From NCBI GenBank assembly GCA_001899765.1, contig MKWM01000057.1:1-34643 (forward strand): a DNA stretch of 34,643 nt. Reading direction: 5' to 3'. The position numbers were made by a program, and so were the translations under genes. Shown piece by piece: positions 1 through 34,643 of the stretch (the stretch's first letter is position 1; each line of letters starts with the position of its first letter). Under the pieces are notes generated by a model that worked only from the letters and a program-made list of their open reading frames with translations, searched no databases and was not told the DNA's origin. This stretch comes from Thiobacillus sp. 63-78 (GTDB lineage Bacteria; Pseudomonadota; Gammaproteobacteria; Burkholderiales; Thiobacillaceae).

Positions 1-128
1 TCTCTCTTCATGAAACATTCGATCGTCATGTGGCGCAAAAGTTCCATATTTGTCGACTTATTTACCGACTAGTGAGTAAGCCGGCCCCTGGGATCTACCG
101 TCACCTTTACCGCCAACTTGCTCCGCTT

Positions 129-213
129 GCTGGCGATAGCTACCGATAGACGTCGTGACGTATTTCCATATAAATCAACACGTTAAGACTGTTTTTCGAT
201 AGCTGGCGATAGC
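129..213. repeat. Direct repeat GCTGGCGATAGC, two copies
   Basis: GCTGGCGATAGC is repeated exactly at 129-140 and 202-213, 73 bp apart. The first copy is followed by TACCGATAG, a partial repetition of the same theme; the second is preceded by CGATA. It may be a protein-binding iteron of the element end. Function is not established. Confidence 0.45.
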
Positions 214-230
214 CCCCGAAGGACCCGATT

Positions 231-257
231 TCACTCCCACTCGATCATCAACGAGTC
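231..257 (-). other. Candidate attachment (att) core site
   Basis: On the plus strand ACTCG (239-243) and CGAGT (252-256) form inverted arms around an 8-bp spacer, the usual geometry of a tyrosine-recombinase core. On the minus strand positions 245-231 read ATCGAGTGGGAGTGA, which encodes IEWE and a stop, the same C-terminal residues as GuaA (GMP synthase), a known insertion hot spot for genomic islands. The sequence before it (RDSLM) is not GuaA, so this would be the distal copy of a duplicated core. No second copy or integrase is in the window, so this remains a hypothesis. Confidence 0.3.
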
Positions 258-727
258 ACGCAAGTCCGCGTGATTAAAGGGATTGGCTTTGATCGACATG
301 GGCCTTTACCGTCGTTTTTACCGTCAGAAAAACACGTCCTTTGCTGGCGCGGGTTTGCGTGGCATCGGCTCATCATCAATCAGCGTCAATCATACCGAAC
401 AGGTGACCGCACTTCAGCCCCTCACGTCGAGTGCAACCCGATGTGCTCCATGCTCGGCAGCCACACTGGATGTTCGGTCGAACAGCCATTTTTGCTGTTC
501 AGCGAATATTGCTCGTCCCCGCAACCGCCCCCTGCGCAAGCCATCGGCGACTTGGAATTGTTGATCCAGTCGTAGCCAGACTACGACAACAACAACCTAT
601 CCAAGCGACTCGGGCGCAACCCTCGACGCTCGTCCGGCACTGCGGCAGAGAAGAACACTGTCACCTTTCTTGCCGCTGCCACGATGTCAGGAACTAGTGT
701 ATCATTTCTCTGATCGAGAGGTGCCCC

Positions 728-1324
728 ATGAACACGCTGCCCGAGACCATCCTGCAACAAGCACGATCTCTCCCCGAGGGAGGCGTGCTGTCGCCCAAGG
801 AGTTCCTGCACCTGGGAAGCCGGTCGGCGGTGGATCAAGCGTTCTCACGGCTCGCCAAGACCGGCAAGTTGCTGCGCGTGGCGCGTGGCGCCTATGCTGC
901 CCCGGTTTCCAGCCGGTTCGGCTCGCGCGCTCCCGCTCCCGAGAAGGTCGTCAAGGCGCTGGCCGAACAAAGCGGCGAAGTCGTCGTGCCGCATGGCGCC
1001 AGCGCAGCCAACGCCCTGGGTCTGACGCAGCAAGTGCCCATCCGCGAGGTCTATCTGACTTCCGGCCGCACTCGCAAGCTCAAGCTCGGGCGGTCGGAAG
1101 TGCTGGTGAAGCACGCACCGCGCTGGATGCTGGCGCTGGGCACACGGCCGGCGGGCGCGGCCGTGCGCGCGCTGGCCTGGATCGGACCCACGCACGCCAG
1201 CAAGTCGCTGGCGTCGTTGCGCCGTACCCTTCCCCGCTCCGAATGGCAGGCGCTGGCCTCGGCGCGTGCGACGCTGCCCGGCTGGATGGCGCAAGCCATC
1301 GGCGAGGAAGCCGCGCGTGGCTGA
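728..1324 (+). CDS. abiEi: AbiEi-type antitoxin / transcriptional regulator
   Basis: A 198-residue protein of the AbiEi-like (DUF6088-type) family. Members are the antitoxin half of the type IV AbiE toxin-antitoxin/abortive-infection system and usually repress their own promoter through an N-terminal winged helix. Here residues about 20-60 (LSPKEFLHLGSRSAVDQAFS, then a basic beta-wing with RVARGAY) fit that winged helix. The rest is the conserved C-terminal domain with VVVPHGASAANALGL. The ATG is preceded by GAGAGG at a 7-nt distance. The stop overlaps the next gene's GTG start by 8 nt, the tight coupling expected of antitoxin-toxin pairs. Family assignment is firm from the partner and motifs; anti-phage activity is inferred. 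Confidence 0.85.
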   Translation: MNTLPETILQQARSLPEGGVLSPKEFLHLGSRSAVDQAFSRLAKTGKLLRVARGAYAAPVSSRFGSRAPAPEKVVKALAEQSGEVVVPHGASAANALGLTQQVPIREVYLTSGRTRKLKLGRSEVLVKHAPRWMLALGTRPAGAAVRALAWIGPTHASKSLASLRRTLPRSEWQALASARATLPGWMAQAIGEEAARG

Positions 1325-2339
1325 GTATTTCTTCGACCTGAGCAAGAAGGATCAACGCGAGGCGTTGGAATACGGGCGGGCCGAAACCGGCCGCCCCGTC
1401 CACCTGCTCGAAAAGGACGTGTGGGTGGTGTGGACGCTGCGCGCCCTGTTCGAGGCGCCGCTCGCGGCCGACCTGACCTTCAAGGGCGGCACCTCGCTGT
1501 CGAAGGTCTACAAGGTCATCGACCGCTTTTCCGAAGACATCGACCTGACCTACGACATTCGCAAGCTGATCCCGGACCTGGTCGGCGAAGGCGGCGAGTT
1601 GCCGACCAGTCGCAGCCAGGCCGGGAAGTGGACTCAAGCCGTGCGGCATCGGCTGCCGGACTGGATCACGCAGAACGTGCAGCCAGTGCTTCAAACCACC
1701 TTGACGCGCGAGCGTCTGGCCGCCCGACTTGAACTTGGCGGCCAGGAGAACGACAAACTGTTCCTGCACTACCCTGCCCTAACGCAAGGAACGGGCTACG
1801 TGGCGCCTGTCGTCACGCTGGAGTTCGGTGCGCGCGCCACCGGCGAGCCGCACCAGGTATTCCAGGTGACCTGCGACATCGCCGCACACCTGGCCGACGT
1901 GTCGTTTCCAACCGCCTCGCCACTGGTCATGAGCGTCGCGCGCACCTTTTGGGAGAAGGCTACCGCTGCGCACGTATTCTGCGCACAAGGCCGCATCCGC
2001 AGCGAACGCTATGCCCGGCACTGGCACGACTTGGCCGCGATCGCACGAAGCCCCAATTTCGCCGCTGTCATCGCCGATCGCACAGTGGCAACGGCCGTCG
2101 CCCGCCACAAGTCCTACTTCTTCATCGAGAAGGACGCTGACGGTCAGGTGATCGACTACATGCCCGCGACCACGGGGCATCTAAAAATCGTCCCCGAAGG
2201 CGAAGCCAGGACGGCACTCGCCAAGGACTATGCAGCCATGCTGGCGGATGAAGTGATGGTAGGCAATGCCGTACCCTTCGACGAGCTGTTGGAGGCATGC
2301 GCCGACCTCGAAGCCAAGGTGAACAGGGCTGCCGTGTAG
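1317..2339 (+). CDS. abiEii: AbiEii/AbiGii-family nucleotidyltransferase toxin
   Basis: A nucleotidyltransferase toxin of the AbiEii family. Residues 56-59 (KGGT, in FKGGTSLSKVY) and about 72-79 (FSEDIDLTYD) are the diagnostic G-G-[TS]-x-L-x-K and acidic metal-binding motifs of the DNA polymerase beta-like fold. I choose the GTG at 1317, giving 340 residues that begin V/M-A-E-Y-F-F-D-L. The frame is open upstream to an ATG at 1266, but that would place 17 residues of unrelated arginine-rich sequence inside abiEi. Known relatives transfer nucleotides to tRNA or other targets and cause growth arrest when AbiEi is lost. It is followed after 36 bp by gajA, with no terminator visible, so the four defence genes may share one transcript. 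Confidence 0.85.
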   Translation: MAEYFFDLSKKDQREALEYGRAETGRPVHLLEKDVWVVWTLRALFEAPLAADLTFKGGTSLSKVYKVIDRFSEDIDLTYDIRKLIPDLVGEGGELPTSRSQAGKWTQAVRHRLPDWITQNVQPVLQTTLTRERLAARLELGGQENDKLFLHYPALTQGTGYVAPVVTLEFGARATGEPHQVFQVTCDIAAHLADVSFPTASPLVMSVARTFWEKATAAHVFCAQGRIRSERYARHWHDLAAIARSPNFAAVIADRTVATAVARHKSYFFIEKDADGQVIDYMPATTGHLKIVPEGEARTALAKDYAAMLADEVMVGNAVPFDELLEACADLEAKVNRAAV

Positions 2340-2375
2340 CGACAACAAGATCAACAAGGACTGCTTGGGGGAGCC

Positions 2376-4211
2376 ATGCGTGTTTCACGGTTGCAGATAG
2401 AGAACTTTCGCGGCATCAAGAAGACGGAACTTCACTTCTCAGGGCATACGCTCCTGATCGGCGGCAACAACGTCGGCAAGAGCACGATCTGCGAAGCACT
2501 CGATCTCGTGCTTGGGCCGGATCGCCTGAATCGAACACCCCCCGTTGAGGAATTCGATTTCCGCAATGCCGGCTATCTGAACGAAGATGGCGAAACCCCC
2601 GTTCCTATCCGCATCGAAGCCGTCCTCGTCGATCTCACCGACGACATCAAGAAGCTCTGCGCCGCCAACTTGGAGTTCTGGCACAAGACCGATAAGCGAG
2701 TTCTCGGCGAAGGCGAGATTGGCGACGCCGACGACCCCAACGTGGAACTCTGCCTTCGCCTAATTACCGTCGCCCAATACAACATCGAAGAAGACCAGTT
2801 CTTCGCCAAGACGATCTATGGCCGAAGCGACGACGATGACGACGTCGATCCCAAGTCGATACCCACCAAGGCCAAGCGAGCGATAGGCTTCCTCTACCTA
2901 CGCACCATCCGAACTGGCTCTCGGGCGTTGAGCTTGGAGCGCGGCACGCTGCTCGACAACATCTTGCGCATGAAAGAAGCCCGTAAGGGGATGTGGGAAA
3001 GCATCCGCCGGCGGCTGGCTACCCTCGATCCGCAGATAGACGCCGACGCCACCGAGTTGGGACCGATCCTGGACGAAATCGAGGCGCGGCTGTCGGAATA
3101 CATCGCGCCCGGTGGCGAAGGCCGCTCGACCCGTCTGTTCGTCTCCCAACTCACGCGCGAGCACTTGCGAAAGACCATCGCCTTCTTCCTGACGATGGGC
3201 CGTGGCGAGGAAGCCGTACCGTTCCAGCAGGCCGGCAGCGGAACGCTGAACACGCTTCTGCTGGCACTACTAACCTTCATCGCTGACCTCAAGAAAGACA
3301 ACGTCATCTTTGCGATGGAAGAACCCGAGATCGCCCTTCCACCTCACACTCAGCGGCGGATTGCGAACTACCTTCTCGAAGAAACTTCGCAATGCTTCGT
3401 CACGTCCCATTCTCCCTACGTCATCGAACGCTTCGAGCCCGACGGGATACTGAAGCTCAACCGCGACGAGCAAGGCACACTGACCGGCACGGCGATCAAG
3501 CTACCCGCCGGCATGAAGGCCAAGAACTACCGACAGAACTTCCGCCGGGCCATCGCGGAAGCCATGCTCGGCCAAGGCGTGATCGTCGGCGAAGGCATCA
3601 CTGAACAGGATGCCTTGCTGGTGGCCGCACAAAAAATGGAGGACAACGATCCCTCCTTGTTTCCCTTGGACGTGGCCGGTCTGTGCGTCATCAACGCTGA
3701 CGGTGATGGAAACCTGGAGAAGCTGGGCGCCTTCTTCAAGGAGATCGGCACGCCAGCCTTTGCCTTCTTCGATCGCAAGAAGCGCACGGATGCGGAAGTC
3801 ACTGCCCTTCAGGGCAGCTACGTGGTAGCCAAGGAAATCCAGCAAAAAGGCGCCGAGGTGCTGATGACCGAGGAAGCGCCCCTGGATCGTCAGTGGCAAT
3901 ACTTGGAAGCCCTACGCGCCGAGGACACTGATGGCCGGTTCGGGATTCCGGCCGCCCGCCCCGCTGACGACGAACTACGCAAGCTGACCACCTCCACGCT
4001 TAAGGGCCTGAAGGGCGAAGGCGGCGCGGCAAAGCTGCTGCAACTCTGCGCCGTAGCCGAGTTGCCCAAGACCATCACCGACTTCCTCGCCGACATCTAT
4101 CAACGCTACCCGAAGCCAAGACGCAAGGAAGTGCCTACCCGGCAAGCCGACGCCAACGCGGAAGCGGCAGGCAACAACCAAGCGGCGGCCGAAGACCCCG
4201 AGGAACTCTAG
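2376..4211 (+). CDS. gajA: GajA-like OLD-family ATPase/TOPRIM nuclease (Gabija)
   Basis: A 611-residue class 2 OLD-family nuclease. Residues 1-40 contain the ABC-type N-terminus RLQIENFRGI and Walker A GGNNVGKST (29-37). MEEPE (314-318) is the Walker B region, followed by the histidine motif VTSHSPY. The TOPRIM half has GEGITE with the catalytic Glu near 406, ADGDG with Asp near 442 and 444, and a further acidic FFDRKK near 466. The C-terminal 30 residues are an Ala/Asn/Glu-rich tail. In Gabija, GajA is a sequence-specific DNA-nicking enzyme held in check by nucleotides and released when they are depleted during phage infection. The start has a strong GGGGGAG ribosome binding site. Pairing with a UvrD-type helicase 3 bp downstream separates it from stand-alone OLD proteins. 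Confidence 0.9.
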   Translation: MRVSRLQIENFRGIKKTELHFSGHTLLIGGNNVGKSTICEALDLVLGPDRLNRTPPVEEFDFRNAGYLNEDGETPVPIRIEAVLVDLTDDIKKLCAANLEFWHKTDKRVLGEGEIGDADDPNVELCLRLITVAQYNIEEDQFFAKTIYGRSDDDDDVDPKSIPTKAKRAIGFLYLRTIRTGSRALSLERGTLLDNILRMKEARKGMWESIRRRLATLDPQIDADATELGPILDEIEARLSEYIAPGGEGRSTRLFVSQLTREHLRKTIAFFLTMGRGEEAVPFQQAGSGTLNTLLLALLTFIADLKKDNVIFAMEEPEIALPPHTQRRIANYLLEETSQCFVTSHSPYVIERFEPDGILKLNRDEQGTLTGTAIKLPAGMKAKNYRQNFRRAIAEAMLGQGVIVGEGITEQDALLVAAQKMEDNDPSLFPLDVAGLCVINADGDGNLEKLGAFFKEIGTPAFAFFDRKKRTDAEVTALQGSYVVAKEIQQKGAEVLMTEEAPLDRQWQYLEALRAEDTDGRFGIPAARPADDELRKLTTSTLKGLKGEGGAAKLLQLCAVAELPKTITDFLADIYQRYPKPRRKEVPTRQADANAEAAGNNQAAAEDPEEL

Positions 4212-4214
4212 ATC

Positions 4215-5948
4215 GTGGCCCTAGTCATCTGCGCGCAGCGACAAAGCATCCTCGACGAAGACGGTGCCATCCTCGTGACGGGTGGCCCAGGCAGCGGCAA
4301 GACGACCATCGCTTTAGCCAAGGCCAGACTTGTCATAGAACGGGGCCTGTCACCTGGTCAGTCCGTCCTGTTTCTCAGCTTCTCGCGTGCCGCCGTAGCG
4401 CGCGTCGCCGAAGCGAGCAAGACACAGTTGCCGGCTGCCCTGCAAGGAAAGCTCTCAATCCAGACGTTCCACTCGTTCTTTTGGCGCATCTTGCAGGCTT
4501 ACGGATACCTGCTGGGCGCACCAAGATCCCTGCGGTTGCTGATGCCTCACGATGAGGCAGCGATGCGGCACGAGTTCGAGAACAACGGCGGCGATTGGAA
4601 TGTCGAGCGCGAGCGCCTGTTCCGTGAGGCCGGCAGGGTCGCGTTTGACCTGTTCGCCCCGAAAGCTCATGAACTACTGTCTCGAAGCGCGCGCCTGCGA
4701 GAACTCTTCTCGTCGTGCTATCCGCTGATCGTTGTGGACGAGGCCCAAGATACCGCAGAAGACCAGTGGCAATGCGTCCGGCTGTTATCTGCTGGCACGC
4801 AAATGATGTGCCTCGCCGACCTGGACCAGCAGATTTACGACTTCCGGCCGGGCGTCAGTTCCGACCGGGTAACACACATCATGGCCGCCCTGCAACCGTT
4901 GCGCGTGGATTTGGCAGGCGAGAATCACAGAAGCCCCGATTCGGAAATCGTCGCCTTCGGCAACGACGTGTTACTGAACACACCGCGAGGGGCAGCCTAC
5001 CGAGGCGTGTCGCGCATGAACTATCGCGCCAATCGAGAGTATCGTGACCGTGCGATCCGGCAGGCAATCGGAATCGCCATCCAGCGTGCCAAGGAAGCGG
5101 CTCAGGGCGACATCGAGAGCCTAGCCGTCCTGGCAACATGGGGGCGTGGTGTCAACGTCATCTCCCGCGCGCTGACCGGCGATGGCACGAACCTGATCCC
5201 GCATCGGGTGATGATCGACGAAGCGTCGGTGCTTCTTTCCAGCCGCATGGTGGCGTTCATGCTGGAACCGCGCAGGCCAGCAGCGGAGGAGCTGTTGGAC
5301 CTGTCCGATGGACTTGATCTTGCTGCGACGGTTTTTCGCGCGCGCGGTGGGAACACCAACCTTGGTGCTGCACAGCGGTTGGCAACAAGCGCGATACAAG
5401 GCCGCGGCGGAACTTCCCCTCGCGCCAACGGAGTGGCATCCAAACTTTTGGATGCACTGCGCACACTGCGCGCCCACCAGTTCACGGGAGACCCGAAGCG
5501 GGATTGGCTGGACGCGCGCAGCATCCTCCGCAACGCGGGTGCCAACCCGTTTCAATCCATAGCAGAGGATGCCGAACAGCTTGTCGCCTTTCAGCGCGGC
5601 CGCCGCATTTCCGCGGCACTGACCGAACTCTGGCAAACGCAGGGAGCATATCGAAATGCTCGCAGCGCGCTCGATACGGCCATTGCCGAAGACCAGCTCT
5701 TATCTGGCGGAAACGACCTAAGAGGCATCCACGTCATGACCATCCACAAGTCGAAGGGCAAGGAGTTCGACGCGGCGATCCTCTTCGACGACCCGAACAG
5801 CAGCCCTCTGCTTTTCACACAAGAAGCTCCGCCACACCCACGCTGCCGGAAGCTGATGCGGGTTGGCATCACCCGCGCTCGGCACCATGTGCTGATGCTC
5901 TGCGACATGTTCACTCCGACCGCCCTACTTCAAGGTCATCGGCTTTAG
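4215..5948 (+). CDS. gajB: GajB-like UvrD/PcrA-family helicase (Gabija)
   Basis: A 577-residue superfamily 1A helicase, the partner of GajA. Visible motifs are: a Q-motif region (AQRQSIL), Walker A GGPGSGKTT (23-31), motif Ia (TFHSFFWRIL), Walker B DEAQD (175-179), motif III (ADLDQQIYDFR), motif IV (ENHRSPDSEI), motif V (TIHKSKGKEFD) and motif VI (VGITRARHH, near 550). All catalytic motifs are present, so it should be an active ATPase. It starts with GTG 3 nt after the gajA stop; GAGGAA lies just upstream across the end of gajA. It is somewhat longer than the roughly 500-residue prototype, with the extra sequence apparently between motifs IV and V. It converges on the conjugation operon with only 27 bp between stop codons and no clear terminator. 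Confidence 0.88.
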   Translation: MALVICAQRQSILDEDGAILVTGGPGSGKTTIALAKARLVIERGLSPGQSVLFLSFSRAAVARVAEASKTQLPAALQGKLSIQTFHSFFWRILQAYGYLLGAPRSLRLLMPHDEAAMRHEFENNGGDWNVERERLFREAGRVAFDLFAPKAHELLSRSARLRELFSSCYPLIVVDEAQDTAEDQWQCVRLLSAGTQMMCLADLDQQIYDFRPGVSSDRVTHIMAALQPLRVDLAGENHRSPDSEIVAFGNDVLLNTPRGAAYRGVSRMNYRANREYRDRAIRQAIGIAIQRAKEAAQGDIESLAVLATWGRGVNVISRALTGDGTNLIPHRVMIDEASVLLSSRMVAFMLEPRRPAAEELLDLSDGLDLAATVFRARGGNTNLGAAQRLATSAIQGRGGTSPRANGVASKLLDALRTLRAHQFTGDPKRDWLDARSILRNAGANPFQSIAEDAEQLVAFQRGRRISAALTELWQTQGAYRNARSALDTAIAEDQLLSGGNDLRGIHVMTIHKSKGKEFDAAILFDDPNSSPLLFTQEAPPHPRCRKLMRVGITRARHHVLMLCDMFTPTALLQGHRL

Positions 5949-5975
5949 GAACGTCTTTCGGCCGTAGCAACGCAA

Positions 5976-6203
5976 CTACTTCTGCTCTGACGACTTCCGG
6001 CGAAAGCCCCGATCCCCCGCCATGAACACCTCCAGCATGTGCGGGATCAGTGTCGCCGCATCGACCGCTTCACCGTAGGTCTGCGCGTGCAGCGCGGCGT
6101 AGCGGTCGAGGTCTGCTTTCAGGCTGGCTGGGCATGCAAAGGTCATCTTCGTGGATTCCAGTTTCGGCAGCGGCCCGAGCCGCAGCTTCTTGGCCGTGCT
6201 CAT
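5976..6203 (-). CDS. DUF2274 family small protein
   Basis: A 75-residue protein beginning MSTAKKLRLGPLPK. It matches the DUF2274 family that regularly follows trbI in Tn4371-like ICEs and related plasmids. The ATG overlaps the trbI stop by 4 nt (ATGA), so it is the last gene of the transfer operon. The middle (CPASLKADLDRYAALHAQ) resembles a ribbon-helix-helix or short helical DNA-binding segment, but I cannot assign a function. It is basic at both ends and has no signal or membrane segment. Confidence 0.8.
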   Translation of the reverse strand: MSTAKKLRLGPLPKLESTKMTFACPASLKADLDRYAALHAQTYGEAVDAATLIPHMLEVFMAGDRGFRRKSSEQK

Positions 6204-7471
6204 CGCATCGCCCCTCTGTTGAAAAAAAGCGGCTGATAAGGCCGCAGCACCAAGTCCCGGTTGACGATGATCCGCACCGGCAGGCCCGGCCGTGTGGTCA
6301 GCGTCGGCTGGATGTTCAGGTTGCGCCGGGTCATCTCCTGCCCGACTTGATTGATGCTGTCCTGCGCGCTGTCGCGCCCGGCGACGACAATGCGGTTGCC
6401 GTCCTGGCGGTTCTCCGGCGCGGCCAGCTCGGCGCCCACCCCCAGCAGCGTAGTCAGCACCGCACCGGCTACGATGCGCTTCCAGTGCCAGTCCACGTCG
6501 TCTTCCAAGCCGGCGTAGCCGGCCGGGTCGGTGCCGACAAGGTTGTCGAGCGTCAGCGAGGACGTGTCCGGCAGGATGACCCGGTTCCACACGACCTGGA
6601 CGCGGCTCTGCCCGTAGCTGACCTGGCTGTTGTATTTGCCCAAGATGCGCGATCCCTGCGGGATCAGCAGTAACTTGCCCGTGGCCGTGTCGTAGACCGG
6701 CTCTGTCACCGTGGCGATCACGTCGCCCGGCAAATCGGACTTGATGCCCGTCACCAGCGCGCCGGCGATTACTGTCCCGGCCATCACCTGATAGGGCGAA
6801 GCCGGCATTTGTAGATTGCCGGAATTACGGGTTTCCGTAGAACCGGCTTTCAGGAACGCCTCTTTCTGGTTTTGCCGGTTCTGCACGGCGGTCGGATCGC
6901 TGGGTTGCGCAGCCGTCGAGGCCGGCCCTGCCGCCAGCGGGTCGAAGGCCGCGATCGTGCTTGTGCTGCCCGGCGCCGCCTGCGCCACCGCGGCGGCGGC
7001 GTGGCCTTGCCCGCCCGAACGGAAGAACACCGACGAAGCCGCTGCGGCTTCCGCCTCCTTGCGCAAGGCGTCGTTGGGATCGTGGGCGGGGGCCGCGTAG
7101 GCGGCCACGGCCGCCTGTTGCGAGTTCACGATGGCCGGCCCAAGATCGCCGGGCAGCGGCGGCCCCAGCTCGGGCACCTTCGGCGGCAGTTTGGAATAGT
7201 CCGAAGGCAAGCCGTCCAGCCCTTCAGACTTGGAGACGCGATCGACGTTGTAAAGCTCGGTCTGCACGCCCGCGCCGCGCCGGTGCGGTTGCAGCGACCA
7301 GATCGTGGCCCCGAGCACGGCGACCGACAGGCCGCCCATCAGCATCGCCAGCGTGCGCCGGTTCAGGCGTGTGACCGGGCGCGGCTGCGCGCGCAGCGTC
7401 ACCGCCTCGGGCGCGACCTTGCCCGCCTGCGGCGCGGCACGGTCGGGAGTGTCGTCCTGGCTCATGGTCAA
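6200..7471 (-). CDS. trbI: TrbI (VirB10-like) conjugation channel protein
   Basis: A 423-residue VirB10 homologue, the energy-sensing protein spanning inner and outer membranes in the type IV secretion core complex. The cytoplasmic N-terminus is followed by a single transmembrane helix at about 41-59. A Pro/Ala-rich periplasmic linker follows (SKLPPKVPELGPPLPGD), then the beta-barrel domain with the conserved stretches VMAGTVIAGALVTGIKSDLPG, LLIPQGSRILGKYNS and VQVVWNRVILPD. It starts with ATG, overlaps the trbG stop by 4 nt and overlaps the DUF2274 start by 4 nt. It should act with TrbG and TrbF. Length and motif order are normal. Confidence 0.95.
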   Translation of the reverse strand: MTMSQDDTPDRAAPQAGKVAPEAVTLRAQPRPVTRLNRRTLAMLMGGLSVAVLGATIWSLQPHRRGAGVQTELYNVDRVSKSEGLDGLPSDYSKLPPKVPELGPPLPGDLGPAIVNSQQAAVAAYAAPAHDPNDALRKEAEAAAASSVFFRSGGQGHAAAAVAQAAPGSTSTIAAFDPLAAGPASTAAQPSDPTAVQNRQNQKEAFLKAGSTETRNSGNLQMPASPYQVMAGTVIAGALVTGIKSDLPGDVIATVTEPVYDTATGKLLLIPQGSRILGKYNSQVSYGQSRVQVVWNRVILPDTSSLTLDNLVGTDPAGYAGLEDDVDWHWKRIVAGAVLTTLLGVGAELAAPENRQDGNRIVVAGRDSAQDSINQVGQEMTRRNLNIQPTLTTRPGLPVRIIVNRDLVLRPYQPLFFNRGAMR

Positions 7472-8466
7472 TTCCTCCGCGTGCCGTCCGTGCGCTCGAT
7501 CCGCACCACGTCGCCCTTGTCCCCGCCCAGGCGCAGCTCGGCCGCACCGAACAGCCGATCCACGATGTAGTACGGCGGGCGGAAACGGTAGTTGACGAGT
7601 TGCCCGTCGCCCTGCGCGCCGATCACGAACAGCGGCGGCAGTTCGCCCTGGGCGATGCCCGCCGGGAACTGGATATAGACCTTCTCGCCGTCATCGAAGG
7701 CGCGCAGCGGCTTCCACGGCGGACTGCTGCCGCTGACCGCGTAGCGGAAGCGGATCTTCTCCAGTGACAGGCCGGTATCGACCGGCGCGGCCGTCTGCGC
7801 GGCCTGCGCCTGGCGCTGCAAGGCCAGCATCTTGTCCTTCGGGTATTCCCACGAGACGGACGCCATCCATGTCTTTTCGGTCGAAGTCAGCTCCAGCAGG
7901 TAGGTGCGCCGGCTGGTGGTGATGACGAGATTGGTCTTCAACCCCGAGCGGATCGGCTTGACCATCACGTTCACGCGCAGCGCGCCGCCACTGCCGCTTG
8001 ACGTGTCCCCGACGATCCAGCGCACCGTGTCGCCGGCGGCGATCGTTACCAATTCTTCGCCCGGCTGCAGCGTAACCACCGTCACACGGCCCACGGCCGC
8101 ATAGATCTGGTACAGCGCGCCTTCGGTGAAGGGCCAGACTTGAATCGCATTGACGTAGCCCTCCCGTGTAGGGGCAATGCGCGCCTCGGCATTGGCGCGG
8201 GCTACGCGCACGGTTTCATCGGCGGGTTCTGCTGCGGACTTCGCATCGACACTGGGCATGGGCTTCAACTGCGCCGGCATCGGCAACACCTCAGGCACGG
8301 TCACCACCTCCACCGGCTTCGGCGCCTCGGGCAGCGGCTGGGCCTGCACCGGCTCATCGAGCGCGATCACCGGCGGCGGCTTGCCCTGCGTGGCGCAGCC
8401 CGCGAACAGGACAGTCGATGCCAGCAGGATCACCGGCACCGCGGATTTACGGAAAACTGCATTCAT
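7468..8466 (-). CDS. trbG: TrbG (VirB9-like) outer-membrane core lipoprotein
   Basis: A 332-residue VirB9 family protein that pairs with TrbI in the outer-membrane core of the conjugation channel. The start MNAVFRKS was chosen because it gives a lipoprotein signal peptide with lipobox LFAGC (Cys about 24) and a 4-nt overlap with trbF; the frame stays open upstream without signal-like sequence. After a Pro-rich segment comes the VirB9 domain (YQIYAAVGRVTVVTLQPGEEL, then NLVITTSRRTYLLEL). The C-terminus carries the TrbG motif FRPPYYIVDRLF near the end. There is no sign of truncation. Confidence 0.95.
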   Translation of the reverse strand: MNAVFRKSAVPVILLASTVLFAGCATQGKPPPVIALDEPVQAQPLPEAPKPVEVVTVPEVLPMPAQLKPMPSVDAKSAAEPADETVRVARANAEARIAPTREGYVNAIQVWPFTEGALYQIYAAVGRVTVVTLQPGEELVTIAAGDTVRWIVGDTSSGSGGALRVNVMVKPIRSGLKTNLVITTSRRTYLLELTSTEKTWMASVSWEYPKDKMLALQRQAQAAQTAAPVDTGLSLEKIRFRYAVSGSSPPWKPLRAFDDGEKVYIQFPAGIAQGELPPLFVIGAQGDGQLVNYRFRPPYYIVDRLFGAAELRLGGDKGDVVRIERTDGTRRN

Positions 8467-9167
8467 GGTTTTGCTCCTTCGTTTCCTTCCAGTTCGCGGC
8501 TCCACGACAGCCCGTTGACGTAGATGCCCAAGGGGTTCTTGCGCAGGCGCTGCTCGGTGCGCGGGGTCTGCTGCACGATGGACACCACGGCGTTCCAGCG
8601 CTCGGTGCGGTCTAGCGCGCCGTTGACGAAGCGCGTTTCCATCCAGCGCACGTTGAATGACGTGTCGCTGGCGCGGGTCACGCTGCTGATCTGCACCGTT
8701 ACCGACTCCTTGCCGATGCGCGCAAACGGGTTGTTCACGCGGGCGTACTCGTTGAGCACCACGGCGCCCTTGTCGGTGGTGTAGTCGTAGGCATCGAGCC
8801 AGTTCTGGCGGACGACGATGGGGTCGATGGACAGCGAGCGCACCAGGCCGATGAAGCGGCCCAGGTGGTAGGCGATCTGTGCATCGCTGGGCCGGTATGG
8901 CGTGGCGGCTTCGCCGACCGCGCGCACCTGGCCCGAGTTGTCCACCTCCACGACATAGGGCGTCACGATGGATTGCGCCGAGCGCCAGACCAGGCCGCCG
9001 GCCATCAGCAGCGCGAGCGTCAGGCAACCGAAGGCCATCAGCCGCCAGTTCTTCGCCTGCACACGCGGCGAGCCGATACGCTCGTCCCACACCTGGCCGG
9101 CAGCTTGGTACGGCGTGGCAGGCTGCGGCGTGTCGGCATAGCGCACTTGCGGTCGTTTGAATCGCAT
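8463..9167 (-). CDS. trbF: TrbF (VirB8-like) inner-membrane channel protein
   Basis: A 234-residue bitopic VirB8 homologue, an assembly factor in the inner-membrane part of the mating channel. A short cytoplasmic segment ending in ERIGSPRVQAKNWR precedes one transmembrane helix at about 43-61. The periplasmic NTF2-like domain follows, starting VTPYVVEVDNSGQV and including VNNPFARIGKESV and DRTERWNAVVSIV. It overlaps trbG by 4 nt and lies 24 bp downstream of trbL. Length and architecture are typical. Confidence 0.95.
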   Translation of the reverse strand: MRFKRPQVRYADTPQPATPYQAAGQVWDERIGSPRVQAKNWRLMAFGCLTLALLMAGGLVWRSAQSIVTPYVVEVDNSGQVRAVGEAATPYRPSDAQIAYHLGRFIGLVRSLSIDPIVVRQNWLDAYDYTTDKGAVVLNEYARVNNPFARIGKESVTVQISSVTRASDTSFNVRWMETRFVNGALDRTERWNAVVSIVQQTPRTEQRLRKNPLGIYVNGLSWSRELEGNEGAKP

Positions 9168-9191
9168 GCTCAGTTCTCCTTGGAAATCGCT

Positions 9192-10577
9192 TTATTCGTC
9201 GGTACCGCGTAGGCTCGGGCCTTGCCCGGAGCCACCACCGTCGCCACCGCGCAGCGTGTGGGCGGCGGCGGTCGCGGCGTGGGTGAGTTGCTGGCGGCGA
9301 TGCAGCCGTTTGGCCCAAGCGGGCTGTGCGTTGGCTGCGCCGGAAGCGGCTTCGCTTGCGGCTGCATGGCCGGATGCCCCAGCTCCACCGGCTGCCGCGC
9401 CTTCGTCAGCGGCCGGGCCGTTCCAGCCAGCGCGGAACGGTGCCGCCACGCGCTGCCCGGCAGCGGAAGCGCGGGATGCAGCCGCGCGCCCGGTGGACTG
9501 TGCGCCGGTCTTGGCAACGTTACCCAGGCCGGCCATCACCCCCCTTACCCCACCGCCTGCTGCGGTGGAAGCGGCCTGGAACGCCGACTTGGCGCTGCTG
9601 GCCGCCGACGTGGCGGCACGCGCACTGCCGCCAGCCAGCTTGGCGGCGGCCGGCGCCATGCGCGCCCCGGCCATGACCGCGCCGCCCACGCCGGTCGCGG
9701 CGGCACCAACGGCAACGCCGGTGCCGACAGCGCCGACCGCAGCACCGGCCATCGCGCCCGCACCAAGCTGCGGCGCACCGGACACCAGGCCCGTGGCGAT
9801 GCCGGGGCCGAAGATCCCGAGCGCCAACAAGGTGAGCGAGGCCAGCATGATGACCAGCGCATGGTCGATGGACGGCTCGGCGGGATGGACTTGGAACTGA
9901 GCGAACAGGCCCGATCCAATGCCGACGATCACGGCCAATACCAGCACTTTGACGCCAGCGGACACGACGTTGCCCAGTACCTTTTCGGCGAGGAAGCTGG
10001 TCTTGTTCCACAGTGCGAATGGCACCAGCACGAACCCAGCGAGCGTGGTCAGCTTGAACTCGATAAGCGTGATGAAAAGCTGGATCGCCAGCACGAAGAA
10101 GCACAACACCACGACCAGCCAGGCGAGGAACATCACCACGATGGGATCGAGATTGGCGAACACCTCGGGAAACCCGGCCATGTCACCGATCTGCTTCAAG
10201 ATCGGCGCTCCGGCGTCGATGCCGGTTTTGGCGAGCCGGCCCGGCTGCAAGAAGTTCTCCATCGTGATGGCCGAGCCAGTGGCCATGATGCCCAGTCCCG
10301 CGAATGAGCGGAACACGATACCGGCCAGCCAGTTGAAGTTGTTGATGATGTAGGCGAAGGCGCCAACGTAGAGCACCTTGCGCAGCAGCTTGGCAATCAC
10401 GTCCTCGCCTTGGCCGGTGGCGTGGCTCATGGCCCAGTACAGCCCGACGATCGTCATGTCGATGACGATCAGAGTGGCGGTCAAGAACGCCACTTCGCCC
10501 CGCAGCAGCCCGAAACCCGAGTCGATGTAGGCGGAGAAGGTGTTGAGGAACTGATCGATGATGGTCACGTCATTCAT
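9192..10577 (-). CDS. trbL: TrbL (VirB6-like) polytopic inner-membrane protein
   Basis: A 461-residue VirB6/TrbL protein forming the inner-membrane pore region of the secretion channel. The first about 260 residues contain several hydrophobic helices (VAFLTATLIVIDMTIVGLYW, VVMFLAWLVVVLCFFVLAIQ, HALVIMLASLTLLALGIFGP) with the conserved N-terminus NDVTIIDQFLNTF. From about residue 270 the protein is an Ala/Gly-rich low-complexity tail, common in TrbL of this ICE family and probably cytoplasmic and flexible. Its ATG overlaps the trbK stop by 4 nt. The tail's repetitive GC-rich DNA creates spurious open frames on the other strand. Confidence 0.94.
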   Translation of the reverse strand: MNDVTIIDQFLNTFSAYIDSGFGLLRGEVAFLTATLIVIDMTIVGLYWAMSHATGQGEDVIAKLLRKVLYVGAFAYIINNFNWLAGIVFRSFAGLGIMATGSAITMENFLQPGRLAKTGIDAGAPILKQIGDMAGFPEVFANLDPIVVMFLAWLVVVLCFFVLAIQLFITLIEFKLTTLAGFVLVPFALWNKTSFLAEKVLGNVVSAGVKVLVLAVIVGIGSGLFAQFQVHPAEPSIDHALVIMLASLTLLALGIFGPGIATGLVSGAPQLGAGAMAGAAVGAVGTGVAVGAAATGVGGAVMAGARMAPAAAKLAGGSARAATSAASSAKSAFQAASTAAGGGVRGVMAGLGNVAKTGAQSTGRAAASRASAAGQRVAAPFRAGWNGPAADEGAAAGGAGASGHAAASEAASGAANAQPAWAKRLHRRQQLTHAATAAAHTLRGGDGGGSGQGPSLRGTDE

Positions 10578-10918
10578 GGCGTGCCCTCCGGTTCAATGGG
10601 CGGTGCCGGCGCTACGCCATTCGCCGGCTCATCGAAGCTCGGCGGGATCGGCGGCAGGTCGGTCAGCGTCCGGTATTCATCTGGCCCGGTCTCACCGGAA
10701 AAGAATCGCCGCCGGAAGGCTTCAGCGGCTGCGCGGCAAACGTCCTCGCCCGTGGCCTGCACGATTACCTGTGGATTGGCCGCGCATTGCGCGCGCAATG
10801 CCTTGCGCCGAACGGGGTCGACGGCCAGGGCATCGGCAAGGGTGCCAGTCGGCTGCTCGCCGCAAGCGGCCAGCAGCACGACCAGCACAGAAACAGACAG
10901 GGCGAGGACGCATCGCAT
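10574..10918 (-). CDS. trbK: TrbK-type entry-exclusion lipoprotein
   Basis: A 114-residue lipoprotein with signal peptide and lipobox LLAAC (Cys 19). It sits between trbJ and trbL, the position of the alternative TrbK in this ICE family. The mature part has DPVRRKALRAQCAANP, then DVCRAAAEAFRRRFFSGE, and a Pro-rich tail. TrbK of RP4 prevents redundant transfer into cells already carrying the element, so an entry-exclusion role is inferred from position and type. It resembles the EexN-like protein encoded next to traG: both have the P-x-R-x-K-x-L-R-x-Q-C segment and the Arg-rich RF motif, suggesting that they are paralogues. Confidence 0.8.
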   Translation of the reverse strand: MRCVLALSVSVLVVLLAACGEQPTGTLADALAVDPVRRKALRAQCAANPQVIVQATGEDVCRAAAEAFRRRFFSGETGPDEYRTLTDLPPIPPSFDEPANGVAPAPPIEPEGTP

Positions 10919-10930
10919 GGCAGCCTCCCG

Positions 10931-11686
10931 TCAGTCGCGGTAGAAGTTGACGGACTGCGGCGTGTACGGGGTGCCCTCACCCAGAAAGCGGCGCCGCACT
11001 TCGCGGGCGCGCTCGGTGGCAGCCGATTGCCGCGCCAGCTCCAGCGAGGCGGCACGGTCTTGCGTGATCTGGAGCCGCTGGGTCTGGATGGATTGCTTGG
11101 CTTGCAAGGCCAGCAGTTGGTTTGTGGCCTGCATGGCTTGCAGCGCGCCGACGGCGGATTGGCTCTTGCTCACCAGATCGGCCAGAACGCCTTCATCGTC
11201 ATGGAGGTTCTGTGATGCCTGGGCCTGCATCTGCATTGTGGTCTGCAGGCCATGGAGCGTGTTCTTCCAACGCTCCTGCGCGTCGCGGTACATCTGGTCG
11301 CCGCTCACGGTGGCGGCGTACTGTTCGGGATACAGGCGCGCGAACTCCCGATCCAGATTCGTCACGTCGTAGGCCAAGCCCTTGGCCTGCGCAATGAGGC
11401 GCTGGGTGGTCGCCAGGTTCGCGCGCAACTGGCCCACCACGCTGGACGGCAGGTTGGCCAGGTTGCGCGCCTGGTTGATGAGCATCTGCGCTTCGTTCTG
11501 GAGCTGGCGGATCTGGTTGTTGATCTGCTCCAGCGTGCGGACGGCCGTGAGCGTGTTCTGCACGAGATTGGTCGGGTCGAGCACGATGTCGCCGACGCCG
11601 AACAGCGCGTGGGCGGGCTGCGCGATGCCGAAGGCGAGCACGCAGACGGTCGTGAGCGCAGCGAGCTTGGGGGTATGCAGTTTCAT
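10931..11686 (-). CDS. trbJ: TrbJ (VirB5-like) periplasmic conjugation protein
   Basis: A 251-residue exported protein of the TrbJ family, the VirB5-like minor pilus or adhesion component. A signal peptide ends at about AQPAHA. The mature protein is largely helical and Gln-rich (TLEQINNQIRQLQNEAQML, then VVGQLRANLATTQRLIAQAK), suggesting coiled coils. It ends with RRRFLGEGTPYTPQ. This tail closely resembles the C-terminus of the EexN-like lipoprotein at 18503-18781 (RKRFYGDGETPYTPP), an unexpected match between a pilus component and an exclusion protein. The ATG overlaps the trbE stop by 4 nt; 12 bp separate it from trbK. Confidence 0.93.
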   Translation of the reverse strand: MKLHTPKLAALTTVCVLAFGIAQPAHALFGVGDIVLDPTNLVQNTLTAVRTLEQINNQIRQLQNEAQMLINQARNLANLPSSVVGQLRANLATTQRLIAQAKGLAYDVTNLDREFARLYPEQYAATVSGDQMYRDAQERWKNTLHGLQTTMQMQAQASQNLHDDEGVLADLVSKSQSAVGALQAMQATNQLLALQAKQSIQTQRLQITQDRAASLELARQSAATERAREVRRRFLGEGTPYTPQSVNFYRD

Positions 11687-14142
11687 GACAGGTTCTCCTG
11701 TGGGTGGTCAGCAGTACGGAGGGAACCCGGCGCAAGGCCGGGGAACGAGGGCAGCAGGTCGGCCGCCCAATCGAGGCCGCGATGGCGCAGCCAGGCGCCC
11801 GCGAAGCCGGGCACGCCGGCGTCCAGCAGCACGCGATCCATGTCGCGCTGGTCCTGCGGCGTGGAAGCGCCCGCGAAGGCCAGCGTCGCCGACCCCAGGT
11901 CGAGGTCGAACAGGCGATTGCCGAGGCGGGATTGGTAGTAGTAGTCGCGCTTCGGAACTGCCGTGGCGACGATTTCGATCTGGCGGTTGTTGAGGCCGAA
12001 GCCCTGATAGATCGTCTTGATCTGCGGCTCGGTCGCCTGCGGGTTCGGCAGGAAGATGCGGCTCGCGCAGCTTTCGACGATCGCGGGCGCGATGCTCGAA
12101 TCCTTGATGTCCGCGAGCGACTGCGTGGCGAAGATGACGCTGACGTTCTTCTTGCGCAGCGTCTTGAGCCACTGGCGGATGCGCGCGGCAAACACCGGGT
12201 CATCGAGGAACAGCCAGGCTTCATCGAGGATCAGCAGCGTGGGCGCGCCATCAAAGCGTTCATCGAAGCGCGCAAAGAGGTAATGCAACACGGCCATGAC
12301 GGCGGCCTTGCTGTGCATCAGCTCCTCCATCTCGAAGCCCTGCACGTCGGCGCTGCCTAGCCGGTCGTGGTCGGCGTCCAGCAGCTTGCCGTGCGCGCCG
12401 CCGAGCACATAGGGCGCGAGCGCCTGGCGCAGCGCGTTCGATTGCAGCAGCACCGACAAGCCCGTCATCGTGCGCTGCTCCACCGGCGCCCCGGCGAGAC
12501 TGCCGAGTGCCGACCAGATGGCAGCCTTCTCGTCGGGGCCGACCGCCACACCTTCATGCAGCAAGCGGCCTTCGATCCATTCGGCCGCCCAGGTGCGATA
12601 GCCTTCGCGGTCGATGCGAGCGAGCGGCTGGAAAGCGATTTCGCCATCCGTGCCCAGGTCGTAGTGCTCGCCGCCCAGCCCGAGGATCGTGGCGCGCATG
12701 GAGCGGCCCATGTCGAACGCGAAGATGCGCGAGCCGCGATAGCGACGGAACTGCATTGCCAGCGTGGCGAGCAAGACCGACTTGCCCATGCCGGTCGGCC
12801 CCGCGACCAGCGTGTGGCCCACGTCGCCGATGTGCGTCACCAGCCGGAACGGCGTCGCGCCATCGGTGCGCGTGACGATCAGTGGCGGGCCGTCGAGATG
12901 GTCGTTCTTCTCCGGCCCGGCCCATACCGCCGACACCGGCATCATGTGCGCCAGGTTCAACGTCGAGACGATGGGCTGACGCACATTGGCGTAAGCGTTG
13001 CCGGGAAGCGAGGACAGCCACGCATCCACGGCGTTGAGCGTTTCGGGGATGGTGACGAACCCGCGCCCCTGGATGACGCGCTCCACCATGCGCAGCTTTT
13101 CGTCGGCCACGGCTGGGTCGGCATCGAGCACCGTCACCGTGGCGGTGAGGTAGCCGAAGGCGACTTGATCGCTGCCCAGCTCCTGCAACGCCGCGTCCGC
13201 GTCGGCGGCTTTGTTGCTGGCGTCGGTATCGACCAGCGGGCTCTCCTGCTGGAAGATCGTTTCGCGCAGCAGCGCGATGACGTTCTTGCGCTTGGCGAAC
13301 CACTGGCGGCGCAGGCGGGAAAGTTCTTTTTCCGCCTCGGCTTTGTCGAGGCAGAGAAAGCGCGTGCTCCAGCGATAGCCAAAGCCCAGGCGGTTGAGGT
13401 CGTCCAGAATCCCCGGCCAGGTCGAGGTCGGGAAACCCCGCACCGACACCACGCGCAGGTGCTGGTCGCCCAGCATGGGCGCCAAGCCGCCGACCAGTGC
13501 GGAATCGGTCAGCAGCGCGTCGATGTGGAACGGCACTTCGGGCACGCCGACGCGGTAGCGCCGCGTCGAGATGGTGGCGTGCAGGTAGGTCAGCGTCTGG
13601 CTGTCATCGAGCCAGGCGATTTCCGGCATCACGCCATCGAGCAGATCGAAGACGCGATCGGTTTCCGCCACGAAGGCATCGAGCCGCCCGCGCCAGTCCA
13701 CGCCCTCAGTGGGCCGGTTCTCGTACAGCATCCCCGCCGCGCGGGCGCGCGACTCCTCGGGCGGCAGGTACACCAGCGTCAGGTGGTAGCCGCTCTCGAA
13801 GTGGTTGCCCGAATCCTCGAAGGTGGCGCGGCGTTCCTCGTCCACCAGCCAGGACAGCGGCTCGGGAAACGCCGAATGCGGATAGTCGGCGGCGGCGCGG
13901 CGCGCGGCTTCGATGAACAAGGCCCAGCCCGATCCCAGGCGGCGCAGCGCGTTGTTCAACCGTGCGCTGGTGGCGATCAGTTCGCCCTGCGTCGCGCTGT
14001 CGAGGTCAGGCCCGCGAAACCGGGCCGTGCGTTGGAAACTGCCGTCCTTGTTCAAGACGACACCCGGCGCCACCAGCCCGGCCCACGGCAGCCAGTCGGC
14101 AAGCAACGCGGGCCGCTGGCGGTATTCGGCGAGATTCAGCAT
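11683..14142 (-). CDS. trbE: TrbE (VirB4-like) conjugation ATPase
   Basis: An 819-residue VirB4 homologue that powers pilus assembly and substrate transfer at the inner membrane. It has the N-terminal CagE/TrbE domain (begins MLNLAEYRQRPALLADWLPW). The ATPase half has Walker A GPTGMGKS near residue 450 and Walker B LLILDEAWLFLDD near 640, followed by the conserved IFATQSLADI and SRIFLPNP segments. Length is normal for TrbE. It starts 12 bp after trbD and overlaps trbJ by 4 nt. A very long open frame runs antisense to it, but that is a by-product of GC-rich codon use. Confidence 0.96.
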   Translation of the reverse strand: MLNLAEYRQRPALLADWLPWAGLVAPGVVLNKDGSFQRTARFRGPDLDSATQGELIATSARLNNALRRLGSGWALFIEAARRAAADYPHSAFPEPLSWLVDEERRATFEDSGNHFESGYHLTLVYLPPEESRARAAGMLYENRPTEGVDWRGRLDAFVAETDRVFDLLDGVMPEIAWLDDSQTLTYLHATISTRRYRVGVPEVPFHIDALLTDSALVGGLAPMLGDQHLRVVSVRGFPTSTWPGILDDLNRLGFGYRWSTRFLCLDKAEAEKELSRLRRQWFAKRKNVIALLRETIFQQESPLVDTDASNKAADADAALQELGSDQVAFGYLTATVTVLDADPAVADEKLRMVERVIQGRGFVTIPETLNAVDAWLSSLPGNAYANVRQPIVSTLNLAHMMPVSAVWAGPEKNDHLDGPPLIVTRTDGATPFRLVTHIGDVGHTLVAGPTGMGKSVLLATLAMQFRRYRGSRIFAFDMGRSMRATILGLGGEHYDLGTDGEIAFQPLARIDREGYRTWAAEWIEGRLLHEGVAVGPDEKAAIWSALGSLAGAPVEQRTMTGLSVLLQSNALRQALAPYVLGGAHGKLLDADHDRLGSADVQGFEMEELMHSKAAVMAVLHYLFARFDERFDGAPTLLILDEAWLFLDDPVFAARIRQWLKTLRKKNVSVIFATQSLADIKDSSIAPAIVESCASRIFLPNPQATEPQIKTIYQGFGLNNRQIEIVATAVPKRDYYYQSRLGNRLFDLDLGSATLAFAGASTPQDQRDMDRVLLDAGVPGFAGAWLRHRGLDWAADLLPSFPGLAPGSLRTADHPQENLS

Positions 14143-14154
14143 GGCGGCGTCCCC

Positions 14155-14427
14155 TCACACGTCCAGCAGCGGGCGGTGCTTGATGTGCCGGGCGAATACG
14201 GCCATGAACTGCGGATCGACGCGCGCACCCCAGACCGCCAGCGCATGGCCGACGATCCAGAGCACGACACCGGGAATCCACAGTTGCAGGCCCAGCCCGA
14301 CAGCGGCGGCCAGCGTTCCGTTGGCAATCGCCACGGTGCGCGGCGCACCGCCCAGCAGGATCGGCTCGGTGAGCGAACGATGCAGCGGCACCTCGAACCC
14401 GGCCGCGAAGGTATCCGGGGCGCTCAT
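14155..14427 (-). CDS. trbD: TrbD (VirB3-like) membrane protein
   Basis: A 90-residue VirB3 homologue, small inner-membrane partner of the VirB4 ATPase. The sequence FEVPLHRSLTEPILLGGAPR is the typical TrbD N-terminus. Two adjacent hydrophobic stretches follow (VAIANGTLAAAVGLGLQL and WIPGVVLWIVGHALAVW). The ATG at 14427 was chosen because it overlaps the trbC stop by 4 nt and gives the family length; the frame remains open further upstream inside trbC. It is followed by trbE after 12 bp. Confidence 0.92.
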   Translation of the reverse strand: MSAPDTFAAGFEVPLHRSLTEPILLGGAPRTVAIANGTLAAAVGLGLQLWIPGVVLWIVGHALAVWGARVDPQFMAVFARHIKHRPLLDV

Positions 14428-14816
14428 ATGACGGCCCCGCCGGAGAAACTGAAGAACGACAGGAAGAAGCTCGAAGCCGCGAACGCGATGGACAGACCGA
14501 ACACGATCTGGATCAGCTTGCGGAAGCCTCCCGACGTGTCGCCGAAGGCCAGCGCGAGGCCCGTGGCGATGATGATGATGACCGCGACGATGCGTGCCAC
14601 CGGCCCCTGGATGGATTCGAGGATGGATTGCAGCGGGCCTTCCCACGGCATTGAGGAGCCGGCGGCCTGTGCGGTTCCGGCCAGGAACAGCAGCAGCGCG
14701 GCCAGCAGCAGTCCTTGCCCCGCAGGGCGGCCCAGGTAGCGCAGCCGGGCCAGCCTCGGCAGGCGCGAAGGCGGATTTACGGAAACACGGAAAGCAGGAA
14801 CGTGCATCTGCGTCAT
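14424..14816 (-). CDS. trbC: TrbC (VirB2-like) pilin precursor
   Basis: A 130-residue prepilin, precursor of the major subunit of the conjugative pilus. A long basic N-terminus leads to a hydrophobic signal (GLLLAALLLFLAGTAQA). The mature pilin (SSMPWEGPLQSILESIQGP) follows with two transmembrane helices (VARIVAVIIIIATGLALAFG and IVFGLSIAFAASSFFLSFF). P-type pilins are usually trimmed and cyclised by TraF, whose gene is at the other end of the window. The ATG at 14816 overlaps the trbB stop by 4 nt; the open frame continues upstream within trbB without meaning. Confidence 0.93.
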   Translation of the reverse strand: MTQMHVPAFRVSVNPPSRLPRLARLRYLGRPAGQGLLLAALLLFLAGTAQAAGSSMPWEGPLQSILESIQGPVARIVAVIIIIATGLALAFGDTSGGFRKLIQIVFGLSIAFAASSFFLSFFSFSGGAVI

Positions 14817-15862
14817 GGCAGTTCTCCAGGGTGGTTGAGGGACAGGGAAGAAAGGTCGGACTGCGGTGGCAGCTCGGGAAACGGCGCATCCAGCGCGTCC
14901 GCCAGTTGGTAGCCCACGCCATCGAAGCCATTGAGGCGGGCGATGCTCTCGATGCGGCGCTTGCGCCCGCGCCCGGCGATGTGGATGACCACGTTGACCG
15001 CCTCGGCGATCAGCGCACGGGGAGGGTTCACGGCCACTTCGAGAATCAGTTGCTCCAGGCGCAGCAGTGCGCCCAGGGCGGAGCCGGCGTGGATGGTGGC
15101 GATGCCGCCGGGGTGGCCGGTTCCCCACACCTTGATGAGATCCAACGCTTCGGCACCGCGCACCTCACCCACGACAACGCGATCCGGCCTCAGGCGCATG
15201 GACGAACGCACCAGCTCCGTCATGGACACCACGCCTGCGCGCGTGCGCAGCGGAACGTGGTCGCGGGCTGCGCATTGCAGCTCCACCGTGTCTTCGAGCA
15301 CCAGCACGCGGTCTCCGGTGGCGGCGATTTCAGCCAATAGCGCATTGGCGAGCGTGGTCTTGCCGCTGCTGGTGGCCCCGGCGATCAGGACGTTCTGGCG
15401 CTCGCGCACGGCGCGAACGAGAAAGCCCGCCTGGGCGCTGGTCATCATCCCGTCGATGACGTACCGCTCCAGAGGGATCACGCCGATGGCCCGCTTGCGC
15501 AGCGCGAAGGCCGGCCCCGGCGCGGCGGGCGGCAAGATGCCCTCGAAGCGTTCGCCGGTTTCGGGCAACTCGGCCGACAGCAGCGGTTGGCCGCGATGTA
15601 CCTCCGCGCCGACGTGGGCGGCTACGAGGCGGATGATTCGCTCGCCGTCCGCCTCGGGCATCTCCACGCCCATCGGCGCGCGGCCCGACGACAGGCGATC
15701 CACCCAAAGGGTGCGATCGGGGTTGAGCATGATTTCCACCACGTCGGGGTCTTCGAGCGCGGTAGCGATCAGCGGCCCCATCGCCGTGCGCAGCATCTGG
15801 ATGCGGCGGTCGAGCGACGTGGCGTTCATGGACTGCCCTCCAATGGGAAGGGGGGCGCTCAT
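14813..15862 (-). CDS. trbB: TrbB (VirB11-like) secretion ATPase
   Basis: A 349-residue VirB11-family hexameric ATPase of the conjugation system. Walker A GATSSGKTT lies near residues 160-168. It is followed by the Asp box VLVLEDTVELQC, Walker B-type VVVGEVRGAEALDLI and the His box GGIATIHAGSA. The ATG at 15862 overlaps the preceding RHH gene by 4 nt. A second ATG 11 codons later (MNATSLDRR) is an alternative start and may be preferred, because the first residues (SAPLPIGGQS) look unconserved. It is the first gene of the trb series. Confidence 0.95.
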   Translation of the reverse strand: MSAPLPIGGQSMNATSLDRRIQMLRTAMGPLIATALEDPDVVEIMLNPDRTLWVDRLSSGRAPMGVEMPEADGERIIRLVAAHVGAEVHRGQPLLSAELPETGERFEGILPPAAPGPAFALRKRAIGVIPLERYVIDGMMTSAQAGFLVRAVRERQNVLIAGATSSGKTTLANALLAEIAATGDRVLVLEDTVELQCAARDHVPLRTRAGVVSMTELVRSSMRLRPDRVVVGEVRGAEALDLIKVWGTGHPGGIATIHAGSALGALLRLEQLILEVAVNPPRALIAEAVNVVIHIAGRGRKRRIESIARLNGFDGVGYQLADALDAPFPELPPQSDLSSLSLNHPGELP

Positions 15863-16323
15863 GACGCACGCTCCTGCGCTTGCGCGGCGGCCGCCGCGTC
15901 CTCCATCCGCATCGGGTCGGGATGCAGTTCCTCCACCACGTCGCGCACCAGGCTGCGCCCTCGCAGCAGGTGGCGGCCCAACTGCTCCACGAACTGCTCG
16001 AAGCGCGCCTTGCCCTGGGCGCGCGCCGCCTCTTGGTGAGCCTCGGGGACTGGCGTGCTGACCGTGAGGTAGTAGCGAACGAACAGCGCCAACGTCTCGA
16101 TGGCGATGTTCTGGTCGCGCTCCAGGCGCTCGGCCTGGCGCGACAGTCGATCCAGCCGCTTGGCTATGGCCGCCTCACGCTGGTCGGCCGCGTCGGGCGA
16201 CAGCCAGGACGCCAAGGCGGCAGCGACAATGCTGGACTTGGACACGCCTTTCTTGGCGGCCAGTTCATCGAGCCGCTGGGCGTGCTCCGGCTGGATAAAG
16301 AGGTTCAGGCGGTAGTGGCTCAT
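15859..16323 (-). CDS. CopG/RHH-type DNA-binding protein
   Basis: A 154-residue protein with an N-terminal ribbon-helix-helix motif (HYRLNLFIQPEHAQRLDELA, then KKGVSKSSIVAAALASWL). A helical, charged middle follows (AIAKRLDRLSRQAERLERDQ), probably coiled coil. Proteins of this kind lie between traG and trbB in Tn4371-like ICEs and are thought to regulate the transfer genes or help the coupling protein or relaxosome; I cannot tell which. It overlaps traG upstream and trbB downstream by 4 nt each, so it is translated as part of the operon. Confidence 0.85.
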   Translation of the reverse strand: MSHYRLNLFIQPEHAQRLDELAAKKGVSKSSIVAAALASWLSPDAADQREAAIAKRLDRLSRQAERLERDQNIAIETLALFVRYYLTVSTPVPEAHQEAARAQGKARFEQFVEQLGRHLLRGRSLVRDVVEELHPDPMRMEDAAAAAQAQERAS

Positions 16324-18320
16324 AGCTCGATTCCGTCGTTGGGGTCGAGGGAAGCCAGCCGGGCCGTGCGCTGCATGGCCGGATCAAGCTGGCGAGGAAG
16401 GGGAAGCGGCAGGTCGTCGTCATCGAGCAGCCCGAGGTCGGCCGCGGGCGCGGCCAGCTCGGGGTCGTAGGCGACGGTTTCGGAGAGTTCGGGCTGACGG
16501 CGCGGGCCGCCGTCGTCGGTCGATGCACCGAAGCGCTCGGCGGTATCGGCCGCAGGCGCGGCGGGCACGGCAGGAATCGCCAGCGCGCTCCAGTCGTCGG
16601 GGCGCAGCGGCGGCGCGTCGGCGTACTGCCCGTCCATCAGCGTGGGCGGCGGCAGCACGCGCCGCTTGAAATTGCTGTCCGCGTAGTAGCGCAGCTTCTT
16701 GGCCTTGATCGGGGGCAAGCTGGACACCATCACCACCGAGTCATCGGGCGGAAGCTGCATCACCTCGCCCGGCGTCAGCAGCGGGCGGGCCGTCTCCTGG
16801 CGCGACACCATGAGGTGGCCCAGCCACGGCGCGAGTCGGTGGCCCGCATAGTTGCGCTGCGCGCGCAGCTCGGTCGCGGTGCCGAGCGTTTCGGAGATGC
16901 GCTTGGCGGTGCGTTCGTCGTTGGTAGCGAACGTCACGCGCACATGGCAGTTGTCGAGGATGGAATGGTTCTGTCCATATGCCTTGTCGATCTGGTTCAG
17001 GCTCTGGGCAATGAGGAAGCTGCGGATGCCGTAGCCCGCCATGAAGGCCAAGGCCGTCTCGAAGAAGTCCAGGCGCCCGAGCGCCGGGAACTCGTCGAGC
17101 ATCAGCAGCAGCTTGTGGCGGCGCGCGATGCCATCGGAGCCGTCGAGCGATTCGGTGAGCCGCCGCCCTATCTGGTTGAGGATCAGGCGGATCAGCGGCT
17201 TGGTGCGCGAAATGTCCGAAGGCGGCACCACGAGGTACAGCGATACCGGATGCTCGGCCGAGATCAGGTCGGCAATGCGCCAGTCGCAGCGCGACGTGAC
17301 TTCGGCCACCGTGGGGTCGCGGTACAGGCCCAGGAACGACATGGCCGTGCTCAACACGCCGGAACGCTCGTTGTCCGATTTGTTGAGCACTTCGCGCGCA
17401 GCGGACGCCACCACCGGATGCGGGCCATCGCCGAGGTGCGGCGTGGTCATCATCCGGTGCAAGGTCAGCTCGAACGGGCTAGCCGGATCGGAGAGGAAGT
17501 TGGCGACGCCGCGCAGCGTCTTGTCCTCGCCCGCGTAGAGCACATGCAAGATGGCCCCGACCAGCAGCGCGTGGCTGGTCTTCTCCCAATGGTTGCGCTT
17601 CTCCAACGCTCCTTCGGGATCGACCAGAATGTCCGCGATGTTCTGCACGTCGCGCACTTCATGCGCGCCACGCCGAACCTCAAGCAGCGGGTTGTAGGCC
17701 GCCGAATTGGCATCGGTCGGGTTGAACAGCAGGCAGTGCGAGAAGCGCGAGCGCCAGCCTGCGGTGATCTGCCAGTTCTCGCCTTTGATGTCGTGGATGA
17801 CGGCCGACGCGGGCCACGAAAGCAGCGTCGGCACCACCAGGCCGACACCTTTGCCCGAGCGCGTCGGCGCGAAGGTCAGGACGTGTTCTGGCCCTTCATG
17901 CCGCAGGTACTGCCGGTCGTGCTGACCGAGGAACACGCCGGCAGGCTGCGTGAGGCCCGCCTTGCGAATGTCCTCCGCGTTCGCCCAGCGGGCCGAGCCG
18001 TAGGTCGTGACCAGGCGCGATTGCCGCGAGCGCCAGATCGACATGCCAATCGCCACCAGCACTGCGACAAGACCGCTGCCGCCCGCGATGGCGCCGCCGG
18101 TGTCGAACACCCGCGGCGCGTAAGCGTCGAAGAAGAACCACCACTCGAACAGCCGCCACGGGTGATAGACCGGCGTGCCGAAGAAATCAAACCAGGGCGA
18201 GCCAAGGCGTAGTTGGTAGCCAAGGGCTGCTGCTGTCCATTGTGTGGCGCCCCACACACCGGCGATCACGATGCCGAATACCACGGCGATCTGACCGAAC
18301 AGCACGTTCGTCCCTTGCAT
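16320..18320 (-). CDS. traG: TraG (VirD4-like) coupling protein
   Basis: A 666-residue type IV coupling protein that docks the relaxosome at the secretion channel and hydrolyses ATP. Two N-terminal transmembrane helices (NVLFGQIAVVFGIVIAGVWG and AIAGGSGLVAVLVAIGMSIW) are followed by Walker A APTRSGKG near 150. The conserved VIHDIKGENW and SLYLVVPPSD segments come next, then Walker B LLLMLDEFPALG near 405 and the SFLIAQSLNQI motif. The C-terminal 100 residues are acidic and Pro/Ala-rich, a likely substrate-contact tail. The ATG has only a weak ribosome binding site, and a 182-bp gap with repeats separates it from eexN, so this gap may hold its own control signals. Confidence 0.95.
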   Translation of the reverse strand: MQGTNVLFGQIAVVFGIVIAGVWGATQWTAAALGYQLRLGSPWFDFFGTPVYHPWRLFEWWFFFDAYAPRVFDTGGAIAGGSGLVAVLVAIGMSIWRSRQSRLVTTYGSARWANAEDIRKAGLTQPAGVFLGQHDRQYLRHEGPEHVLTFAPTRSGKGVGLVVPTLLSWPASAVIHDIKGENWQITAGWRSRFSHCLLFNPTDANSAAYNPLLEVRRGAHEVRDVQNIADILVDPEGALEKRNHWEKTSHALLVGAILHVLYAGEDKTLRGVANFLSDPASPFELTLHRMMTTPHLGDGPHPVVASAAREVLNKSDNERSGVLSTAMSFLGLYRDPTVAEVTSRCDWRIADLISAEHPVSLYLVVPPSDISRTKPLIRLILNQIGRRLTESLDGSDGIARRHKLLLMLDEFPALGRLDFFETALAFMAGYGIRSFLIAQSLNQIDKAYGQNHSILDNCHVRVTFATNDERTAKRISETLGTATELRAQRNYAGHRLAPWLGHLMVSRQETARPLLTPGEVMQLPPDDSVVMVSSLPPIKAKKLRYYADSNFKRRVLPPPTLMDGQYADAPPLRPDDWSALAIPAVPAAPAADTAERFGASTDDGGPRRQPELSETVAYDPELAAPAADLGLLDDDDLPLPLPRQLDPAMQRTARLASLDPNDGIEL

Positions 18321-18502
18321 GACCTGGCGCAGGCGTCAGGATCGGTGCCGGGTCAGTGCCGGTCAAAGACCGTTTTGAGCAGAAAGGTCGAGCAAAAAGA
18401 CAGAGTTCGCGCGGTGTCGAGCCAAAGAGAAACGTCGCAAGCGAAGGCGCATTGCGGCGTGTCGAACAAAAAAGTGAAGGCGAAGCGGCTATCCGCCAAC
18501 AA
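18321..18502 (-). repeat. Intergenic repeats upstream of traG
   Basis: The 182-bp gap between the EexN-like gene and traG carries imperfect copies of one motif. On the plus strand they read GGTCGAGCAAAAAGA (18386-18400), TGTCGAGCCAAAGA (18415-18428) and TGTCGAACAAAAAAG (18460-18473), with a weaker TTTTGAGCAGAAAG at 18373-18386. On the minus strand the consensus is roughly CTTTTTGCTCGACA. A small CGGTC-AAA-GACCG hairpin followed by TTTT lies at 18360-18376 on the plus strand. The repeats may be regulator-binding sites controlling traG and the trb operon. Confidence 0.45.
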
Positions 18503-18781
18503 TCAGAACCTGGGCGATTCCTTTGGCGGTGTGTATGGGGTTTCGCCGTCGCCATAGAACCGCTTGCGCGTAGCTTCGGCCACCCGGTTGCACAGCACAT
18601 CGCCGAGCTTCGGGCGGTCGGTCTTGCATTGCTGGCGCAGCTCTTTGAGCCGTTCGGGGTTGGCCGCCAGTTCTTCCACTGTTGGGATTTTCGCTTCCGA
18701 AGCATTGGTCTTCTGAGGCGTTTCGGACTGACCGCAGGCCGTCAACGCGGCCACTAGTATGAAAGGAATGATCTTTCTCAT
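18503..18781 (-). CDS. eexN: EexN-type entry-exclusion lipoprotein
   Basis: A 92-residue lipoprotein with a signal peptide and lipobox ALTAC (Cys 16). The mature part, NPERLKELRQQCKTDRPK then DVLCNRVAEATRKRFYGD, fits small EexN/TrbK-type exclusion proteins that block uptake of a second copy of the element. It overlaps the stop of the upstream LysR gene by 4 nt (ATGA), so translation is coupled. It resembles TrbK in this window, and its end (GETPYTPP) resembles the end of TrbJ. The start at 18781 gives the proper signal peptide; the frame is open further upstream inside the LysR gene. Confidence 0.75.
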   Translation of the reverse strand: MRKIIPFILVAALTACGQSETPQKTNASEAKIPTVEELAANPERLKELRQQCKTDRPKLGDVLCNRVAEATRKRFYGDGETPYTPPKESPRF

Positions 18782-19722
18782 GGCGCAGGTTCCTCCAGGG
18801 AATCGGATTGATGGCCCGGCGTGGGCCTTGGGGATTCCGGTGACTCGATGGCCTGCACGCGATCGATGAAACGTGTCAGCACATCGGACGGCTTGCCTTC
18901 GGGGCACAGCAGGTAGGTCGTCAATGGCGGTACGCCCAGCGCCAGTGGTCGGGCTACCACGCCAGATTCAGGACTGGCGGCAATGCGTGCCGCACCCGCG
19001 AATCCGAGTGCGAAGCCGGCTGACACCAGCGTCATCATCAGGTCGCATGATGCGACTCGTTCTGCGACCAATGGCTCCATGTCCACCCGACGCAGTATCC
19101 GATCAAAGTGTCTGGCAGGCCCTTCGCATACCTTTGGATCACACAGGACAAGCGGATAGCGCAGCAGTTCATCGAGGGGAATGCGCTTGTGGGCCAGCAG
19201 CGGATGCCGTGCTGGCACTGCCACCATGAGCGCATCGCTCCAGGCGGGGATAGCGACGATACCGTCGCCCACCTCATCGGACTGCGCGAATCCCAGGTCG
19301 TACAGATCGTCATGCAGCCCCTTGATTTGCTGCGACAGTGGCACCTCGAAGAAGCGGATTTCAACCTCGGGTTCTTCTTGCCGGCAGAGCGCCAACAAGG
19401 CCGGCAGACGCGAAGGTGTAATGCCATCAGAAAGTGCGATGCGCAACTGGCCGTGGAAGCCGTTGGCGGCAGCCTTCACGCTGTCACGGGCCTGCTGCAA
19501 GGCGTTGAATACACGCGGAACATGATCCAGAAACAGCTTGCCCGCGCAGGTCAACCGCGTGCTGCGCGTGGTGCGGGCGAACAGCACCACGCCGAGTTCC
19601 TCTTCCAGCTCCTTGATGGCACGCGACAACGGCGATTGCTCAATATGCAACTTCTCCGCTGCTCGGGCGAAGTGCAGTTCTTCGGCTACAGCCAAAAAGC
19701 ATCGCAGGTGTCGCAGTTCCAT
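18778..19722 (-). CDS. LysR-family transcriptional regulator (TraR position)
   Basis: A 314-residue LysR-type regulator. Residues 1-60 (MELRHLRCFLAVAEELHFAR, then AAEKLHIEQSPLSRAIKELE) are the winged helix-turn-helix; the remainder is the periplasmic-binding-like effector domain. It lies directly upstream of the EexN-like gene and traG, the position of the regulator called TraR in Tn4371-like ICEs, so it is a candidate controller of transfer. However, only 15 bp separate its start from the glyA stop. There is little room for its own promoter, and it is probably co-transcribed with the metabolic genes. Whether it senses a cargo-related metabolite is unknown. Confidence 0.88.
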   Translation of the reverse strand: MELRHLRCFLAVAEELHFARAAEKLHIEQSPLSRAIKELEEELGVVLFARTTRSTRLTCAGKLFLDHVPRVFNALQQARDSVKAAANGFHGQLRIALSDGITPSRLPALLALCRQEEPEVEIRFFEVPLSQQIKGLHDDLYDLGFAQSDEVGDGIVAIPAWSDALMVAVPARHPLLAHKRIPLDELLRYPLVLCDPKVCEGPARHFDRILRRVDMEPLVAERVASCDLMMTLVSAGFALGFAGAARIAASPESGVVARPLALGVPPLTTYLLCPEGKPSDVLTRFIDRVQAIESPESPRPTPGHQSDSLEEPAP

Positions 19723-19737
19723 GTGCGAGGCGTCCGT

Positions 19738-21009
19738 TTAGCGGTACACGGGATGGCGGCGACAGAGATCCACCACCTGCTCACGCACGCGGTCACGTAC
19801 CGTCGCCGGGGCATCGCCACCAGCCTCCTGTGCATCCAGCACGTCGCACAGCCAGCCCGCGAGCTGTTCGCACTGGGCCACGCCGAAGCCGCGTGTGGTC
19901 ACGGCGGGCGTCCCGATGCGAAGTCCTGACGTGACGAACGGCGAGCGCGGGTCGTTGGGCACGGAGTTCTTGTTCGCGGTGATATAGGCGGCGCTCAAGG
20001 CCGCATCCGCATCCTTGCCGGTGTAGGGCTTGGCGGACAGGTCGATCAGCATCAGATGGTTGTCGGTGCCGCCGGAAACGATCTTGTAGCCGCGCTGCTG
20101 GAGCACGGCGGCCATCGCGCGGGCATTGGTCACGACCTGACGCTGGTAGGTCTTGAACTCCGGGCGCAGCGCCTCCTTGAAGGCCACCGCCTTGGCCGCG
20201 ATGATGTGCATCAGCGGGCCACCCTGGATGCCGGGGAACACGGCGGAATTGAGCTTCTTATAGAAATCTTCGTCCTGCCCCTTGGCGAGGATGATGCCGC
20301 CGCGCGGGCCGCGCAGTGTCTTGTGGGTGGTGCTGGTCACGACATGGGCATGGGGCAGCGGATTCGGATACTCGCCCGCCGCCACCAGGCCGGCGACGTG
20401 CGCCATGTCCACCCAAAAGATCGCGCCTGCCTTGTCGGCGATGGCGCGCATGCGCGCCCAGTCCTTGTGGCGCGAATACGCGGAGAAGCCGCCGATCAGC
20501 ATCTTCGGCCGAGTTTCCAGCGCGATGCGCTCCATCTCGTCGTAGTCGATGAACCCCGTTTCAGGGTCAAGACCGTAAGGCACGATCTTGTAGTGCCGGC
20601 CGGAGAAATTGGACGGGTTGCCGTGGGTCAAATGGCCGCCCTGGGCGAGGTTCATGCCCATCACCGTGTCGCCGGGATTGGTCAGTGCGAGGAATACCGC
20701 CGCGTTGGCCTGGGCGCCGGCGTGGGGCTGAACATTGGCATAGTCGCAATCGAACAGCTCCTTGATGCGCTCGATGGCGAGGCGCTCGGCCACGTCCACG
20801 TATTCGCAGCCGCTGTAGTAGCGTTTGCCAGGGTAGCCCTCGGCGTATTTGTTGGTGAATACCGAGTTCTGGATACGCATCACCAGCGGGCTGGCGTAGT
20901 TCTCGGAGGCGATCAGCTCAACGTGATCCTCCTGCCGGTTTTCCTCGTGCTCCAAGGCTTGGGCCAGTTCGGGGTCGAAGTCGTTGAGCGTGAACAAGGT
21001 GTCGTACAT
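19738..21009 (-). CDS. glyA: Serine hydroxymethyltransferase
   Basis: A full-length 423-residue serine hydroxymethyltransferase, a PLP enzyme converting serine and tetrahydrofolate to glycine and methylene-tetrahydrofolate. Family landmarks are [13 protein letters not shown] near the N-terminus, [34 protein letters not shown] and the PLP lysine in [12 protein letters not shown] near residue 230. All expected active-site regions are present. It follows the kinase-aminotransferase gene by 58 bp and has AGGA upstream of its ATG. Hosts normally have a chromosomal glyA, so this is a second, mobile copy. It could serve a dedicated pathway, or supply a drug-insensitive enzyme; nothing here decides between them. 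Confidence 0.96.
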
Positions 21010-21067
21010 GGGTATGTCCTATCGTTTGGAATGTCTTGCTTGGGGCATGTTCTGGCCGGCCCGAATG

Positions 21068-23233
21068 TCATCCTTCTGCCTTCGCTTGCGCGGCAGCTTC
21101 CGCGATGGTGTCTTTCGCCGCACGCGATGACAGCAGGCGAGCGAGACGCACCACGATGTCGTCGATCTGCATCTCGTCGCAAATCAGTGGTGGCAGCAGC
21201 CGGATAACGCTGCCACGGGTGACGGTGATGAGCAGGCGTTGTTCCGCCAACGCGCGGCCGACCAGTTCCGTGCAGTCCTTGTCTAACTCGATTCCGATCA
21301 TCAAACCCTGACCACGGATGGCGGTGACGTTCGGGTGGTCGCCCAGCGCCTTTTGCAGGCTGGCAAGCAGGCGCGCTCCCAGCATGGCGGCGCGCTTCGG
21401 CAGTTCGTCACGGGCCATGATGTCCAGCACAGTGCAGCCGACCCGGCACGCCAGCGGATTGCCGCCGAAGGTCGAACCATGCTGGCCGGGCGAGAACAGG
21501 TCGGCCGCTGCGCCGCGTGCAAGACAAGCACCAATCGGAAAGCCGTTGCCCAGCGCCTTCGCCACCGTCATGACGTCGAGGGTGATGCCGGCATGTTGAT
21601 GCCCGAACCATGCACCCGTGCGGCCCATGCCTGTCTGGACTTCGTCGAGCATCAGCAGCCAGCCGTGCCGGTCGCACAATGCCCTCAGTTCGCGCAGATA
21701 GTCGGCACCTGCAACCCGGATGCCGCCTTCGCCCTGTACCGGCTCGATCAGCACCGCCACGATGTCAGGCGATTGCTCTGCTGCCTGCCGAACGGCGTCA
21801 ATGTCGTCGTAGGGCAAGCGCAGGAAGCCAGGCAGCAGTGGCTCGAAGCCGCTTTGCTTTGCGAGGTTCCCCGTGGCGGACAGCGTGGCGATGGTGCGGC
21901 CGTGAAAGCCGTTCTCCATCACCACGATCTTGGGATTCGCAACCTGCTTGCGGTGGCCGTGCAGCCTTGCCAGCTTGAGCGCGGTTTCATTGGCCTCCGC
22001 GCCGGAATTGCAGAAGAACGCCCTCTGCATACCCGTCAACGTGCATAGCCGCTCGCCCAGCCGCTCCTGCCAGTCGATGCGAAAGACATTGGAGGTATGC
22101 AACAGCGTACCGGCCTGCTCGGCGATGACCGCCGCGATTTCAGGGTGGGCATGACCCAGGCTGGTGACGGCGACGCCGGCGATGGCGTCCAGATATTCCA
22201 GGCCTTGGTCATCCCAAAGCCGTGCGCCGCTGCCGCGCACAAAGGAAACAGGCTGGCGGGCATAAGCCCGCATCAGGTGGGAAGTCGCAGGTTGCATGGA
22301 AAGATCCTCTTTTCCGATCTGGTAGGTGAACTGGCGGACGCACTCTTGCGCCTGTGACGGGCCATCGCCTTGACGAGGCGCCATCGGCGGCAAAAGCAGC
22401 TCGGCGCATTGCAGCCGCTGGGTAAGGCGCAGTGCTTGCACGACCAGACGGCATGCCTGAGCGGTGGCGTGCGGCACGCTGGCCCCGTTGAGCCAGCACC
22501 CGGTCAAGGTGGCGCAGAACAGGTCACCCGTCCCTTTGGGGGTGGCGTCGATGCGTGGATGCCGGATGACCTCTGTCTGTGTGCGTGTGACCAGTACCAC
22601 CTGCATTTCGTCGTGCGGCCAAGTGTCAGGCGCGGCGCTTGTCACCGCGACCCATTGGGTACGTCCCGCCAGCAAGGTGCGGGCAGCGGCGACCACGTTT
22701 TCCACGCTGTTCACCGCCATTCCCGTGAGGTGTGCCAACTCAAAGCCGTTCGGCGTCAATCCATCGGCCAGCGACAGCAGGTGGCGGCGGTAGGCATCGG
22801 CGATGCCCGGACTGACGTATTCGCCGTGGTCATGGTCGCCAAGCACGGGATCGACCACGACCCGCAATGCGGGTTGCGCGTCGATTGCTTGGCCGATCCA
22901 GCCACCCAGTGCCTGCGCCTGTTCCGGACTGCCGAGATAACCAGTGAGAATCGCCCGCAGTGGGGCCAACAAGCCTCGCTCGGACAGGTCACGAAGATAG
23001 CCGTCGAACCAGGCGGCAGGCATGGGGCCGCCGTGGATTGTCGGATAGTGCGGCGTATTGCTGAGAATCACCGTGGGAACGGCCGCAACGGTCAGCCCCT
23101 GCGCTTGAAGCGCGGGCACGGCCACATTGTTGCCGACACGGCCATAGACGACCTGCGACTGGATGGAAACCACGTCAATGGGCAGCGGCCGAAGCAACGC
23201 AGGCTCGGCGCAGGCAGCGGCAAGCTCCGTCAA
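21068..23233 (-). CDS. Pyridoxal kinase fused to class III aminotransferase
   Basis: One 721-residue open frame with two complete enzymes. Residues 1 to about 290 resemble PdxY/PdxK pyridoxal kinase (VVSIQSQVVYGRVGN, VVDPVLGDH, and the anion-hole/catalytic motif GTGDLF with Asp 237). After a linker of about 25 residues, from Met 313 onward, comes a class III aminotransferase of the acetylornithine/ornithine type (FFCNSGAEANETALKLAR, LMLDEVQTGMGRTG, PLP lysine 559 in AKALGNG, HGSTFGGNPLAC). The start is TTG with AGGGGGAG 5 nt upstream, overlapping the yggS stop. An in-frame ATG at 22297 has its own AGAGGA site, so the aminotransferase may also be made alone. The natural substrate of the aminotransferase is not evident. 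Confidence 0.88.
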   Translation of the reverse strand: MTELAAACAEPALLRPLPIDVVSIQSQVVYGRVGNNVAVPALQAQGLTVAAVPTVILSNTPHYPTIHGGPMPAAWFDGYLRDLSERGLLAPLRAILTGYLGSPEQAQALGGWIGQAIDAQPALRVVVDPVLGDHDHGEYVSPGIADAYRRHLLSLADGLTPNGFELAHLTGMAVNSVENVVAAARTLLAGRTQWVAVTSAAPDTWPHDEMQVVLVTRTQTEVIRHPRIDATPKGTGDLFCATLTGCWLNGASVPHATAQACRLVVQALRLTQRLQCAELLLPPMAPRQGDGPSQAQECVRQFTYQIGKEDLSMQPATSHLMRAYARQPVSFVRGSGARLWDDQGLEYLDAIAGVAVTSLGHAHPEIAAVIAEQAGTLLHTSNVFRIDWQERLGERLCTLTGMQRAFFCNSGAEANETALKLARLHGHRKQVANPKIVVMENGFHGRTIATLSATGNLAKQSGFEPLLPGFLRLPYDDIDAVRQAAEQSPDIVAVLIEPVQGEGGIRVAGADYLRELRALCDRHGWLLMLDEVQTGMGRTGAWFGHQHAGITLDVMTVAKALGNGFPIGACLARGAAADLFSPGQHGSTFGGNPLACRVGCTVLDIMARDELPKRAAMLGARLLASLQKALGDHPNVTAIRGQGLMIGIELDKDCTELVGRALAEQRLLITVTRGSVIRLLPPLICDEMQIDDIVVRLARLLSSRAAKDTIAEAAAQAKAEG
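22305..22310 (-). promoter_or_regulatory. Internal ribosome binding site before aminotransferase
   Basis: AGAGGA on the minus strand lies 7 nt before the in-frame ATG at 22297-22295, where the aminotransferase domain begins (MQPATSHLM). It suggests either internal initiation within the fused frame or a relic of two once-separate genes. Confidence 0.55.
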
Positions 23234-24045
23234 TTTGTCTCCCCCTCTCCGGCCGACGGCCAGTAGTAGGCATCTGGCGTGGCCCTTGCGCCGAAGATGG
23301 CTTGCCCGACGCGCACCACGGTCGCACCTTCCTCAATGGCGATTTCGTAGTCGCCGGACATGCCCATCGACAATTCGTCCAGGCTGATCCCGGCAGGGGC
23401 ATCCTGCCGCAGCCGGTCACGCAGACCACGCAGGAGCACGAAGCACTCTCTTACCCGTTCGGCTTCGGCCGAGAACAGCGCCAGCGTCATCAGGCCGCGC
23501 ACCCGCAGCGCCGAGAACGCCGGCAGCTCACGCAGGAAAGCGGCCACCTCGTCCGGCGGCAACCCGTACTTGCTGGTTTCCCCCGACGTGTTGACCTGCA
23601 CGAACACATCCAGCCCACGCCCCTCGGCTTGCAGGCGTCGTTCCAGCGCCTCGGCCACGCGTAGGCTGTCGAGCGCCTGGAACTCGGTAGCGAAGCGCGC
23701 CACCAGCTTGGCCTTGTTTGTTTGCAGGTGTCCGATGACCGACCATTGCAGGTCTGTCAGGTCTGCCAGCGCCTCCCATTTCCGGTAAGCCTCCTGCGGC
23801 TTGTTCTCGCCCAGCGCGCGACAGCCGGCTGCGTAGGCCAGGCGCAGGCTCGCCTCGGGCTTGGTCTTGCTGACCGGCAGCAGGCGCACACCGGTGGGAT
23901 CGCGTCCGACGCGCTGACAGGCCGCCGTAATACGGGCATGAACCGCCGCCAGGTTGTGGCGGAAATCCTCCACCGATTCCGCCTGCGGCCAGCGTCCATG
24001 CTGGTCATGCTGGGTGGAAGTGTCCAAGGGAATGTCAGTGTTCAC
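23230..24045 (-). CDS. yggS: YggS/PLPBP-family PLP homeostasis protein
   Basis: A 271-residue member of the YggS (PLPBP) family, fold-type III PLP-binding proteins without known catalysis that buffer PLP and affect amino-acid pools. The PLP lysine is K60 in LLPVSKTKP. Other family motifs are RALGENKPQEAYRKW, WSVIGHLQTNKAK, VNTSGETSKYGL, and LSMGMSGDYEIAIEEGATVV with RVGQAIFG. I take the GTG at 24045, preceded by AGAGGC; the frame stays open upstream but runs into the promoter region. The N-terminus is about 24 residues longer than in E. coli YggS and is His/Gln/Asp-rich. Its stop overlaps the TTG of the next gene. It is the first gene of the minus-strand PLP unit. Confidence 0.92.
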   Translation of the reverse strand: MNTDIPLDTSTQHDQHGRWPQAESVEDFRHNLAAVHARITAACQRVGRDPTGVRLLPVSKTKPEASLRLAYAAGCRALGENKPQEAYRKWEALADLTDLQWSVIGHLQTNKAKLVARFATEFQALDSLRVAEALERRLQAEGRGLDVFVQVNTSGETSKYGLPPDEVAAFLRELPAFSALRVRGLMTLALFSAEAERVRECFVLLRGLRDRLRQDAPAGISLDELSMGMSGDYEIAIEEGATVVRVGQAIFGARATPDAYYWPSAGEGETN

Positions 24046-24113
24046 AGATAAGCCTCTTTGCCGGGAAATCCATCGCGCACAAGAGGGTGCAAGTGTTGTC
24101 GGTCCGGTGTACG

Positions 24114-24128
24114 ATTGTCCTATGCCAA
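24114..24128. promoter_or_regulatory. Candidate MocR operator, copy 1
   Basis: ATTGTCCTATGCCAA lies in the 106-bp divergent region between yggS and the first MocR gene, 24 nt before the latter's ATG. The exact reverse complement occurs at 30295-30309, before the second MocR gene. Similarity extends to a TATCA element (24133-24137, matched in the other copy). A half-like TTGTC at 24096-24100 is repeated 20 bp later at 24116, about two helical turns, as often seen for dimeric MocR regulators. It is therefore a likely shared binding site. Confidence 0.65.
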
Positions 24129-24151
24129 ACTTTATCACGTCCTAGATCATC

Positions 24152-25453
24152 ATGGAAATCGTCGGGAAAACCGCAGCGGATATCTTCGACAGCATCCGTG
24201 CGCTGACGCTGCTTGGCTCGTACAAGCCGGGCCAGGAGTTGCCTACGACACGCGATCTGGCGGCTACGCTGGGCGTCAATCGCAACACGGTGGCTATGGC
24301 TTACAAGCGGCTGGCGGCGGCCGGTATCGCGGTCACGCAGGGGCGCTTGGGCACGTTCATCCGCAAGCAACCAGACCCCGGCGAGCAGGAAGGATTGCTA
24401 CCCGACTCGCCGCTGGCCGACCTGGGCAGCGGCAATCCGAATCCTGTCTGGCTGCCCGACATCGGCGCAGCCTTGAAGCGCAAGCCATACCGCCCACGCC
24501 TGTATGGCGAGCCCACCGTTGATCCGGAAATGGAAGTCCTTGCGCGGCAGGCGCTGACGGGCGACTGCCCCGAACAGTTCGAGGTGAACCTGACGAGCGG
24601 TGCGGTGGATGCTATCGAGCGCCTGCTGACGGCGTACCTTGTCGCAGGCGACAAGGTGGCGGTCGAAGATCCGTGTTTCATCGGCAGCGTCAACACCTTG
24701 CGCATCGCCGGGCTGCAAGCCGTAGGTGTGCCTGTCGATACCCAGGGCATGGGCGCCGAAGGGCTGGAGCGAACCTTGGCGCAGGGTGCGCAGGCAGTCA
24801 TCGTCACGCCACGCGCGCACAACCCCACGGGCGTCAGTCTGAGTGCGGCGCGCGCTCGCAAGCTGCGTGCAGTGCTGGCGCGCTATCCGCATGTGCTCGT
24901 CATCGCCGATGACCATTTCTCGCTGCTGGCGGCGGCCGACTACCACGATGTCATCCCACCCACGGCCATGCGCTGGGCGTTGATTCGTTCGGTGTCCAAG
25001 ATGTTCGGCCCCGATCTGCGCTTTGCCTTTGTCGCCAGCGATGAACAAGCCGCCCAGCGGCTGCGCTTGCGCCTGGCGCCGGGTATGAATTGGGTCAGCC
25101 ACCTGTTGCAAGATGCCGTCGCGGCCTGCCTGTCTTCGCCGGACGTTGCCATGCAGCTTGCCCAGGCCCGCGAGGACTATGCGAGGCGGCGGGAACTTCT
25201 GGCCACCGCCCTCGGCGCGCGAGGCATCGCCGTCACTTCGCCTGCCGATGGCCTGAACCTATGGCTGCCACTGCCGGAAAGCAGTCAATCCGTGGTGCTG
25301 GCGTTGGCGCAGCGCGGCTGGCTGGTGCGCGGCGGCGAAGCCTTTGCCGTGCAGGCATCGGCACACGGGCTACGTATCACGGTTTCAACCATCGACGAGT
25401 CAAGCGCCCAAGCGTTCGCCAACGTACTTGGCCATGTGCTCGCTCAAGGGTAA
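24152..25453 (+). CDS. MocR/PtsJ-type regulator (GntR-aminotransferase fusion)
   Basis: A 433-residue MocR-family regulator. Residues 1-70 form a GntR winged helix (YKPGQELPTTRDLAATLGVN, then RNTVAMAYKRLAAAG). The rest is a fold-type I aminotransferase-like PLP domain with the PLP lysine K283 in SVSKMFGPDLR, plus ARAHNPTG-like PRAHNPTG and IADDHFSLL. Characterised relatives (PdxR, GabR, PtsJ) sense PLP or its adducts; PtsJ represses a pyridoxal kinase gene. Divergence from the yggS and kinase genes fits control of PLP supply. A clear ribosome binding site is missing. It is about half identical to the second regulator at 30308-31609, and both have 433 residues. Confidence 0.92.
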   Translation: MEIVGKTAADIFDSIRALTLLGSYKPGQELPTTRDLAATLGVNRNTVAMAYKRLAAAGIAVTQGRLGTFIRKQPDPGEQEGLLPDSPLADLGSGNPNPVWLPDIGAALKRKPYRPRLYGEPTVDPEMEVLARQALTGDCPEQFEVNLTSGAVDAIERLLTAYLVAGDKVAVEDPCFIGSVNTLRIAGLQAVGVPVDTQGMGAEGLERTLAQGAQAVIVTPRAHNPTGVSLSAARARKLRAVLARYPHVLVIADDHFSLLAAADYHDVIPPTAMRWALIRSVSKMFGPDLRFAFVASDEQAAQRLRLRLAPGMNWVSHLLQDAVAACLSSPDVAMQLAQAREDYARRRELLATALGARGIAVTSPADGLNLWLPLPESSQSVVLALAQRGWLVRGGEAFAVQASAHGLRITVSTIDESSAQAFANVLGHVLAQG

Positions 25454-25515
25454 CGCCGACTGGCCCACAGGATTTGGGATGCTGGGGCGGCTGCCGCCAC
25501 GGCACCCGAATAGCC

Positions 25516-25533
25516 CGATGGCTGCGGCCATCG
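25516..25533 (+). terminator. Possible weak terminator hairpin after MocR gene
   Basis: CGATGGC (25516-25522) and GCCATCG (25527-25533) pair perfectly around a TGCG tetraloop. They are followed by AATTCGTTGTTT, a poor T-tract. It lies in the 110-bp gap before the next gene and could end or attenuate the regulator's transcript. Confidence 0.35.
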
Positions 25534-25563
25534 AATTCGTTGTTTCATCACTGGAGAATGTCC

Positions 25564-25800
25564 ATGACGACCAAAGCCATCTTCTATCACGCCGGTTGCC
25601 CGGTCTGCGTTGCTGCCGAACAACAGTTCGCCACGGCGCTTGACCCACAGCGCTACGCGGTCGAGATCGTCCACCTTGGCGAGTCCAAGGAACGCTTGTC
25701 GGAGGCCGAAGGCTACGGAGTCAAGTCCGTGCCCGCCCTGGTCATCGCAGACCAACCGTTCCACATCAACTTCGGCGCCAGTATTGAGCAGTTGCGCTGA
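25564..25800 (+). CDS. Small thioredoxin/glutaredoxin-fold protein (CPVC)
   Basis: A 78-residue protein of thioredoxin fold. It has a CPVC redox motif at residues 12-15 after the first strand (KAIFYHAGCPVC). The cis-proline segment KSVPALVI comes in the second half, as in glutaredoxins and small thioredoxin-like proteins. The ATG at 25564 is preferred over the one at 25558 because GGAG lies 7 nt before it. No signal peptide is present, so it is cytoplasmic. It is followed by a 12-bp inverted repeat and then a CPGC redoxin gene, suggesting a small thiol-redox pair. The substrate is unknown. Confidence 0.85.
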   Translation: MTTKAIFYHAGCPVCVAAEQQFATALDPQRYAVEIVHLGESKERLSEAEGYGVKSVPALVIADQPFHINFGASIEQLR

Positions 25801-25806
25801 GCGACA

Positions 25807-25844
25807 CCCTGCGGAGCGTGGCCAATGCGCTGCGCTCCGCAGGG
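25807..25844 (+). terminator. Strong GC-rich hairpin between the two redox genes
   Basis: CCCTGCGGAGCG (25807-25818) and CGCTCCGCAGGG (25833-25844) form a perfect 12-bp stem around a 14-nt loop, starting 6 nt after the upstream stop codon. No T-tract follows, so it is not a standard intrinsic terminator. It may stabilise the upstream message 3' end or attenuate read-through. Confidence 0.5.
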
Positions 25845-25902
25845 CCTCACCCGCTGTCCGCCGCCAGTAAGAGATTCACTCTGACATCCACAGGAGCACG
25901 AC

Positions 25903-26464
25903 ATGAGCCAGATCATTCAACAGAACCCGCCGACCTGGGAGGTTGAGCGCTGGCTCAATACACCGCAGCCGTTGAGCCTGGAGAGCCTGCGCGGAAAGGT
26001 GATCGTGCTGGAAGCCTTCCAGATGCTTTGCCCTGGCTGCGTGCTGCATGGTCTGCCGCAGGCGACCCGCGTGCACCAGACCTTCCAGCCGTCGCAGGTG
26101 GCCGTCGTCGGGCTGCACACGGTCTTCGAACACCATGACGCCGACCGCGCTGCAGGCATTTCTGCATGAGTACCGGATCGGCTTTCCCGTCGGCGTCGAT
26201 CAACCCGACGGTCGCGGTGGCCTGCCGCTCACGATGCGCGCCTATGGCCTGCGGGGCACGCCGACATTGCTGATCTTCGATGCCCTGGGCAGGCTGCGGC
26301 ATCACCGTTTCGGTCAGGTCGACGACCTGTCGCTGGGCGCGCAAATCGCGGCACTGATCCTGGAGGGCCAGGCATCGTCCGATGAGGTGGCACCCATACC
26401 AGCTCCCACTACCGCAGCGCCCGGATGCCGCGACGATACCTGTATGTCAGGAGATGAGCAGTGA
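25903..26464 (+). pseudogene. Frameshifted redoxin (TlpA/peroxiredoxin-like, CPGC)
   Basis: The first frame (25903-26169) begins MSQIIQQNPPTWEVERWLNT and has the redoxin motif with CPGC at residues 43-46. It then runs out of homology after VFEHHDA and stops. The rest of the protein is in another frame from about 26135 (MTPTALQAFLHEYRIGFPVG, then LPLTMRAYGLRGTPTLLIFD) to the stop at 26464. The two halves together make one ordinary redoxin of about 185 residues. The break near 26134-26143 is explained by loss of one 8-bp unit from a tandem ATGACGCG/ATGACGCC, which is my reconstruction. AGGAG precedes the ATG. Unless a sequencing error is involved, the gene is inactive or yields a truncated 88-residue protein. 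Confidence 0.8.
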
Positions 26465-26555
26465 TTGCCCCTTTTTCTTCGGTACCAGCAATGCCATGCA
26501 CTCACGTGGGCATCCACACGACCGTGTTTCCACATCATAGACAGAAAAATTTCCT

Positions 26556-27983
26556 GTGCCCATCTTGCTGAGCGGACTCCCTGTCCTGTCCACCATACTC
26601 GCATTGGCTTTCGGCATGCGCTCACTCCATGCCGCGTGTCTTGGCGTGGCATCTGCCGTACTTGCGATGCTGTTGGCGTTCCCGACTCCAGTGGAAAGCC
26701 TGCTGTCGGCCGCATGGAGTTGGCTTCCGATCATGGTTGAGGTGCTGCTGATCGTCGCCGGCGGACTCCTGTTGTCCGAGGTCTTGCGCCAGTCCGGCGG
26801 GCAAGCCGCCCTGGCCGGCTGGATTCGGGACCGCAGCGGCCACAGCGTGAGCACGATCCTGCTGGTCGTGCATGGCGTCACCCCGTTTGCGGAAGCGCTG
26901 ACGGGCTTCGGCATCGGCGTGACCATCGGTATACCACTGCTGGCCCATTTCGGTCTTTCACCACGCAAGGTCGTCGTGGTCGGCCTGCTTGGCCTGTGCG
27001 CGATTCCGTGGGGCTCGATGGGGCCGGGAACCCTGATTGCCGCCAGCATGTCCGGCGTGAGCTTCCACGATCTGGGCGTGGCCTCGGCCGTCGTCAACAT
27101 CGTTCCGTTCGTCGTGACCGGCATCGTCGCCGCGTGGCTCACCAGCCCTGTCGAGCAGCGGGTCAGCGCCGTGGTGCAAGGTGCGCTCTCGGGCATCGGC
27201 CTAACCATCGCGGTCGCGGTGATGAACATGGTATTCGGCACCGCGCCCGCTGGCGCGTTGGGAGCACTGATCATGGCCGCAGTCCATCTGCTGCGCGCGG
27301 GCCGGGACGAGAACGCCGCCGCGCTGCAAGACGTCGGCCGCAAGGCGCTGACCAGCTACTTGCTGATTCTCGGCGGGGTACTGGTTGCGGGCTGGGTCGT
27401 GCGGTTGGCGGGCTTGTCCGAGAACTGGCGCTACGTGGCCTCGCCCGCGCTCTGGCTGTTCATCGCAGCCGCCTGGTTCGCCCGTGGCGTGCCGGAAAGG
27501 CAAGCGACGCTCCGGGCCTGGAAATCATGGGGGCAGGTCGCGCCGATCACGGGCCTGTTCATCGTGCTGGGCATCCTGATGGCGGTGTCCGGCATGGCCG
27601 CGTTTCTGGCTCAGGCGCTTGCCTCGATGGGGCAGGCCTACCTGCCGATAGCCCCCTTCGTCGGCGCAGTGGGCGGATTCGTGACAGGTTCCAACTCCGG
27701 GGCAAACGCGATGTTCGCCACGACACAGGCGGAGATCGCGCGCTCGCTTGGCCTGGACGTGCTGTGGTTCATGGCGGTTCACAACGTGGCAGCCGCCTTC
27801 CTCCTGATGGCGTCGCCGGGCAAGGTGGAGATGGCCATCCAACTAGCCGGCGACAGCGCAGCCGAGCAACGGCGCTGGATTCAGGCAACGGTGCTATGGG
27901 TCGCGTTCGCCGTCGTCGGGATTCTTGCGCTCGTCAACACACTGGTGATTGGCGGCTACGCGGCCAATTTCTTACGTGGATAG
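26556..27983 (+). CDS. Lactate-permease (LctP) family transporter
   Basis: A 475-residue polytopic membrane protein with about 12 hydrophobic segments. Two family signatures are visible: VTPFAEALTGFGIGVTIGIP in the first half, and GGFVTGSNSGANAMFATTQA in the second, resembling the LctP/GlcA lactate-glycolate permease motifs. Family members import 2-hydroxy acids with protons. It is shorter than the usual roughly 550 residues and the true substrate may differ. The start is GTG at 26556, with only a weak AGAAA upstream, 91 bp after the redoxin remnant. It converges with the MFS gene, 48 bp away. Given the aminotransferase, aldolase and hydroxymethyltransferase nearby, a carboxylate or amino-acid-derived substrate is plausible. 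Confidence 0.8.
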   Translation: MPILLSGLPVLSTILALAFGMRSLHAACLGVASAVLAMLLAFPTPVESLLSAAWSWLPIMVEVLLIVAGGLLLSEVLRQSGGQAALAGWIRDRSGHSVSTILLVVHGVTPFAEALTGFGIGVTIGIPLLAHFGLSPRKVVVVGLLGLCAIPWGSMGPGTLIAASMSGVSFHDLGVASAVVNIVPFVVTGIVAAWLTSPVEQRVSAVVQGALSGIGLTIAVAVMNMVFGTAPAGALGALIMAAVHLLRAGRDENAAALQDVGRKALTSYLLILGGVLVAGWVVRLAGLSENWRYVASPALWLFIAAAWFARGVPERQATLRAWKSWGQVAPITGLFIVLGILMAVSGMAAFLAQALASMGQAYLPIAPFVGAVGGFVTGSNSGANAMFATTQAEIARSLGLDVLWFMAVHNVAAAFLLMASPGKVEMAIQLAGDSAAEQRRWIQATVLWVAFAVVGILALVNTLVIGGYAANFLRG

Positions 27984-28009
27984 CCACTATCGTCGGGCGA
28001 TTTCAGTGG
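27984..28009. terminator. Possible bidirectional hairpin between convergent genes
   Basis: CCACT (27984-27988) pairs with AGTGG (28005-28009), with inner ATCG/CGAT pairing, in the 48-bp gap between the convergent permease and MFS genes. The stem is short and no T-tract is seen, so termination is only a possibility. Confidence 0.25.
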
Positions 28010-28031
28010 GTTCGGTCGACGAGCTGGAAAA

Positions 28032-29264
28032 TCATCTGGATGTGTTCCTGCTGGATTCCATAGACTGCTCGAAGAACGACAGCAGTGCAGCCATTGCAAT
28101 CAAGCAAATGCCGATAATGAGTGGGGCCTTGACAGACCCTTCGACAAGCACGCCTGCGACCGCAGTTCCGGCGGAACCCGCTGTGATCTTCATCGCCGCA
28201 ACCCAAAGGAATACTTGTCCACGTCCTTTGGCCGGTGCGTACTCGGTGCGGGCAGCCAGCGTGGCGGCGAAGAAGAACGCATTGAGCACCCCGGCAATCC
28301 AGTAAGTCAGCAGGGCGAGCAGGAAGGTTTGGCTCATCATCACCGCGATCAAACCGCCGATGACGCATAGCGCCAACATCGTCATCAGGCGATCAGGCTC
28401 ACCACGCAGCGGGCGGAACATCACGCCAACCGATCCTGAGAGATTGCCGATACCGTAGGCGGCGGTCATCGCGGCTGCACTGGCGGCTGCAACCCCGAGA
28501 ACAGAGGTCATATAGACCGCCGTGATGGGCAGGGCCGCCATGCCGAAGGCCACCAGCATGGTCATATACAGGGTGCGGCGCAGGCGGCCATCTCTGAGCA
28601 TAAGGGCGACCGTCTGCCAGGCACCCGGAACACTGCGCACGTCGCCCCCATGTTCGGGCGCACTGTAGGGCAGCCGCATCACCAGCCAGGCAGAACAGAA
28701 AGCCGCTGCCGCCAACAGCAATCCAGCCACCATCGGCGAGGCCCAGGCCGAAGCAGCGGCCACCACCGATGGGCCGACGGTACCGCCGATCCCATAGGTG
28801 GCAACATCCCAACCTTGCGCGCGACGTTGGCTACGCTGGTCGCCGCCGGCGATGGCCGGCAATCGGGTGCTGATCCCCCCCATCATCAGAGGACCGCAGC
28901 ACCCGGCAATGACAAGAAGAACGCCAGTCAGGATGAGGGGCGCGTGCCCATAGCTGGCAAATGCCGCAGCGAGCGACACCGAGCAGAGCACACATCCCCA
29001 CGCAATGACCTTGCGGCCATCATCGGCCAGATCAATACGCCTTGCAATGAAGGGGCCAAGCAGGTGCGGCGCAGTAATACATGCGGCAAGGAAGCCGGCA
29101 ACATTGCCACTGCCGCCCTGCATGGTAACGAGCAGTACGACGGCGACAATGGCGCCGCCATCGGTCATGCGGGCCAGCGTCGCCGCGATGACATAACGGG
29201 CCAGGCCAGACCAGTCGGCTCCTTTCGCGGGGGCAACACCGCTGGTGGGAAGCTCCAGGCTCAA
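28032..29264 (-). CDS. Major facilitator superfamily transporter
   Basis: A 410-residue membrane protein with about 12 hydrophobic helices in two halves (LARYVIAATLARMTDGGAIV at the start, VAFGMAALPITAVYMTSVLG and LLALLTYWIAGVLNAFFFAA in the second half). The cytoplasmic loop after helix 2 has ARRIDLADDGRKVIAWG, similar to the MFS motif A region. It is likely an exporter or symporter; nothing identifies the substrate. The start I use is TTG at 29264, 34 nt after the stop of the DapA-like gene, with GGAAG upstream; no ATG gives a better N-terminus. It is the second gene of the unit facing the second MocR regulator and is probably controlled by it. Confidence 0.8.
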   Translation of the reverse strand: MSLELPTSGVAPAKGADWSGLARYVIAATLARMTDGGAIVAVVLLVTMQGGSGNVAGFLAACITAPHLLGPFIARRIDLADDGRKVIAWGCVLCSVSLAAAFASYGHAPLILTGVLLVIAGCCGPLMMGGISTRLPAIAGGDQRSQRRAQGWDVATYGIGGTVGPSVVAAASAWASPMVAGLLLAAAAFCSAWLVMRLPYSAPEHGGDVRSVPGAWQTVALMLRDGRLRRTLYMTMLVAFGMAALPITAVYMTSVLGVAAASAAAMTAAYGIGNLSGSVGVMFRPLRGEPDRLMTMLALCVIGGLIAVMMSQTFLLALLTYWIAGVLNAFFFAATLAARTEYAPAKGRGQVFLWVAAMKITAGSAGTAVAGVLVEGSVKAPLIIGICLIAMAALLSFFEQSMESSRNTSR

Positions 29265-29298
29265 AGGCTTGGCTTCCGGGCAAGCAGACCGAAGGGCG

Positions 29299-30192
29299 TC
29301 ATGCCAACCCCAACTCGTCCAGCATCACGGCAAGTTGCTGGCGTTCCGCTCCATCCACAGCCATGAGTGGCAGTGGCAGGCTGGGTGACGGCACCAGGCC
29401 ACGTAGTTCGGCTGCCGCAGCGACGACGCGCAGGCTCCCGCCGTACTTGCCAAACAGCGCCCACAACGGCTTGAGGCGATCCGAAAGCCTCATGGCTTCT
29501 TCTGCATGGCCTGCCTGGGCCGCCCGCGTGATAGCCACCGCCACTTGGGGAAACAACCCGCCAATCACCGAGTACCAGGCTTCGCAGCCGGCATTCAGGC
29601 CTATTGCGGCGCAGGCGTCCCCGCTGACTCCGATCGTGACGTGCGAAGGGATCATGCCCCGCAGATGATCGACGCGCGCCTTGGCAGCCGCGGGATCGGC
29701 CGGCACGCCGGGGATCTTGATCGAACACACATTCGGCAACTGCGCGATGCGACCATGAAGCTCGTCGGTGAACTCGAAGTGGGTGGTGCCAGGGTTGTCG
29801 TACACACACAGCGGCACCGACAGTTGGCGTGTGACGGCTTCATAGAGTCCGAAAACCTCATCGCCGGTCAACTTCTGGTAGGACACCGGTGCCAGCAATA
29901 CGCCGCTGGCGCCCGCTTTCTGCGCGTCATCGGCCAAGGCGAGTACATCGCGAGTACGCACGGCGCCAATGCCGACGATCACTGGAGTACCACCGGCATG
30001 TTCAACCGCGAGCCGTGCCACCCGTGCCCGTTCGGCTATCGTGAGATAGGCATAGCTGCCAGTTGATCCGAGGGCGCAGATGGAATCCACCCCGGCAGTG
30101 GTCAATCGCCGAACCAAAGAAGCAAATGCCGCCTCGTCGATACCATCCCCACTGATCGGGGTAAGGGGAAATGCACTGAGGCCAGAAAACAT
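29299..30192 (-). CDS. DapA-like lyase (dihydrodipicolinate synthase family)
   Basis: A 297-residue class I aldolase/lyase of the DapA/NanA family. The family motif GSTGSY appears near residues 43-48. The catalytic tyrosine is Y131 (VYDNPGTT) and the Schiff-base lysine is K159 (CSIKIPG), at spacings close to E. coli DapA. Such enzymes join or split pyruvate (or a related oxoacid) and an aldehyde; the altered binding motif means the substrate need not be aspartate semialdehyde. The ATG at 30192 is preceded by AAAGGAG; the upstream-open frame to 30243 has no merit. It diverges from the second MocR gene across a 115-bp region containing the shared operator. Confidence 0.87.
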   Translation of the reverse strand: MFSGLSAFPLTPISGDGIDEAAFASLVRRLTTAGVDSICALGSTGSYAYLTIAERARVARLAVEHAGGTPVIVGIGAVRTRDVLALADDAQKAGASGVLLAPVSYQKLTGDEVFGLYEAVTRQLSVPLCVYDNPGTTHFEFTDELHGRIAQLPNVCSIKIPGVPADPAAAKARVDHLRGMIPSHVTIGVSGDACAAIGLNAGCEAWYSVIGGLFPQVAVAITRAAQAGHAEEAMRLSDRLKPLWALFGKYGGSLRVVAAAAELRGLVPSPSLPLPLMAVDGAERQQLAVMLDELGLA

Positions 30193-30294
30193 GCGTGAAC
30201 TCCTTTGTTGATGCCGATGGGCGGAGGAAAATAGGCGGTTCATGTACCTGTACCGCCATGTTCAGGTTAGTATTGTCACGAGCGTAATGATACA

Positions 30295-30309
30295 TTGGCA
30301 TAGGACAAT
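30295..30309. promoter_or_regulatory. Candidate MocR operator, copy 2
   Basis: TTGGCATAGGACAAT is the exact reverse complement of the site at 24114-24128. It overlaps the first two bases of the second MocR gene's ATG (30308-30310) and contains its only AGGA (30302-30305). A further ATTGTC at 30272-30277 faces GACAAT at 30304-30309 as an inverted half. Binding here could block both initiation and translation signals of the regulator and control the divergent DapA-like gene. Confidence 0.65.
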
Positions 30310-31609
30310 GATAAAGATTGCAGGCAAGACCGCCGTTGAAATATCGGAGAGCATCCGCACGCTGATGCGGGACGGTGAGCTGCGGCCTGGGGACTCGTTG
30401 CCGCCTGTGCGCGAGCTGGCGGAAGTGCTTGCGGTCAACCGCAACACTGTCGCGGCCGCCTACCAGCGGCTGGTGAAGATGGGCATTGCCCTGACCCAGG
30501 GCCGCTTAGGAACCACCCTATGCGAACCGCCCCACGCGGGAGAGCAGGAAGGTTTGAGCGTGGGAACGGCGTTGATCGACCTGGCCGATGGCAATCCTGA
30601 TCCACGGTGGTTGGCTGATGTGACGACTGTGCCAGCCGACTGCCTGCCCAAGCCGTTCCTTTACGGCGAGGACACGATCCTTCCGGCTCTTCGGCAGTTG
30701 GGTGACAAGTGGTTCGGGCCAGACTGTCCTGCCCGGTGGACGCTTGAATTGACTCACGGGGCGGTTGACGCCATTGAGCGCCTGGTTACCGCTCATCTGG
30801 CGCCAGGCGACAAAGTGGCCGTGGAAGATCCCTGTTTTCTTGGCACCATCAACGCAGTGCGCCTGGCGGGAATGCAGGCGGTGGGTGTGGAAATGGATGA
30901 GGCCGGGATGCAGCCGGATGCGCTGGCGGCAGCCTTGGACAAAGGCGCGCGCGCGGTACTGCTCACACCCCGCGCCCACAATCCAACGGGTTGGAGCCTG
31001 ACCAAGCGCCGCGCAGAAGCATTGAGGCGCGTCCTCGGGGCGCACCCGGATGTGCTGGTCATCGCCGATGACCATTTCGCCCTGCTCGCCGAAACGCCAT
31101 ATCACTCCGTCATTCCCGCCTCGACAGCGCATTGGGCGCTGGTGCGCTCTGTTTCCAAGGGCTTGGGGCCGGATTTGCGCCTTGCTTTCGTGGCCTGCGA
31201 TTCCGAGACAGCGGAAAGATTGCAAACGCGGCTGGCGCCCGGAATGACGTGGGTGAGCCACATCCTGCAAGCCATTGTGGTCGCCTGTTTGACCTCCGAG
31301 GAAGTGCGGCAGCAGCTCAATGGTGCCCGTGAGGCCTATGCGAGCCGCCGCAACGAACTGCGTACCGCCTTGTTGGCACAGGAGATCGACGTGTCACCCA
31401 GTTCAGGAGGACTCAACGTATGGGTGCCGTTGCCCAAGGCTGAGAAGGATGTTGCCTATGCACTGGCCAAGAGGGGCTGGTTGGTTCGGTTGGGTAGCGC
31501 ATTTGATGTGCAAGGCGAGTGTCAGGCCATCCGTGTCACTGTATCCAAGTTGCAGGATGGACAGGCACAGCGTTTTGCGCTTGATCTGAAGGCTTGTCTT
31601 AGCTCGTAA
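30308..31609 (+). CDS. Second MocR-type regulator, paralogue of the first
   Basis: A 433-residue MocR regulator. It has a GntR winged helix at about 1-70 (LRPGDSLPPVRELAEVLAVN, then RNTVAAAYQRLVKMG) and an aminotransferase-like PLP domain with the lysine near 284 (SVSKGLGPDLR) and PRAHNPTG. The ATG at 30308 was chosen because it aligns with the start of the other MocR protein (M-x-x-x-GKTA) and gives the same length. Upstream in-frame starts at 30287 and 30242 would read through the operator. Only AGGA 2 nt before the ATG is present, so initiation may be weak or leaderless. It faces the DapA-like and MFS genes, its likely targets. Confidence 0.9.
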   Translation: MIKIAGKTAVEISESIRTLMRDGELRPGDSLPPVRELAEVLAVNRNTVAAAYQRLVKMGIALTQGRLGTTLCEPPHAGEQEGLSVGTALIDLADGNPDPRWLADVTTVPADCLPKPFLYGEDTILPALRQLGDKWFGPDCPARWTLELTHGAVDAIERLVTAHLAPGDKVAVEDPCFLGTINAVRLAGMQAVGVEMDEAGMQPDALAAALDKGARAVLLTPRAHNPTGWSLTKRRAEALRRVLGAHPDVLVIADDHFALLAETPYHSVIPASTAHWALVRSVSKGLGPDLRLAFVACDSETAERLQTRLAPGMTWVSHILQAIVVACLTSEEVRQQLNGAREAYASRRNELRTALLAQEIDVSPSSGGLNVWVPLPKAEKDVAYALAKRGWLVRLGSAFDVQGECQAIRVTVSKLQDGQAQRFALDLKACLSS

Positions 31610-31619
31610 ACCATACAGG

Positions 31620-31641
31620 GCAGCCGCTGGAATATGGCTGC
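31620..31641 (+). terminator. Possible weak terminator after second MocR gene
   Basis: GCAGCC (31620-31625) and GGCTGC (31636-31641) form a 6-bp stem with a 10-nt loop, followed by TTCTGG. It lies in the 55-bp gap between the regulator stop and the convergent relaxase stop. The T-run is poor. Confidence 0.3.
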
Positions 31642-31664
31642 TTCTGGTGCGGCATTCTGCATCG

Positions 31665-33662
31665 CTAAGTGATCGCAGGTCCGCGCTGGCGGCCAATATC
31701 CCACGATACCCCGCCGCCGCGTACCGTGACGGCGATCTGCTGCCCTAGCCGCTGCTCGATGACGGGCCTCCACGGCACGAGGCTGAAACCCATGCCGTCA
31801 TCGAGCATGGCGTAGCGCCCACTGGCGAGCATGACGGAGCGCCGGTAGATGCCGGCCACGCGCTGGCCGTCGGACGCGGGCCGATGCTCCAGGCCGGTTT
31901 CGGCGGCAATGTCCTTGGCGGCCTGCGCCAGTTCGCGGTTGCGCAATGTGCCCAGCAGGTTGCGGGCGAGAATCACGCGCGGGCCGCGCTTCTCGGCAAG
32001 GCCCTGTTCGGTCAGGAAATGGGCGCGCTGCCGCATCGCCTGTTTGGCCTCGCTGCCAAAGCCGAGGTCGCCCAGGCCGGAGCCACCGCCGATCAGTTGC
32101 TGGTCGAGCCAGGTGGCACCGATCACGCGGGCCTGCCGCTCGATGGGCAGGTGCGATTTCAGTTCCACCGCTACGCCGCCCAGGCGCTGCGCGTCGTAGC
32201 GGCGGCCCTGTTCGGCCAGGTCGTCAGGCACCTTCCATAGCCCTTCGGCCACGCGTTCCACGATGCCGGCCCGGCGCAGGGCTTCCAGCCGGCGGACGTG
32301 GGCTGCGACGACCTCCTGCGGGTCGCGGCCCGGCACGGCCTGACCCTGCGCGACGGCCAGGTGATGGTCGGTGCGGTACAGGCCGCCGCTCGCCAGTGCG
32401 GTGATGTTCCTGTCGGCGGCACGCACGTCGGCCGACCCCTTCACCTCCACCACGGCGCCAGTCGGATAGTTCGCCAGCTCGTCGCGGGCGTTCAGCGCGA
32501 CGTAGTGGGCTTTGCCGTCCACGCCGTCGATGATCAGATAGCCCCGGTCGCGCAGCTCGTCGGCCAGCCCCTTGGCGGCTACGCGGCCGAGGATAGTACG
32601 GCTGCTTCGATCGGCATCCTGGCCCGGCTCGAACACCGCCAGTTCGCGCGACTCGCCGCGCATGGCACGCTGCATGGTGCGGATGATGTCGCCGCGCTCG
32701 CCCAGGGCGCGCAAGGCCTTTTCCGCGTCGGCATGGACAGCCCAGGTGCCGGGCTGCATCTCGTCAGCCAGGCCCAGGCGCTGCAAGCGTTGCAGCCGGC
32801 CGATCAGCAGCAGGCGTTGGCGTTGCAGCCGCGGTTCGTTGAGCCTTTCGACATGCACCAGGCCATCGTCGCCCAGCTCGCGCTTGAGCGTGCGATCCAG
32901 GCTCGTCCACCGCTCTTGTTCCACCTCGCGCTGCAAGGTCTGCTGGATCTCCAGCTCGGTGCGCGGCCCCAACCATTCGGTCGCCAGCTCGGCGGCGCGA
33001 TGGCGGAAGCCATCGGCGATGTAGTCGCCCGCGATGATGAGGTCTTTGCCGGTGTCATCACTCCCACGCACGACGATGTGCGTGTGCGGGTTGTCGGTGT
33101 TCCAGTGGTTGACGGCCACCCAATCGAGGCCCGTGCCCAGGTCGGCTTCCATGCGGCCCATGAGGTGCCGGGTGTAGGTGCTCAGGCCTTCCAGCTCCGC
33201 GCCATCCTCGGGCGAGAGGATGAAGCGGAAATGGTGCCGGTCGTCGGCACAGCGTTCCTTGAAGGCGTCGAGGTCAGCCGCATCGGTCTGCGGCCCGTAG
33301 GCTTGGCCCGGCTCGCCATCGCGGCCCACGCCGTCGCGCTCGATGTAGCGCAGGTGCTTGGCAAGCGACCGCGGGCTGGCCTTGCGCTGGTTGATCAGCA
33401 GCGTCTTGATGGTCACGCGCCGCGACATGGGCGTGAGCTTCGCCCCCGCGAAGCGCGCCGCCGTATGGCCCCGCCCGAGGCGCGAGCCGGGCCGCTGGCC
33501 GGTGCCCCTGCCGGGGCCTCCCCCCGCGCCAGGACGGCGCACCGAGGACTTGCCGCCGCTGGCCTTGCCTGCCTGCTTGAGCACCTTGGAAACGAAGCCC
33601 TGACCCCGGTTCTTCGGGGCGCTGGGACGGATACGGAAATCATCGTCGCGGCTGTCGGTCAT
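31665..33662 (-). CDS. rlxS: VirD2/RlxS-type conjugative relaxase, DUF3363
   Basis: A 665-residue relaxase that should nick oriT and pilot the transferred strand. A basic Gly/Arg-rich N-terminus (RRPGAGGGPGRGTGQRPGSR) precedes the nuclease domain. This domain has RSLAKHLRYIERDG (a candidate catalytic tyrosine) and HHFRFILSPEDG. The metal-binding histidine motif HWNTDNPHTHIVVRG lies near residue 190. The C-terminal two-thirds fit DUF3363, characteristic of RlxS relaxases in Tn4371-like ICEs. The ATG at 33662 overlaps the upstream ORF stop by 4 nt and begins MTDSRDDDFRIRP; the frame remains open to 34037 but that part lacks coding character. It converges on the second MocR gene, marking the far boundary of the cargo. 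Confidence 0.93.
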   Translation of the reverse strand: MTDSRDDDFRIRPSAPKNRGQGFVSKVLKQAGKASGGKSSVRRPGAGGGPGRGTGQRPGSRLGRGHTAARFAGAKLTPMSRRVTIKTLLINQRKASPRSLAKHLRYIERDGVGRDGEPGQAYGPQTDAADLDAFKERCADDRHHFRFILSPEDGAELEGLSTYTRHLMGRMEADLGTGLDWVAVNHWNTDNPHTHIVVRGSDDTGKDLIIAGDYIADGFRHRAAELATEWLGPRTELEIQQTLQREVEQERWTSLDRTLKRELGDDGLVHVERLNEPRLQRQRLLLIGRLQRLQRLGLADEMQPGTWAVHADAEKALRALGERGDIIRTMQRAMRGESRELAVFEPGQDADRSSRTILGRVAAKGLADELRDRGYLIIDGVDGKAHYVALNARDELANYPTGAVVEVKGSADVRAADRNITALASGGLYRTDHHLAVAQGQAVPGRDPQEVVAAHVRRLEALRRAGIVERVAEGLWKVPDDLAEQGRRYDAQRLGGVAVELKSHLPIERQARVIGATWLDQQLIGGGSGLGDLGFGSEAKQAMRQRAHFLTEQGLAEKRGPRVILARNLLGTLRNRELAQAAKDIAAETGLEHRPASDGQRVAGIYRRSVMLASGRYAMLDDGMGFSLVPWRPVIEQRLGQQIAVTVRGGGVSWDIGRQRGPAIT

Positions 33663-34102
33663 GGTCGCGCTCCCTGCAAGCTCCGGCGTGCCTGGTCGTG
33701 CAAAGCACGCGGACATGCCTGCATTGGCGCGGGCTTCGCGCCACAAGCAGCACGGCAGCGAAGCCACGCCGTGCTGCGCCACCCGCACGTGCAGACTGGC
33801 TTTCGACGCGGCCTGGTGCCGCGTCCTTTTGTCTTGCCTTCCGCCTTTGCCCCTCGCTGACGCTCCGGGCAGCGGCGGCCCGGCGGCGCTGCTGCGTGAG
33901 CAGCCAGCGCGCCGGCGAACACGGCGACGGCCATAGGCCGGGCGCGTTCGAGGCAAGACGCCTGCACATGGGAAGGCAGCGCGAAGTGCAGCGCGGATGC
34001 GCTGGCACTGCACGCGCGACGACCCGCGGAAAGCCACTGAATCGACACGCCCGATGGCACGATCAGATGCACGGCAACGTGCAGCGAATCGGCGGCCATC
34101 AT
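33659..34102 (-). CDS. Small unknown ORF between traF and relaxase
   Basis: A 147-residue frame starting MMAADSLHVAVHL. Its ATG overlaps the traF stop by 4 nt (ATGA), and its stop overlaps the relaxase ATG by 4 nt in the same way. This double coupling is the main support for its being translated. The protein is rich in Arg, Ala and Cys, has no domain I recognise, and its second half (CPERQRGAKAEGKTKGRGTR) is very basic. The DNA has strong inverted repeats, so it may instead be, or also contain, the transfer origin. I am unsure it is a functional protein. Confidence 0.4.
   Translation of the reverse strand: MMAADSLHVAVHLIVPSGVSIQWLSAGRRACSASASALHFALPSHVQASCLERARPMAVAVFAGALAAHAAAPPGRRCPERQRGAKAEGKTKGRGTRPRRKPVCTCGWRSTAWLRCRAACGAKPAPMQACPRALHDQARRSLQGARP
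33726..33777. repeat. Inverted repeats near relaxase start (oriT candidate)
   Basis: Two perfect stems lie side by side. GGCGCG (33726-33731) pairs with CGCGCC (33737-33742) around a 5-nt loop. GCAGCACGGC (33747-33756) pairs with GCCGTGCTGC (33768-33777) around 11 nt. They lie 65-115 bp upstream of the relaxase start, where oriT would be expected in self-transmissible elements. No nic site is recognised. Confidence 0.35.
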
Positions 34103-34643
34103 GGGCGAGCCTCCAGCCAGACCGGATGCGCGACGCCGATCACGGCGGATGCGCTGACCGGCCCGAAATACCGGCTGTCGAACGACGCCGGGTTGGTCGC
34201 ACTGAGCAGGAATAGTTCGCCAGCTCTAAGGCGTCGGCATTGCTGCCAAGCTGGCAGCGGCCGGCCCCAGCGATCGGCCCGCAGCAAGGCGGCCGAAGGC
34301 ACGCCGTCGATGCGGACGATTTGGCCAGTGATGCACACCTCCTGCGGCGCGATTGCACCCACGCGCTTGAGCAGCGGCACGCGCGCCGGCAGGTAGCCGC
34401 GCTGCGCGGCCAGCGCGGCAGCGTCCGGCGGCAGCGTGGTCAGGACGATGCTGTCCACGGACAACGGACGTGGCAGCGAGCCGGCACCGTGGCCCAGCGG
34501 ATCGACGCGATACCAGCCGACCGCCACACTGTCGGACGGGTTGTAGATCAGGCGCGGCAGCGGATGCACGAAGGACGCCCAGGCCAGCGCAGCGAGGCCG
34601 CAGGCGGACAGGCCCGCCAGCACGATGCGAGCGCGCAGGCGCG
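34099..34643 (-). CDS. traF: TraF conjugative signal peptidase (5' end outside window)
   Basis: An S26-family peptidase of the TraF type, which matures and cyclises the TrbC pilin in P-type systems. The visible part has one N-terminal membrane segment (LAGLSACGLAALAWASFVHP). The catalytic serine region NPSDSVAVGWYRV follows, then the lysine region PLLKRVGAIAPQEVC and the C-terminal SFDSRYFGPV. A GTG at 34623 could start a 174-residue protein, but the frame remains open to the window edge with basic residues (RLRARIV) that fit a membrane-anchor N-terminus. The true start probably lies beyond 34643. It overlaps the small ORF downstream by 4 nt. Confidence 0.88.
   Translation of the reverse strand, partial: RLRARIVLAGLSACGLAALAWASFVHPLPRLIYNPSDSVAVGWYRVDPLGHGAGSLPRPLSVDSIVLTTLPPDAAALAAQRGYLPARVPLLKRVGAIAPQEVCITGQIVRIDGVPSAALLRADRWGRPLPAWQQCRRLRAGELFLLSATNPASFDSRYFGPVSASAVIGVAHPVWLEARP

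What the first reader, a model, noticed from the sequence alone, without database searches (positions are those of the whole stretch)
19738..31609. Mobile PLP (vitamin B6) module: kinase, carrier, PLP enzymes and two PLP-type regulators
About 12 kb between the transfer regulator and the relaxase holds a YggS PLP-binding protein, pyridoxal kinase, class III aminotransferase, serine hydroxymethyltransferase, two MocR regulators, a DapA-like lyase, two transporters and two thiol-redox genes. Making and handling PLP next to PLP-consuming enzymes suggests one dedicated pathway. Two readings are open: catabolism of an unusual amino or hydroxy acid, or protection against an antimetabolite that traps PLP or inhibits GlyA or aminotransferases. 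Family assignments are seen in sequence; the joint function is inference.
Basis: partly seen in the sequence, partly recalled or inferred. Interest (0 to 1): 0.8.

Follow-up and report, generated by a model that had tools for sequence, protein, structure and literature searches.

The report
Mobile vitamin-B6 enzyme backup island
A transferable DNA element carries its own vitamin-B6 kinase, carrier, sensors and spare copies of B6-dependent enzymes, a set that in some related bacteria sits beside genes for making hydroxylamine (a poison that reacts with the active vitamin), so it is probably a portable protection kit.

Summary
The gene set is real, conserved, and sits in the cargo slot of an IncP-type (Tn4371-like) conjugative element. 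Corrections: pdxK and the class III aminotransferase form one 721-codon frame (both domains in 13 of 120 listed database hits); both MocR genes pass the PtsJ cut-off; one redox gene is split over two frames. Relatives mostly keep MocR | benE-yggS-(pdxK)-argD-(trpBA)-glyA. The enzymes look like isozymes of biosynthetic enzymes, against catabolism. The combination was described in 2016 as part of in-silico PdxR regulons. Not found in my searches: a link to hydroxylamine. In 298 Pseudomonas genomes all 9 with close DnfA (hydroxylamine-forming Dirammox cluster) carry the module ArgD within 10 kb, against 5 of the other 289; in the Delftia family 3 of 3 against 6 of 291. Relatedness is not corrected for. 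A yggS-family gene is tenfold up in nitrifying Alcaligenes (PMC8629993). Best reading: a mobile PLP-supply and spare-enzyme island against PLP-trapping nucleophiles, hydroxylamine the best candidate. No experiment shows this.

The parts
18778..19722 (-). LysR-family regulator bordering the cargo slot (77-80% to the LysR in the same place of pBYT5-1 and pKAZ5)
19738..21009 (-). glyA: serine hydroxymethyltransferase isozyme; PHAGAQ loop at residues 95-100
   Evidence: 88-90% to the pBYT5-1 and pKAZ5 copies, 60% to the host's own GlyA
21068..23233 (-). pdxK-argD fused frame, 721 aa: kinase about 1-290, class III aminotransferase 313-721; internal ATG at 22297 with a GAGGA stretch before it
23230..24138 (-). 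yggS: PLP homeostasis/carrier protein (COG0325 family); likely start near 24045 by alignment (inference)
24114..24128 (-). putative PtsJ operator TTGGCATAGGACAAT between yggS and ptsJ1 (picked by eye)
   Evidence: 12-base core also in L005
24152..25453 (+). ptsJ1: MocR-type B6-salvage regulator; PLP-site Lys in SVSK
   Evidence: (650 bits, cut-off 573)
25564..25800 (+). 78-aa thioredoxin-like protein (CPVC)
25903..26464 (+). redoxin gene, split over two frames here (25903-26169 and 26048-26464)
   Evidence: uninterrupted AhpC/TSA-type relative in L005
26556..27983 (+). LldP-like (lactate permease family) transporter
28032..29264 (-). MFS transporter
29299..30243 (-). DapA/DHDPS-family lyase, likely start 30192 (inference); Lys and Tyr motifs kept; 70% to the DapA of pBYT5-1
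30295..30309 (+). second exact copy of TTGGCATAGGACAAT, overlapping the likely start codon of ptsJ2 (30308, inference)
30242..31609 (+). ptsJ2: second PtsJ-type regulator, 55% identical to ptsJ1
   Evidence: (601 bits, cut-off 573)
31665..34037 (-). RlxS-type relaxase, other border of the slot (not part of the function)
16320..18320 (-). IncP-type TraG coupling protein of the conjugative element
   Evidence: 1222 bits

Best explanation
A mobile PLP-protection island. When the PLP pool is trapped by a carbonyl-reactive nucleophile (hydroxylamine is the best-supported candidate), the PLP-binding PtsJ regulators lose their ligand and derepress the set. PdxK, here fused to the aminotransferase it may load, makes fresh PLP from pyridoxal; YggS carries it; the spare isozymes GlyA and ArgD (in some relatives also TrpB with TrpA) keep glycine/one-carbon, arginine (or lysine) and tryptophan synthesis going. 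The lactate-permease-like, DapA-like, MFS and redox genes would be accessory: alpha-keto acids soak up hydroxylamine as oximes, and the MFS protein may export the poison. Shown: the gene set, its conservation, its place on conjugative elements, intact catalytic motifs, PtsJ identity, the single frame of pdxK-argD and the genomic tie to dnf. Inferred: trigger, derepression, direct hand-over, accessory roles and the tolerance phenotype.
For: (1) Conserved unit: in 50 loci (window, 2 plasmids, 47 of the 80 loci) yggS 47, glyA 40, benE 39, longer MocR 36, PtsJ-type MocR 5. (2) Isozymes: the host has its own GlyA (60%), ArgD (58%) and TrpB (70% to the module type); the best other match to the kinase part is 23%. 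Catalytic motifs are kept, including TrpA Glu49/Asp60 and the TrpB Lys in pBYT5-1 and pKAZ5 (roles recalled). (3) Both regulators pass the PtsJ cut-off; in Salmonella PtsJ represses pdxK and binds PLP (PMC12172467, PMC13353753, passages). (4) Both ptsJ genes share a 15-mer near their starts (picked by eye), with versions in L005, L046 and L048, not L064. (5) Dirammox tie: close DnfA (81% or more) in 9 of 298 Pseudomonas genomes, all 9 with module ArgD within 10 kb, against 5 of 289 others (Fisher p 4e-14); in the Delftia family 3 of 3 against 6 of 291 (p 2e-5). Order gat-dnfB-dnfA | dnfT2 | MocR | dnfT1 | benE-yggS-argD-glyA, dnfT1 lacking in the Delftia-type loci. (6) The Alcaligenes dnfT1RT2ABCD cluster itself holds a transaminase, a MocR, an SHMT and a PdxK; dnfABC makes hydroxylamine in E. 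coli (PMC9136411, passages). (7) A yggS-family gene rises from 207 to 2028 TPM in nitrifying against non-nitrifying A. faecalis (PMC8629993, section 4 parts 1-2 of 3); transaminases and hydroxymethyltransferases rise too (PMC11160463, passages). (8) A. faecalis JQ135 tolerates its own hydroxylamine 'via some unknown mechanisms', with the same IC50 (2.5 mM) without dnfA (PMC11440038, passages). (9) Hydroxylamine-fed sludge enriched Thauera, Alcaligenes and Comamonas (PMC11192851, passages); Thauera and Comamonas are among the carriers.
Against: No growth, expression or enzyme data exist for this island. 41 of 50 module loci show no DnfA in the stretch held (up to 10 kb each side, several cut by contig ends); the host has no DnfA match, so any hydroxylamine would be external. 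The dnf tie is phylogenetically clustered and the DnfA query came from a module-bearing locus; the Fisher p-values ignore relatedness, and several sampled genomes are the same as my earlier loci. With all 14 DnfA matches the count is 9 of 14 against 5 of 284 (p 8e-11): five weaker matches (58-63%, four with a stop flagged) lack the module ArgD at E 1e-170, although two of them have a 58% ArgD-like gene beside a MocR. The module ArgD match of G575 has one stop flagged. I did not test whether Alcaligenes carries benE-yggS-argD-glyA. Authors have proposed conversion of hydroxylamine to harmless products as the tolerance route (PMC9355588, passages). PtsJ loss did not change the pyridoxal need of a Salmonella pdxJ mutant (PMC12172467). 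Other PLP poisons (2-aminoacrylate, cycloserine, hydrazines, aminooxy acids) would predict the same gene set.
Confidence: 0.52

Rival explanations
1. General PLP-shortage response without a poison: a mobile PdxR/PtsJ regulon that scavenges vitamin B6 and replaces PLP enzymes when B6 is scarce, like zinc-sparing paralogues under Zur (recalled).
For: Gene set matches published in-silico PdxR regulons (PMC5320631, sections 10-11 read); PtsJ-type regulators; BenE proposed there as putative pyridoxine transporter.
Against: Does not explain adjacency to dnfABC; the spare enzymes also need PLP.
Confidence: 0.25
2. Protection against 2-aminoacrylate or amino-acid-like PLP-enzyme inhibitors (cycloserine, vinylglycines, aminooxy acids).
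For: GlyA is a demonstrated 2-aminoacrylate target (PMC12172467, passages); a GNAT gene in 1 and an MFS gene in 9 of 50 loci (pBYT5-1 queries) would fit detoxification and export.
Against: No RidA-type, alanine-racemase or IlvE-type family among the cargo proteins scanned; the dnf tie points to hydroxylamine.
Confidence: 0.12
3. Catabolic pathway for an unusual amino or hydroxy acid: lactate-permease-like uptake, aldol cleavage by DapA- or GlyA-like enzymes, transamination.
For: LldP-like and DapA-like genes; an isocitrate-lyase/PEP-mutase-family gene in pBYT5-1 and a relative of it in pKAZ5.
Against: GlyA and ArgD are close to biosynthetic enzymes; trpA/trpB in 7 of 50 loci, with catalytic residues intact where checked; lldP and dapA are variable (2 of 50 loci each by pBYT5-1 queries at 50% identity) while yggS-argD-glyA are near constant.
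Confidence: 0.06
4. A separate question: the pdxK-argD fusion is only a neutral lost stop codon; ArgD is made from its own start and the fusion has no function.
For: The internal ATG is kept in fused and split forms, mostly with a GAGGA-like stretch (11 loci); 9 of 13 loci with both genes are split.
Against: Fusion kept in a clade of six rows (support 100/100, two of them near-identical) and in a second set; 13 of 120 listed database hits hold both domains.
Confidence: 0.4

Closest known systems
PdxR-type MocR regulons of Proteobacteria (Suvorova and Rodionov 2016, PMC5320631)
   Same: pdxK, ArgD-family aminotransferase, GlyA, COG325 (YggS family), BenE, amidotransferase, acetyltransferases, DapA under a MocR factor
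   Different: There an in-silico regulon; here on a conjugative element, PtsJ-type regulators, fused pdxK-argD, no benE in the window, trpBA in some relatives
ptsJ-pdxK vitamin B6 salvage of Salmonella
   Same: PtsJ repressor and PdxK kinase
   Different: Two ptsJ genes, plus YggS, GlyA, ArgD and transporters; on a conjugative element
Dirammox cluster dnfT1RT2ABCD of Alcaligenes
   Same: MocR regulator, SHMT, PdxK, transaminase; in Pseudomonas and Delftia a dnf cluster lies directly beside this module
   Different: Window has no DnfA, DnfB or DnfT1 match and one SHMT only, so it is not a Dirammox cluster
Tn4371-type ICE cargo (name and layout recalled)
   Same: traG-trb core, LysR, RlxS, cargo between them
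   Different: Cargo is a PLP module; integrase, att sites and excision not examined
Zur-regulated zinc-independent paralogues (recalled, no call)
   Same: Backup isozymes switched on when a cofactor is short
   Different: Cofactor is PLP and the spare enzymes still use it

Membership tests
PdxR/PtsJ-type MocR regulon | MocR regulator of the B6 group | tested here: met
   Both pass NCBIfam PtsJ cut-off 573 (650, 601 bits)
PdxR/PtsJ-type MocR regulon | Regulated B6 gene (pdxK) adjacent | tested here: met
   pdxK lies in the divergent gene run next to ptsJ1, behind yggS; regulation itself not tested
PdxR/PtsJ-type MocR regulon | Shared operator at regulator and target promoters | tested here: inconclusive
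   Same 15-mer at both ptsJ starts, picked by eye; versions in L005, L046, L048, not L064; no binding data
Dirammox (dnf) cluster | DnfA di-iron N-oxygenase with DnfB and DnfC | tested here: not met
   No DnfA match in the genome, no DnfA or DnfB match in the window; DnfA is present in 9 of 50 module loci
Tn4371-type ICE | IncP-type traG/trb core with RlxS-type relaxase | tested here: met
   TraG 1222 bits (cut-off 674), TrbG 294 (cut-off 181); RlxS 654 bits, below the curated 850; same layout in pBYT5-1; the family's definition is recalled
Tn4371-type ICE | Integrase, att sites, excision | not tested
   The window is the stretch given of contig C57; integrase and ends not searched
Hydroxylamine-tolerance determinant (works like) | Raises tolerance to hydroxylamine | not testable with these tools
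   Only genomic association and published expression in another species
RidA / 2-aminoacrylate defence | RidA-family enamine deaminase | tested here: not met
   None among the cargo proteins scanned

The most novel reading that the evidence does not exclude
A transferable hydroxylamine-tolerance island: bacteria living with hydroxylamine makers (nitrifiers, Dirammox strains that use it against neighbours) pick up by conjugation a kit that rebuilds the trapped PLP pool, and in it evolution has welded the PLP-making kinase to a PLP enzyme so that cofactor passes directly, a natural case of protein-to-protein PLP delivery. The GlyA of the kit has an invariant Ser-to-Ala pair in its PLP-phosphate loop, perhaps to speed exchange of damaged cofactor.
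Probability: 0.35. Interest if true: 0.86.

Novelty: new variant of a known kind. Interest (0 to 1): 0.7.

Why it matters
It offers a testable answer to two open points: how heterotrophic nitrifiers and their neighbours survive hydroxylamine ('some unknown mechanisms', PMC11440038, passages), and whether PdxK hands PLP directly to apo-enzymes in the cell (left open in PMC13353753, passages). It would also make PLP protection a transferable trait in wastewater bacteria.

Tried and rejected
Disfavoured: simple catabolism (isozymes of biosynthetic enzymes; variable lldP/dapA). Rejected: sequencing error as the cause of the fusion (uninterrupted in 4 of 13 loci with both genes; 13 of 120 listed database hits). 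Rejected: the second yggS of the host on C64 (62%) as a second module copy; its neighbours are HipA-, FAD- and bile-acid-symporter-type genes. Inconclusive: TGGTCTG/CAGACCA upstream of the longer MocR genes (39 of 60 within 300 bases; mean 2.4, largest 7, in 200 plain base shuffles); mostly 8 bases before the assumed start, so it may be partly coding, and related sequences inflate it; a likeness to the published DnfR box is recalled, not checked (PMC8939314 not held). The ArgD signature search found only four positions fixed differently (90% in both groups) from canonical ArgD, too few to infer a new substrate. The class-wide DnfA search found 0 of 369; the positive control matched 4 of 4. Structure prediction of the fusion was asked for twice and never ran because the queue was full. 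Literature searches for the module, for the fusion and for a PLP-hydroxylamine link listed no paper whose title or abstract start makes that link; of the Dirammox papers I saw only passages or part of one section, and most subscription papers are not held.

Rows dropped: of 80 loci (ArgD 68% or more) were used as module loci and the other 33, plus the host's own ArgD, as canonical ArgD. The GlyA comparison looked at 49 of the 50 module loci (not L064); 40 gave a GlyA covering 80% or more; its 30 canonical GlyAs come from the host and its relatives. The ArgD tree used 49 module rows (one fell below 80% coverage) and 9 of 34 canonical rows. The fusion tree left out P0013 (both domains, 471 aa, off-pattern), P0014 (kinase only) and L076 (near copy of L009); P0002 and P0012 are near-identical to L005 and L018. 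One search scored only the 8000 candidates sharing most words.
Full report
What is there. The window is bases 1-34643 of contig C57 of an unnamed 3.2-Mb genome. It carries an IncP-type transfer region (Tn4371-like; that name is recalled): trb genes, TraG (16320-18320), a LysR regulator (18778-19722) and an RlxS-type relaxase (31665-34037). Between LysR and relaxase lies the cargo: glyA, a pdxK-argD frame, yggS, ptsJ1, a small thioredoxin, a split redoxin, an LldP-like permease, an MFS protein, a DapA-like lyase and ptsJ2.

It travels. In plasmids pBYT5-1 (L003) and pKAZ5 (L004) a related cargo lies beside the same LysR; in pBYT5-1, where both borders are seen, it fills the same slot: lysR-glyA-trpA-trpB-argD-pdxK-...-yggS-benE | MocR and further genes. 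Identities to the window: GlyA 88-90%, ArgD 81-87%, YggS 78-82%, PdxK 62-64%, DapA 70% (pBYT5-1 only). On plasmids it is rare: 3 of 72,556 records hold an ArgD at 80% or more. Relaxase, LysR or TraG also flank the module in L005, L006, L009/L076 and L046 and L188. An ArgD tree mixes Comamonadaceae, Zoogloeaceae, Halomonadaceae, Pseudomonadaceae and Alcaligenaceae (SH-aLRT only, 17 of 55 branches open). In the host's genus none of the 35 other genomes shows the module-type GlyA: 28 have only matches of 60-66% identity and 7, all under 90% complete, have no match at E 1e-100.

It is one unit. One genome scan with the ArgD part gave 80 loci; 47 with 68% or more identity, the window and two plasmid loci make 50. 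In these: argD 50 (by choice), yggS 47, glyA 40, benE 39, the longer MocR 36, PtsJ-type MocR 5, amidotransferase 18, pdxK 13, trpA and trpB 7 each (several loci are cut by contig ends). The order MocR | benE-yggS-(amidotransferase)-(pdxK)-argD-(trpBA)-glyA recurs in most.

Spare biosynthetic enzymes. The host has its own GlyA (60%), ArgD (58%) and TrpB (70% to the module type); the best other match to the kinase part is 23%. Catalytic motifs are intact in GlyA, ArgD, PdxK, YggS, both PtsJ and DapA, and in the TrpA and TrpB of pBYT5-1 and pKAZ5 (residue roles recalled). This argues for isozymes, not for a new catabolic pathway, but no activity is known. All 40 module GlyAs compared read PHAGAQA where 25 of 30 canonical GlyAs (the host and its relatives) read SGSQA, as does the solved relative aligned; these serines line the PLP-phosphate site (recalled), so cofactor binding may be tuned.

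The fusion. In the window pdxK and argD share one frame without a stop. Of 13 loci with both genes, 4 are fused (window, L005, L006, L018) and 9 split. A protein search (647 hits at E 1e-30, 120 listed) lists 13 proteins with both Pfam domains. In a tree of 24 rows, the window and five others form a fused clade (100/100); the best tree needs five changes of state and the starred branches force at least two. The internal ATG, mostly with a GAGGA-like stretch before it, is kept in fused and split forms, so both a fusion and a separate aminotransferase may be made. PdxK and YggS pass PLP to apo-enzymes in vitro, and whether PdxK does so in vivo is stated to be open (PMC13353753, passages).

Regulators. 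Both MocR proteins pass the PtsJ cut-off. In Salmonella, PtsJ represses pdxK (about 80-fold rise without it) and binds PLP. TTGGCATAGGACAAT occurs exactly twice in the window, upstream of ptsJ1 and over the likely start of ptsJ2; with up to three mismatches 0.31 matches are expected and 4 of 100 shuffles reach two. I chose it by eye, so the count is not an independent test; a 12-base core recurs in the ptsJ1-yggS gap of L005 (the other two loci listed there are the window's own DNA) and variants stand in L046 and L048, not in L064.

Known or not. The combination was reported in silico in 2016 as PdxR regulons (PMC5320631, sections 10 and 11 read, other passages). I found no paper tying it to a conjugative element, to the fusion or to hydroxylamine in the listings.

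The Dirammox link. Nine module loci (eight Pseudomonas, one Delftia) also hold a DnfA-like di-iron N-oxygenase, ten a DnfB-like reductase and twelve a DnfT1-like class V aminotransferase. The Alcaligenes cluster dnfT1RT2ABCD is annotated as transaminase, MocR-like PLP-dependent aminotransferase-family protein, SHMT, di-iron N-oxygenase, 2Fe-2S protein, glutamine amidotransferase and PdxK, and dnfABC makes hydroxylamine in E. coli (PMC9136411, passages). I name the Pseudomonas genes after it by family and order; I did not align them with Alcaligenes sequences, but dnfABC homologues are reported in Pseudomonas cedrina (PMC11440038), a species in my set (L036). Starting from DnfA: in 298 Pseudomonas genomes 14 match, 9 of them closely (81% or more). 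All nine have the module ArgD, each within 10 kb; of the other 289 genomes 5 have it (p 4e-14 ignoring relatedness; with all 14 DnfA matches 9 of 14 against 5 of 284, p 8e-11). Leaving out the two seed genomes: 7 of 7 against 5 of 289. In 294 genomes of the Delftia family: 3 of 3 against 6 of 291. Background in a class-wide sample: DnfA 0 of 369 (positive control 4 of 4), module ArgD 2 of 369, one being the host. Of the five weaker DnfA loci, four have an amidotransferase, DnfB and a MocR next to DnfA, two of these also a 58% ArgD-like gene; the fifth lies near a contig end.

Mechanism. Hydroxylamine turns PLP into an oxime and strips it from enzymes (established chemistry, recalled). In nitrifying A. 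faecalis a yggS-family gene rises from 207 to 2028 TPM along with dnfABC (PMC8629993, section 4 parts 1-2 of 3), and transaminases and hydroxymethyltransferases rise (PMC11160463, passages). Strain JQ135 tolerates its own hydroxylamine 'via some unknown mechanisms', equally well without dnfA (PMC11440038, passages); hydroxylamine also harms neighbours, and those authors suppose that producers convert it (PMC9355588, passages). The word 'pyridoxal' does not occur in the main texts of PMC11440038, PMC12575085, PMC9355588, PMC11192851 and PMC11160463. I therefore read the island as PLP re-supply plus spare enzymes against PLP-trapping nucleophiles. The host shows no DnfA, so the poison would come from outside, which fits a mobile tolerance kit; the carriers include sludge genera, and a hydroxylamine-fed reactor enriched Thauera, Alcaligenes and Comamonas, with isolates other than Alcaligenes holding only parts of dnf (PMC11192851, passages). 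Trigger, derepression, hand-over and phenotype are inference.

Limits. Relatedness inflates the counts; 41 of 50 module loci show no DnfA in the stretch held; no structure of the fusion could be computed; Alcaligenes genomes were not searched for the full module; the roles of the LldP, MFS, DapA and redox genes are guesses.

Noticed in passing
window 2376-4211 and 4215-5948 (+): Gabija anti-phage pair: GajA (780 bits) and GajB (683 bits) in PADLOC.
   Followed up: partly
window 1266-2339 (+): AbiEii-type protein (326 bits, PADLOC) directly before the Gabija pair.
   Followed up: no
window 25903-26464 (+): Redoxin gene read in two frames; uninterrupted relative in L005. Cause (real mutation or assembly error) unknown.
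   Followed up: partly
L005 5459-6710 (-): In Acidovorax temperans two redoxin-type genes lie between ptsJ1 and lldP, so redox genes recur beside ptsJ1.
   Followed up: partly
L098 and L100-L128 versus module GlyA, window residue 97: All 40 module GlyAs compared have Ala at the two Ser positions of the PLP-phosphate loop; the 10 second-copy (dnfT2-type) GlyAs keep both Ser.
   Followed up: partly
L173, L174 (G473, G678): A second, diverged dnf-like lineage (DnfA 61-62%) also sits beside a MocR and a 58% ArgD-like gene.
   Followed up: no
L096 (G000:C64): The host has another YggS (62%) with a stop flagged in the matched stretch, beside a HipA-like gene and FAD proteins.
   Followed up: partly
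L178 (G547): Pseudomonas locus with dnfT1, dnfT2, dnfB, amidotransferase and the whole module but no DnfA match: possible loss of the oxygenase.
   Followed up: no
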